45,250 nt of DNA, from IMG/VR virus record IMGVR_UViG_3300000928_001590, positions 1-45,250 of that record; one strand, given 5' to 3'. This DNA comes from a virus. Made by a program: the position numbers and the translations under genes. Below, in pieces: positions 1-45,250 of the stretch. The first letter of the stretch is position 1, and every line of letters begins with the position of its first letter. The notes under the pieces are model-generated. The model was not told the origin of the DNA. It worked only from the letters and a program-made list of their open reading frames with translations, and made no database searches.

Positions 1-222
1 TAAGTACATAAGTTAGGAGATATCCTAAGTTAGATAGTGCAAGGAAATGCGTTTATAGAGACGTAACTTGGCTAGTAGCTGTAGTGGCACTGCATGACTG
101 TAGAGATACAGAGATGGAGATTTTGGAAGTAACTATCCGATGCTAGGTTTCGCTGGTGACACAGAAATGATCTGTACTGGCGCTTGTAGGTGATCATTAA
201 GTCCTACCTATCACATTATATT
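1..222 (+). ncRNA. possible structured RNA or 3' untranslated region
   Basis: No convincing reading frame covers this stretch, and all three forward frames contain stops. It looks less AT-rich than its surroundings and holds several small hairpins. These are a 5-bp stem with a GAGA tetraloop at 98-111, a stem at 161-165/171-175, and a GTAGG/CCTAC stem at 186-190/203-207. It is followed directly by an intrinsic terminator. It could be a small phage RNA or the tail of a transcript from an upstream gene. I do not recognise a tRNA: no cloverleaf or T-loop consensus is visible. Function unknown. Confidence 0.3.
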
Positions 223-251
223 AAAGACTTGCCTAAAGCAAGTCTTTTTTT
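223..251 (+). terminator. intrinsic terminator
   Basis: Ten-base arms (223-232 and 238-247) form a perfect stem with a 5-base loop (CTAAA), and the right arm runs into a T tract (245-251). It separates the upstream transcript from the late promoter at 282. Confidence 0.85.
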
Positions 252-281
252 ATGACTAAATTTCCGTAACTCTCTTTTAAT

Positions 282-289
282 GATAAATA
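282..289 (+). promoter_or_regulatory. T4-type late promoter GATAAATA
   Basis: The octamer GATAAATA differs from the T4 late consensus TATAAATA only at the first base. It lies in a gene-free gap just after a terminator and about 90 bp before the gene at 378. A small hairpin (CCGCA/TGCGG, 308-320) lies in the leader, and TAGGAG (365-370) is the ribosome binding site. Confidence 0.65.
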
Positions 290-377
290 CTTGTGTCATA
301 AATCGTGCCGCAATTTGCGGACTTATGCAGAATTGACCCACTGCGTATTACATAGAACGTAACTTAGGAGAAAACAA

Positions 378-686
378 ATGGGTAGACCATTAAATAAAAG
401 ATTGTTTGGAGTTGCAGGCGTAGGACCTACAGCTGGCGGCAACGAAATCAAAGTAAACTTTCATAACGGCACAGCAGTTAAAGAAGGTTATATTGTAAAG
501 CAAAAAGGATCAAAAAGATTCGTATGTGAAGAAATTGAAACAGCAGGACTATTTACTTGCACACTTAAAACTGGTGTACTACCAGCCGCTTTATCAGCAG
601 GTGAAATGGCTATTTCATTCAAAATGGATGATGCAGAAACATATACAGTAAGTAAAATTACTGGACGAAACATATACAGTAAGTAA
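378..686 (+). CDS. N-terminal part of small virion-type protein (MGRPLNKR family), frame broken
   Basis: As read, this frame gives 102 aa and stops early because a 31-bp tandem duplication (636-666 and 667-697) shifts the frame. Removing one copy joins it to the frame ending at 870 and gives a 153-aa protein with an acidic C-terminus (DDDDFTEDA). The start MGRPLNKR followed by a Gly-rich stretch resembles small conserved proteins I know from marine T4-like phages, usually found among structural genes. The start is supported by TAGGAG 8 bases upstream and the late promoter at 282. The exact role is unknown. Homology is recalled, not searched. The break may be a real mutation or an assembly error. 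Confidence 0.75.
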   Translation: MGRPLNKRLFGVAGVGPTAGGNEIKVNFHNGTAVKEGYIVKQKGSKRFVCEEIETAGLFTCTLKTGVLPAALSAGEMAISFKMDDAETYTVSKITGRNIYSK

Positions 687-697
687 AATTACTGGAC
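636..697 (+). repeat. 31-bp perfect tandem duplication
   Basis: Bases 636-666 are repeated exactly at 667-697. The unit is not a multiple of three, so the duplication shifts the reading frame and creates the stop at 684-686. No other duplication of this kind was seen in the window. Confidence 0.95.
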
Positions 698-870
698 GTA
701 AAGCAACACTATCAGCACCAAGTGCAACAGGCAGTAATGCTTATGATGGCAAGAGTGTTCCATGGAACTTTGCAACATCTACTACAGATGGCGCAGCACA
801 AGTTGAAGAAGCTGGTGATGATAACACATTAATCGGAACTGATGACGATGACTTCACAGAAGACGCATAA
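687..870 (+). pseudogene. out-of-frame C-terminal part of the 378 gene
   Basis: From 698 the frame offset by the 31-bp duplication stays open to the TAA at 868-870. It encodes a plausible continuation beginning RKATLSAPSATGSNAYDG and ending in an Asp/Glu-rich tail. It has no start codon or ribosome binding site of its own. It is therefore read as the displaced C-terminal part of the 378 gene, not as a separate gene. Confidence 0.75.
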
Positions 871-881
871 GGATTAACTTA

Positions 882-1244
882 ATGGAACGACCGATTAATG
901 TTTTTTGGGATTTTTTAAAGAATCTAAAAGACTTAGTAGTTTCAGTTAAAATTGGAAAAGCTGAGGCAACACCTTGCGGTGTTGTCTTAGCCCAACTTAA
1001 TGATTCAGAATTTGAAGTAAAAGATGAAGATGGCAATCAAGGTATTTGTACACTTGTTGCAAAGAAAATTGAAGATTTAAAAGAAAACGAAATGTCTATT
1101 TGGGCATTATGTTGTAAAACGGTTAACTTTACATTTATTAAAAAAATTATAGATAACATTATGATAGATTTTAATAATATAAAATACAGCTGGGAATTAG
1201 ATCATGATTCAACACAAGGTTATGTGTTACTTAGGAAGATATAA
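882..1244 (+). CDS. hypothetical protein, 120 aa
   Basis: I do not recognise this protein. It begins MERPINVFWDFLKNLKD and has a mixed alpha/beta composition with a stretch rich in Lys, Asp and Glu in the middle. It has no signal peptide, and the only hydrophobic run is short. It follows the 378 gene after 11 bases, with AGGA ahead of the ATG, and is probably co-transcribed from the late promoter at 282. Its position among virion genes suggests a structural or assembly role, but that is inference only. Confidence 0.75.
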   Translation: MERPINVFWDFLKNLKDLVVSVKIGKAEATPCGVVLAQLNDSEFEVKDEDGNQGICTLVAKKIEDLKENEMSIWALCCKTVNFTFIKKIIDNIMIDFNNIKYSWELDHDSTQGYVLLRKI

Positions 1245-1254
1245 GGAATTGTAA

Positions 1255-2235
1255 ATGTCTAAAACTAAAATTGTAAGCCTTCCAACAAGTGACTATAAAG
1301 TTAAAGTAAAATCTGGCGGTAATATTACACTTGATACTGGGTTAGTTACAGGTATTACTACTGTTACAGGAAATTTAGTAGTACTGGGACAAACAACACA
1401 AGTTAGTAGTAATGATTTAAATATAAAAGATAATTTACTTGTATTAAATGATGGCGAACAAGGAACAGGCATTACACTTACACAGTCTGGTTTACAACTT
1501 GATAGAGGTAGTTTACCAGATGCAAAAATTGTGTTTGACGAAACTATTACTTGGGCAGATCCGGTTAGTGCAACAACTATAACTGGTGGATTTACATTAG
1601 TAAATGCTTCAGGAACACTACAAGGTTTACGAATTAATAGTGTATCAACTGGCGGCGGTGATTTGTATCTTATTAACTCTGGTACAGGTGTTATAAGTGT
1701 AACGGGTACAAATAATTACGAAACACAAATTACAGACGACGACGATATTCCTAATAAAAAATATGTCGACGATACTATCGTAACACAGCTTACTAGTACT
1801 TTTCAAAGAAGAATTGAAGAAGGATCAGCAAGTAAGTCTTATGTAGAAGTTAGAGATTTTGAAGTTAGTGGTGCACCTAGTGTAGTAACATTTAATCTTA
1901 ACAACTATGTTAAAGGACAAATATTTGATAATCGAGTTGAATTTGAAGATATTAGATTACAAGATAATACAATCACAACAACAGTATCTGATACTGATTT
2001 AATATTATCGTCACCAGGAACTGGCGGCGTTGTTGTTGAAGATAACTTAACACTTACATTAACTCCGGGCGTAGACGACTCAGCAACTGATCCAAATGCT
2101 CCGTCAGATGGACTTAAGGTATATGTAAAAGCACCTGCGACTGGAGGTACTGGTTTGTTTTTCAAACATAGTTCGTCGAAATCAGGAGAAATAATAAGTA
2201 GACAAAATGCTCTTTTATTGAGTATGTTGTTTTAA
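1255..2235 (+). CDS. tail-fibre-like virion protein, 326 aa
   Basis: This is a beta-rich protein dominated by Thr, Ser, Val and Gly. Residues near 240-265 carry the module SDTDLILSSPGTGG, a relative of the SNSDLELRANGTG repeat found many times in the giant fibres at 4110 and 8476. A NKKYVDD motif near residue 168 matches NKKYVDS in the protein at 32621, and is a common connector in phage fibre and appendage proteins. The family likeness supports a virion fibre or fibre-associated part. No enzymatic motif is visible. AGGAA precedes the ATG, and it sits in a close-packed run of structural genes. Confidence 0.75.
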   Translation: MSKTKIVSLPTSDYKVKVKSGGNITLDTGLVTGITTVTGNLVVLGQTTQVSSNDLNIKDNLLVLNDGEQGTGITLTQSGLQLDRGSLPDAKIVFDETITWADPVSATTITGGFTLVNASGTLQGLRINSVSTGGGDLYLINSGTGVISVTGTNNYETQITDDDDIPNKKYVDDTIVTQLTSTFQRRIEEGSASKSYVEVRDFEVSGAPSVVTFNLNNYVKGQIFDNRVEFEDIRLQDNTITTTVSDTDLILSSPGTGGVVVEDNLTLTLTPGVDDSATDPNAPSDGLKVYVKAPATGGTGLFFKHSSSKSGEIISRQNALLLSMLF

Positions 2236-2247
2236 AAAGGAAACAAA

Positions 2248-2586
2248 ATGGCAATAGCAAGCACAGCAATAGGAAGTACTGATACAGACATATTAACTGT
2301 CCCGGCAGGAAAAACATATGCAGTACTGACAATTATGGTATGTAATACAGAACCAGCAAACCCAATACACTTAGAACATGGTGAGAGCCAATTTGATATG
2401 CACTTTATTCCAAACGGTGGAGCAAAGAGTAATACAAATATGGTTATTAATGATTTAATATTACCAGCAGGTGAAACATTTACTTTTGATAGTGAGAAAG
2501 TTGTTTTAGAAGCTGGCGATAAAATTACAATGCTCGGAGCATCGCCTACAGTATTAAGTGCAACTGTTAGTTTCTTGGAAGTGTAA
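2248..2586 (+). CDS. small virion protein, 112 aa
   Basis: A short beta-rich protein with the pattern VPAGKTYAVLTIMVCN, then PAGETFTFDSEKVVLEAGDKI, then a terminal beta strand. The same layout recurs in the 106-aa protein at 25042, so the two appear distantly related. Such small beta-sandwich-like proteins often lie between fibre genes in marine T4-like phages. A role as a fibre-attached or virion surface protein is likely but not proven. AAAGGA lies ahead of the ATG. Confidence 0.7.
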   Translation: MAIASTAIGSTDTDILTVPAGKTYAVLTIMVCNTEPANPIHLEHGESQFDMHFIPNGGAKSNTNMVINDLILPAGETFTFDSEKVVLEAGDKITMLGASPTVLSATVSFLEV

Positions 2587-2589
2587 GAT

Positions 2590-3090
2590 ATGAGATTAAT
2601 TAAAGCACAAAGTACTAGCGTAAGAAATATTAAAGCTAAAGGTATTCGGTACGATATCAATCAAGTTGTTCAATTAGGTGGCGAACAAGGAGTAGTAGTT
2701 CCGATGGGAAATACTGCAAGTCGCCCACTGTTTCCTGTTAACGGAATGATTAGATATAATACTGAAACTGGAGCACACGAATCTTATGCAGACGGTACTT
2801 GGGCAAAATTAAAAAGGCAAGAACCAGTAACTATTGTACAACAGAATTTAGGAGTAGGCGATGCTAGTGAGGTTGACTTTGGACCACTAGATAGTGGCGA
2901 TATAGATCAACCAGTTCCATCTGCTCCACAGAATGTAATAGTATTAGTTGAAACAGTGTTTCAAATTGCAAGCACAAATTATACTTTGGTCCAAAATCCT
3001 GCAGGTAAGGCTGAAGGGTTTTACATTAGATTTGGATCTGCACCCCCAGTTGGTAAGCCAGTTACAGTGCTACACAACTTTGATAAATAA
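2590..3090 (+). CDS. tail-fibre-associated protein with RYNT module, 166 aa
   Basis: Residues about 40-70 contain the module GNTASRPLFPVNGMIRYNTE followed by ESYADGTWAKL. The same pattern (Arg-Pro, Gly-Met-x-Arg-Tyr-Asn-Thr, then a Trp) ends the giant fibres at 4110 and 8476 and is common in phage tail-fibre proteins. The rest is beta-rich and unrecognised. It starts 4 bases after the preceding stop, so translation is probably coupled. Its last codons contain the late-promoter octamer GATAAATA (3082-3089). Confidence 0.75.
   Translation: MRLIKAQSTSVRNIKAKGIRYDINQVVQLGGEQGVVVPMGNTASRPLFPVNGMIRYNTETGAHESYADGTWAKLKRQEPVTIVQQNLGVGDASEVDFGPLDSGDIDQPVPSAPQNVIVLVETVFQIASTNYTLVQNPAGKAEGFYIRFGSAPPVGKPVTVLHNFDK
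3082..3089 (+). promoter_or_regulatory. possible late promoter GATAAATA
   Basis: The octamer lies inside the last codons (Asp-Lys-stop) of the 2590 gene and 19 bases before the ATG at 3109. The match is exact, but the overlap with coding sequence means it could be chance. Confidence 0.45.
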
Positions 3091-3108
3091 TATTAAGGAG
3101 ACACTTGT

Positions 3109-4068
3109 ATGGCATCGCTAAAAAGTTTATTAGGTAGTAAAAATTTCCAGTCCGCGGAAACAAACTTAGAAAAAGGTAAAATTTGGGCATATGACAACGG
3201 CTCAATGTACGGCTGTATGTGTAACGGGTTTTGCTGGATATCTCCAGGAGCAGGGGTAGTTAGATTAGAAGTATGGGGAGCTGGCGGCAGTGGCGCAAGA
3301 ATGTGTTGCTGTGGAGGAGGCCTTCCGGGCAATGCTGGTGCTTATACTATGAAAGAGTTTAACGTTACAAGTGGAAACAGAGCATGCGGATGTATGGGTA
3401 AATCTTGTGGTAACGCAAGTCAATTATGTAATAGAGGGTGTAGTTCACAGTCTGCGGCATGTTGGTTTGACGCTTCCGGATCTAACGGGTGCATGTGTGC
3501 TCAGGGTGGAATGGGCGGACAAAGTTTTTGTTCAACAAACTCAAGTTTATATTGTTGCTATAGAGCAAACGGTTATTGTACAACTAACAGAGGACCAAAC
3601 TGTGGTATAGTATGTAATGCTTGTAGTGGTGCTTGGATGGCATGTGGATATGGTGGAGATGTAAACTGTTGTGGTTGTATTAGTTGTTCAAGTTTCTTAG
3701 GTTGTTATCCTGCATGTACATGTATGAAATACTATCATGTTGCATTACCTGCAAACGTAATGGCGACAAATGGTACTATTGTATCATATGCTACGGAAGA
3801 TGATAGTCCTTACTCACGTTGGTCAGGACAAGGAATGCATCAATATGTAAATGCACTTAATGCGGCAAGTAGAAATCCGTCACAGGGTGTTTATCATGGA
3901 TCATGTTGGATGGGTAATAGAGCATGTCAGTGTTATGACATGTTAGGTTGTCAACAGCATGTACCTTATGGATCAGGTGGTCCTGCAAGTAATCCGTGTC
4001 CAGGTGTTAGAGACCATGGTTGGCGCGGTGGTAGTGGTGCAGTACGTATTAAGTACGTCGCGAACTAA
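3109..4068 (+). CDS. cysteine- and glycine-rich protein, paralogue 1 (319 aa)
   Basis: I count 34 cysteines in 319 residues. Many are paired or in Cys-x-Cys, including MCCCGGG near 66-72, YCC, and ACTC. An N-terminal region (ETNLEKGKIWAY) leads to a beta strand LEVWGAGGSGA. The C-terminus ends in CPGVRDHGWRGGSGAVRIKY. Two paralogues lie at 25742 and 26717 with nearly all cysteine positions kept. There is no signal peptide or membrane segment. The location between fibre genes suggests a virion surface or fibre-tip protein. The cysteines may bind metal or form disulfides after release. I cannot name the family. Confidence 0.75.
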   Translation: MASLKSLLGSKNFQSAETNLEKGKIWAYDNGSMYGCMCNGFCWISPGAGVVRLEVWGAGGSGARMCCCGGGLPGNAGAYTMKEFNVTSGNRACGCMGKSCGNASQLCNRGCSSQSAACWFDASGSNGCMCAQGGMGGQSFCSTNSSLYCCYRANGYCTTNRGPNCGIVCNACSGAWMACGYGGDVNCCGCISCSSFLGCYPACTCMKYYHVALPANVMATNGTIVSYATEDDSPYSRWSGQGMHQYVNALNAASRNPSQGVYHGSCWMGNRACQCYDMLGCQQHVPYGSGGPASNPCPGVRDHGWRGGSGAVRIKYVAN

Positions 4069-4083
4069 TTCAAAAAACATTCC

Positions 4084-4091
4084 GATAAATA
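4084..4091 (+). promoter_or_regulatory. T4-type late promoter GATAAATA
   Basis: It lies in the short gap between the genes at 3109 and 4110, 18 bases before the GTG start. CAGGAG follows as ribosome binding site, so the leader would be very short. Confidence 0.7.
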
Positions 4092-4109
4092 CTGTGTCAG
4101 GAGATTAGA

Positions 4110-7100
4110 GTGGCACAATTAGGCAGAATATCCGGTCCGGTATTAGAGGAAAATTTACTAAGACATAACGTAAACTTAGATTTTAGGAATCTAAATGCAA
4201 GTACTCCTGTCCTTAAACTTGACGTACAAAATAATTTAATTGGCGTTAATACTACTGCACCATCTCAACAATTAACAGTTAACGGCACTGCTAATGCTAC
4301 AAATTTAGTATCAAATAATAGTGTTACTGTTAATAATTTTACTATTAGTAATACAGGAATAGATGCACTTTCAGGATCATTTGTAATAAATGGTGCTACT
4401 GGAGTAAATGCTACTGGTATAGGCACTGATCAATTAATAATACGAGATAATAGAATATATTCTTATGTAAGCGATGCTCCGGTAACATTTTCTCCTAACG
4501 CTACAGGTACTATTGAATTATTAACTAACACTAATGTAAGCGGCGATTTACATGCTACTGGTAACATTACAGCTAATGGAAATATTGTCATTGGCGATAA
4601 CAGCAATGATAGCTTAACGTTATCAGGCGAATTAGTTACTGATATTATACCAGACGACACAGTAACATATAATTTAGGTAGTACTACAAAGCGTTGGTCA
4701 AATTCTTGGGCAAAGGATGTTACAACAGGATTAGTAACAGCTGATTTTGCAACTATTGACGGTGTTAGTTTAACACAAACACAAGGAAATATTGTTTATG
4801 TTTCTAAAAATGGTAGTGATTCTAATACAGGAATACACTTAAATGATACAGTTTTAAGTTTAGAAAAAGCAATAACACTAGTGTCGGCTGGTGATACAAT
4901 TCATATATATCCTGGTACATATGTAGAAAAATTTCCTATAACAATACCAGTTGGTGTTACAGTTACTGGCGAAGATATGCGTAATGTTATTATAACTCCT
5001 AGTAGTATAACAGAGTCTAGTGATGCATTTTTAGTAAACGGCGAAGTAACTATTGAAAATTTAACTATTAAAGACTTTTATTACAATAGTGGTGCCGATA
5101 CTGGGTACGGGTTCCGATATACAACAAACAGTGTAGTCACTTCAAGAAGTCCGTATATTAGAAATGTAACTGTTATTACAAAAGGTAGTGTAACTAATGC
5201 GGCAGACCCAAGAGGATTTGATCAAGGCGATGCTGGTAGAGGCGCACTAGTTGACGGCGCAAGTGTTACAACAGTATCTCAAGAAGCTGGTATGCTATTT
5301 CATGCGGCAACATTTATTACTCCAAATCAACAAGGACTAACAGCAAAGAACGGAGCAAGGATTGAATGGCTTAACAGCTTTACATACTTTGCATCTGCTG
5401 GCATAAAAACAGAACAAGGATCATCAGGACTTGCAGGTCAAGGTGTAAAGTACGGTGCAGAAATAAGATGCATAGGAAGTGCGTGTGTTTACGGAACTAA
5501 AGGAATTGTAGCAAACGGTGCAAGTACATTAATATACTTAGTAAATCATAACTTTGGGTACATAGGTGTAGGAAAAGATACAACAAACGATAAAACATTA
5601 CACATACAAGCAAACGAAGTTGAAAAACTAAACAACGCTGTTGTTGTGTTTACTTCGTTAGATCATAGCGGAGTTTATCGTGTTGGAGGGGCATTAGCAG
5701 TTGATCAACAATCAGGAGAAACAATAATTGACTCAACTAACTTTGATTTTAGTGGTGTTGAGAAACTTACAGTTTCAACAGGCGGCCAATCTGTACAGCT
5801 TAAAGGTGAAAAAGTAGAAACTGATTTTATTAAATTTTCAGGTTCTACGATGGAATCTATTGTAGGAGATTTAACAATAGAAGCCGGCGGCGACGATATT
5901 AATATTACTAGTGATACAAACATTACAGGTAACCTAGATGTAACAGGCAATGTAACCTTAGCAGGAACACTAGTTAGACTAGGAAATGCAGACACTGACA
6001 AAATTGATTTTAATGCAGATATTGAAGGCAATTTAATTCCAAATCTAAACAGTTACAGTATAGGCAAAAACGGAAAACAGTGGAACACTATTCATGCCAG
6101 TAATATAGACCTTGATAATTTATCTATTCAAGGTAATACTATTATTACAGACGAATCTAATGCAGATTTAGACTTTGCTACCAGTGGCACTGGAAACGTT
6201 ATTGTTACAGCAACTACAGTATTAGGAACAATAGTAAACACAGATACAACAGGCATTAATAATTTATCAAATCAAGTAAATGTAAATGGACAACTTACAA
6301 TTACTGGAAACTTTAATGAAACAGATAGCAATAAAACTACAACATTACGTCAAGTTAGTACACCTACTTTAATTTCTAGTAACAGCTTAACAACGTTTGA
6401 TAAGATACTATTTAATGGAAACCAAATTAAAACAACAACAGGCAACGATGATCTAAGTTTAGATCCTGCAGGAACAGGAAAAGTTAATTTTTTATCAGAC
6501 CTAGATGTAGTAAACTTAGTTGCTCCAAGTGCAAATATTAGTATTGGTAGTGCGTCAGGATTAGATAAAGTAGTTGGAGAAGAACTACTTTCACAAAATA
6601 TTATTTTGTCAGGCGATGCAGTAATAGAAAATATTGCTATAGCTGATAATATGATATCAACTAGAACTAGTAATAGCGATTTAGAACTTAGAGCAAGTGG
6701 AACAGGGACTGTAAGATTCCAAGAAAATGTTGTACTCACGGGTGATGTAATAACTCCGGCCACAAGTACTGTTGCATCAACTTCAACAGGAAACCTAGGA
6801 GCAAATAAATTAATAGTACAAACTCTTAATTCTGAAAATAAACAAATTATATTTGAAGATATAATGTTTGCAGGAAATAGAGTTACTAGTACAGATTCTA
6901 ATAGTGATTTAGAGTTTAGAGCAAGCGGTACTGGTATTGTACGAATTAAAGAAAATTTTATTGCAGAGAATAACTTAACAGTGTTAGGTCCAATCTCATT
7001 ACAAGCTACTACGATTAATAACACACTTACTGTTGATAATATAACTGCAACGAATATATCCGGTGTAGGTAGCAGTATATTTGAAGGTGTATCTCTTAGC

Positions 7101-8357
7101 GGAAATGTAATTAGTACTAAAGACTCAGATGCTAATTTAGAATTACGAGCTAATGGAACAGGTAAAGTTACATTCGGTGAAAACGTTGTTATTGAGAACG
7201 ATCTTACAGTTAATGGTACAACTACTATTGGTAGTATAGATGTACAAAATACATTTGAAACACTTAACTTTAATTCTGTAAACTTAAACATAGCAGGAAC
7301 ATCTACGCTAAAATCAAACATTGATAAGATAAGAATAAGCGGCAATACAATTAATACTATTGTTACTGACACTGATTTAGAATTACGTGCAAGTGGCTCG
7401 GGCATTATCTCTATGAATGAAGATGTTGCAATTTCTAATAATATTACAGTTAGTGGAACTCTTAACACAAAAAATATTAACATACAAAATGATGTAGACT
7501 TAGGATCCCTTGAAGTACTTGGTAATATACAAATTAATGATAATTTTGTAGAAACAACAATTAGTAATAGTGATTTAGAACTTAGAGCAAACGGAAGCGG
7601 AATAGTTGATTATAACGGGTTGCCTTTTACTAGTAATATATTAGCAAACACCAGCGGAAATCTACAATTAGATCCTACTGATATCTTAAATATTAGTACA
7701 ACTGGTTCTATTTTATTACCAAAAGGCACAACTGCACAGCGGAGCAGTTCTCCTACAGCTGGCACAGTTAGATATAATACAACTATAAATCAATTTGTTG
7801 GATACGGACCAACAACAAATGTTGTTCTTAGTAGTGCATTACTTTCGGACAATTATCAAACAGGAATAGAACTTTCTAGTATTAGTAATGATTTAAATTT
7901 TAAGATAAACGGATCTATTGTTTCTAAGTTTACTAGTAATAATAAAACTGAATTTAATAAAGTTGAACTTAGTAATATGACTTTAGATGCTAATAATCTT
8001 ACAGTTACATCTGCTGATACAGACTTAACACTTGATGCTAGACATGCAAGGGTTGCATTTGGTAGTTTACAACTTTCTGACTTGTATATTCATGCAGATA
8101 ATTCAACAGTTTCTTTTGCAAACACAGGCGATGGTACTGTAAAATTTAACGATAATAAAGCATTAGTATTGCCTGCAGGCAATACTGCAGGTAGAGAAAC
8201 ATCACCAGAAATTGGCCATACTAGATACAACACTGAGCTTGCTTATTTAGAAGTGTTTACTGGTTCATCCTGGACTACAGCCGTCGGAAGTGGCGGTGCG
8301 GCCTCGGCTTCCGACATGGCAGATCTCCTTAATACCTATACTATCATCTTTGGATAG
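4110..8357 (+). CDS. giant tail-fibre / virion appendage protein A, 1415 aa
   Basis: It starts at GTG with MAQLGRISGPVLEENLLRHN, matching the MAVGRISGP start of its paralogue at 8476. An IGVNTTAPSQQLTVNGT motif follows, a known fibre connector. A YNLGSTTKRWSN module follows near residue 188. Residues about 230-475 form a pectate-lyase-like beta-helix (YVSKNGSDSNTG, IHIYPGTYVEKFPI, ENLTIKDFYYNSG). The rest is a chain of about eight modules of the type SNSDLELRASGTG. Two RYNT modules lie near the C-terminus, which ends in a short helix. It is read as a trimeric fibre or appendage by analogy. No catalytic residues are recognisable. Confidence 0.8.
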   Translation: MAQLGRISGPVLEENLLRHNVNLDFRNLNASTPVLKLDVQNNLIGVNTTAPSQQLTVNGTANATNLVSNNSVTVNNFTISNTGIDALSGSFVINGATGVNATGIGTDQLIIRDNRIYSYVSDAPVTFSPNATGTIELLTNTNVSGDLHATGNITANGNIVIGDNSNDSLTLSGELVTDIIPDDTVTYNLGSTTKRWSNSWAKDVTTGLVTADFATIDGVSLTQTQGNIVYVSKNGSDSNTGIHLNDTVLSLEKAITLVSAGDTIHIYPGTYVEKFPITIPVGVTVTGEDMRNVIITPSSITESSDAFLVNGEVTIENLTIKDFYYNSGADTGYGFRYTTNSVVTSRSPYIRNVTVITKGSVTNAADPRGFDQGDAGRGALVDGASVTTVSQEAGMLFHAATFITPNQQGLTAKNGARIEWLNSFTYFASAGIKTEQGSSGLAGQGVKYGAEIRCIGSACVYGTKGIVANGASTLIYLVNHNFGYIGVGKDTTNDKTLHIQANEVEKLNNAVVVFTSLDHSGVYRVGGALAVDQQSGETIIDSTNFDFSGVEKLTVSTGGQSVQLKGEKVETDFIKFSGSTMESIVGDLTIEAGGDDINITSDTNITGNLDVTGNVTLAGTLVRLGNADTDKIDFNADIEGNLIPNLNSYSIGKNGKQWNTIHASNIDLDNLSIQGNTIITDESNADLDFATSGTGNVIVTATTVLGTIVNTDTTGINNLSNQVNVNGQLTITGNFNETDSNKTTTLRQVSTPTLISSNSLTTFDKILFNGNQIKTTTGNDDLSLDPAGTGKVNFLSDLDVVNLVAPSANISIGSASGLDKVVGEELLSQNIILSGDAVIENIAIADNMISTRTSNSDLELRASGTGTVRFQENVVLTGDVITPATSTVASTSTGNLGANKLIVQTLNSENKQIIFEDIMFAGNRVTSTDSNSDLEFRASGTGIVRIKENFIAENNLTVLGPISLQATTINNTLTVDNITATNISGVGSSIFEGVSLSGNVISTKDSDANLELRANGTGKVTFGENVVIENDLTVNGTTTIGSIDVQNTFETLNFNSVNLNIAGTSTLKSNIDKIRISGNTINTIVTDTDLELRASGSGIISMNEDVAISNNITVSGTLNTKNINIQNDVDLGSLEVLGNIQINDNFVETTISNSDLELRANGSGIVDYNGLPFTSNILANTSGNLQLDPTDILNISTTGSILLPKGTTAQRSSSPTAGTVRYNTTINQFVGYGPTTNVVLSSALLSDNYQTGIELSSISNDLNFKINGSIVSKFTSNNKTEFNKVELSNMTLDANNLTVTSADTDLTLDARHARVAFGSLQLSDLYIHADNSTVSFANTGDGTVKFNDNKALVLPAGNTAGRETSPEIGHTRYNTELAYLEVFTGSSWTTAVGSGGAASASDMADLLNTYTIIFG

Positions 8358-8361
8358 ATCA

Positions 8362-8369
8362 TATAAATA
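8362..8369 (+). promoter_or_regulatory. T4-type late promoter TATAAATA
   Basis: Exact match to the T4 late consensus, placed just after the stop of the 4110 gene and 106 bases ahead of the ATG at 8476. It is the longest leader among the late promoters ahead of giant fibre genes. Confidence 0.75.
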
Positions 8370-8475
8370 CATTATATAATAGACGCATAGACCTAATTGT
8401 GTTTATTATCATACTGTGGTTAGCCCGCAACGTAAGGTGGCTAGAGGGACAGGATCCCCGTATTGAGGAGAAAAG
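8370..8475 (+). promoter_or_regulatory. structured 5' leader of the 8476 gene
   Basis: The gap holds no reading frame. It contains TAGCC/GGCTA arms (8421-8425 and 8439-8443) and a possible GGG/CCC pairing at 8446-8448 with 8456-8459, followed by GAGGAG as ribosome binding site. The G+C content is visibly higher than the flanks. It may fold and affect translation, but no known riboswitch class is recognised. Confidence 0.3.
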
Positions 8476-11400
8476 ATGGCTGTAGGTCGCATATCCGGTC
8501 CGCTCTTAAAGTCAAATCTCGTTAGAAACGGGATAGACTTAGCATTTGAGACGGATCTTCTATATCTAGATGTGAACAATAGTCGCATCGGTGTTAAGAC
8601 AACGACTCCACAATACGATTTAGATGTAAACGGAACACTTCACGCAACAAACTTACGAGCTACAACTGCTCTTACAGTAGGCAATATTATAATAGATGCT
8701 AATGGCATTAGTAATCCTAACGGCAGTATTCAATTAGGATCAGCTGACGAAGTAATTTATCAAAACAAATTAACAGTTGATAGCATTGAAATAAATGACA
8801 ATACTATCAGTACTACTGAATCTAATGCTAATTTAGAAATTGATGCTAACGGTACAGGTACAATTGAATTACTTGCTGATACTAATGTAACTGGTAATTT
8901 ACATGCTACAGGTAATATTACAGCTAACGGTAACATTACGTTAGGCGATGCTGACACTGACAACATTACACTTAATGCAGAAATTGCTAGTGATATTATA
9001 CCAGATGTTAATAATACATATAACTTAGGTAGTACAGATAAACGCTGGGATAATATATGGTCAACTACAGTTAATGCTACTAATGTTAATGCATCAGCAC
9101 TAAATATTGGCTCAATTAATTTATCACAAGCTCAAGGAAACATAGTTTATGTTTCTAAAAACGGCGATGACACAAATGCCGGATTACATCAGAATAATCC
9201 AGTTCTTACAATAACAAAAGCATTAACACTGGCATCAGCTGGTGATACTATACATGTATATCCAGGAGATTATGAAGAAGTATTTCCATTAACTGTACCA
9301 GTAGGAGTTACAGTTAAAGGACACAGTATGCGTACTGTGAGTATAACTCCTACTGTTGGAACTAACAATAATGATGCATTTTTATTAAATGGCGAAGTAA
9401 CTATTGAAGACCTAACTATTAAAGATTTTTACTTTAACAGCGGAGCAAATGAAGGTTATGCTTTTAAATTTGCAACTAATATTACAGTAACTACTAGAAG
9501 TCCTTACATTAGAAACGTAAGTGTAATAACAAAGGGCTCTGTAGTAAGTAGTAGCGATCCAAGAGGATTTGATCAAGGGGATGCAGGGTGTGGTGCTTAC
9601 TTAGATGGACAAGTGGCTCATGCTACTAGTAAAGAAGCTGGATGTTTATTTCATGCTGTAACATTTATCACTCCAGGAGTTAACGCCCTTACTGTAACTA
9701 ACGGAACACGAGTTGAGTGGCTTAATAGTTTTACGTATTTTGCGGCAAAAGGATTGTATGCTATTGATGGCACACAAGGATTAAAAAATGCAGGACAAAC
9801 TGCAATAAGAGTTGGAGGCTTAACAGGATCATTTGCGGCAAGCGAAACTTTTACTTTAAAGAGTGTCGACGGAAGTAGTACACTAGGTACAGGTACTATT
9901 GCTAGTAAAGACACAGACGGAAAATTTTATATTAATGGTAAAGTTAGCGGCGTAAACGAAGTTACAACAAGAACAGCAAAGAATCAAAGTGCAGTTGGTA
10001 ATGCACAGCTTAGTCAAACTCAAAAGAAATTTGGTAATGCTAGTTTATTATTAGACGGAACCGGCGATTATATAAGCATGGGTGCTAGTGATGATTTTGG
10101 ATTTGGAGTAAATGATTTTACTCTTGAATGCTTTATTAGACTAGATACAGTAAGTGGAGTGCAAACAGTATTTGATTTACGTGCAGGCTTAACTACTGAT
10201 ATTACACCTACACTATTAATTGACGGTACTACACTAAAATTCAATGTAGCAGACGTTACTAGAATATCAGGAGGAACGTTATCTGCAAATACATGGCACC
10301 ACATAGCAGTAAGTAGATTAGCTAATACTACTAAGTTATACCTAGACGGCACAAAAGTTGGTACATCAATTCTAGATAATAATAACTACGGCTCAAGTAA
10401 GCCTGTTAGATTAGGTGCTACGTTTGCAGGAATAAATTCAGTTGATGGTTATATTGATGATGTAAGAATTAGCAATAGTTCAAGATATTCGTCAGATGCA
10501 GGATTTACAGTTGCTACAGCAGAATTAGTAGGCGATGCTAATACTAAATTTTTATCACACTTTAACGGTAATGCCGCGGCAACAACATTTGTAGAAGATC
10601 TTAAGATTGCACAGACCATTGAATTCTCCGGAGGCGCGACTGCAAACTATGTAGATTTATTTGATGTAACCGACTTTGGCGGCGAAATTAGATCTATTGG
10701 TAGTGCAAATGTATACGGAACATATGGAGCATATGGCGACGGTCCGGGTGTTATTATGTATTTGGTTGGTCAAAACTTTGCATATATTGGTAACGGCAAA
10801 GCAGTTGATAATGATAAGTCTACAGTAGTACAAGCTAATGAAGTTGTTGAGGCTAACTCAGCTAAAGTTAATTTTACTAGTGTTGACCACAGAGGTGACT
10901 TTAGAGTAGGTGATGCATTTTATGTTGATCAAGAAACAGGACAAGTACAATTTAATACAGCAAACTTAGAAGTTATTACTACAAATGGTTTAACTTTTCA
11001 AACAGGGTCTGATACAACATTTATTGATGGTACTAAAATTGAAACTGGTGATTTTAGAATACAAGGTAGTACAATTAAAACATTAACTACTGATATGACA
11101 ATATCAAGTGTTAGTGGATCAGTTAATATATCAGACAATACAAATATAACCGGCAACTTAGATGTAACAGGCAATGTTACTATTGGTGGCGATATTACTA
11201 TTGGAGATGCTGACACTGATGGTATACAATTTACTGGTGATATTGATAGTAATTTAATACCAAATATAGATGCAACATTTAATATAGGAACAAACACAAA
11301 ACGATGGAATAATGTTTTTGCTAATAATTTAGACTTAGATAATATTATAATTTCAGGTAACAAAATTGAAACTACAATATCAGATTCTAACTTAGACCTA

Positions 11401-13605
11401 GCTCCAAACGGTACAGGTAAAGTTAATATTTTAACTGACTTAGTTGTTTCTGATACAATAGATGTAACCGGAATTGCAACATTTAATGCAGAAGTTAGAA
11501 CTACAAACGGACTTACTGTTGCAGGGAATATTGTTCAGTCATCGGGTAGTACTACACTAAGTGGTGATTTGGTAGTAAATAACGGACTTACTGTTGCAGG
11601 TAGTGCAGTATTTGATAATATTAACATTATCAATAATACTATTAGTACAAGTGATACTAACAGTGATTTAGAAATTTCAGCAAGCGGTAGTGGAAACGTT
11701 ATTGTTCCTGCAGGAACAGATTTAGCAGTAGGCGGTGATGTTGCTATTAGTGGAGGATTAACTCTTACTAATCTTACAGCAAGTGGAAATATTACAGCAA
11801 ATAGTGTAAACGTTAACACATTGTCAGTTGCCGGAGCGTTCCAGTTTGAAAATATACAAATTGACGATAACGTTATTAGTACTACTATTAGTAATAGCGA
11901 TTTAGAACTACGTGCAAATGGTACAGGCAGAATAATTATACCAGAAAACAATCTTGTAATTGAACAAAATCTTTCTGTGCTAGGTGCATTTACTCCACAA
12001 AACTTGAATGTTAGTGATACTGCTACAGTAACAGGAAATTTAAATGTAACTGGTACTACATCTATATTAGGACAGGCAAACTTTGAAAATATTCAAGTTG
12101 CTGGTAACGTACTAAGAACAACAGATAGTGATAGTGATTTAGAATTAGAAGCCGCAGGTACAGGTGTTGTTAAAATAACTAATAGCAATACAGTTATCGA
12201 TAACAACTTAACTGTAAGCGGAACAGCAGTTTTAGGGGCAGCCACTGCTTCAACAGTTAACACTGGAAATATTGTAGTTAATGATACTATGACTATTAAC
12301 GGTCAAGTTAATTTTGAAGATATTGAAATTAATGATAATATTATTACTACAACTACTAGTAATAGTAATTTAGAACTTAGAGCAAATGGAACTGGTACAG
12401 TTCTTGTACCAAACAATGACGTTTTAATTACAAATGATTTAACAATAAACGGTAATACAAACTTTACAAATATTACAACTAGTGGAGCGTTTAATGCTGG
12501 TGATGCATTAATTACTGGAACATTAACAGTAACAGGCGTTGCGAATTTTGAAGATATTAGAATAGATGATAACTTTATTACTACAACACAAAGCAATAGT
12601 GATTTAGAATTACGTGCAAACGGCACCGGAAATATTAGTATTCCAAATAATAATGTTGTTATTACAAATGACTTAACTGTAGATGGAACAGTAACACTTA
12701 ATACTTTAAATAGCACAGGAAAAATTACAGCAAATAGTTTTACTACCGGTGATATTTTAATTGATGATAATTTTATTACTACAACTACTAGTAATAGTAA
12801 TTTAGAACTTAGAGCAAATGGAACAGGATCTGTTACTACAGGCAACTTTAGTTTTAACGCTAATGTATTAAGTACTGATGGCGATATGGTGTTAACACCA
12901 GAATCGGGTGTACTACAAATCAACAGTACAGATAGTATATTATTTCCAAAAGGTACAACTGCACAAAGGAATGCAAGTCCTGTAACAGGCATGACACGTT
13001 ATAATACAACAACTAATAAATTTGAAGGTTATAACGGAAGTTGGGTAGAATTAAGTACATCGCTTACAGATAGTGACAATGATACATATATTACAGCAGA
13101 AAATACACCAGGTGCTAACGATAATATTATTAGATTTTATAACAGTGGCTCACTTACTGCTAGTTTAGATGCAACTAAATTTTCTACAAACAAATTAGAA
13201 GTTGATGATATAGAAATTGATGGGAGTACTATAACAACGATAAGTACTAACACAGATTTAAATTTAAATGCTAATGGTACTGGTAGTGTTGTAATAGATA
13301 ACTTTAAGATTAAAAACAATACTATTACAAATACAGTTACTGACAGTCAAACAGTATTTCAACCAACAGGAACTGGTTATTTTAAATTTGCAGGTACTAA
13401 AGGAGTTGTTATTCCTATTGGTACTGATGCTACAAGGCCAAGTGTATCTAATGCAGAAACAGGCATGACACGGTATAATACTACATCGGCTCGAGTAGAA
13501 ATATTTAACGGAACTAACTGGGTATCAGTTGCAGGTTCAAGTGGCGGAATAAGTTTTAGTGATGCAGAGGCATTAGCATTGGAGTACGTTTTAGCGTTAG
13601 GATAA
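8476..13605 (+). CDS. giant tail-fibre / virion appendage protein B with LamG-like insertion, 1709 aa
   Basis: This is a paralogue of the 4110 protein with the same order: MAVGRISGP start, IGVKTTTPQYDLDVNGT, YNLGSTDKRWDN, beta-helix (from about residue 222), about nine SNSDLELRANGTG modules, two RYNT modules and a short C-terminal helix. About 290 residues (446-735) absent from the paralogue interrupt the beta-helix. Within these, residues about 517-676 look like a concanavalin/laminin-G lectin fold: FGNASLLLDGTGDYISMG, then WHHIAVSRLANTTKLYLDG, then YIDDVRISN. Such domains bind sugars or surface proteins, so this fibre may have gained a receptor-binding domain. Host binding is inference. Confidence 0.8.
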   Translation: MAVGRISGPLLKSNLVRNGIDLAFETDLLYLDVNNSRIGVKTTTPQYDLDVNGTLHATNLRATTALTVGNIIIDANGISNPNGSIQLGSADEVIYQNKLTVDSIEINDNTISTTESNANLEIDANGTGTIELLADTNVTGNLHATGNITANGNITLGDADTDNITLNAEIASDIIPDVNNTYNLGSTDKRWDNIWSTTVNATNVNASALNIGSINLSQAQGNIVYVSKNGDDTNAGLHQNNPVLTITKALTLASAGDTIHVYPGDYEEVFPLTVPVGVTVKGHSMRTVSITPTVGTNNNDAFLLNGEVTIEDLTIKDFYFNSGANEGYAFKFATNITVTTRSPYIRNVSVITKGSVVSSSDPRGFDQGDAGCGAYLDGQVAHATSKEAGCLFHAVTFITPGVNALTVTNGTRVEWLNSFTYFAAKGLYAIDGTQGLKNAGQTAIRVGGLTGSFAASETFTLKSVDGSSTLGTGTIASKDTDGKFYINGKVSGVNEVTTRTAKNQSAVGNAQLSQTQKKFGNASLLLDGTGDYISMGASDDFGFGVNDFTLECFIRLDTVSGVQTVFDLRAGLTTDITPTLLIDGTTLKFNVADVTRISGGTLSANTWHHIAVSRLANTTKLYLDGTKVGTSILDNNNYGSSKPVRLGATFAGINSVDGYIDDVRISNSSRYSSDAGFTVATAELVGDANTKFLSHFNGNAAATTFVEDLKIAQTIEFSGGATANYVDLFDVTDFGGEIRSIGSANVYGTYGAYGDGPGVIMYLVGQNFAYIGNGKAVDNDKSTVVQANEVVEANSAKVNFTSVDHRGDFRVGDAFYVDQETGQVQFNTANLEVITTNGLTFQTGSDTTFIDGTKIETGDFRIQGSTIKTLTTDMTISSVSGSVNISDNTNITGNLDVTGNVTIGGDITIGDADTDGIQFTGDIDSNLIPNIDATFNIGTNTKRWNNVFANNLDLDNIIISGNKIETTISDSNLDLAPNGTGKVNILTDLVVSDTIDVTGIATFNAEVRTTNGLTVAGNIVQSSGSTTLSGDLVVNNGLTVAGSAVFDNINIINNTISTSDTNSDLEISASGSGNVIVPAGTDLAVGGDVAISGGLTLTNLTASGNITANSVNVNTLSVAGAFQFENIQIDDNVISTTISNSDLELRANGTGRIIIPENNLVIEQNLSVLGAFTPQNLNVSDTATVTGNLNVTGTTSILGQANFENIQVAGNVLRTTDSDSDLELEAAGTGVVKITNSNTVIDNNLTVSGTAVLGAATASTVNTGNIVVNDTMTINGQVNFEDIEINDNIITTTTSNSNLELRANGTGTVLVPNNDVLITNDLTINGNTNFTNITTSGAFNAGDALITGTLTVTGVANFEDIRIDDNFITTTQSNSDLELRANGTGNISIPNNNVVITNDLTVDGTVTLNTLNSTGKITANSFTTGDILIDDNFITTTTSNSNLELRANGTGSVTTGNFSFNANVLSTDGDMVLTPESGVLQINSTDSILFPKGTTAQRNASPVTGMTRYNTTTNKFEGYNGSWVELSTSLTDSDNDTYITAENTPGANDNIIRFYNSGSLTASLDATKFSTNKLEVDDIEIDGSTITTISTNTDLNLNANGTGSVVIDNFKIKNNTITNTVTDSQTVFQPTGTGYFKFAGTKGVVIPIGTDATRPSVSNAETGMTRYNTTSARVEIFNGTNWVSVAGSSGGISFSDAEALALEYVLALG
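9811..10680 (+). other. LamG-like domain inserted in beta-helix
   Basis: Compared with the paralogue at 4110, sequence between the TAIRVGG segment and GGEIRSIG is extra. In the paralogue GQGVKYG runs straight into AEIRCIG. The core has LamG hallmarks: LDGTGDYI, the WHHIAV strand and YIDDVRI. Confidence 0.7.
12341..12392 (+). repeat. 52-bp direct repeat, copy 1
   Basis: Identical to 12773-12824. Both encode the same part of a fibre module (ITTTTSNSNLELRANGT). The spacing is 432 bp, an exact multiple of three, so recombination between copies would delete 144 codons in frame. Confidence 0.9.
12773..12824 (+). repeat. 52-bp direct repeat, copy 2
   Basis: Second copy of the repeat at 12341-12392, within the same gene and in the same frame. 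Confidence 0.9.
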
Positions 13606-13609
13606 AAAG

Positions 13610-13939
13610 ATGGCAACATATTTTAGAAACAAGATTATTAAAAACATAGGAACACAAAAAATTGAAGTGTTCGCAAGTGACGGATCAACTAACGCAACTG
13701 TGCTAGGAATTAACGTTGCAAACATAACAGACTTTGCAGTAAATGTAAATATCTATGTTAAGGATGATACAAGTGTTGAAGGTTACTTTATGAAAGATGT
13801 AATGATAGCACCAAATAGTAGTTTTAAAGGAATGCTTGGAGGAGAAAAGTTAATTATCCCTGCAAACAATTCTTTACTGATACAGAGTAATTTAAGTGAT
13901 AGCTGTGATGCTATTATAAGTTACGTAGATATAGTATAG
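13610..13939 (+). CDS. small virion-type protein, 109 aa
   Basis: Begins MATYFRNKIIKNIGTQ and ends with LLIQSNLSDSCDAIISYVDIV. It is beta-rich with a single cysteine and no signal peptide or membrane helix. The C-terminal pattern (PANNSLLIQS... then ISYVDI) resembles the small beta-sandwich-like proteins that accompany phage fibres. It starts 4 bases after the 8476 gene stops, which suggests coupled translation. The exact role is not known. Confidence 0.7.
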   Translation: MATYFRNKIIKNIGTQKIEVFASDGSTNATVLGINVANITDFAVNVNIYVKDDTSVEGYFMKDVMIAPNSSFKGMLGGEKLIIPANNSLLIQSNLSDSCDAIISYVDIV

Positions 13940-13949
13940 GAGTAATTAA

Positions 13950-14672
13950 ATGTCAAACACAGCATATTTTGGTAACAGTGCAGACAATATATTAGGTGGT
14001 GTAGATGGTAGATTTTTTTACGGTCTACGTAGAACTGACGATGGTGAATTGTTTATTACAAAAGTAGATCAAATGGATCCAAATGCAACTATACAAGTAA
14101 ATGCGCCAGGCGATCCTAATAATAATTATAAAGACTTTGAACAAGGAACTGACTTCTTTGAGGGAAGAGATCAAAATCATGAATATGTTTATGAGAATTT
14201 AACATATGAACAACTACGCTGGGACGAAAGACACTTATTTTATTACATTAACGATGAAGGCGAACTAGTTGTTAGATTTAATAGACCTTATACATATCCA
14301 ACAGGTGTTAGTACTGACGGTAGTGGAGACTATAATCCAAAGCATTTTAAAGTTACAATAGCTAATCCAGGATCAGGTAATAAGTTTTATCTTAACGATA
14401 TTGTTGCTCCTACATTAAATTTATTTGAAGGACAAACTTATACATTTGGACAAGCTGATTCTTCAAATAATACTCATCCAATTAGATTTTCAACAACGCC
14501 AAACGGAATACATGGTGGCGGAGTAGAATATACTACTGGAGTTACTACTATTAGTACAGCAGGGTTAGAAGGCGCATATGTTAAAATACAAATTCCGGTT
14601 AACGCTCCAACGTTATATTATTACTGTGTAAATCATAGTGGTATGGGCGGACAAATAAATACACTTACTTAA
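13950..14672 (+). CDS. virion-type protein with cupredoxin-like C-terminal domain, 240 aa
   Basis: Residues 1-125 are unrecognised (start MSNTAYFGNSADNILGGVDG). Residues about 150-240 look like a cupredoxin beta barrel: LNLFEGQTYTF, THPIRFSTTPNGIHGGG, then LYYYCVNHSGMGGQI. His176, Cys226, His229 and Met232 occupy the positions expected of a type 1 copper site. The Cys-x2-His-x2-Met spacing is that of amicyanin. In cupredoxins such sites carry electrons; in a phage particle the role could instead be structural. Copper binding is inferred from motif only. Neighbours are giant fibre genes, so a virion location is likely. Confidence 0.75.
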   Translation: MSNTAYFGNSADNILGGVDGRFFYGLRRTDDGELFITKVDQMDPNATIQVNAPGDPNNNYKDFEQGTDFFEGRDQNHEYVYENLTYEQLRWDERHLFYYINDEGELVVRFNRPYTYPTGVSTDGSGDYNPKHFKVTIANPGSGNKFYLNDIVAPTLNLFEGQTYTFGQADSSNNTHPIRFSTTPNGIHGGGVEYTTGVTTISTAGLEGAYVKIQIPVNAPTLYYYCVNHSGMGGQINTLT

Positions 14673-14687
14673 AGATTAGGAAAGAAA

Positions 14688-17600
14688 ATGGCAGAATTTA
14701 GAATTGATAGGATTAGGTATAACTGGAAAGGTACTTGGGTTACCGGAACAGCTTATATTAAAGATGACATAATTTCATACGGTGGTAAAGCATTTGTTGC
14801 TTTAACAAGTCACACTGCATCTGCTGATTTTAACACAGACTTAGATTATACAATAAGCGGCGAATCAACACCTAAGTGGGAACAAGTAGCCGACGGTAAA
14901 GCCTGGAAGGGCGACTGGCTACCGTCAACATTTTACAAAGTTAATGATTTAATAAAATATAGAGGAATTGTTTATAGTTGTATTGATAGTCATACTAGTG
15001 CATCTAGCGTAGCATTAGGATTAGAAAACGATCAAGCTAAATGGACCCCGTTTGCTAAAGGTTATAATTGGTTAAATCTATGGTCAGCATTTACAGAATA
15101 TAAAAAGAATGATGTAGTACGTTATAATGGTATTGTATATATTTGCCTTACTGACCACCAATCAAATACAACCAATGCAGGAATAGAATACGACCAATCA
15201 AAATGGGCAGTACTTCAAAGAAGTGATTTTTGGAAAAATAATTGGGCTGTAGGAACACGATATATTAAAGATGATGTAGTAAGATACGGCGGCAACTTAT
15301 ATAGATGTACAGTAGGCCATACAAGTAATGATGACATAACAGAAGGTATTGGTACTGATTTAGGTTTAGATTCAAGTATAGCTAAGTGGGAATTAGTTAG
15401 CGTAGGCATTGAATATAAAGGCGAGTGGACTGGTAGTTACTATAAAACTAACGATATTGTAAGATACGGTTCTAGTTTATATAAAGCAAAAAGAGGAATG
15501 AGTGGAACTGATACATTCTTTAATGGAGTGGATTGGGATCTTTGGGTTCCTGGTTTAGGATACGAAACAGAATGGAACGCGGCAGTACTTTATCAACCAG
15601 GTGACATTGTTACGTATGGCGGATATACATATACATGTTTAGAACTTAGCATAGGCGAAACTCCTTTTGAACAAGGATTATTACAAGACGCCGGCAAGTG
15701 GGAATTATTAACTAGAGGATATGATTTTAAAGGCGATTGGGATATTACACAAGTATATCCAATGGGTAGCGTAGTAAGAAAGAATGGATACTTATACGAA
15801 GCAAGAGTTTTAATAATACCAAGTGATCTAGTTGAGCCAGGCGACACTGACCCCGGCGGTAGTGATCAACCAATAAAGGACGGAATATACAACGCTGAAG
15901 GTGTATCTAAATGGTTACTATTAGTAACAGGAATATTTTGGAAAGGTGAATGGCAAGAGTTCTTAGGGTACGAAACTGTAGGCGATGCATCTGATAGTAG
16001 CTTCTTCCAATACTACCCAGGTGACGTTGTTATGGACAGGAGTATTACATACATTTGCAAGAAGCAACATTATAGTAATATATTTGAAGCAAGACCTATA
16101 TTTGACGTAGATCCAGAAACAGGAGCAAATAGTTATTGGACTATATATTTTGGTAATTCAACTGCCGCTGTAAACAATACGTTACGCTATAGAGGTGACA
16201 TGCGTACATACAATACAACATACGACGGAAGTACAGCAGGACCAACAAACCTTACTATAGGAGTTGCAGGTTCGGCATTAAAAGTTGATGATACTAATAT
16301 AGTAAAATGGGAGGATTTAAATAAAACAGTTAACGTTTACTATGTTTCTCCTAACGGAACTGATGCTGTAGGGTTTGGGGGTAATCCTGCTACAGCATAT
16401 GCATCTATTAATTATGCATGTCAATATATACGAGGCGATATTGCTACAAGAGCACCTGCTACAATATTCTGTGCAACAGGATTATATCAAGAAGTGTTAC
16501 CAATTGTTGTTCCAGCAGATACAGCTATTGTTGGCGACGAATTAAGAAGCGTAACAGTACAGCCTGCGGCTGGTTATGAAACCTCTGATATGTTTAGAAT
16601 GCACAATGGATCAGGTTTAAGAAATATGTCACTACAAGGGCTAAACGGAACACTAGGTGATCCTAATGATAATTTAACAAGACGCCCAAGTGCTGGAGCG
16701 TATGTTGCATTAGATCCAGCAAATGGACCAGGTGATACATATGCACACATTACTAGTAAATCTCCATATGTACAAAACGTATCAACATTCGGTAATGGGT
16801 GTATTGGAATGAAAGTTGATGGAACTTTACATAATGGCGGTAATAAGTCTATGGTTGCAAATGACTTTACACAGATATTAAGTGACGGTATTGGATATTG
16901 GGTCAATGCAGACGGGCTATCAGAGCTTGTTAGTGTGTTTACATACTATTGCCATATTGGTTATCTTTGTACTGATGGCGGCAAGATAAGAGCACTAAAC
17001 GGTAACAACTCATACGGACTATATGGTAGCGTAGCTGAAGGTTATAATAGTAGTGAAACACCAGCAACGGCAACAGTTAATAACAGATCTAAACAAGCAC
17101 AAATTTATAACACATATACTGATAAAAATCAAATATACGGATTTGGATTTTCAAATGCAGGACAAAATTATACAAATGCAACAGTGTCATTTGCAGGACC
17201 AGGTATTGGCCAAGTCTTAGATTATAACGAGTTTAGAACCGGGGGCATTTCAGAAATTTTTGCAACAGAAGAAGCTTCTAACTTTATTGGTGGTGCTAAT
17301 TATCAATTTGTATTAAATAAAGCTCAAAACGGTAATACAACACAAATTACATTATCAGGTGCTGACACAGGAACAGAAGAAAAATATATAGGTATGCGAA
17401 TAAGAATTGATTCAGGAACAGGAACAGGACAGTATGCTAAAATTAAAACATTTAATACTGCGGTTAAACTTGTAACAGTAGAGCAAGAATCAACAGGACT
17501 TCCAGGGTGGGAGCATGTAACAGGAATGCCAATTGCACCTGCACTAGATGAAAGTAGTTATTATGTTATTGAACCTCGTGTAGATATACCTTATCCTTCA

Positions 17601-19568
17601 TTCCAAACACAAACAACTTCGTTACCTGCAACAGCTAGGTGGCAAAGCATTACATACGGAACATCGGGATTTGTAGCTATTGCAAAGGGTTCAACATCTG
17701 CGGCAACATCAGCAGATGGGCTATCTTGGAGCACAGGTACATTACCAGTAACTGCTGATTGGCAGGCAGTAACGTTTAATAATTCAAGATATATTGCAGT
17801 TGCAGAAGCAGGAAGTTCTGCAGGTTATTCATCGGATGGAACAACTTGGTCTAGTAGCACACTTCCAACAGCTTTAGATTGGAGCGATGTGTGCGGTAAC
17901 GGTTCGGATGTAGTTATAGCAGTTCCTAGAACAAGTGATAGCACCGGATCATCAACTTTAGCAAGGTCAACTGATAACGGTAGTGCATGGGCTACAGTAA
18001 ATATTGGAATTACTGCTGATTGGGCTAGTGTAGCATACGGCCAATCTAAGTTTGTTGTAATTCAAGCAGGCGGCGACAAAGCATACTACAGTATTGACGA
18101 CGGGGTATCTTGGGTTCAAAGTACACTTCCGTCAAGTCAAGAATGGAATAGAGTAGTATATGGTAACGATAGATTTGTTGCTATATCAGAAAAAAGCGAT
18201 AGTACACGATGCGTAACAGCAGTTAGTCTTGACGGAATAACATGGTACGAAGGTAGTATGGAAACAGGACAATGGAGAGATCTTGCGTATAATGAAGGCT
18301 TATTTGTTGCATTAGATCCCTTATCAGATATTGTAGCAATGAGTAGAGATGGATTTTGTTGGTACTCTAGAGTTACACAGTCCGCCGCAGATTGGACTAG
18401 TATTGCGGCAAATAATGGTAACTGGATTGGTGTTGCTAGTGCTACTGAAACAGGTACTAGAATTATTACTGGAGCAAAAGCAGAAGCTATTGCTATTGTA
18501 GGAAGTGGCAGAATTGCAACATTTGTTATAAGTAATCCAGGAAGTTTTTATGATGTTAGTGATCCTCCTGTAGTTACAGTGTTTGATCCTGTATCAACTT
18601 TAGCTGTAACAAATGTAGCAAGAATTAATGATGGTGTACTTGGTTGGCCAACTTGGACTAATAGAGGAACAGGACATTTTAGCGTTATTAGTACTGTTTC
18701 ATCAGGTGATGGATATGCCGAACTTTTACAAATTACAGATCGACTAATAGTTAATAATTTATCAGAACTTCCGGGGCCGGGTGACAATATTGCTATATCA
18801 GGAATAGACGATGTAACTTTTTATGTTGTTAAGACTATTTCAAGTGGAGGGTCAGCACCAACATTTGATGCTGAATTCCAAATTAGCCCAAGTTTAGGTA
18901 GAGCAGAAGCAGTAACACATGCAACTAATGTTACATTAAGAAAAAAATATAGCCAAATTAGACTAACAGGACACGACTTCTTAGATATTGGCTCGGGTAA
19001 CTTTACAGATACAAACTATCCAGCATTATATGTGTTTGGATTTGATTCAGTAAACGAACCACAGCAATTTAACGAAGTATTACAATATGACGGCGGTAGA
19101 GTATTTTATACAAGTACTGACCAAGATGGTAATTTTAGAGTTGGTGAACTATTTGAAGTCGAGCAATCAACTGGTACAATATCAATTAATGCTAGTTTCT
19201 TTGATCTTAGCGGATTAGATGAGTTAGCATTAGGCGGCGTGGTGCTAGGCGGAACAGGTGCTGTTGTTAGAGAGTTTAGTACAGATGGTACGTTTACTGC
19301 TAACTCAAATAATATTGTACCAACACAAAAGGCAATTGGTATATATGTTAAATCACGTATTTCAAGTGGTGGATCAGATGTAGCAGTTAACAGATTAAAT
19401 GCAGGTGATATAAGTTTTACAGGCGATAGAATTTTTAAAGCACTTGGCGGAAATATTAATATACTTACTACAGTTAATATTCAAGGTGATCCACTCAGTG
19501 GTGCGGCTCACGGTGTAGCAGGTAGTATGTTGACGCATGCAATGTTTGCAGGCGGTTCAGGTACATAG
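14688..19568 (+). CDS. giant virion appendage protein C: chitin-binding-like repeats, beta-helix, beta-propeller, 1626 aa
   Basis: Residues about 11-495 hold eight repeats with the CBM5/12-like pattern Trp...Tyr-x-x-x-Asp-x-Val-x-Tyr-x-Gly-x-x-Tyr...Trp (for example YIKDDVVRYGGNLYRCTVGH). Residues about 548-800 form a pectate-lyase-like beta-helix (VYYVSPNGTDA, GDELRSVTV, FTQILSDGIGYW). Residues about 973-1260 form a beta-propeller-like array with Asp-box-like SxDGxxW motifs (SADGLSWS, SSDGTTWS, SLDGITWY). The C-terminal part (LTGHDFLDIGSGNF, FYTSTDQDGNFRVG, VPTQKAI) is shared with the paralogue at 19625. It is probably a host-surface-binding fibre or spike. No sialidase active site is visible. 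Confidence 0.8.
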   Translation: MAEFRIDRIRYNWKGTWVTGTAYIKDDIISYGGKAFVALTSHTASADFNTDLDYTISGESTPKWEQVADGKAWKGDWLPSTFYKVNDLIKYRGIVYSCIDSHTSASSVALGLENDQAKWTPFAKGYNWLNLWSAFTEYKKNDVVRYNGIVYICLTDHQSNTTNAGIEYDQSKWAVLQRSDFWKNNWAVGTRYIKDDVVRYGGNLYRCTVGHTSNDDITEGIGTDLGLDSSIAKWELVSVGIEYKGEWTGSYYKTNDIVRYGSSLYKAKRGMSGTDTFFNGVDWDLWVPGLGYETEWNAAVLYQPGDIVTYGGYTYTCLELSIGETPFEQGLLQDAGKWELLTRGYDFKGDWDITQVYPMGSVVRKNGYLYEARVLIIPSDLVEPGDTDPGGSDQPIKDGIYNAEGVSKWLLLVTGIFWKGEWQEFLGYETVGDASDSSFFQYYPGDVVMDRSITYICKKQHYSNIFEARPIFDVDPETGANSYWTIYFGNSTAAVNNTLRYRGDMRTYNTTYDGSTAGPTNLTIGVAGSALKVDDTNIVKWEDLNKTVNVYYVSPNGTDAVGFGGNPATAYASINYACQYIRGDIATRAPATIFCATGLYQEVLPIVVPADTAIVGDELRSVTVQPAAGYETSDMFRMHNGSGLRNMSLQGLNGTLGDPNDNLTRRPSAGAYVALDPANGPGDTYAHITSKSPYVQNVSTFGNGCIGMKVDGTLHNGGNKSMVANDFTQILSDGIGYWVNADGLSELVSVFTYYCHIGYLCTDGGKIRALNGNNSYGLYGSVAEGYNSSETPATATVNNRSKQAQIYNTYTDKNQIYGFGFSNAGQNYTNATVSFAGPGIGQVLDYNEFRTGGISEIFATEEASNFIGGANYQFVLNKAQNGNTTQITLSGADTGTEEKYIGMRIRIDSGTGTGQYAKIKTFNTAVKLVTVEQESTGLPGWEHVTGMPIAPALDESSYYVIEPRVDIPYPSFQTQTTSLPATARWQSITYGTSGFVAIAKGSTSAATSADGLSWSTGTLPVTADWQAVTFNNSRYIAVAEAGSSAGYSSDGTTWSSSTLPTALDWSDVCGNGSDVVIAVPRTSDSTGSSTLARSTDNGSAWATVNIGITADWASVAYGQSKFVVIQAGGDKAYYSIDDGVSWVQSTLPSSQEWNRVVYGNDRFVAISEKSDSTRCVTAVSLDGITWYEGSMETGQWRDLAYNEGLFVALDPLSDIVAMSRDGFCWYSRVTQSAADWTSIAANNGNWIGVASATETGTRIITGAKAEAIAIVGSGRIATFVISNPGSFYDVSDPPVVTVFDPVSTLAVTNVARINDGVLGWPTWTNRGTGHFSVISTVSSGDGYAELLQITDRLIVNNLSELPGPGDNIAISGIDDVTFYVVKTISSGGSAPTFDAEFQISPSLGRAEAVTHATNVTLRKKYSQIRLTGHDFLDIGSGNFTDTNYPALYVFGFDSVNEPQQFNEVLQYDGGRVFYTSTDQDGNFRVGELFEVEQSTGTISINASFFDLSGLDELALGGVVLGGTGAVVREFSTDGTFTANSNNIVPTQKAIGIYVKSRISSGGSDVAVNRLNAGDISFTGDRIFKALGGNINILTTVNIQGDPLSGAAHGVAGSMLTHAMFAGGSGT
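17604..18470 (+). other. beta-propeller-like insertion
   Basis: About 288 residues lie between YVIEPRVDIPYPSF and ETGTRIITG, where the paralogue at 19625 runs almost directly from YIISPRVIFDAPG to SGTRARG. The inserted part has about six repeats, each with a WQ/W-S/I-x-Y strand and an SxDGxxW turn. Confidence 0.65.
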
Positions 19569-19592
19569 AAAGATCAAGGAGTATAGGGTTTT

Positions 19593-19600
19593 GATAAATA
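19593..19600 (+). promoter_or_regulatory. T4-type late promoter GATAAATA
   Basis: It lies in the 56-base gap between two giant genes, 24 bases ahead of the ATG at 19625. TTGGAG is the ribosome binding site. Confidence 0.75.
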
Positions 19601-19624
19601 CAAGTAATAACATTGGAGTTACCC

Positions 19625-22600
19625 ATGGCAGAGTTTAAGTTAGGAAGAATTAGATTTATTTGGAAAGATGAATGGTCTTCTTCTACCACTTACTATAAAG
19701 ATGACGTAGTAAGATACGGCGGAAAAACTTTTATATGTATAGTAGGACACATTGCACAAACTGACTTTATGTTAGATTTGAATAACGCAACTCCTAAATG
19801 GGAGCAGTTTGCTGACGGTCAAACTTGGAAGGGCGAATGGACAGTTTCGTCAGTTTATAAAATTAATGACGTTGTAAAATATGGCGGATTATTATATATT
19901 TGTAATACTGGACATGTTTCAGACACTGATACTATTGGCGGCCTTGAAAGTAATTTAGGTGATGATAGCACTTCGGCATATTGGGATCTATTTTCAGAAG
20001 GATTTGATTATAAAGGTAATTGGACAGTTAATACCCGTTACAAAGTTAATGATATTGTTAAGTATGGTTCAAGAATTTACATCTGTACAGTATATCATGT
20101 AAGTTCAGCTTCGCTAGCCACTGGCCTAGAAACTGATCAAGCTAAATGGGATATGATGAGTGATGGTCAAGACTGGAAAACAGACTGGACTATTAATACT
20201 CGATATAAAGTTGGTGACTTAACCAAATACGGTGGACAGGTTTATAGAGCAAATACAGGCCACACATCTGCGGCAACAATTACACTCGGCTTAGAAGCAG
20301 ATCAATCTAAATGGGATTATTTTCATAAAGGTATTGAATACAGGGGCGAATGGGCAAATGCAACTCGTTATAGAATAAATGATGTTGTTAAAGATTCAGG
20401 TGGTACATGGATTTGTACAACATATCATACATCAAGTGCTACTCATGAAAATTTAAGACTAGATGAAGCTAATTGGTCAATCTTTATTGCTGGATTAGAA
20501 TTTGAAGATACATGGGGAGCATATAGAGAATATCAACCAGGTGACATTGTTACATATGGCGGATATACATACATTGCTAAAACCAATAACGTAGAAAAGA
20601 AACCAGCAGAGCAAACAAGTGACTGGCAAGTATTTGTAACTGGGTTTAATTTACGTGGTGATTACGGTGACGATTCTACAAACCAAGATTATATTGTCGG
20701 TGATGTTGTAAGACTAGGAGGATATACATATCTTGCTAAGGCTAACTCAAACGGACAGCGTCCCCCAAATACAACTTATTGGGATAAATTAAATGAGGGC
20801 GCGGCATGGAAAGCGGCATATACTAACTCTACATACTATGATGCAGGTGATGTTGCAACGCAAGGCGTAAACGCATACATTTGTATACTAGCACACACTT
20901 CTAATAGCGGAGTCAACGATCCTGCTAACGATGGTAGTGGAACATACTGGAATTTCTTATCAGGTGGTGCAGAATCAGGTAATTTAACAACAGCAGGTGA
21001 TTTAGTTTACTACGGCGGATCAGGTCCACAAAGACTTCCAATTGGTAAGCCAGGCCAAATACTTAAAGTTAATGACGATGCAACTGCTCCAGAATGGACT
21101 TATTTTGGATTTGTTAATCATGTTTATTATTGTGATTATACTAAAGGTACTGACGGTGATGCACCCGACTATGGCATTACACTAGATCGTCCATTTAAAA
21201 CTATACGTTTTGCGTGTGAACAAATTGAAAAAGGTGCTAACCTAGCTGAAGATAGAAAACTACTAGAACAAAACAGAGCATTTATGCAGGCAGAAGTTGT
21301 TGAATTTATTGACTGGAGTGTTGCTAATAATAGTGCTCCGTTTACAAGTAGTTTTACATATGATAAAGAAAAATGTCGTAGAGATACCGGTATACTAATA
21401 GATTCAATAGCATGGGATATTAGTCATGGTGGAAATATTAAATCACGATTATCAGCATTAGCATATTTTAACGGCGCTACATCATTAGTTGCAGGACAAG
21501 AAAACCAAACAGTAGCGGCGCTTGATTATCTTAAATTACTTGTTACATCTGTATTAACAAAAACAGCTCCAGCAGTAAATTATCAAGGATTAAATAGTGT
21601 TAGTACTCCGATTACACAACTTACACCATCTGCATTAACAACATCACAAGCAACTATGTTTAAACCAACTGCGGCTACATATGAACCTACTTCTGGTGTA
21701 CTAGTGCTTACTCTTGGAACACACCCATTTAAAGTTGGACAAAGTATAAGTATTGGCGAAAGAAGTTTAACTTTTACGTGTGCTCAAGATAGCCATGCAA
21801 CAAACCATTTTTATCCAAGAAATACTGATCCGGCGGCAGGTTCATTTAGAGTAATTACAGCAATTACAGCAAATACTATTACTGTAAATGTAGGAGTGTC
21901 AACTAATACAACAGCACACTTATTTGTAAGCTCACAAAACAATGCAGTAGCTCCAATAGGTGTTGTGCCAACAATAAGACACTTGTTAGCATTAACTACT
22001 GATGCAATTACAGCCGGAAACACAAACGCTGTGCCTATTGCACAAAAAGCACAGAAAACTGTATTTTGTAAAACCGGTCAATTTTTTGAATTCCTTCCAA
22101 TTAGAGTTCCTGAGGACACAGCAGTTGTAGGCGACGAATTGCGTTCAACTAAAATCAGTCCAGCAGGCACAGTAACAGCTTCAGAAGATACTCCAAAGAG
22201 TTTAGCGGCTATTACAAGAGTAGCGGCCATTGTAAGTAATATTGTACAAAACGTTGCTATTACAAAAACATCAGGCAACGCATTAAATCCAGTAACACGA
22301 GCTGGCGCGGCAGGGTCAGCGGCAGCCGGCGCATATATTTCAGGTTTATGGACCGAGCTACATGACTATATTGATTATGGTGCTAATGGTGCATCAGGTG
22401 ATAGTACAGTTCCGGCTTATAGAGGAGTTATTACTCCAAGGACAGATACAGGGTATACATATGCTGTAGAGTTACTCGAACAAAATAGAGAATTTTTAGT
22501 AGCAGAAGTACACGCTTATATTACAGCAACGTATCCAACTTATGCTTATACAATAACAGCATGTTCGAGAGATGTTAATAGATATATTGATGCTGTTAAA

Positions 22601-25018
22601 CTAGATGCTATTTACGACTCAAACTATAATGTGTTTATGGCAGGTAGATTTTACTTAAACTCGTTAGCAGGTAATAATGCTGAGGATATGTTCTATATGC
22701 GTAATGGAACAGGATTAAGAAACTGCTCATTAAGTTTATTAACTGGAACACTAGGCAGTGCAAACGTATACGGAACTAAACGTCCAAGTGCTGGAGCATA
22801 CGTAAGTTTAGATCCAGGCTGGGGACCAGATGATACAAGAGGATGGATTTTAACTAAATCTCCATATGTACAAAACGTGTCAACATTTGGTACAGCATGT
22901 ATTGGACTAAAGGTAGACGGAGCAATACATAATGGCGGTAACGATTCAATTGTTGCAAACGATTTTACACAAATTTTAAGTGACGGTATTGGATTTTGGG
23001 TTAGTAACCTAGGAAGAGCAGAACTTGTTAGTGTGTTTACATACTATTGCCATATTGGATATCTTGCAGAATCAGGTGGTAAAGTTCGTGCTACAAACGG
23101 TAATAACTCTTACGGAGATTTTGGATCAGTTGCTGAAGGCATTGATATAACTGAAACACCAGTTACTGGCAAGGTAGATAACCAACAACTTGAAGCACAA
23201 GTTGCGTCTGTATTTACTGACGGTGCAAACCAAGTATTACAATTAGAATATTTAAATGCAGGTCAAGGATATACAACAGAACAAACAACTGGTATATTAA
23301 CTGTTGATGTAATTAGTGGCGGTGTTTCAGGTCGTGTACCCGGCACTTACAAAGGTCTTGTAGGTACTAGTACCGGAAGCGGAACAGGACAAGAATTTAC
23401 ATTACAAGTTGAATCAAATGGTGTATATGCTGTTACTGTAACTAAAGCTGGTACAGGACATGCAGAAAATGATACTATTACTATTGCTGATAGTCTTGTA
23501 GGCGGCGGAGGTGTAGCTGACTGTACATTTGATGTAGCAACAATTGGTGCGGCAACACAATATTCTATTGCTGGAGACGGCTTTGGTGCGGCAGTTAGTG
23601 CTACTAACATTGCTAATGGTGGTGTATTTGAAGTTCAAGTTGATGCTGATAGTAGCACATATGGCGGCGACGGATATAAAGAAGTTGCAAGTAATGCACA
23701 AGCAGGAAATACAACACAAATTAGTTTAGCGGCAACAGATGTTAATGGTACTGGTGCATATAATGGAATGAGTATCTATCTTACAAGTGGATTAGGTGCT
23801 GGACAATACGGTTATATTGGAACATTTAATTCTGGAACTAAAGTTGCAACAGTATTTAAAGAATCAAACGGAACAGCAGGTTGGGATCATGCAATTGGTT
23901 CAAGTATTGCTTCGTCATTAGATTCAACTACTGCCTATATTATATCACCTAGAGTTATATTTGATGCTCCAGGTAGTGGTACTAGAGCTAGAGGTAGAGC
24001 AAGAGTATCAGATGAGAAAGTTATTGAAATTAGAATTATTGAGCCAGGAAGTGGTTATAGTTCAAGTAGCCCTCCAGTAATGACACTTGTTGATCCAAAC
24101 AATACTATTGAAATGGCACACACTGTTAGAGTTGGTGACGGCGTATTAAGACAACCTACATTCTCAAATAGAGGTACTAGTTATATTACAGCTACAGCTA
24201 CAATAAATGGCGACGGGTTTGCTGATGTTAGACAAACAGGAACAAAGATTCGAGTTGATAACATGTCAGCAAGTCCACAAAAAGGGTCTAACGTAGAATT
24301 TGCAAGCATACCAAATAAATGGTATAAGCTAGTAGCAATTACTAACTTAGTAGGTAATGGACCGTTTAGTGCATTACTACAAGTAAGCCCAACAATTACA
24401 GCAGATGAAAGACCACCGCATGATGATGCAATTACAATACGTAGAAGATATAGCCAAGTAAGATTAACAGGACATGACTTCCTAGACATTGGTACTGGTA
24501 ACTTTACTAATACCAATTATCCAGGAGATCCGTCTAGCCTACCAGATCCTACAGTAGAAACAAATGATTTTGGTGGAGGACGAGTGTTCTACACAAGTAC
24601 AGACCAAGACGGTAACTTCAGAGTTGGTGGATTGTTTAATGTTGAGCAGGCAACAGGTATTGCTACACTAAACGTTGAAGCGTTTAATATATCAGGATTA
24701 AATGAGCTACAACTTGGTAGTGTTGCATTAGGCGGTGCTGGTGCAGTTATTAATGAATTTAGTACAGACGGTACATTTAGTGCAGATAGTGATAGCGTTG
24801 TTCCAACACAGAAAGCAATTAAAACATATATTACATCACAAATTGGTGGTGGTGTTGCTACACTAAACGTGAACAGTGTGACAGCAGGTGTAATTGAAAT
24901 TACACAGAATCAAATATCTACCACCAGCGGAGGCAAAATTAACATAAATAATGTTGTAAACTTCAAAGGTGGAATAGACGGAGCACCTGTAGCATTACAA
25001 ATGTTCTTGCTAAACTAA
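19625..25018 (+). CDS. giant virion appendage protein D: chitin-binding-like repeats, beta-helix with helical insertions, 1797 aa
   Basis: The ATG at 19625 is preferred over the in-frame TTG at 19613. GGAG overlaps the TTG, and MAEFKLGRIRF matches the paralogue start MAEFRIDRIRY. Residues about 10-448 hold eight CBM5/12-like repeats (YKINDVVKYGGLLYICNTGH). A beta-helix matching the one at 14688 follows, but two helical segments split it (about 537-809 and 849-1019). Each has an NRxF-xx-AEV helix and a Cys-x-Arg-Asp motif (C584, C980). The C-terminal part is shared with the paralogue (LTGHDFLDIGTGNF, VPTQKAIKTYI). A probable fibre or spike for cell-surface contact; this role is inferred. Confidence 0.8.
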   Translation: MAEFKLGRIRFIWKDEWSSSTTYYKDDVVRYGGKTFICIVGHIAQTDFMLDLNNATPKWEQFADGQTWKGEWTVSSVYKINDVVKYGGLLYICNTGHVSDTDTIGGLESNLGDDSTSAYWDLFSEGFDYKGNWTVNTRYKVNDIVKYGSRIYICTVYHVSSASLATGLETDQAKWDMMSDGQDWKTDWTINTRYKVGDLTKYGGQVYRANTGHTSAATITLGLEADQSKWDYFHKGIEYRGEWANATRYRINDVVKDSGGTWICTTYHTSSATHENLRLDEANWSIFIAGLEFEDTWGAYREYQPGDIVTYGGYTYIAKTNNVEKKPAEQTSDWQVFVTGFNLRGDYGDDSTNQDYIVGDVVRLGGYTYLAKANSNGQRPPNTTYWDKLNEGAAWKAAYTNSTYYDAGDVATQGVNAYICILAHTSNSGVNDPANDGSGTYWNFLSGGAESGNLTTAGDLVYYGGSGPQRLPIGKPGQILKVNDDATAPEWTYFGFVNHVYYCDYTKGTDGDAPDYGITLDRPFKTIRFACEQIEKGANLAEDRKLLEQNRAFMQAEVVEFIDWSVANNSAPFTSSFTYDKEKCRRDTGILIDSIAWDISHGGNIKSRLSALAYFNGATSLVAGQENQTVAALDYLKLLVTSVLTKTAPAVNYQGLNSVSTPITQLTPSALTTSQATMFKPTAATYEPTSGVLVLTLGTHPFKVGQSISIGERSLTFTCAQDSHATNHFYPRNTDPAAGSFRVITAITANTITVNVGVSTNTTAHLFVSSQNNAVAPIGVVPTIRHLLALTTDAITAGNTNAVPIAQKAQKTVFCKTGQFFEFLPIRVPEDTAVVGDELRSTKISPAGTVTASEDTPKSLAAITRVAAIVSNIVQNVAITKTSGNALNPVTRAGAAGSAAAGAYISGLWTELHDYIDYGANGASGDSTVPAYRGVITPRTDTGYTYAVELLEQNREFLVAEVHAYITATYPTYAYTITACSRDVNRYIDAVKLDAIYDSNYNVFMAGRFYLNSLAGNNAEDMFYMRNGTGLRNCSLSLLTGTLGSANVYGTKRPSAGAYVSLDPGWGPDDTRGWILTKSPYVQNVSTFGTACIGLKVDGAIHNGGNDSIVANDFTQILSDGIGFWVSNLGRAELVSVFTYYCHIGYLAESGGKVRATNGNNSYGDFGSVAEGIDITETPVTGKVDNQQLEAQVASVFTDGANQVLQLEYLNAGQGYTTEQTTGILTVDVISGGVSGRVPGTYKGLVGTSTGSGTGQEFTLQVESNGVYAVTVTKAGTGHAENDTITIADSLVGGGGVADCTFDVATIGAATQYSIAGDGFGAAVSATNIANGGVFEVQVDADSSTYGGDGYKEVASNAQAGNTTQISLAATDVNGTGAYNGMSIYLTSGLGAGQYGYIGTFNSGTKVATVFKESNGTAGWDHAIGSSIASSLDSTTAYIISPRVIFDAPGSGTRARGRARVSDEKVIEIRIIEPGSGYSSSSPPVMTLVDPNNTIEMAHTVRVGDGVLRQPTFSNRGTSYITATATINGDGFADVRQTGTKIRVDNMSASPQKGSNVEFASIPNKWYKLVAITNLVGNGPFSALLQVSPTITADERPPHDDAITIRRRYSQVRLTGHDFLDIGTGNFTNTNYPGDPSSLPDPTVETNDFGGGRVFYTSTDQDGNFRVGGLFNVEQATGIATLNVEAFNISGLNELQLGSVALGGAGAVINEFSTDGTFSADSDSVVPTQKAIKTYITSQIGGGVATLNVNSVTAGVIEITQNQISTTSGGKININNVVNFKGGIDGAPVALQMFLLN

Positions 25019-25041
25019 ACTTGAAAATGGAGAAATAAAAA

Positions 25042-25362
25042 ATGGCAACAGGAAGATTAGGCGCAAACGATATGAGTTCGGCCACACTGACTACGGTTTA
25101 TACGTGTCCAGCTGATACTTATGCGATTGCAAGTTTAAACCTTGTGAATAGGGGAAACCAAGCTCTTACTATGCGGATTGCAGTAGCGGCGGCCGATACT
25201 CCTACATTAGGTGAATATATAGAATATGAAGTAGAAATATTATCTAAAGGAGTACTTGAAAGAACAGGTATTGTTTTAGCCGCAGGACAAAAAATTGTAG
25301 CATATGCTAGTGGACCAAACGTGTCCGCAGTAGCTATGGGTATAGAAACTTCAACAGCATAA
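25042..25362 (+). CDS. small virion protein, 106 aa
   Basis: Begins MATGRLGANDMSSATLTTVY and continues CPADTYAIASLNLVNRGNQ, with a later VLAAGQKIVAYA strand. The order of motifs matches the 112-aa protein at 2248 (VPAGKTYAVLTIMVCN and LEAGDKITML), so both probably share a small beta fold. GGAG precedes the ATG. It follows the 19625 gene directly, suggesting a fibre-associated or surface-displayed role, not proven. Confidence 0.7.
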   Translation: MATGRLGANDMSSATLTTVYTCPADTYAIASLNLVNRGNQALTMRIAVAAADTPTLGEYIEYEVEILSKGVLERTGIVLAAGQKIVAYASGPNVSAVAMGIETSTA

Positions 25363-25381
25363 AGGAAAAAGGAAAACAACC

Positions 25382-25714
25382 ATGGGAAGATATATTACAA
25401 CAGTTGGAACTGCAGGTACTACTACAAGAGAAATTAGTACAACCTTTAGTGCCAGCGTAAACGACAGAATACTAGCAAATACTGCTAGTAGTGCTTATAC
25501 TATTACATTACCAGCAAATTCAGGGTTGTTAGTATCAGACACTATTCAAATTATTGATATTTCGAATAATGCCGGTAGCAACAACTTAACTATTGGTAGA
25601 AACAGTAGTAAAATTAATGGTGCATCAGAAGATTTAACAATTGATGTTAGTGGAGCGATTGTATCGCTTATCTACACAGGCTCAACATACGGTTGGGTAG
25701 TTGGCGCAGTTTAA
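25382..25714 (+). CDS. small fibre-like virion protein, 110 aa
   Basis: Contains the pattern YTITLPANSGLLVSDTIQIID, then NNLTIGRNSSKINGASEDL, then VSLIYTGSTYGWVVG. This is a module seen in phage tail-fibre proteins, where it forms a short beta domain ending in a Tyr-Gly-Trp strand. Here it stands alone as a small protein. AAAGGA precedes the ATG. Its neighbours are fibre and cysteine-rich genes. It may be an accessory fibre tip or decoration protein. Confidence 0.75.
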   Translation: MGRYITTVGTAGTTTREISTTFSASVNDRILANTASSAYTITLPANSGLLVSDTIQIIDISNNAGSNNLTIGRNSSKINGASEDLTIDVSGAIVSLIYTGSTYGWVVGAV

Positions 25715-25741
25715 GAGAAAGTTCATTAAAGGAAATTAGGT

Positions 25742-26701
25742 ATGGCATCATTAGAAACACTTATTAAAGCTAAAACTGGCGGAGGCGGCACAGAGCAAAA
25801 CCTCGAAACCGGAAGAATTTATAGTTTTACAGAAGGTAATACCTATACTAAGGCATGTAAATGTTGGTGTTGGTGTCCGACAGCAAACGGCTCAGTAGAT
25901 ATTGAAGTTTGGGGAGCAGGCGGCAGTGGTGCAAAAATGTGTTGTTGTGGAGGCGGAATTCCAGGTAATTCAGGATCTTACGCTAAAAGAACAATTAACA
26001 TGAACACCGGTAACTTTTTATGGGGATGTACAGGATTTGCTTGCGGAAATTCAGATGCATTATGCTTTAGAGGTTGCTCAGAACCGTCAACAGTATGCTG
26101 GACTAGTACATCAACAAACGGTTGTATGTGTGCTAGAGGCGGCAAAGGTGGACATAGTATGTGTTCAACAAACTCAAGTTTATACTGTTGCTTTAGAGCC
26201 GCTGGTTATTGCACAATTAACGTAGGACCAAATTGCGGTACTGTTTGTAATCAATGTTCAGGTGCATGGGAAGCTATTGCATATGGCGGAGATATAAATA
26301 GATGCGGAAATATTTCATGTATGGGTTATCATGGTTGTTACCCAGGGTGTATATGTTTCTTTAGATCGTATGTTGCATTTCCTCCAGGAATGATTACGGA
26401 GTGCGGAGGAATTGTTGGATTTGCTAACTCAAATGATAGTTCAGCATCACGTTGGTCGGGTATGGGATACGGACAAACAGTTGCTATGTTAGCAGGCGCA
26501 GGTAGATCACCAGGAGGTGGCATACCATGGAAAGCATGTTATAGAAGTGATATGAGTTGTGGTTGTTATAATACTAACGGATGTCAAAGTACTGTACCAT
26601 ATGGAGTTGGCGGACACGGAGCATTTCCTTGTCCAGGCGTTAGAGACCATGGACACAGAGGTGGCATGGGTGCAATTAGAATTAAGCTAATAGCAAGTTA
26701 A
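25742..26701 (+). CDS. cysteine- and glycine-rich protein, paralogue 2 (319 aa)
   Basis: This protein is the same length as the 3109 paralogue, with 32 cysteines by my count. Shared landmarks are EVWGAGGSGAKMCCCGGG, the STNSSLYCC block, GPNCGTVCN, SGAWEA, and CPGVRDHGHRGGMGAIRIK at the end. The N-terminal segment differs and has CKCWCWC in place of CMCNGFCW. Spacing to the next paralogue is 15 bases, so the two are co-transcribed. Location is virion or cell surface by context. The cysteine pattern would suit metal binding or disulfides, but neither is shown by sequence. Confidence 0.75.
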   Translation: MASLETLIKAKTGGGGTEQNLETGRIYSFTEGNTYTKACKCWCWCPTANGSVDIEVWGAGGSGAKMCCCGGGIPGNSGSYAKRTINMNTGNFLWGCTGFACGNSDALCFRGCSEPSTVCWTSTSTNGCMCARGGKGGHSMCSTNSSLYCCFRAAGYCTINVGPNCGTVCNQCSGAWEAIAYGGDINRCGNISCMGYHGCYPGCICFFRSYVAFPPGMITECGGIVGFANSNDSSASRWSGMGYGQTVAMLAGAGRSPGGGIPWKACYRSDMSCGCYNTNGCQSTVPYGVGGHGAFPCPGVRDHGHRGGMGAIRIKLIAS

Positions 26702-26716
26702 GGAGTAGGAACAAAA

Positions 26717-27673
26717 ATGGCAACATTACAATCAATATTACAATCAAGAGCAGGGTCTTCTGCAGAAACTAACCTTGAAACTGGTAAATTATGGGCTTAT
26801 TCAACAGTTACAGACTATACAACATATGGTGGTTGCCATTGCTGGATTTCTCCAGGTAACGGAACTGTACAATTAGAAGTAATTGGTGCAGGCGGTAGTG
26901 GATCAAGGATGTGTTGTTGTTCATCAACACTTCCGGGTAACTCGGGTGCGTATGTTAAAAAATCTGATTTAACAGTAACAGGTAGTTGCTACATATGTGT
27001 ACGAGCAGGTAAAAGTTGTAGAGGTAGCGGCCTTTGTAACAGAGGCTGTTCAGAAGCCGGAATGGCTTGTTGGACAGGTAACGGTACGAACGGTTGTATA
27101 TGTGCAGAAGGCGGTAGATCAGGAACTAGTTTCTGTACTACAGGAACTGCTCGTAGATGCTGTATGATGGCAAATTCATTTTGTGGAACAACATACAGTG
27201 GATATTGTGGACTTGTATGTAACCACTGTCCGGGAGCTTGGTGTGCATGTGCATACGGCGGCGATATAAACAGAATGGGCAATATTAGTTGTAGTACATA
27301 CTGGCACTGTTATCCAAATTGTAACTGTAGTACAATCCATCATGTTGCGATTGCACCAGGTTACTTTAGTGAATGTGGCGGAGTTGTTTCATACGGATTA
27401 GACGGTGACAACGGCCACTCTGAGTGGTCCGGAATGGGCTTTCAGGGATATATACAAGCACTTAACGCAATGAGTCGAATGCCAAGCCAAGGCGCGGCAT
27501 GGACTGAGTGTTGGGATGGTGCAAGAATTTGTCAGTGTTACGATACACAAGGTTGTACAATGTATGTACCACACGGATCAGGCGGTCCGGCGGCAACACC
27601 ATGTTCGGGTGTTAGAGATAACGGTTGGGCAGGCGGTGACGCCATAATTAAAATTAGATACGTAGCAACTTAA
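26717..27673 (+). CDS. cysteine- and glycine-rich protein, paralogue 3 (318 aa)
   Basis: The third member of the family has 32 cysteines by my count. It keeps GAGGSGSRMCCC, the CNRGCSEAGMACW block, GLVCNHC, the CYPNCNC block and the C-terminal GVRDNGWAGGDAIIKIRY. It replaces the STNSSLYCC block with TTGTARRCC. It lies directly after paralogue 2 and shares more of its middle region with it (AYGGDINR, then GNISC) than paralogue 1 does. Function unknown; virion surface is the likely place. Confidence 0.75.
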   Translation: MATLQSILQSRAGSSAETNLETGKLWAYSTVTDYTTYGGCHCWISPGNGTVQLEVIGAGGSGSRMCCCSSTLPGNSGAYVKKSDLTVTGSCYICVRAGKSCRGSGLCNRGCSEAGMACWTGNGTNGCICAEGGRSGTSFCTTGTARRCCMMANSFCGTTYSGYCGLVCNHCPGAWCACAYGGDINRMGNISCSTYWHCYPNCNCSTIHHVAIAPGYFSECGGVVSYGLDGDNGHSEWSGMGFQGYIQALNAMSRMPSQGAAWTECWDGARICQCYDTQGCTMYVPHGSGGPAATPCSGVRDNGWAGGDAIIKIRYVAT

Positions 27674-27679
27674 TAAATA
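27672..27679 (+). promoter_or_regulatory. weak late-promoter candidate AATAAATA
   Basis: It overlaps the stop region of the 26717 gene, 19 bases before the ATG at 27699. The first base differs from both consensus forms seen elsewhere here, so it may be chance. Confidence 0.3.
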
Positions 27680-27698
27680 AAATGGAGAGAGAAACAAA

Positions 27699-28382
27699 AT
27701 GGCATTAAATATTACATTCGAGGTAACATTACCCGATGAACCTTATAAGACAGCAACAACAAACGGCGATACGTTTACTGTAACATATACAGGACCACGT
27801 TTTGTGTTGATGCAAATAGATAAAGATGATTTTCAAGTACGTGAAGGCGGCAGAGGCGATAGAGCTGATGAAGATGCTGTAAATGAAAAATTCTTTGAAC
27901 AGGATGACTATTTCTACTTGTTAGTAGATGCAACAGAATCAGATGCGACGGCGTTTTATTGTGCGTATGTAACACATGAATATACACACCCGGATGTAGA
28001 GGACTTTAGTTGCACAGAAACAGATGCAGATGGAGACGAGTTTACTTGGACCCACCAGTATGAAGGTACAACAGGTATGTTAGGACATTTATATTGGGCT
28101 GAATCATTACTATATAATCCGGCCGGCGCAGGTTGGTCAGGACCTGGTTATAGAGAACACGTAAACGATTGGGATTCAATGGTTACCTCATGTAGAGAAC
28201 AAGCAGAGTCAATTGATGCGGCTTTAGATGATAGTAATCAATCAATTTCAGATGTTGATCGCCAAACATTAACAGTTAGAAGTGCTTGGTTAAAAAGTGT
28301 AGAAGTAAAGTATAAAGATAACGATCATTGGAAAATTCCATTTCCAGAAGCCCCGTTACCACAGTTTAATCTTCCAGACTAA
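27699..28382 (+). CDS. acidic hypothetical protein, 227 aa
   Basis: I do not recognise this protein. The first half is beta-rich (MALNITFEVTLPDEPYK, TFTVTYTGPRFVLMQ). Residues about 50-120 are strongly acidic. The C-terminal part looks helical (CREQAESIDAALDDSN) and ends in a proline-rich tail. There is no signal peptide or membrane segment. A strong terminator follows 24 bases after its stop, making it the last gene of the structural run that begins upstream. A virion or assembly role is inferred from position. Confidence 0.7.
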   Translation: MALNITFEVTLPDEPYKTATTNGDTFTVTYTGPRFVLMQIDKDDFQVREGGRGDRADEDAVNEKFFEQDDYFYLLVDATESDATAFYCAYVTHEYTHPDVEDFSCTETDADGDEFTWTHQYEGTTGMLGHLYWAESLLYNPAGAGWSGPGYREHVNDWDSMVTSCREQAESIDAALDDSNQSISDVDRQTLTVRSAWLKSVEVKYKDNDHWKIPFPEAPLPQFNLPD

Positions 28383-28399
28383 ACTAATTTAATTCTCAT

Positions 28400-28460
28400 C
28401 CAGTCTAGACTGGGTCCAAGGTGTATACTTGATATATATTATTGGACCCAGTCTTTTTTT
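28400..28460 (+). terminator. intrinsic terminator with overlapping alternative stem
   Basis: Thirteen-base perfect arms (28407-28419 and 28442-28454) enclose a 22-base AT-rich loop and run into a T tract (28454-28460). The left arm also belongs to a 14-base palindrome (28400-28413, CCAGTCT next to AGACTGG), so the segment AGACTGG has two possible partners. The T tract lies on this strand only. Confidence 0.85.
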
Positions 28461-28479
28461 ATGGAGTATAGAGAGTAAC

Positions 28480-29472
28480 ATGACAGCAAGATCAAAAGCG
28501 TTTTTTTTAAATGGCGGAGCAGGAAGGATGCTTTGCTCAATACCAGCACTTGAATTATATGAAAAGGAGTCTGGTGATACAGATTTTGTAATAGTATGTG
28601 AAGGTGGAACAGATATGTTTAAAGGTCATCCTACATTGGATGCTAGAGCATATGACCCATGGCATAAAAATTTATTTAAAGATGTACTAAAAAATAGGGA
28701 TGTAGTATATCCCGAACCTTATAGAGTATGGGAATACTATAATCAAATGTGTAGTTTAGCACAAGCATTTGATATCGAATTAAACGGAAAAGGTATAAGA
28801 GAACTACCTAAACCTACATTAAGACTTAGTAAAGACGAGTTACTTGTTGGTCGTAAATTAGTTAATGAAATTAAAGAAAAAATTAAAAAAGACAAGTTAC
28901 TAATACTACAGCCGTTTGGAAGAGGGATTGAAGTTATTGATGACACTCCAATGGATCATACCGCAAGAAGTTTTGAATTTTCAGACCTTAAAAAACTTAT
29001 GAAAGAGTTAGAAAAAGATTATGCACTTATTATGATGAGTGAACTTAAAATTGATCTTAAAGGTGAAGGATTAAAACGCGAAGTTGCGATGCCTGAAGGA
29101 TTAAATATTAGACAATGGGCCGCAATGATTAAATATTCAGATCATTTCTTAGGTTGCGATAGTGTTGGCCAACATTTAGCATATTGTGTTGGAACAGAAA
29201 CTACTGCCGTACATGGCGCAACATTTCCTATAAATGTATCTTACCCTGATACTGAAAATTTTAATGTATTAGACCTAGGTTCAGAAGCTAGAATTTATGA
29301 TCCTATACGTATTGTACAAGAAGAATCTACTAATAGATCCAATGAAAACTTAATGTCAATGGATGAAAAAATTAGAGAATACGTAGTAGGTGTAGTAAGA
29401 GGAACAATTAAACATACTAGCGGTGATCAAGAACCTGAGATTATTGAACCAAAAGTTATTAAAGAAAAATAA
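28480..29472 (+). CDS. GT9-like glycosyltransferase (heptosyltransferase family), 330 aa
   Basis: The start is taken as the ATG at 28480, with ATGGAG/GAGAG ahead. The frame is open back to a TTG at 28429, but that lies inside the terminator loop. The N-terminus (NGGAGRMLCSIPALELYEK, residues 11-29) and the C-terminal FLGCDSVGQHLAYCVGTETT (223-242) match the two nucleotide-sugar-binding regions of GT-B family 9 enzymes. These include ADP-heptose:LPS heptosyltransferases. Asp-Ser-x-x-x-His is the diagnostic part. The enzyme probably transfers a heptose or similar sugar in the cytoplasm. It overlaps the next gene (TAATG). Confidence 0.7.
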   Translation: MTARSKAFFLNGGAGRMLCSIPALELYEKESGDTDFVIVCEGGTDMFKGHPTLDARAYDPWHKNLFKDVLKNRDVVYPEPYRVWEYYNQMCSLAQAFDIELNGKGIRELPKPTLRLSKDELLVGRKLVNEIKEKIKKDKLLILQPFGRGIEVIDDTPMDHTARSFEFSDLKKLMKELEKDYALIMMSELKIDLKGEGLKREVAMPEGLNIRQWAAMIKYSDHFLGCDSVGQHLAYCVGTETTAVHGATFPINVSYPDTENFNVLDLGSEARIYDPIRIVQEESTNRSNENLMSMDEKIREYVVGVVRGTIKHTSGDQEPEIIEPKVIKEK

Positions 29473-30341
29473 TGTCAAGACTGTTTGTATTAGGTTGTAG
29501 TTTTACAAATTATGCTTGGCCTACTTGGGCCGACATGTTAGGTACAGAGTTTGAGGTATATGAAAACTGGGGATATCCAGGATTAGGTAATCAGGCAATA
29601 TGTGAAAGACTAGTTGAATTACATGCTAGAGAACATCTTACAAAAAATGATACAGTAATTATCCAATGGACTAGTCATTTAAGAAATGATTATCATACAA
29701 CCGATACTCGTAGAGAGGGTGTACTAGAAGGAGTTGGATGGAAGACCTGTGGAAGCATTTTTAATTATATCAATGCTGAGTTGTATAGCGATGAATGGAT
29801 TAAGACTTTTTGGGACGAAACTAGCTATACAATGCATCTACTAAACAACATTGTATTAGCACAAGGTCTTTTAAAAAGTATAGATTGTAATTGGTATATG
29901 ACTAGTATGGGAGAGCTTGAAAAAATGAATTCAGACTATCCAGACGGACTACAAGGGGAAGTAGGAAGTACTAATAATATATGGAAAGATATTCCTCCAT
30001 TAAGTATGTATAAAGATTTAATTGCAAACAATAGATGGATTAGACCTGTAGGCACTACTGCGTGGAATAGCAAGATTGAACATTTTAAATTTAAGGATCT
30101 TTTAAACACTCATAAGTTTACTACTGATAGGCATCCGAGTATTGATCAACACGCTGAATACTTATTAACGCAAGTAAAGCCAAAAATTAATAATAGCCAG
30201 GATTTAAGTAAATTATCAAGAAAATGGATAGATAAAGTTAATACAATATATAAGAATACGCACAAAGACTTTGAAAATTTTTGTGAAACAATTTATAAAG
30301 ATTTGCCTGAGTGGCAAGGTAATAGATATAGAGGATTTTAA
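29472..30341 (+). CDS. SGNH/GDSL-type hydrolase-like protein, 289 aa
   Basis: The N-terminal VLGCSFTN (Ser10) fits block I of SGNH hydrolases. GYPGLGNQ (34-41) fits the glycine block, Asn72 in HLRND fits block III, and DRHPS (219-223, Asp and His) fits block V. This family includes esterases and acetyl-hydrolases that act on sugar acyl groups. A member in a glycan cassette may add or remove an acetyl group. The start overlaps the stop of the glycosyltransferase gene (TAATG), and the next ATG follows the stop without a gap, so all three are coupled. The family is fairly clear, the substrate is not. Confidence 0.65.
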   Translation: MSRLFVLGCSFTNYAWPTWADMLGTEFEVYENWGYPGLGNQAICERLVELHAREHLTKNDTVIIQWTSHLRNDYHTTDTRREGVLEGVGWKTCGSIFNYINAELYSDEWIKTFWDETSYTMHLLNNIVLAQGLLKSIDCNWYMTSMGELEKMNSDYPDGLQGEVGSTNNIWKDIPPLSMYKDLIANNRWIRPVGTTAWNSKIEHFKFKDLLNTHKFTTDRHPSIDQHAEYLLTQVKPKINNSQDLSKLSRKWIDKVNTIYKNTHKDFENFCETIYKDLPEWQGNRYRGF

Positions 30342-32159
30342 ATGAGTAAAAAACCAATTTGGATTGCGGCAATAGCAAGAGGACATAATGCAGGTGTATG
30401 TTTACTTAAAGATGGAGAAGTAGTATTTTCTATTGAAGAAGAAAGACTGTCGAGGCAGAAATACGACGGCGGACCCTTTGCAAGTATGGTTAAAATATTA
30501 GATTACACTGATAAAATTGATTATCTTGTAGTTGCACATACACAACCATTACTAGAAACAGCAGGTAAAATAGATTATAGCGGAGATGACATTTATACAG
30601 GATTAGCAAGAAAGCTAGGACTAATTGATCAAAAAGCAAATAATACATCTTTTGAACATCCGCAAGTTATTGACTTGGCATTTATGCATCATAAATTACA
30701 CAGTGCATGTGCATTTTATAGAAGCGGATTTGATAGTGCAGTTAGTGTAATTGTTGACGGGGCTGGCACATTTATTCCATTAGCAATAAACAATGAACAA
30801 GTAATGAGCTGGGAAGTTGAAAGTGTAATTGATTGCGATTATCCTGCAGAGTTTAGTACTAAATTTAAAGTATACGGAACTAGAGAACCTATTCCGGGAG
30901 GTATGACTACAATGCCCTCAGATATGTTTGGCGAAAATAATGAAGAACATGTAGCTATAGTTTCTGACAGAGCTGGTATTGTTAAGGTATACGAAGCAGT
31001 AACACAGTACTGTGGGTGGAGCGGAATTGAAGCAGGAAAAACTATGGGGTTATTTCCTTACGGTAAAGAAAATAGTAATGTACCTAAATTATTTGACGAT
31101 CAGTCTCTTTATCCGTTGTCAAATAGAAACGTAATTGTTCCTAACTATCCTAACGGCGCTATAGTAAATAGCGGCGTATATGATTATCTAAATGAAATAA
31201 ACCAAATGGAAAATCAAGATAAGGATTTAACTGTACTCGATAGCAGACGAGATATGGCTTATGCTTGTCAAGTAGAAACTCAAGAGCAAGTCATAAAATT
31301 AATTAGACAAGCGGTAGAAGAAACAGGCAAGAAAAAAGTAGTTATTAGTGGCGGATATGGACTTAATTGTGTAGCAAATTATCATTACTTAGACGCACTT
31401 AAAGACGACGGCCTTGAAATTTATGTTGAGCCAGTAAGTAATGATGCTGGAACAGCAATGGGTGCGGCAATGATGTTTTGGTATGGATTGGAAGAAGATT
31501 CAGAAGTTAAACAGACACAATCATTATACTTAGGTCCTGATAATAATTACACATTAGACGATATTATTAATAAAACATCAGCAGTAGAAGGCATTTCTAT
31601 TAAAGATGCTACTAACGAAAACATTGTCGAATTGTTAACACAGAAAAATATTGTTACTATTTTTCAAGGTAAAAGTGAAAATGGACCACGTGCATTAGGT
31701 AATAGAAGTGTATTATTTGATCCAACATTTGAAGATGGCAAAGACTTTGTTAACGAAGTAAAGCATAGAGAATATTTTAGACCATTTGCTGGTAGTATAT
31801 TAGCTGAAGATGTACACGAATGGTTTGACTTGCGTGGCATGGATGATAGTCCGTACATGATGTATGCAGTAAATTGCCAGCCAGGTATTGCAGAAAAGAT
31901 ACCGAGTATTATTCACGTTGATGGTACATGTCGTATTCAAACTGTAACTAGAGAACAAAATCCACATTACTATGATTTAATTAAAGCGTTTAAAGAAAAA
32001 ACAGGTGTTCCTATAGTGTTTAATACTAGTTTTAATTTAGGCGGTGAGCCGTTGGTTGAAACGTTAGAAGATGCAATTTGGACATTACAACAATCAGATA
32101 TTGAATACTTGTACTTGCCTGAATTTAACAAACTCTTAACCATTGCCAATAAAGAATGA
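30342..32159 (+). CDS. NodU/CmcH-family carbamoyltransferase, 605 aa
   Basis: N-terminal ARGHNAGVCLLKDGEVVFS followed by EEERLSRQK is the family hallmark. A histidine-rich HHKLHSACAFYRSGFD segment (around residue 110) and VDGAG follow. ISGGYGLNCVAN, NDAGTAMGAA and ENGPRALGNRSVLFDP mark the C-terminal region. The family uses carbamoyl phosphate and ATP to place a carbamoyl group on a hydroxyl of a sugar (NodU) or other small molecule (CmcH). The length fits. With the preceding glycosyltransferase and SGNH genes it forms a sugar-decorating cassette. It is the clearest enzyme on this strand. Confidence 0.9.
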   Translation: MSKKPIWIAAIARGHNAGVCLLKDGEVVFSIEEERLSRQKYDGGPFASMVKILDYTDKIDYLVVAHTQPLLETAGKIDYSGDDIYTGLARKLGLIDQKANNTSFEHPQVIDLAFMHHKLHSACAFYRSGFDSAVSVIVDGAGTFIPLAINNEQVMSWEVESVIDCDYPAEFSTKFKVYGTREPIPGGMTTMPSDMFGENNEEHVAIVSDRAGIVKVYEAVTQYCGWSGIEAGKTMGLFPYGKENSNVPKLFDDQSLYPLSNRNVIVPNYPNGAIVNSGVYDYLNEINQMENQDKDLTVLDSRRDMAYACQVETQEQVIKLIRQAVEETGKKKVVISGGYGLNCVANYHYLDALKDDGLEIYVEPVSNDAGTAMGAAMMFWYGLEEDSEVKQTQSLYLGPDNNYTLDDIINKTSAVEGISIKDATNENIVELLTQKNIVTIFQGKSENGPRALGNRSVLFDPTFEDGKDFVNEVKHREYFRPFAGSILAEDVHEWFDLRGMDDSPYMMYAVNCQPGIAEKIPSIIHVDGTCRIQTVTREQNPHYYDLIKAFKEKTGVPIVFNTSFNLGGEPLVETLEDAIWTLQQSDIEYLYLPEFNKLLTIANKE

Positions 32160-32160
32160 C

Positions 32161-32168
32161 GATAAATA
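32161..32168 (+). promoter_or_regulatory. T4-type late promoter GATAAATA
   Basis: It begins one base after the carbamoyltransferase stop codon and 24 bases before the ATG at 32193. It marks the return from the sugar cassette to structural genes. Confidence 0.75.
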
Positions 32169-32192
32169 CATTGTAGACCGTAGGAAACTATA

Positions 32193-32582
32193 ATGGATTT
32201 AACCAGACTCCTCAAAAGAGGACTTAGAAATACAATATTACTTAAAGGCGGAACTCATTTCTCGTATGAAGGTATGTGGAAAGAAGTTCAGCAAGATTTA
32301 ACAATTGACTCTTGGCATATGGGAGATTTTTCTTCTGCAGAATATACACTCAATATTGAACTTGGTAGAGACGTTAAAGAAGTAATAAAAATACTGCTAA
32401 CAGCTTCGCCAAATGAGGCATCTGTTGTAGTATATGGTAGGGCAAGTACTACTAGAGATCTAGTAACTATTACTGCTTCAGTTGATAACTCGTTAGTACA
32501 GTTAATTCTTAATCCTAAAACTGCCGCTGATAAGGGAGCAAAAGCATATTTTTCTGCAACTTATTTCCGTAGCCACACGTAG
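32193..32582 (+). CDS. conserved small virion-type protein, 129 aa
   Basis: Begins MDLTRLLKRGLRNTILLKGG and continues THFSYEGMWKEVQQDLTIDSW, with a later AEYTLNIEL strand and YFSATYFRSH at the end. I recall very similar small proteins among the structural genes of marine T4-like phages, though their function is not known to me. TAGGAA lies ahead of the ATG. A late promoter lies directly upstream and another downstream, so it may be transcribed as a single-gene unit. No enzyme motif is visible. Confidence 0.7.
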   Translation: MDLTRLLKRGLRNTILLKGGTHFSYEGMWKEVQQDLTIDSWHMGDFSSAEYTLNIELGRDVKEVIKILLTASPNEASVVVYGRASTTRDLVTITASVDNSLVQLILNPKTAADKGAKAYFSATYFRSHT

Positions 32583-32592
32583 TACTAAAGTG

Positions 32593-32600
32593 GATAAATA
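32593..32600 (+). promoter_or_regulatory. T4-type late promoter GATAAATA
   Basis: Lies in the 38-base gap before the GTG at 32621. It probably drives the genes at 32621 and 33587. Confidence 0.75.
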
Positions 32601-32620
32601 TATTATATTGGAGATGTTGA

Positions 32621-33583
32621 GTGGCTATAGAATACCGTCAATTTGAATCAGATTTTGGATTTAAAAGTCCTGGCTTCACCGTAGATAGTAACGGCAATGT
32701 TGTTGTAACATCATTAAGTTACGTAGGTGGAAGTTCTTCTAGTGCAACAGGTGATTATACTGTTACAGAAACAAGTTCAAATTTTAGACTAGCAAGTGAC
32801 GACTTTACAGTTTCTGCAACCAATAATCCTACGATAGAATTAACTAGAGGAACGTCTTATTCGTTTACGTTAAGTGGATTAAGTACTATAACATTTAACA
32901 TATTAGCATCAGATGGTTCTACATTATATAACACAGGACTTGCTCATACCGCTACAGATGATACAATTACAAACGGCGCTTCAGCACAAGGAAAACAATC
33001 AGGAAAGATAGTGTTCTCAGTTGCGGCTGATGCGCCTGCTACATTATATTATGGAGATGCAGACGGTACTCCAAAAGCAATAATTACAGTTGTAGATCCA
33101 ATTGTTACAGGAACAGGTAGCTTTAGTGATCTTGTTGTAACTGGTGCTTCTTCATTACAAACATTATCAATTAATTCAACTACTAATTCAACAGAACTAG
33201 GAACTGGAGGATTAATTGTACAAGGCGGCGCGAGTATTGCAAAAGATGTCTATGTAGGCGGAACACTAACATCATCTAGTTTTAAGGCAAATGGCGTAGG
33301 AGTAGCTGAATTTGAAGCTGGAACTAATATAGTATTAACAGCTGGTAATAAAATACAAGTTGTAGTCGAAAATGTACAACGAGGTATTATTGGCACAACA
33401 GGTTCAACAATACCTGTAGTTGATACAAGTATCAATAACACATCTATTGGAGCAACTACAGCATCAACAGCCGCATTTACGTCGGCTACCGTTACTAAGG
33501 ACGCTACATTGCAAACAGACATAAGTAATAAGAAGTACGTAGACTCGACAGCAACAGCATTATCAATTGCATTAGGAATTTAG
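32621..33583 (+). CDS. virion-type protein with degenerate cupredoxin-like domain, 320 aa
   Basis: It starts at GTG (MAIEYRQFESDFGFKSPGF). Residues about 69-158 share the outline of the cupredoxin-like domain at 13950 (PTIELTRGTSYSFTL, TFNILASDG, ATLYYGDADGTPKAIITV). All the copper ligands are absent, with GDADG where CVNHSGM would lie. The remainder is fibre-like (VTGTGSFSDLVVTGASSLQT) with NKKYVDSTA near the C-terminus and a short terminal helix. GGAG lies upstream. It probably interacts with the 2478-aa protein that follows 3 bases later. It is most likely structural. Confidence 0.75.
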   Translation: MAIEYRQFESDFGFKSPGFTVDSNGNVVVTSLSYVGGSSSSATGDYTVTETSSNFRLASDDFTVSATNNPTIELTRGTSYSFTLSGLSTITFNILASDGSTLYNTGLAHTATDDTITNGASAQGKQSGKIVFSVAADAPATLYYGDADGTPKAIITVVDPIVTGTGSFSDLVVTGASSLQTLSINSTTNSTELGTGGLIVQGGASIAKDVYVGGTLTSSSFKANGVGVAEFEAGTNIVLTAGNKIQVVVENVQRGIIGTTGSTIPVVDTSINNTSIGATTASTAAFTSATVTKDATLQTDISNKKYVDSTATALSIALGI

Positions 33584-33586
33584 AAC

Positions 33587-36500
33587 GTGGCAAAAAAGAG
33601 AATTCACAATTATATATTTAAACCGGGAATAGGATATAATGAAAACTTGTATCCTAATGCATATTCTTTATTAAATGCTAACAGGGCATTCCTGCTTGCA
33701 GAAAGTATTGCATATATTAACCAAGAAGTTATTGACGCAGTTAAATGTCAACGTGATATAGGATATATAATTGACGGTATTGCATTTGATATTGCATTAG
33801 AAACAAATTTTAATACATTATTTTTAGGAAGAGCTGAGAATTATTCTGTAGATAATTCTAAAACTGTACTAAGAACTATTAATCGAGCTAAAGCAAGCGT
33901 TGCCGCATTAACCGAAGTTGCCGCAGACGCAACATCATTATCAAGATCAAATGCGGCGTTTACTGAAATACTTGATATTATAGAAAATAGCTCTCCAGAC
34001 ACATTAACACTTACAAATCCAACAGATGCTACTGCTAGTAGAATTGCCGCAAAAGATAGAATTATAGCAAATAAAGATTTTTTAAGAAACGAAATTATTG
34101 CATGGACTACAGCATCTTACCCAGCGTATGATACAACACAGTCAAACGGTGTTGCATCAGGTGCATGTGATGTAAAGTATGCTATTGAAGCGGCTGCCTA
34201 TGATATATTATATGGAGGTAATAGCGGAAGCTATGATGTAGCTAGATTATTTCCTAATTCAGCGGCTTCTACAGTTAGCTTATCAGGAACACATCAAACA
34301 CATGTAGTAGCGGCATACGGAAGATTAAAAATAATTATTGCTCAAGTTGTTCTAGGAACTACAGTTACAGCAAGCTCAGGTAATTCTACAGCACAAATAA
34401 CAACAGGAACTAATGCAGATACAGCAGACGGAACAGCAGTTACAAATTTAATTGATATATTTAATGATGTATTACAAACAGGTGCGTCCACTTTAGATGC
34501 ATTAACAAGAACGGTTCCTGCTATTACTTGGGCAACTTCTCCAATACAAACAGCAAAAACTGCTATTGATTCAGCAAAAACAACAATCGTAACAGCCGTT
34601 ACATTTTCTACAACATATACTTATAATCAAGCTAAGTGTGAAAGAGATTTAGGTTATATTTTAGATGCATATAAGTATGATTTACGATACGGCGGAAACA
34701 GCAAAACAACCAAATATGCTAAAAAATATTGGGATGGAGATGTAGCACAAGTTGATGGTAATAGAATTCCAGAAATTGATACTCATGCACATATTGGAGA
34801 TTTAATCTCTAATTATATTTTACCTCAAATTACTTGGACAAAATTAGGAACAGTTGATCAAGTAACTGATGCATCAATAACATACGAAGGTGCTACTGCA
34901 ACAACAAGAATTGATGAATTAGTTACATTGCTTACTGGAGTAATAACTTCGGGACTAAGTGCATTACCGACATTTGTTGATACTGGTGCAGGCTATGTAA
35001 AATTTATCGGCAATTATAATAGTACAGATATACTATTAATAACAAATACATCTGATAACGAAGTCATTTATAGTTTTAACGAACCTCTTAGAGGAGGCCT
35101 TACAGAAATAAGCCAGGGGTATGTTGGTACATCCGGTAATCAGTTCTATGCAGATGAAGATTTTAAAAAATATTTACAAGTAACAGATGCTGTTACTACT
35201 GTACAATTAAATTATAGTACATCGACAGCTTTACCAACAGACGGATTACAAATATTTGTAGATACTGATGAATTAGTAGTGCGTCCATACGAGTTTGGAA
35301 CAGATGCTATTGAACGTATGCGTGTTGCACCTCCGTTAAGTATGCTTGATGCTGACTTTGAGTATGGACTACAGCCTACTAAATGGTCAGCTATTGCTAC
35401 CATGAGAGGGTACCCGTCAGTATACGAAATACCTGGCACAGAAACTGATGTAAGTTTAGTAAGGACTGATAGTTCAGCAGGCACCGGAGGTGTTGGTGCA
35501 TCTCTAATCACTGTTACTACAGTAGGTGCTCACGGCTTTGAAGAAGGCGATGCTATTACACTTAAAGGATTAAATCAAGGAGTAATAGGTACTGCTAGAG
35601 CTGAAGGTGCATTTATTCTTACTGAAGTTCCTAGTCCTACTACGTTTACATATTTTGCTAAAGCAAAAGTAGGTGATGGCGGAACAATAGATATTCAAGT
35701 AGAATCTACGCAATTAAGAAAAGCTGGTTTTTATACAGGAGCATCTATAGGTGAATCTCCTAGTGTTGTAGTACAAAGTAATGGTAGTAGTGGTACAATA
35801 TCACCTGCATTAACAGTTCCTACTGGCGAGGATATAATTCCATTTACTGTTGTTTCAGGAGCGGCGCCGGAAATAGGTTCGCCCTTAACAGGTACAGGAA
35901 TTCCAACTGGTGCTCAAGTAACTGGTAAAGTAGGTAGCGGGGGAGTAATAGTTACTCCGATAATGACTGCTGACACAGCGGCGGGTGAAACAGCAATTGA
36001 AGTTCAAAATGTAACCGGAGTTGCAGTAAATCAAGCGGCAGACCGAGGCGACGGCCAAGCAATGATTGTTAATAGTGTTTTAGGAACAACTATCAATTTT
36101 AATGATGCACTAACATCAGAGTTTAAAGGTAATTTAGTAACTTATAATGATGTAGTAGGAACTAACGATACTTCAAACGGTAGTGGATTAATATTAAATG
36201 TAAGTAGAGCAAGTGGTAGTTATACTGTTGATAATATTGTAATATCTGGAGTAGGATACGAAGGAGGCGATCAGCTAGTTATTTTAGGTGATGTATTAGG
36301 CGGTCAATCACCAGGAAACGATTTAAGTTTAGTTGTAGGAAGTGTCGATACAGGCGGAGAAGTATTATCCTTAACAGCTAGTGGAACAGCATTTGACGGT
36401 ACTGGATCGTTTGTTTCGGTTACTACATCATATTTACATGGTAACGGTAACGGCGGTATATGGGACGTTACATACAATGGCGGTACGTTTGACGCTACAT

Positions 36501-39500
36501 TAATTGAGCCTACATATCCTAGCCAAACAGGCACAGTTGGCGGAGGAACAGGGACTGGAGCAATATGGAATATTACATCAACAAACAATACTTACAGTAT
36601 TACTATTGACCCAAATGAAGTAGGGGTAACTGGGTATTCGCAATATGATGTAATTAAAATTCCAGGAAATACACTAGGCGGCGCAACACCTGATAATGAT
36701 GCACAGATAACTATAACTTCAGTTAATTCAATTGGATTTCCTACAAACTTTACTGTTGTAGGTAACGGTGCAAATGCATCAAATAATTATATAGGTGTTA
36801 CATGGTCAACTAATGGCTCCGGTGTTGGAGCAACTCTTAATATTAATTCCGTTGGGTCTACTTATAGTGCCGCGTTTTCAGTAACAGGATCAGGATTTTC
36901 TGTAGGAAATACTGTAACTGTATTAGGTACACAACTAGGCGGAACATCGCCAGCAAACGATTGTACAATTACACTTGATACTGTTGATACTGGTGGAGAA
37001 ATACTTACATACACAGTAACAGGTACAGCATATAATGTTGCTACATATACTAATGTAAACAGTGGTACAAATTTAGTAGGTACCGGAGCAACATTTGATG
37101 TTGCAAAAAATGGCGCGGCATATACAGTAACTTTAGTAAGCGGTGGTGACGCTTATGCACCAAATCAAACTATAACATTGAATGGAACAACATTTGAAGG
37201 AATTAGTCCAACAAATGATCTTGTATTAACAATTACTGATGTAGATAATGATTCAACACTTACAGCAGGACCACTATTGACTTTTAATGCAGTAGGTACA
37301 GCAACAAGAGGAACAACAGGATACGTTGCAAATGATAGATTAAAGATTCAAGGCGGCCAATTTACAGGCGGTACAAACGTAACTAATGATTTAGTTATAT
37401 TAGTTACAGGAGTTGGTGCTGAAGGAAATATTACTTCGAGTACGTACTCTGGTACAGCACCAGATGCTACTGCACAGTATAATGCTGTAGCTCCAACAGG
37501 CGGCTCGGGTTCAAATTTAACAGTTGATATCACAAGAACTGGAGCAGTGTATAGCTTAGTATTAAATGACGTAGGTAGTGGTTACGTAGCGGCAGAAACA
37601 GTAACAATATTAGGTGCAGTATTAGGCGGAACAACTCCTGCAAATAATGCTACAATTACAATTGACGGAGTAGACGGATCAGGTGCAGTTACTACAGCAA
37701 GTATTTCAGGAGCGGCGGCTAATGCTGGATCAGCATCTAATTTAAGTTCAGAAAACAATCCAGGTGCTGGAGCCGGATTTACTGTTAGTCTAACTGGTGG
37801 AAATTACACAGTTTCTGTTGAAACTGCTGGTAATAATTATGTTGCAAATCAAAAATTTAAAGTACTTGGCGAAAACTTATCAGGTATAACTCCAACAAAT
37901 GATGCTGAAATTACTGTTAGTAGTGTTGATGCTACCGGTGCAATAACTGGTGCTACTATTACAGGATCAGGTTCTACTGATGTAGCGTCATTTTCTAATG
38001 TTGTTGTAAGTAATGCGTCACTTACAGGTAATGGTGCTACCTTTAGTGTCCTAAGAGATGGTACAACTGCTGACAGTAGTGTAGGCATTTATACAGTTAC
38101 AGGAGGAACCCAAGGTAATGGATATGCTATAGGTAATAGAATAATTATTGATGGCGGAACAGTTGGTGGAACACCAACAACAAACGATATCATAGTTAGC
38201 ATTGCTAGTGTTGATAGTGCAGGCGGTGTTGTAACGTTTACATACGTAGGTGATGCATTTGCTGGCACTGACTTACAATTATATTCAACAACTACAATAG
38301 ATTCAGCAGTTACAGCACCACTAACTACAAGTCAAAATATAACGTTTGAAGCACTAGCAACATTAAGAATTACATTTACTACACCGCACGGACTTGTCCC
38401 GGGTGATACATTTATTACTACAGTATCAAGTGATACTGGATCTAATAATCATAACTTAGCGGCAGGATCGTTCTTAGCAATCGCAGTTCCAACAAAGTTT
38501 ACACTAGATTATACAGCTAGATCAGTTGGGGCTATTGTTACTTCAGGTACTGAAATTATTAGTGCTATTGTCTATCCAAGACCAGATTCATTCTTTATAC
38601 ACAGACCGTATGATGGTGGTGTACAACTAGGAACTGGTGGTCCACAACATGGAGCACAAGCAATACGTCAAAGTAAAAAATATATTAGATACCAGTCAGG
38701 TAAAGGTATTATGTATACAACAGGTGCATTGTTTGCTCCAAGTTACGATCTTAGAAGTGCTACATCAACCGGAGTCGAAACTGGATCAACTATTACAATA
38801 ACTACAGATGATAACGATCACGGATTACAAATTGGCTGTAAAATTAAAATTATTGGTATTGATACACCGGGATATAATAACACATACGTAGTTAATGATA
38901 TTATAGACGAACGTACTTTTGAAGTTACTGCTACCCTAAGATTAGGCTCTACAACAGCAACATTAAGTTTTAATGCACAAGTTTCAACTAGTGAATGGCA
39001 CGGTGCAACAGTACGTTCAGGTATTTTTGATGATCAAAACGGAATTTATTGGGAATACGATGGTACTAACTTATTAGTATGTCAAAGAACAAGTACTAAA
39101 CAAGTTGCAGGTACTGCAACGATATCACCTGATACTAATGTACTAACAGGTACAAATACTAGATTCCAGGATCAGTTAAAAGCAGGAGATAGAATTGTTA
39201 TTAGAGGAATGACACATGTTGTTGCTCATGTTAATAGTCAAACAGAAGTTAATGTTACGCCAGATTATAGAGGTGTTAATACTGCGGTAGGTGCAAAAGT
39301 ATGCTTAGTAAGCGATAAAAAAGTTAGACAATCTGATTTTAACCTAGACACATTTGACGGTAATGGTCCAAGCGGATACAACATTGACGTAGCAAAGATG
39401 CAGATGATTGGTATTGAATATTCATGGTACGGTGCTGGTTTTATTGATTTTATGGTACGTGGATCTGATGGTAATTTTATCTATGCACACAGAATGCGTA

Positions 39501-41023
39501 ATTCAAACATTAATACAGAAGCATTTATGCGTACAGGTAACTTGCCTGTTCGTTATGAAATTACTAACGAAGGTGCATTAGGTAGATTAAAAACAACAGC
39601 AACAGATGCTAGTACTACGCTAGAATTAGATGATGTAGACTTTTTTCCAAATTCTGGAACAGTGTTTATTGACAATGAGTTAGTAACGTATACTGGTAGA
39701 GATGAATCAACTAACACACTAACAGGATGTAATAGAGGCGCATCGTTAACAAACTTCCAGTCAGGTGCATCAAGAACATATACAGCAGGTGTCGCCGCAA
39801 CACACACAGCAAAAACCGGAGTTGTGTTAGTAAGTAACACATGTACTCCACTTATATCACATTGGGGTTCAGCGTTTATTACAGACGGCGGATTTGATGA
39901 TGATCGAGGTTACATCTTTAGTTATGCTGAACAAGGTCTAACTGTTAGTACTACAAGACAAACAGCATTTTTGATTAGACTAGCGCCAAGTGTATCAAAT
40001 GCTATTACAGGTGACTTAGGCGATAGAGAACTATTAAATAGAGCTCAACTACTACTAACAGGACTTGAAATTACAAGTGAAACAAGCACCGGCGGTATTG
40101 TTGTTGAAGGTGTTCTTAATCCTCAAAACTATCCTACTAACCCGTCATTGGTTGGTTGGTCAGGATTATCAGGACTTGCACAAGGTGGACAACCTAGTTT
40201 TGCTCAAATTGCTTCAGGCGCTGGTATTACATGGTCAACTGGTGCGGCGGCGACAACAACGACACTTACTTCACAAAGTGTTATAACAGCTCAGCTAGAT
40301 AGTGGAATATATAGTACAGGTAATAATTCAAGTTATGTATTTGTTAGTGGTATTGATTATAGAACTACATTTGGTTCAAATGATATTAATTTTGTTGTTG
40401 GACGTACTATAACCGGTGCAAATATTAGAAGTAACACAACCATTAACGATGGATTTATTGATAGTAGTGGTAATTATGGGTATTTTAGATTGAGTCGAAG
40501 AACAAGTGGCAGTATTAGTACAAACCAATCAAACTACTTTTCGCTAACTGAAGGTGGCGATCAAGTTAATACAAACTTTGCACTAATAACACAAGCAAGT
40601 TGGGAAGCATCGGGTGGTACAAACGGAACAAATGTTGATCCATCAACATCAAGTCCAGGATTTCCATCAGGTACACTAATTAACAACGTTGAACAAAAGA
40701 ATTTTGCTGGTACAACATATTATCGACTTACATTTAATAACGCAATGGACGGAACACTAACAGCAGGTAGTGGTACAATTACGCTACAGTTTATTCAACC
40801 ACCGTTTGCTCAACCAGGTGAAACAGTACTATCGTTTATTGCTACACCAAATGAAAGAGCGTCACTAGACTTATCACAGTTGAAAGAACTTACAAATACT
40901 ACATTAGGCGGTAGAGGAACATTTCCAAATGGTCCAGATGTTTTAGCAATTAATATATATAAAACAACTGGCTCAGATGTAGTAGCTAATTTGATTCTAC
41001 GTTGGTCTGAAGCTCAAGCGTAA
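33587..41023 (+). CDS. giant virion protein with helical and tandem beta repeats, 2478 aa
   Basis: It starts at GTG (MAKKRIHNYIFKPGIGYNENL). Residues about 30-430 are helical, with three modules containing a conserved Cys and the pattern x-x-D-x-x-GGN (KCQRDIGYIIDGIAFD at C54, a degenerate ACDVKYAIEAAAYD at C194, KCERDLGYILDAYKYD at C351). Residues about 860-1560 hold seven or eight tandem beta repeats with the core LGGxxPxND-x-x-I-T. The C-terminal third (for example RPYDGGVQLGTGG, SGKGIMYTTGALFAPSYDL) resembles large conserved virion proteins I know from marine T4-like phages. It may be a long fibre or a baseplate-linked protein. The gene ends overlapping the opposite-strand gene by 10 bases. 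Confidence 0.8.
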   Translation: MAKKRIHNYIFKPGIGYNENLYPNAYSLLNANRAFLLAESIAYINQEVIDAVKCQRDIGYIIDGIAFDIALETNFNTLFLGRAENYSVDNSKTVLRTINRAKASVAALTEVAADATSLSRSNAAFTEILDIIENSSPDTLTLTNPTDATASRIAAKDRIIANKDFLRNEIIAWTTASYPAYDTTQSNGVASGACDVKYAIEAAAYDILYGGNSGSYDVARLFPNSAASTVSLSGTHQTHVVAAYGRLKIIIAQVVLGTTVTASSGNSTAQITTGTNADTADGTAVTNLIDIFNDVLQTGASTLDALTRTVPAITWATSPIQTAKTAIDSAKTTIVTAVTFSTTYTYNQAKCERDLGYILDAYKYDLRYGGNSKTTKYAKKYWDGDVAQVDGNRIPEIDTHAHIGDLISNYILPQITWTKLGTVDQVTDASITYEGATATTRIDELVTLLTGVITSGLSALPTFVDTGAGYVKFIGNYNSTDILLITNTSDNEVIYSFNEPLRGGLTEISQGYVGTSGNQFYADEDFKKYLQVTDAVTTVQLNYSTSTALPTDGLQIFVDTDELVVRPYEFGTDAIERMRVAPPLSMLDADFEYGLQPTKWSAIATMRGYPSVYEIPGTETDVSLVRTDSSAGTGGVGASLITVTTVGAHGFEEGDAITLKGLNQGVIGTARAEGAFILTEVPSPTTFTYFAKAKVGDGGTIDIQVESTQLRKAGFYTGASIGESPSVVVQSNGSSGTISPALTVPTGEDIIPFTVVSGAAPEIGSPLTGTGIPTGAQVTGKVGSGGVIVTPIMTADTAAGETAIEVQNVTGVAVNQAADRGDGQAMIVNSVLGTTINFNDALTSEFKGNLVTYNDVVGTNDTSNGSGLILNVSRASGSYTVDNIVISGVGYEGGDQLVILGDVLGGQSPGNDLSLVVGSVDTGGEVLSLTASGTAFDGTGSFVSVTTSYLHGNGNGGIWDVTYNGGTFDATLIEPTYPSQTGTVGGGTGTGAIWNITSTNNTYSITIDPNEVGVTGYSQYDVIKIPGNTLGGATPDNDAQITITSVNSIGFPTNFTVVGNGANASNNYIGVTWSTNGSGVGATLNINSVGSTYSAAFSVTGSGFSVGNTVTVLGTQLGGTSPANDCTITLDTVDTGGEILTYTVTGTAYNVATYTNVNSGTNLVGTGATFDVAKNGAAYTVTLVSGGDAYAPNQTITLNGTTFEGISPTNDLVLTITDVDNDSTLTAGPLLTFNAVGTATRGTTGYVANDRLKIQGGQFTGGTNVTNDLVILVTGVGAEGNITSSTYSGTAPDATAQYNAVAPTGGSGSNLTVDITRTGAVYSLVLNDVGSGYVAAETVTILGAVLGGTTPANNATITIDGVDGSGAVTTASISGAAANAGSASNLSSENNPGAGAGFTVSLTGGNYTVSVETAGNNYVANQKFKVLGENLSGITPTNDAEITVSSVDATGAITGATITGSGSTDVASFSNVVVSNASLTGNGATFSVLRDGTTADSSVGIYTVTGGTQGNGYAIGNRIIIDGGTVGGTPTTNDIIVSIASVDSAGGVVTFTYVGDAFAGTDLQLYSTTTIDSAVTAPLTTSQNITFEALATLRITFTTPHGLVPGDTFITTVSSDTGSNNHNLAAGSFLAIAVPTKFTLDYTARSVGAIVTSGTEIISAIVYPRPDSFFIHRPYDGGVQLGTGGPQHGAQAIRQSKKYIRYQSGKGIMYTTGALFAPSYDLRSATSTGVETGSTITITTDDNDHGLQIGCKIKIIGIDTPGYNNTYVVNDIIDERTFEVTATLRLGSTTATLSFNAQVSTSEWHGATVRSGIFDDQNGIYWEYDGTNLLVCQRTSTKQVAGTATISPDTNVLTGTNTRFQDQLKAGDRIVIRGMTHVVAHVNSQTEVNVTPDYRGVNTAVGAKVCLVSDKKVRQSDFNLDTFDGNGPSGYNIDVAKMQMIGIEYSWYGAGFIDFMVRGSDGNFIYAHRMRNSNINTEAFMRTGNLPVRYEITNEGALGRLKTTATDASTTLELDDVDFFPNSGTVFIDNELVTYTGRDESTNTLTGCNRGASLTNFQSGASRTYTAGVAATHTAKTGVVLVSNTCTPLISHWGSAFITDGGFDDDRGYIFSYAEQGLTVSTTRQTAFLIRLAPSVSNAITGDLGDRELLNRAQLLLTGLEITSETSTGGIVVEGVLNPQNYPTNPSLVGWSGLSGLAQGGQPSFAQIASGAGITWSTGAAATTTTLTSQSVITAQLDSGIYSTGNNSSYVFVSGIDYRTTFGSNDINFVVGRTITGANIRSNTTINDGFIDSSGNYGYFRLSRRTSGSISTNQSNYFSLTEGGDQVNTNFALITQASWEASGGTNGTNVDPSTSSPGFPSGTLINNVEQKNFAGTTYYRLTFNNAMDGTLTAGSGTITLQFIQPPFAQPGETVLSFIATPNERASLDLSQLKELTNTTLGGRGTFPNGPDVLAINIYKTTGSDVVANLILRWSEAQA
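36178..38270 (+). repeat. tandem protein-coding repeats, about 70-90 codons each
   Basis: Each unit reads roughly GxGATF-x-V, a Tyr-rich strand, GxxY, TITLxGxxLGGxSPxND, ITxVDxxG. About seven full units and one or two partial ones are visible. DNA identity between units is modest, so they are old or fast-evolving repeats, not recent duplications. Confidence 0.75.
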
Positions 41024-41541
41024 AGATTATAGTTTACAATACACCGTGGATTATTAGTTGGAAATCCACCAGCATGTAATGTATTACCATCAAATAAAAC
41101 AATACGTCCTTTTTTAGGAGTAACTCTTTGTAACTCCTTATTATTTTCAAAAAATATAGTATCACCATCACTATCGTTTACATAGTAAATTAATCCTAAA
41201 TGTTCTTCAGGTCGATCAGTATGTGGTGCGTAATAATCTAATGTTGTTTTGTGCGGAACTGTTATGAAAAGTCTTGCGGCAATAATATCAACTAAATTAA
41301 TATTAAGTTCTGAACAAATAATTTGTGGTATTTTACTAAAGTTTCCATAATGTTCAGTTAGTTTAGTACTACTCCTAAGAACATGTTCAAAACTAACAGG
41401 CATTGAACCGTTTTCAGAAGCAGTAGGTTCGTATTTACAAACAAGTGGTAACATTGCGTTAACATTAGTATTGCCAAATACCAGTGTATGATAATAGTCC
41501 TGTAATTCTTGAGGTACTAAATCATCACGTACGATTATCAT
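41014..41541 (-). CDS. 2OG-Fe(II) oxygenase, 175 aa (distal gene of operon)
   Basis: The HxD...H...R signature of the double-stranded beta-helix oxygenases is present. His107 and Asp109 lie in YYAPHTDRP, His156 in DGNTLHAGG, and Arg166 in NNPRCIVNY. Such enzymes hydroxylate a substrate using 2-oxoglutarate, oxygen and iron. Several marine T4-like phages carry them next to surface or sugar genes. The start shares ATGA with the stop of the GmhB-like gene, so it is translationally coupled. The stop overlaps the end of the 33587 gene by 10 bases. Substrate unknown; a sugar, a protein side chain or a nucleotide are all possible. Confidence 0.85.
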   Translation of the reverse strand: MIIVRDDLVPQELQDYYHTLVFGNTNVNAMLPLVCKYEPTASENGSMPVSFEHVLRSSTKLTEHYGNFSKIPQIICSELNINLVDIIAARLFITVPHKTTLDYYAPHTDRPEEHLGLIYYVNDSDGDTIFFENNKELQRVTPKKGRIVLFDGNTLHAGGFPTNNPRCIVNYNLYA

Positions 41542-42176
41542 TTATGTGCAGTTTCTAAATAATCTACAAAAGCCGCTAAATCGTCAAATGCTAACATTGC
41601 TTTTGCTATCTTTTTATATGCAAATCGACTATTAATTAGTTCTTCGGTTTCAACACCATGTCCTGTACGGATTAACACAGGCTTAGCGCCTACTTTCATA
41701 GCCGCTTTCAAATCTCTTAATCTATCACCTGCATAATACCCGTGTTTAAATTTAACATGTGGAATTTCTTTTTCTGCACGTTTAAACATACCGGCATTTG
41801 GTTTTGCATACATATCACTTTTATGACTACATGCACTATAATATAAACCGTCAATACTTGGACATCCTGCTTCGCCTAGTTCTTTAAACATATGTTCGTG
41901 TACTTTGTCGACGTCTTGTTCAGTGTATATGCCTTTATGAATTCCGCCTTGATTTGTAATAATAACAATTTTATGACCAAGTTTACGTAATTTTACAATA
42001 GCTTCTAAACTTCCCTTTTCGAATTCCCAATCTTCAACTTTATAAACATAATCTCCAATGTCAACGTTAATAACACCGTCTCTGTCTAACCCTACTACAC
42101 ACTTAGGTGCTACATAGTCTGGTTTATAGAAGTCAATATCTACATCATTACTCCATACAATTTTTGGATTACTCAT
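41538..42176 (-). CDS. GmhB-like D,D-heptose 1,7-bisphosphate 7-phosphatase, 212 aa
   Basis: HAD-superfamily class IIIA motifs are present: GLDRDGVIN (Asp31, Asp33), ITNQGGIHKG (Thr74-Asn75-Gln76), AKPNAGM (Lys125) and YAGDRLRDLKAA (Asp151, Asp155). The best match I recall is GmhB, which removes the C7 phosphate from D-glycero-D-manno-heptose 1,7-bisphosphate. The first zinc ligands (Cys116, His118) remain, but the Cys-x-Cys pair of the zinc loop is missing and the loop is shorter. About 25 extra residues precede the motif I region. Overlaps with both neighbours suggest coupling. A related HAD phosphatase acting on another sugar is possible. Confidence 0.8.
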   Translation of the reverse strand: MSNPKIVWSNDVDIDFYKPDYVAPKCVVGLDRDGVINVDIGDYVYKVEDWEFEKGSLEAIVKLRKLGHKIVIITNQGGIHKGIYTEQDVDKVHEHMFKELGEAGCPSIDGLYYSACSHKSDMYAKPNAGMFKRAEKEIPHVKFKHGYYAGDRLRDLKAAMKVGAKPVLIRTGHGVETEELINSRFAYKKIAKAMLAFDDLAAFVDYLETAHK

Positions 42177-42585
42177 CTTTAATGTTTCCTGTTATTTCTT
42201 CAAGCATTCCGGCCTGGCTATCTCCAGGAATAATCCTGTAGTTATCTTCTACACTATCAGCAGTACTAACTTCTGTTACACTACTGCCATCTTCTAATGC
42301 TTCTAGTTGATGTGGACGTAATGGAGGATTATGCCATGTCATCCCCTGTGTTAGCGTATGTGTAAACAACGTAGCTGTGCTAGTGTCTAACCACCTAACA
42401 ATAAAACTACCTTCATTTACAAACCATGTTTCGTCTTTGTCTTTGTGAAAGTGCATACTAAATTTATTTCCTTTTTTCTCAAAGAACATAATCTTTCCAC
42501 AATACTTTTCATTTGTTGCCCAAATGATTTCGTATCCCCAACCTTTATCTACTTTACCTTCAAGTCTTGTTGGTTGTTCTGTCAT
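42169..42585 (-). CDS. cupin domain protein, sugar-phosphate isomerase-like, 138 aa
   Basis: Cupin motif 1 is exact: Gly39...His45-Phe-His47, Glu52, Gly59 (GNKFSMHFHKDKDETW). Motif 2 is around Gly81-His92 (PLRPHQLEA). The KGWGYEIIWATNEKY opening and PHQ...EVST ending resemble the C-terminal cupin of mannose-1-phosphate guanylyltransferase/phosphomannose isomerase (type II PMI). The reaction is not certain: isomerase, epimerase, or sugar-binding roles all fit. Its place between hldD and the GmhB-like gene suggests a step in making or shaping an activated sugar. It is coupled to both neighbours. Confidence 0.75.
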   Translation of the reverse strand: MTEQPTRLEGKVDKGWGYEIIWATNEKYCGKIMFFEKKGNKFSMHFHKDKDETWFVNEGSFIVRWLDTSTATLFTHTLTQGMTWHNPPLRPHQLEALEDGSSVTEVSTADSVEDNYRIIPGDSQAGMLEEITGNIKDE

Positions 42586-43409
42586 TATTGATTCTCCTCA
42601 ATCCATTCAAACGGTGTTGTAAACTTAAAATCACCTATTGTGTTTAATAATTTATCGTTGTTGCTTTGTGTAAAACTTTGATATTGATTTTTTACACTAT
42701 CAGGAATTGGAATTTCTTCTATTGTAGCATTATGTTTGTCAGCAATACATTTAGCAATACTTCCAAAACTAGTTGCTTTACCTGTACCTACATTCCATAT
42801 TCCACTCTCATCAGTATCAATAAACTTAGAAATAATTTTACATATATCACCGACATATATGAAGTCTCGACATATAGTATCACTACCTGCAAACGGATGT
42901 ATAGTACCAGTAAGAGCTTGTTCTTTAAATTTATGAAAAACGCTCATTTGAAAACCTTTATGGTCTTCATGCTCGCCGTAGACATTAAAAAATCTTAGTC
43001 CTTGTATTTTACACTGATATTCGCTCCAGTCTAATTTTTGTACAGTTCTATCAAATAAATATTTGCTCCATGCATAAGGTGATTGCGGCTGTAACGGACC
43101 ATCTTCTGTAAAATGTGTAGTAGGTCCATAAACACTTGCACTTGATGCATAAATTAAATCAATACCTTGCATATCGCATACATGTAATAGTCTTTCACTA
43201 AAGTCTAAGTTTTGCTTCATTACCTTTTCAACATCAGTTTCAGTAGTACTACTAATTGCACCTAAGTGAATAACTTTATCAAACTGACTACAATCTGGAA
43301 CTACATTTTCAATCCATTCATACTCAGCAACTCCATGACCTTCGCCCATAAGATGTTTAACTAAGTTTTTTCCGATAAATCCGTTACTTCCGGTAATTAA
43401 TATTTTCAT
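42585..43409 (-). CDS. ADP-L-glycero-D-manno-heptose 6-epimerase (HldD/RfaD-like), 274 aa
   Basis: Short-chain reductase with a GSNGFIG dinucleotide motif (Gly7, Gly10, Gly13), SSAS near 89-92 and the catalytic pair Tyr112-x3-Lys116 (YAWSK). HldD-specific stretches are HLGAISSTTETD, GLRFFNVYGEHEDHKG, CRDFIYVGDI and QYQSFTQ. HldD converts ADP-D-glycero- to ADP-L-glycero-D-manno-heptose, the last step before heptose is transferred to LPS. It is shorter than the E. coli enzyme I recall (about 310), so loops are trimmed. It shares TAATG junctions with both neighbours, so expression is coupled. Confidence in the HldD call is high. Confidence 0.88.
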   Translation of the reverse strand: MKILITGSNGFIGKNLVKHLMGEGHGVAEYEWIENVVPDCSQFDKVIHLGAISSTTETDVEKVMKQNLDFSERLLHVCDMQGIDLIYASSASVYGPTTHFTEDGPLQPQSPYAWSKYLFDRTVQKLDWSEYQCKIQGLRFFNVYGEHEDHKGFQMSVFHKFKEQALTGTIHPFAGSDTICRDFIYVGDICKIISKFIDTDESGIWNVGTGKATSFGSIAKCIADKHNATIEEIPIPDSVKNQYQSFTQSNNDKLLNTIGDFKFTTPFEWIEENQ

Positions 43410-44233
43410 TATGAACTTGCCATTTCTATATTAGTAATATTTTCTGTAATACGTTTATTAAATTCTAACGTATCTTGATATGCATAAAGACCTTCACTCA
43501 ATGCTCTACTAAAACTTGCACTCATATCTAAATTCTCACTAAGTTTTTTACATGCTAAACTTGTTTCGTAACCGCCACTAAGACCAACTAATTTTTTTAC
43601 ATTTTTATGCTGAGATAAATCGTGGTATAAATTAGGAACATCTGGAATAGTAAGTTTTAAAATAACTTGCGGCAAGGTTTTATCAAATCGATCGTTAACA
43701 TGTTTTTCAAAAGAATCCAAATACGGTTTAATACTTTCATTTAATAACATTTCAAAGTGATGTTTGTGTTCAATGTCAATAGGAATTTCAGGCTCAATAA
43801 TTGGAACTAAATTTTGATTAGCAATTTTTAAAGCATATTCAAATTGTTGCTCTAAAATAGGTTGTATCATATCTTCGCTTTTAACAATACTTCGCATCTT
43901 TGTACCTAAACATCCGTGCCACGAAGCATATTCTGTCATTTCAAATAAATCAAATTCTTTTAACATACCGTCTTCATTACATCCGCTATCAATTTTAAGA
44001 TATGCATCTATACCTTTATTTTTAAGTACATCTACAGCGCCTCGATGAATAGAATCTTTGTATAGTATTGCCGCCCAAATATTACTACTATTAAATGCCG
44101 GTGAATTAATCATCCGTAATCGCATTTCGTGGACCAAGTCCATTTTATTTTCTTCTGTATACTCTTGTCCGTAACGCTCTAATACACCGCCTGTTGATCC
44201 GCCACTGTGATCCATTGCCGCTATAAATCTCAT
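43409..44233 (-). CDS. class I fructose-bisphosphate aldolase (Fda type), 274 aa
   Basis: MDHSGGSTGGVLERYG (Asp8), GTKMRS (Lys112), VPIIEPEI (Glu147), ILKLTIPDVPNLYHDL (Lys193, the expected Schiff-base lysine), LSGGY and ASFSRAL all match the Staphylococcus-type class I FBP aldolase. This enzyme cleaves or forms fructose 1,6-bisphosphate from glyceraldehyde-3-phosphate and dihydroxyacetone phosphate. Some aldolases also make sedoheptulose-1,7-bisphosphate, which would tie the gene to heptose supply, but that link is inference. It lies between hldD and an oxygenase, coupled through TAATG and ATGA junctions. The length is slightly short of the usual near-295 residues. Confidence 0.88.
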   Translation of the reverse strand: MRFIAAMDHSGGSTGGVLERYGQEYTEENKMDLVHEMRLRMINSPAFNSSNIWAAILYKDSIHRGAVDVLKNKGIDAYLKIDSGCNEDGMLKEFDLFEMTEYASWHGCLGTKMRSIVKSEDMIQPILEQQFEYALKIANQNLVPIIEPEIPIDIEHKHHFEMLLNESIKPYLDSFEKHVNDRFDKTLPQVILKLTIPDVPNLYHDLSQHKNVKKLVGLSGGYETSLACKKLSENLDMSASFSRALSEGLYAYQDTLEFNKRITENITNIEMASS

Positions 44234-44787
44234 TTTAAGTCCTCCTCTAAAATATAACTAAAATCTTTATTAGGATATGGAATAAAATTAAAATTAATCA
44301 CACACCTAGTTTTTTGATCTGTACACGTTGTTCCTGTATGTTTCCAATTTGCTGGAAAAACTAGTAATCTATTTGCTTTACTCTTTACGGGTTTTATTTC
44401 TTTGCTTTCAAACCTAGTTTCGCCATCGTTTGTATTTAAGTAATAGATAGCAGTAAGTGCCGGCCAAACATGTGTATCGGTGTGATATCCATGTTCTATA
44501 ATTTTAGTAGCTCTTGGTAATAAGTTTGCTTTAATTCTAATTAATTGACACGGCTGTAAAATGTTAAAAAATCTATACATTAAATTAAATATGTTGTCGC
44601 TAGTAGTAGGCCCAAAATTTTCATGTATGTTGTGTACAAACTGAAACTGATAATCATCGTTATCTTTAGATTTATCTTTATCATCTACAACTTTTGATTT
44701 GTAAAACCAAGGGAACATTTCGCCGTACATAATATCATTTAACTCTTTAAACTCGTTAGTAGGTAGTGCGTTATCTATGATTTTCAT
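44230..44787 (-). CDS. 2OG-Fe(II) oxygenase, 185 aa
   Basis: His102 and Asp104 (YHTDTH), His150 (NWKHTG) and Arg161 (TRCVINFNF) make the HxD...H...R iron and 2-oxoglutarate site. A proline-hydroxylase-like core strand is LTAIYYLNTNDGETRF. It resembles the oxygenase at 41014 in layout but not closely in sequence. The start overlaps the HldE-like gene by 17 bases and the stop overlaps the aldolase start (ATGA). Substrate unknown. Two oxygenases flanking sugar genes suggest oxidation of the same final product. Confidence 0.83.
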   Translation of the reverse strand: MKIIDNALPTNEFKELNDIMYGEMFPWFYKSKVVDDKDKSKDNDDYQFQFVHNIHENFGPTTSDNIFNLMYRFFNILQPCQLIRIKANLLPRATKIIEHGYHTDTHVWPALTAIYYLNTNDGETRFESKEIKPVKSKANRLLVFPANWKHTGTTCTDQKTRCVINFNFIPYPNKDFSYILEEDLK

Positions 44788-45250
44788 CTATTATCCTTGT
44801 TGTACTATGCCCTTCGATTATAGGAAAAATAACAATCTTAGCAAGATGATTACCTACTACAGTGTCAAATGTATAGTCGCCGCCTTTTACTATAATATCT
44901 GGCTCTAATTTGGTGATTGTTTCCAACGGAGTATCTTCTTCAAATACAATAACATCGTCTACAAAACCAAGCTCTAAGAGGCTTTCCTTGCGGGTGGCTT
45001 GATCGTTTATGGGTCTTAAATCGCCTTTTAATCTCTTAACACTAGAATCGCTGTTAATGCCCACTATAAGTCTATTTCCAAGCGTTTTGGCATAATTTAG
45101 TAGTTTTAAATGGCCAACGTGTAATATATCAAATACACCATTAGTAAACACTACAGTATCTTCTACATCTTCTTGTTTAAGAATATATGTACCTGAATGT
45201 TTAACACTTTCAGTTGATCCTTTAACAGCAATTTCTAAACATTTTTTATG
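44771..45250 (-). CDS. HldE-like ADP-heptose synthase, C-terminal cytidylyltransferase-fold domain (partial)
   Basis: FTNGVFDILHVGHLKLLNYA (HxGH motif) with GDRLIVG-like GNRLIVGINSDSSVKRLKG, RPIND, KPDI-like EPDIIVKGGDY and HSTTRII define the nucleotidyltransferase half of HldE. The frame stays open from a GTG at 45149-45151 to the window edge at 45250 and reads KKCLEIAVKGSTESVKHSGT before the domain. This resembles the end of a PfkB-type kinase domain, so the gene probably continues as a bifunctional kinase/adenylyltransferase. It has at least 159 codons here. HldE phosphorylates and adenylylates D-glycero-D-manno-heptose 7-phosphate. The true start lies outside the window. Confidence 0.85.
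   Translation of the reverse strand, partial: HKKCLEIAVKGSTESVKHSGTYILKQEDVEDTVVFTNGVFDILHVGHLKLLNYAKTLGNRLIVGINSDSSVKRLKGDLRPINDQATRKESLLELGFVDDVIVFEEDTPLETITKLEPDIIVKGGDYTFDTVVGNHLAKIVIFPIIEGHSTTRIIDENHR

Follow-up and report, generated by a model that had tools for sequence, protein, structure and literature searches.

A phage ADP-heptose operon in which a cupin protein probably takes the place of the isomerase GmhA

The ADP-heptose pathway begins with the conversion of sedoheptulose 7-phosphate to heptose 7-phosphate, and the textbook enzyme for this step is GmhA, a SIS-type isomerase. The window, by which we mean the whole stretch of 45,250 nucleotides analysed here (virus record IMGVR_UViG_3300000928_001590), bears a set of heptose genes near its end, and neither the open reading frames nor a profile search of this operon contain a SIS-type GmhA. 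How, then, can a phage begin the pathway? In our reading, to which we give a probability of about 0.85, the phage encodes a five-step ADP-heptose route in which a small cupin is a metal-dependent aldose-ketose isomerase replacing GmhA, and a GT9-like enzyme probably transfers the heptose. The features concerned are the following.

28480..29472, plus strand, GT9-type heptosyltransferase-like glycosyltransferase (PF01075, E=0.036; TIGR02201, 4.9e-5)
30342..32159, plus strand, NodU/CmcH-type carbamoyltransferase (PF16861, 9.7e-60; PF02543, 1.4e-25)
41014..41541, minus strand, 2OG-Fe(II) oxygenase 2, last gene of the operon (PF13640, 2OG-FeII_Oxy_3, 4.4e-7)
41538..42176, minus strand, GmhB-type HAD phosphatase (PRK08942, 1.1e-40)
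42169..42585, minus strand, cupin, proposed sedoheptulose-7-phosphate isomerase (Cupin_2, 1e-5)
42585..43409, minus strand, HldD-type ADP-heptose 6-epimerase (TIGR02197, 1.5e-70)
43409..44233, minus strand, class I fructose-bisphosphate aldolase-type protein (PRK05377, 6.4e-69)
44230..44787, minus strand, 2OG-Fe(II) oxygenase 1 (PF13640, 2OG-FeII_Oxy_3, 7.9e-7)
44771..45250, minus strand, HldE C-terminal part, open at the window end (rfaE_dom_II, TIGR02199, 1.3e-46)
L002:5058-6200, full HldE of 380 aa on the extending contig L002, a kinase::adenylyltransferase fusion (PRK11316, 6.7e-82)

The operon lies on the minus strand in the order HldE, 2OG-oxygenase, class I aldolase, HldD, cupin, GmhB and 2OG-oxygenase. 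All adjoining genes overlap or abut, with overlaps of 1-17 bases, which is consistent with one coupled operon. The genes named by the first-pass annotation are all confirmed, as are their positions on this strand. The HldE part inside the window comprises the end of the heptose-7-phosphate kinase domain and the heptose-1-phosphate adenylyltransferase domain. The rest of the kinase domain had been expected past position 45250, and it is found there: contig L002, which is 99.99% identical to the window over 9,329 bp, runs on for another 5.7 kb past that point and contains the part that was lacking. This kinase domain (rfaE_dom_I, TIGR02198, 1.4e-52) is shortened and scores below the cut-off, and the HldE motifs HxGH, DxTGAGD and STT are present, DxTGAGD being in the kinase domain. 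The GmhB-type protein keeps DxD, TNQ and KP-GM, its Zn-binding cysteines being mostly gone (CxH only). The HldD-type protein has E. coli HldD (1eq2, 3.5e-47) as its top PDB match, and it retains the aligned GxxGFIG, SS, YxxxK and the HKG segment with the second catalytic lysine. The NCBIfam scores of the operon proteins are all under the curated cut-offs, so these proteins are divergent members of their families; their catalytic motifs are intact. Profile searches place HldE, GmhB and HldD in no other sugar family, and the ADP-heptose reading of the first-pass annotation is supported, both HldE domains being present once L002 is included. A NUDIX gene upstream of HldE (L002:4596-5036) was considered as a further pathway member and set aside, being without a clear substrate. 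It keeps company with neck genes even at two loci where the cassette is inverted; the neck protein of the window phage is itself closest to those of PA5oct/Atu_ph07-type phages.

With these parts the route would run as follows. The cupin would isomerise sedoheptulose 7-phosphate to D-glycero-D-manno-heptose 7-phosphate, the HldE kinase domain would phosphorylate C1, GmhB would remove the C7 phosphate, the C-terminal domain of HldE would adenylylate the sugar, and HldD would epimerise C6, so that the product may form in the infected cell. The GT9-like enzyme would then probably transfer the heptose, perhaps to the tail fibre of the phage itself or to a surface glycan.

The case for the first step begins with the cupin sequence, which bears an HxHxxKxE...H metal site and the motifs KGWG, YCGK, EVST and DxYR, and whose AF2 model has a pLDDT of 85. 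D-lyxose isomerase is an aldose-ketose isomerase. The cupin family profile matches the B. subtilis enzyme 2y0o (1.8e-8) over 21-111 of 120 positions, as well as further cupin sugar isomerases. With its fold, its HxH..E..H metal ligands and this near full-length profile match, the cupin is a candidate aldose-ketose isomerase of the D-lyxose isomerase type. The strongest single PDB profile scores of the cupin belong to quercetinases, and oxalate decarboxylases are among its Foldseek matches, as with many cupins, so the reaction is not deducible from the fold alone. A functional assignment by fold was therefore tried and found not decisive, many generic cupins scoring equally. The nearest cellular sister group is formed by mannose-6-P isomerase-type cupins beside GMP genes, with split support of 100/99. 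This separation and the motifs lead us to reject a plain type II mannose-6-P isomerase, which has SLQ-H, a DDYGR tail and a guanylyltransferase partner; the window cupin shows SMHFH and DNYR instead, and no GMP gene lies beside it.

Genomic context is more telling. Among 78 phage loci retrieved by the cupin alone, 77 have HldE and HldD nearby, and the sole exception is cut off by a contig end. At five phage loci and in cyanophages the gene order is shuffled and the set retained. The same gene set had been sought in related phages, and many indeed carry it together. Cupin relatives at eight loci have no hld neighbours, and close relatives of the phage-type cupin in a Marinoscillum genome are among them. 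The SIS_2/GmhA domain (PF13580) was found in none of 37 cupin/hld phage records, nine of which are complete genomes of isolates, by a search that was positive in 14 of 14 control genomes. Phage records have obscured this pattern, labelling the cupin 'cysteine dioxygenase' and a mini-HAD phosphatase 'phosphoheptose isomerase'. All nine cyanophage proteins with the latter name that were checked belong to one mini-HAD family, and none of the nine matches GmhA or SIS_2. In 2010, Sullivan et al. left open that cyanophage LPS genes are cargo DNA for genome-size packing. That the present cassette is such cargo, or is non-functional, we regard as very improbable: five enzymes for five steps stay together through rearranged orders and on phage backbones that are not related to one another, their motifs are intact and their reading frames overlap. 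In P-SSM2 the five genes for HldE-C, kinase, HAD, cupin and epimerase directly follow one another.

Another reading would start the phage pathway from D,D-heptose 7-phosphate of the host, the cupin being unrelated, the aldolase supplying heptose and the oxygenases modifying it. The three additional enzymes do sit within the operon, and the hosts of the window phage may have GmhA. The aldolase aligns with 2iqt_A (2e-42, residues 3-273), keeping the Schiff-base lysine segment LKLTIP and the substrate-binding residues, so that its catalytic residues are intact; its class I FBA score is 232 against a cut-off of 392. The distribution of the genes argues otherwise. The hld operon is present at 11 of 45 phage aldolase loci and absent at 34, in 29 of which a mini-HAD gene lies just upstream of the aldolase. 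Conversely, the aldolase occurs at one of the 78 loci retrieved by the cupin, so that the constant hld partner is the cupin. A search of isolate phages for such an aldolase returned none from marine phages and only two Staphylococcus records. Moreover, the LPS of marine Synechococcus WH8102 is without heptose (PMC4515613), yet its phages bear the cassette. We consider this reading improbable, and the earlier suggestion that the aldolase feeds heptose supply is unsupported. Oxygenase 2 follows GmhB in some relatives, oxygenase 1 is rarer still, and both are absent from most hld loci. The aldolase and both oxygenases are optional additions to the heptose operon, and a link of the oxygenases to heptose is likewise unsupported. 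The gene of oxygenase 2 begins below the interval 41538-45250 drawn by the first-pass annotation, and its end overlaps that of the fibre gene (33587-41023). It falls in PHROG 274, whose name, 'DNA endonuclease V', misleads.

Cellular genomes allow the two isomerases to be compared directly. Patescibacteria with a strong heptose-7-P kinase (n=13) have GmhA in 9 cases and the cupin in 4; DPANN archaea with the kinase (n=33) have GmhA in 17, the cupin in 10 and neither in 6. No genome has both. Pooled, the 46 kinase genomes comprise 26 with GmhA, 14 with the cupin and none with both, at E-value thresholds set after the tables were inspected and with genome completeness unstated; the hypergeometric chance of zero overlap is 1.6e-7 if relatedness is ignored. 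On the kinase tree at least 8 switches between GmhA and cupin are required, and a cupin genome and a GmhA genome can be supported sisters (G240/G338). The exchange is visible within the operon itself. In G251, G240 and G316 a divergent regulator is followed by cupin-HldD-kinase-GmhB-HldE-C, and G338 and G369 have the same regulator and operon with GmhA in the slot of the cupin. Fusions mirror one another in the same manner, with cupin::kinase in two genomes and kinase::cupin in three, GmhA::kinase in one and kinase::GmhA in one. In two archaea (G263, G316) the cupin is accompanied by a weaker SIS protein of ~200 aa, below the GmhA level, and in three genomes, G263 among them, the cupin lies apart from the kinase gene. 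The cupin thus takes the place of GmhA in heptose operons and excludes it, as a functional analogue does.

This pattern also bears on the proposal that the cupin serves a different step of heptose synthesis, for example as an anomerase that hands the kinase the correct anomer, or as a nucleotide-sugar C3/C5 epimerase like those of Campylobacter heptose modification. Campylobacter C3/C5 epimerases work on modified heptoses (PMC7949155), and the cupin-kinase fusion is compatible with substrate delivery to the kinase. An accessory enzyme would, however, be expected to accompany GmhA, and the cupin replaces it one for one; its HxH/E/H metal site and its YC-K and K-ET motifs resemble those of a ketol-isomerase. 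We therefore think an action elsewhere in the pathway quite unlikely. The observation that the GmhA step is missing from the window is right insofar as no SIS-type enzyme is there, and misses that the cupin very probably performs this step. Far from lying outside the standard pathway, as had been assumed, the cupin is the best candidate for its first reaction.

The last step involves the plus strand. The GT9-like gene is a weak sequence match (PF01075, 13.8 bits against a cut-off of 22), and two relatives (G374, G379) exceed the Pfam cut-off. Its AF2 model (pLDDT 79) finds GT9 proteins at the top of Foldseek, namely 3tov, WaaC 2h1h and TibC 4rb4; the best 29 matches are all GT9, including ADP-heptose complexes, at TMq 0.44-0.64. 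The GT9-like transferase noted earlier therefore stands on its predicted fold and falls short on the Pfam cut-off. The carbamoyltransferase gene directly adjoins the heptose cassette at four phage loci and in P-SSM2, S-CAM1 and S-CAM3. As heptose is lacking from marine Synechococcus LPS, the use that the phage makes of it becomes a question. We tentatively suggest, as a wider idea that may well prove wrong, that with these cupins there are two families of sedoheptulose-7-phosphate isomerases, the cupins being unrelated to GmhA and having taken over from it several times, in phages as well as in Patescibacteria and DPANN archaea, and that marine phages make ADP-L,D-heptose in heptose-less hosts and decorate their own tail fibres with heptose, possibly carbamoylated.

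In the collection of papers searched, we found none that connects a cupin to GmhA or to a sedoheptulose isomerase, and none that treats ADP-heptose synthesis as an auxiliary function of phages. The proposed assignment would supply the first step of the pathway wherever GmhA seemed to be missing, be it in viruses, in Patescibacteria or in DPANN archaea. It would also turn the vague 'LPS genes' of marine phages, possible stuffer DNA since 2010, into a named five-step pathway, which the database names now corrected had hidden. Compared with D-lyxose isomerases (2y0o, 7nzo, 3kmh) and mannose-6-P isomerases (7zvm, 7zvy), the cupin is alike in fold and metal site, and the YC-K, HxH, K-ETF and E-S motifs align with 2y0o specifically; it differs in its low identity, its hld partner genes and its predicted substrate, a seven-carbon sugar phosphate. 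Compared with the textbook ADP-heptose pathway, the phage has homologues of the kinase, the phosphatase, the adenylyltransferase and the epimerase, a set of four that is complete once L002 extends HldE; the differences are the cupin in place of SIS-type GmhA and the shortened HldE and HldD.

Parts of this system have been seen before. Pelagimyophages have rfaE (HldE) among the LPS genes of marine phages (PMC7029224), where the main text does not mention epimerase, cupin or aldolase. For sugar-modification clusters of jumbo phages and cyanophages, a review noted 'cupin fold sugar isomerases' in the company of PfkB kinases, HAD phosphatases and HIGH nucleotidyltransferases (PMC7824862), with heptose, GmhA and the cupin reaction unnamed. 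A functional linkage was suspected for the LPS cassette of the T4-like cyanophages P-SSM2, S-SM2 and S-SSM7 (T4-GC 304, 305, 307, 308; PMC3037559). The sugar genes of T4-like cyanophages to which the first-pass annotation referred are the same core set, with the HldE C-domain, PfkB kinase, cupin and HldD-like epimerase common to both. In those cyanophages kinase and nucleotidyltransferase are separate genes and a mini-HAD stands in the place of GmhB, whereas the window phage has a fused HldE, a GmhB, and an aldolase and two oxygenases added.

The window, a virus fragment of 45,250 bases, ends in a compact operon.

41014-45250, minus strand: seven-gene operon, genes abutting or overlapping by 1-17 bases
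Gene order, minus strand: HldE (C-terminal part), 2OG-Fe(II) oxygenase, class I aldolase, HldD-like epimerase, cupin, GmhB-like phosphatase, second 2OG-Fe(II) oxygenase

The second oxygenase gene and a fibre-like gene (2478 aa) overlap at their ends. Profile searches identified the HldE part as rfaE_dom_II (1.3e-46), the aldolase as FBA class I (6.4e-69), the epimerase as HldD TIGR02197 (1.5e-70) and the phosphatase as GmhB PRK08942 (1.1e-40), and Pfam assignments agree with these NCBIfam-type profiles. Together with the short overlaps, the matches bear out the first-pass annotation, which placed HldE, GmhB and HldD in one coupled operon. None of the NCBIfam scores reaches its curated cut-off, and the proteins are therefore divergent. 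Alignment shows their motifs preserved, among them the HKG segment with the second catalytic lysine of HldD and the Schiff-base lysine segment of the aldolase, which looks catalytically intact; the zinc site of the window GmhB is mostly gone. The HldE reading frame is open at the window end, beyond which its kinase domain was to be sought, and it is present there in IMG/VR contig L002, 99.99% identical to the window across 9,329 bases and extending 5.7 kb past its end. The completed HldE is a 380-aa kinase::adenylyltransferase (rfaE_dom_I 1.4e-52, PRK11316 6.7e-82), preceded by a NUDIX gene and two neck or tail genes. The neck protein at L002:1181-1939 has its closest relatives (about 44%) in phages of the PA5oct/Atu_ph07/Phosso type, which sets the window phage apart from ordinary T4-like cyanophages.

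Related phage loci, collected with the aldolase and HldD as queries, share the order neck genes - NUDIX - HldE - HldD - cupin, with GmhB, aldolase and oxygenases as optional extras around the HldE-HldD-cupin core. Searching with the cupin alignment left 80 loci, of which 78 had not been collected before. The gene set does recur in related phages, as HldE and HldD are both present in 77/78 (the remaining locus is cut at a contig end), a count that synteny alone would inflate because most loci share one genomic locus; 34 have GmhB as well, and one has the aldolase. The order is rearranged but the set kept in several lineages (L072, L076, L079, L108, L147) and in the isolates P-SSM2, S-CAM1, S-CAM3, S-SSM7, S-SM2, Bellamy and P-TIM68. 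Five adjacent P-SSM2 genes encode the HldE C-domain, a PfkB kinase, a mini-HAD, the cupin and an epimerase, and are predicted to match the five pathway steps, one gene each. One or two tryptophan-halogenase-type flavoproteins are inserted upstream of HldE in the heptose operons of phage locus L112 (946-3929) and S-SSM7 (L237:81-1568).

The GmhA step had been noted as missing from the window. This stands for the SIS-type enzyme, as its domain family, SIS_2, gave no match in 37 hld/cupin phage records, nine of them whole isolate genomes (positive control, 14/14 control genomes matched); the step itself has its best candidate in the cupin (42169-42585, minus strand). The annotated phage 'phosphoheptose isomerase' is ruled out as a phage GmhA in the nine cases checked, being a ~110-aa HAD protein with DxDGT and TARG that weakly matches the capsule phosphatase family EcbF/BcbF and does not match GmhA. 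This mini-HAD likely substitutes for GmhB in loci without it. The P-SSM2 names of YP_214542.1 and YP_214543.1 mislead: the 'phosphoheptose isomerase' is the mini-HAD and the 'cysteine dioxygenase' the heptose cupin.

Bacterial and archaeal genomes were also scanned with the cupin, which lies inside hld operons of Parcubacteria (loci L173, L170) and a Woesearchaeote (L178), in L173 as GT9 - cupin - kinase - HldE-C::GmhB - HldD. GmhA was not found in these three genomes, where every match is short and lies within a longer SIS protein about the size of GlmS. Among 192 Patescibacteria genomes (kinase TIGR02198 E<1e-60, GmhA E<1e-50, cupin E<=1e-35), 13 have a strong heptose-7-phosphate kinase: 9 with GmhA, 4 with a cupin that adjoins the kinase or is fused to it, and 0 with both. 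Similarly, 33 of 148 DPANN archaea have the kinase (cupin threshold E<1e-28), with GmhA in 17, the cupin in 10, neither in 6 and both in 0. The probability of zero overlap is 0.0014 for Patescibacteria, 8.7e-5 for DPANN and 1.6e-7 pooled, ignoring relatedness and with thresholds set after the tables were seen. Genomes G316 and G263 carry the cupin together with a weaker SIS protein. The trait is not a single old split, since the kinase tree needs at least 8 cupin/GmhA switches; in it, cupin-bearing G240 is sister to GmhA-bearing G338 (99/89) and cupin-bearing G045 is nested within GmhA genomes.

G251, G240 and G316 share an operon order, cupin - HldD - kinase - GmhB - HldE-C (GmhB and HldE-C often as one fused protein), next to a divergently transcribed regulator; G338 and G369 have that regulator too, with GmhA at the cupin's position. 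In G201 and G223 the cupin forms the N-terminal part of a fusion with the kinase, in G246, G257 and G366 the C-terminal part; GmhA-kinase fusions likewise occur in both orders (G159, G294). GmhA produces the kinase's substrate and the cupin, fused to the kinase, excludes GmhA; the cupin is therefore best read as making the same product. GmhB and the HldE adenylyltransferase domain are also fused, in either order, in Patescibacteria/DPANN (L173:10236-11303, L241:4519-5529, L242:3687-4673, L247:4043-5092).

Residues invariant across the cupins include WGxE, the C and K of YCGK, SxHxH, K, E, a third His, E-S and D..R. The AF2 model, one cupin domain (pLDDT 85), matches many cupin folds; these include a phosphomannose isomerase with a single domain and D-lyxose isomerases in complex with fructose or mannose. 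Built from 22 sequences, the family profile hits 2y0o, the D-lyxose isomerase of B. subtilis, at 1.8e-8 along most of its length, bringing YC-K, HxH, K-ETF, G and E-S into register, and also matches L-ribose and mannose-6-phosphate isomerases; quercetinases outscore the isomerases, but across a shorter stretch. The nearest cellular sister group (separation 100/99) comprises cupins adjoining mannose-1-phosphate guanylyltransferase genes, presumably mannose-6-phosphate isomerases. Fructose 6-phosphate to mannose 6-phosphate (C6) and sedoheptulose 7-phosphate to D-manno-heptose 7-phosphate (C7) are one and the same type of conversion, from a ketose to a manno-aldose, and the cupin probably applies this chemistry to sedoheptulose 7-phosphate. 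Cupin relatives without hld neighbours do exist. Close kin of the phage cupin lie near 7914-8372 in L168 and L169, from a Marinoscillum genome and a 'Rickettsiales' MAG, where the neighbourhood is conserved in both and no hld genes were found in it.

The proposal that the aldolase feeds heptose supply was not borne out: 34/45 aldolase loci lack the hld operon, and the gene is nearly absent from the new cupin loci. A mini-HAD gene lies directly upstream in 29 of these 34 (L014-L046), which suggests that aldolase and mini-HAD form a separate sugar-phosphate module. Both oxygenases are PF13640 proteins, and PHROG's name for them, 'DNA endonuclease V', carries no meaning here. There is no evidence linking aldolase or oxygenases to the heptose sugar.

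The GT9-like transferase (28480-29472) proposed for heptose transfer holds at the fold level, its model (pLDDT 79) retrieving GT9 enzymes first (3tov, WaaC, TibC with ADP-heptose, WaaF), but its sequence match is weak. GT9-like matches occur in 10/15 hld-bearing virus contigs, 0/5 aldolase-only contigs and 0/2 isolates. A GT9-like gene and carbamoyltransferases adjoin the heptose cassette in L079, L080, L175 and L186, and a tail fibre gene lies close to it in P-SSM2, S-CAM1 and S-CAM3. The LPS of marine Synechococcus WH8102 is without heptose (PMC4515613), yet its phages carry the cassette; with the fibre and GT9-like genes nearby, transfer of heptose onto a virion glycan is plausible but unproven. 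Between the window's GT9-like and carbamoyltransferase genes, a 289-aa protein (29472-30341) has no Pfam match and ~30% relatives near some aldolase loci (L012, L014, L017). Three paralogous glycine- and cysteine-rich proteins (3109-4068, 25742-26701, 26717-27673; 318-319 aa, 32-34 Cys each, 45-53% identical) adjoin fibre genes.

Cyanophage LPS clusters (PMC3037559), rfaE in pelagimyophages (PMC7029224) and generic 'cupin sugar isomerases' in phage clusters (PMC7824862) were already known, and our literature search found no paper connecting a cupin with the GmhA step. Relative to the known ADP-heptose pathway, what is new is the proposed isomerase replacement, a cupin for GmhA.
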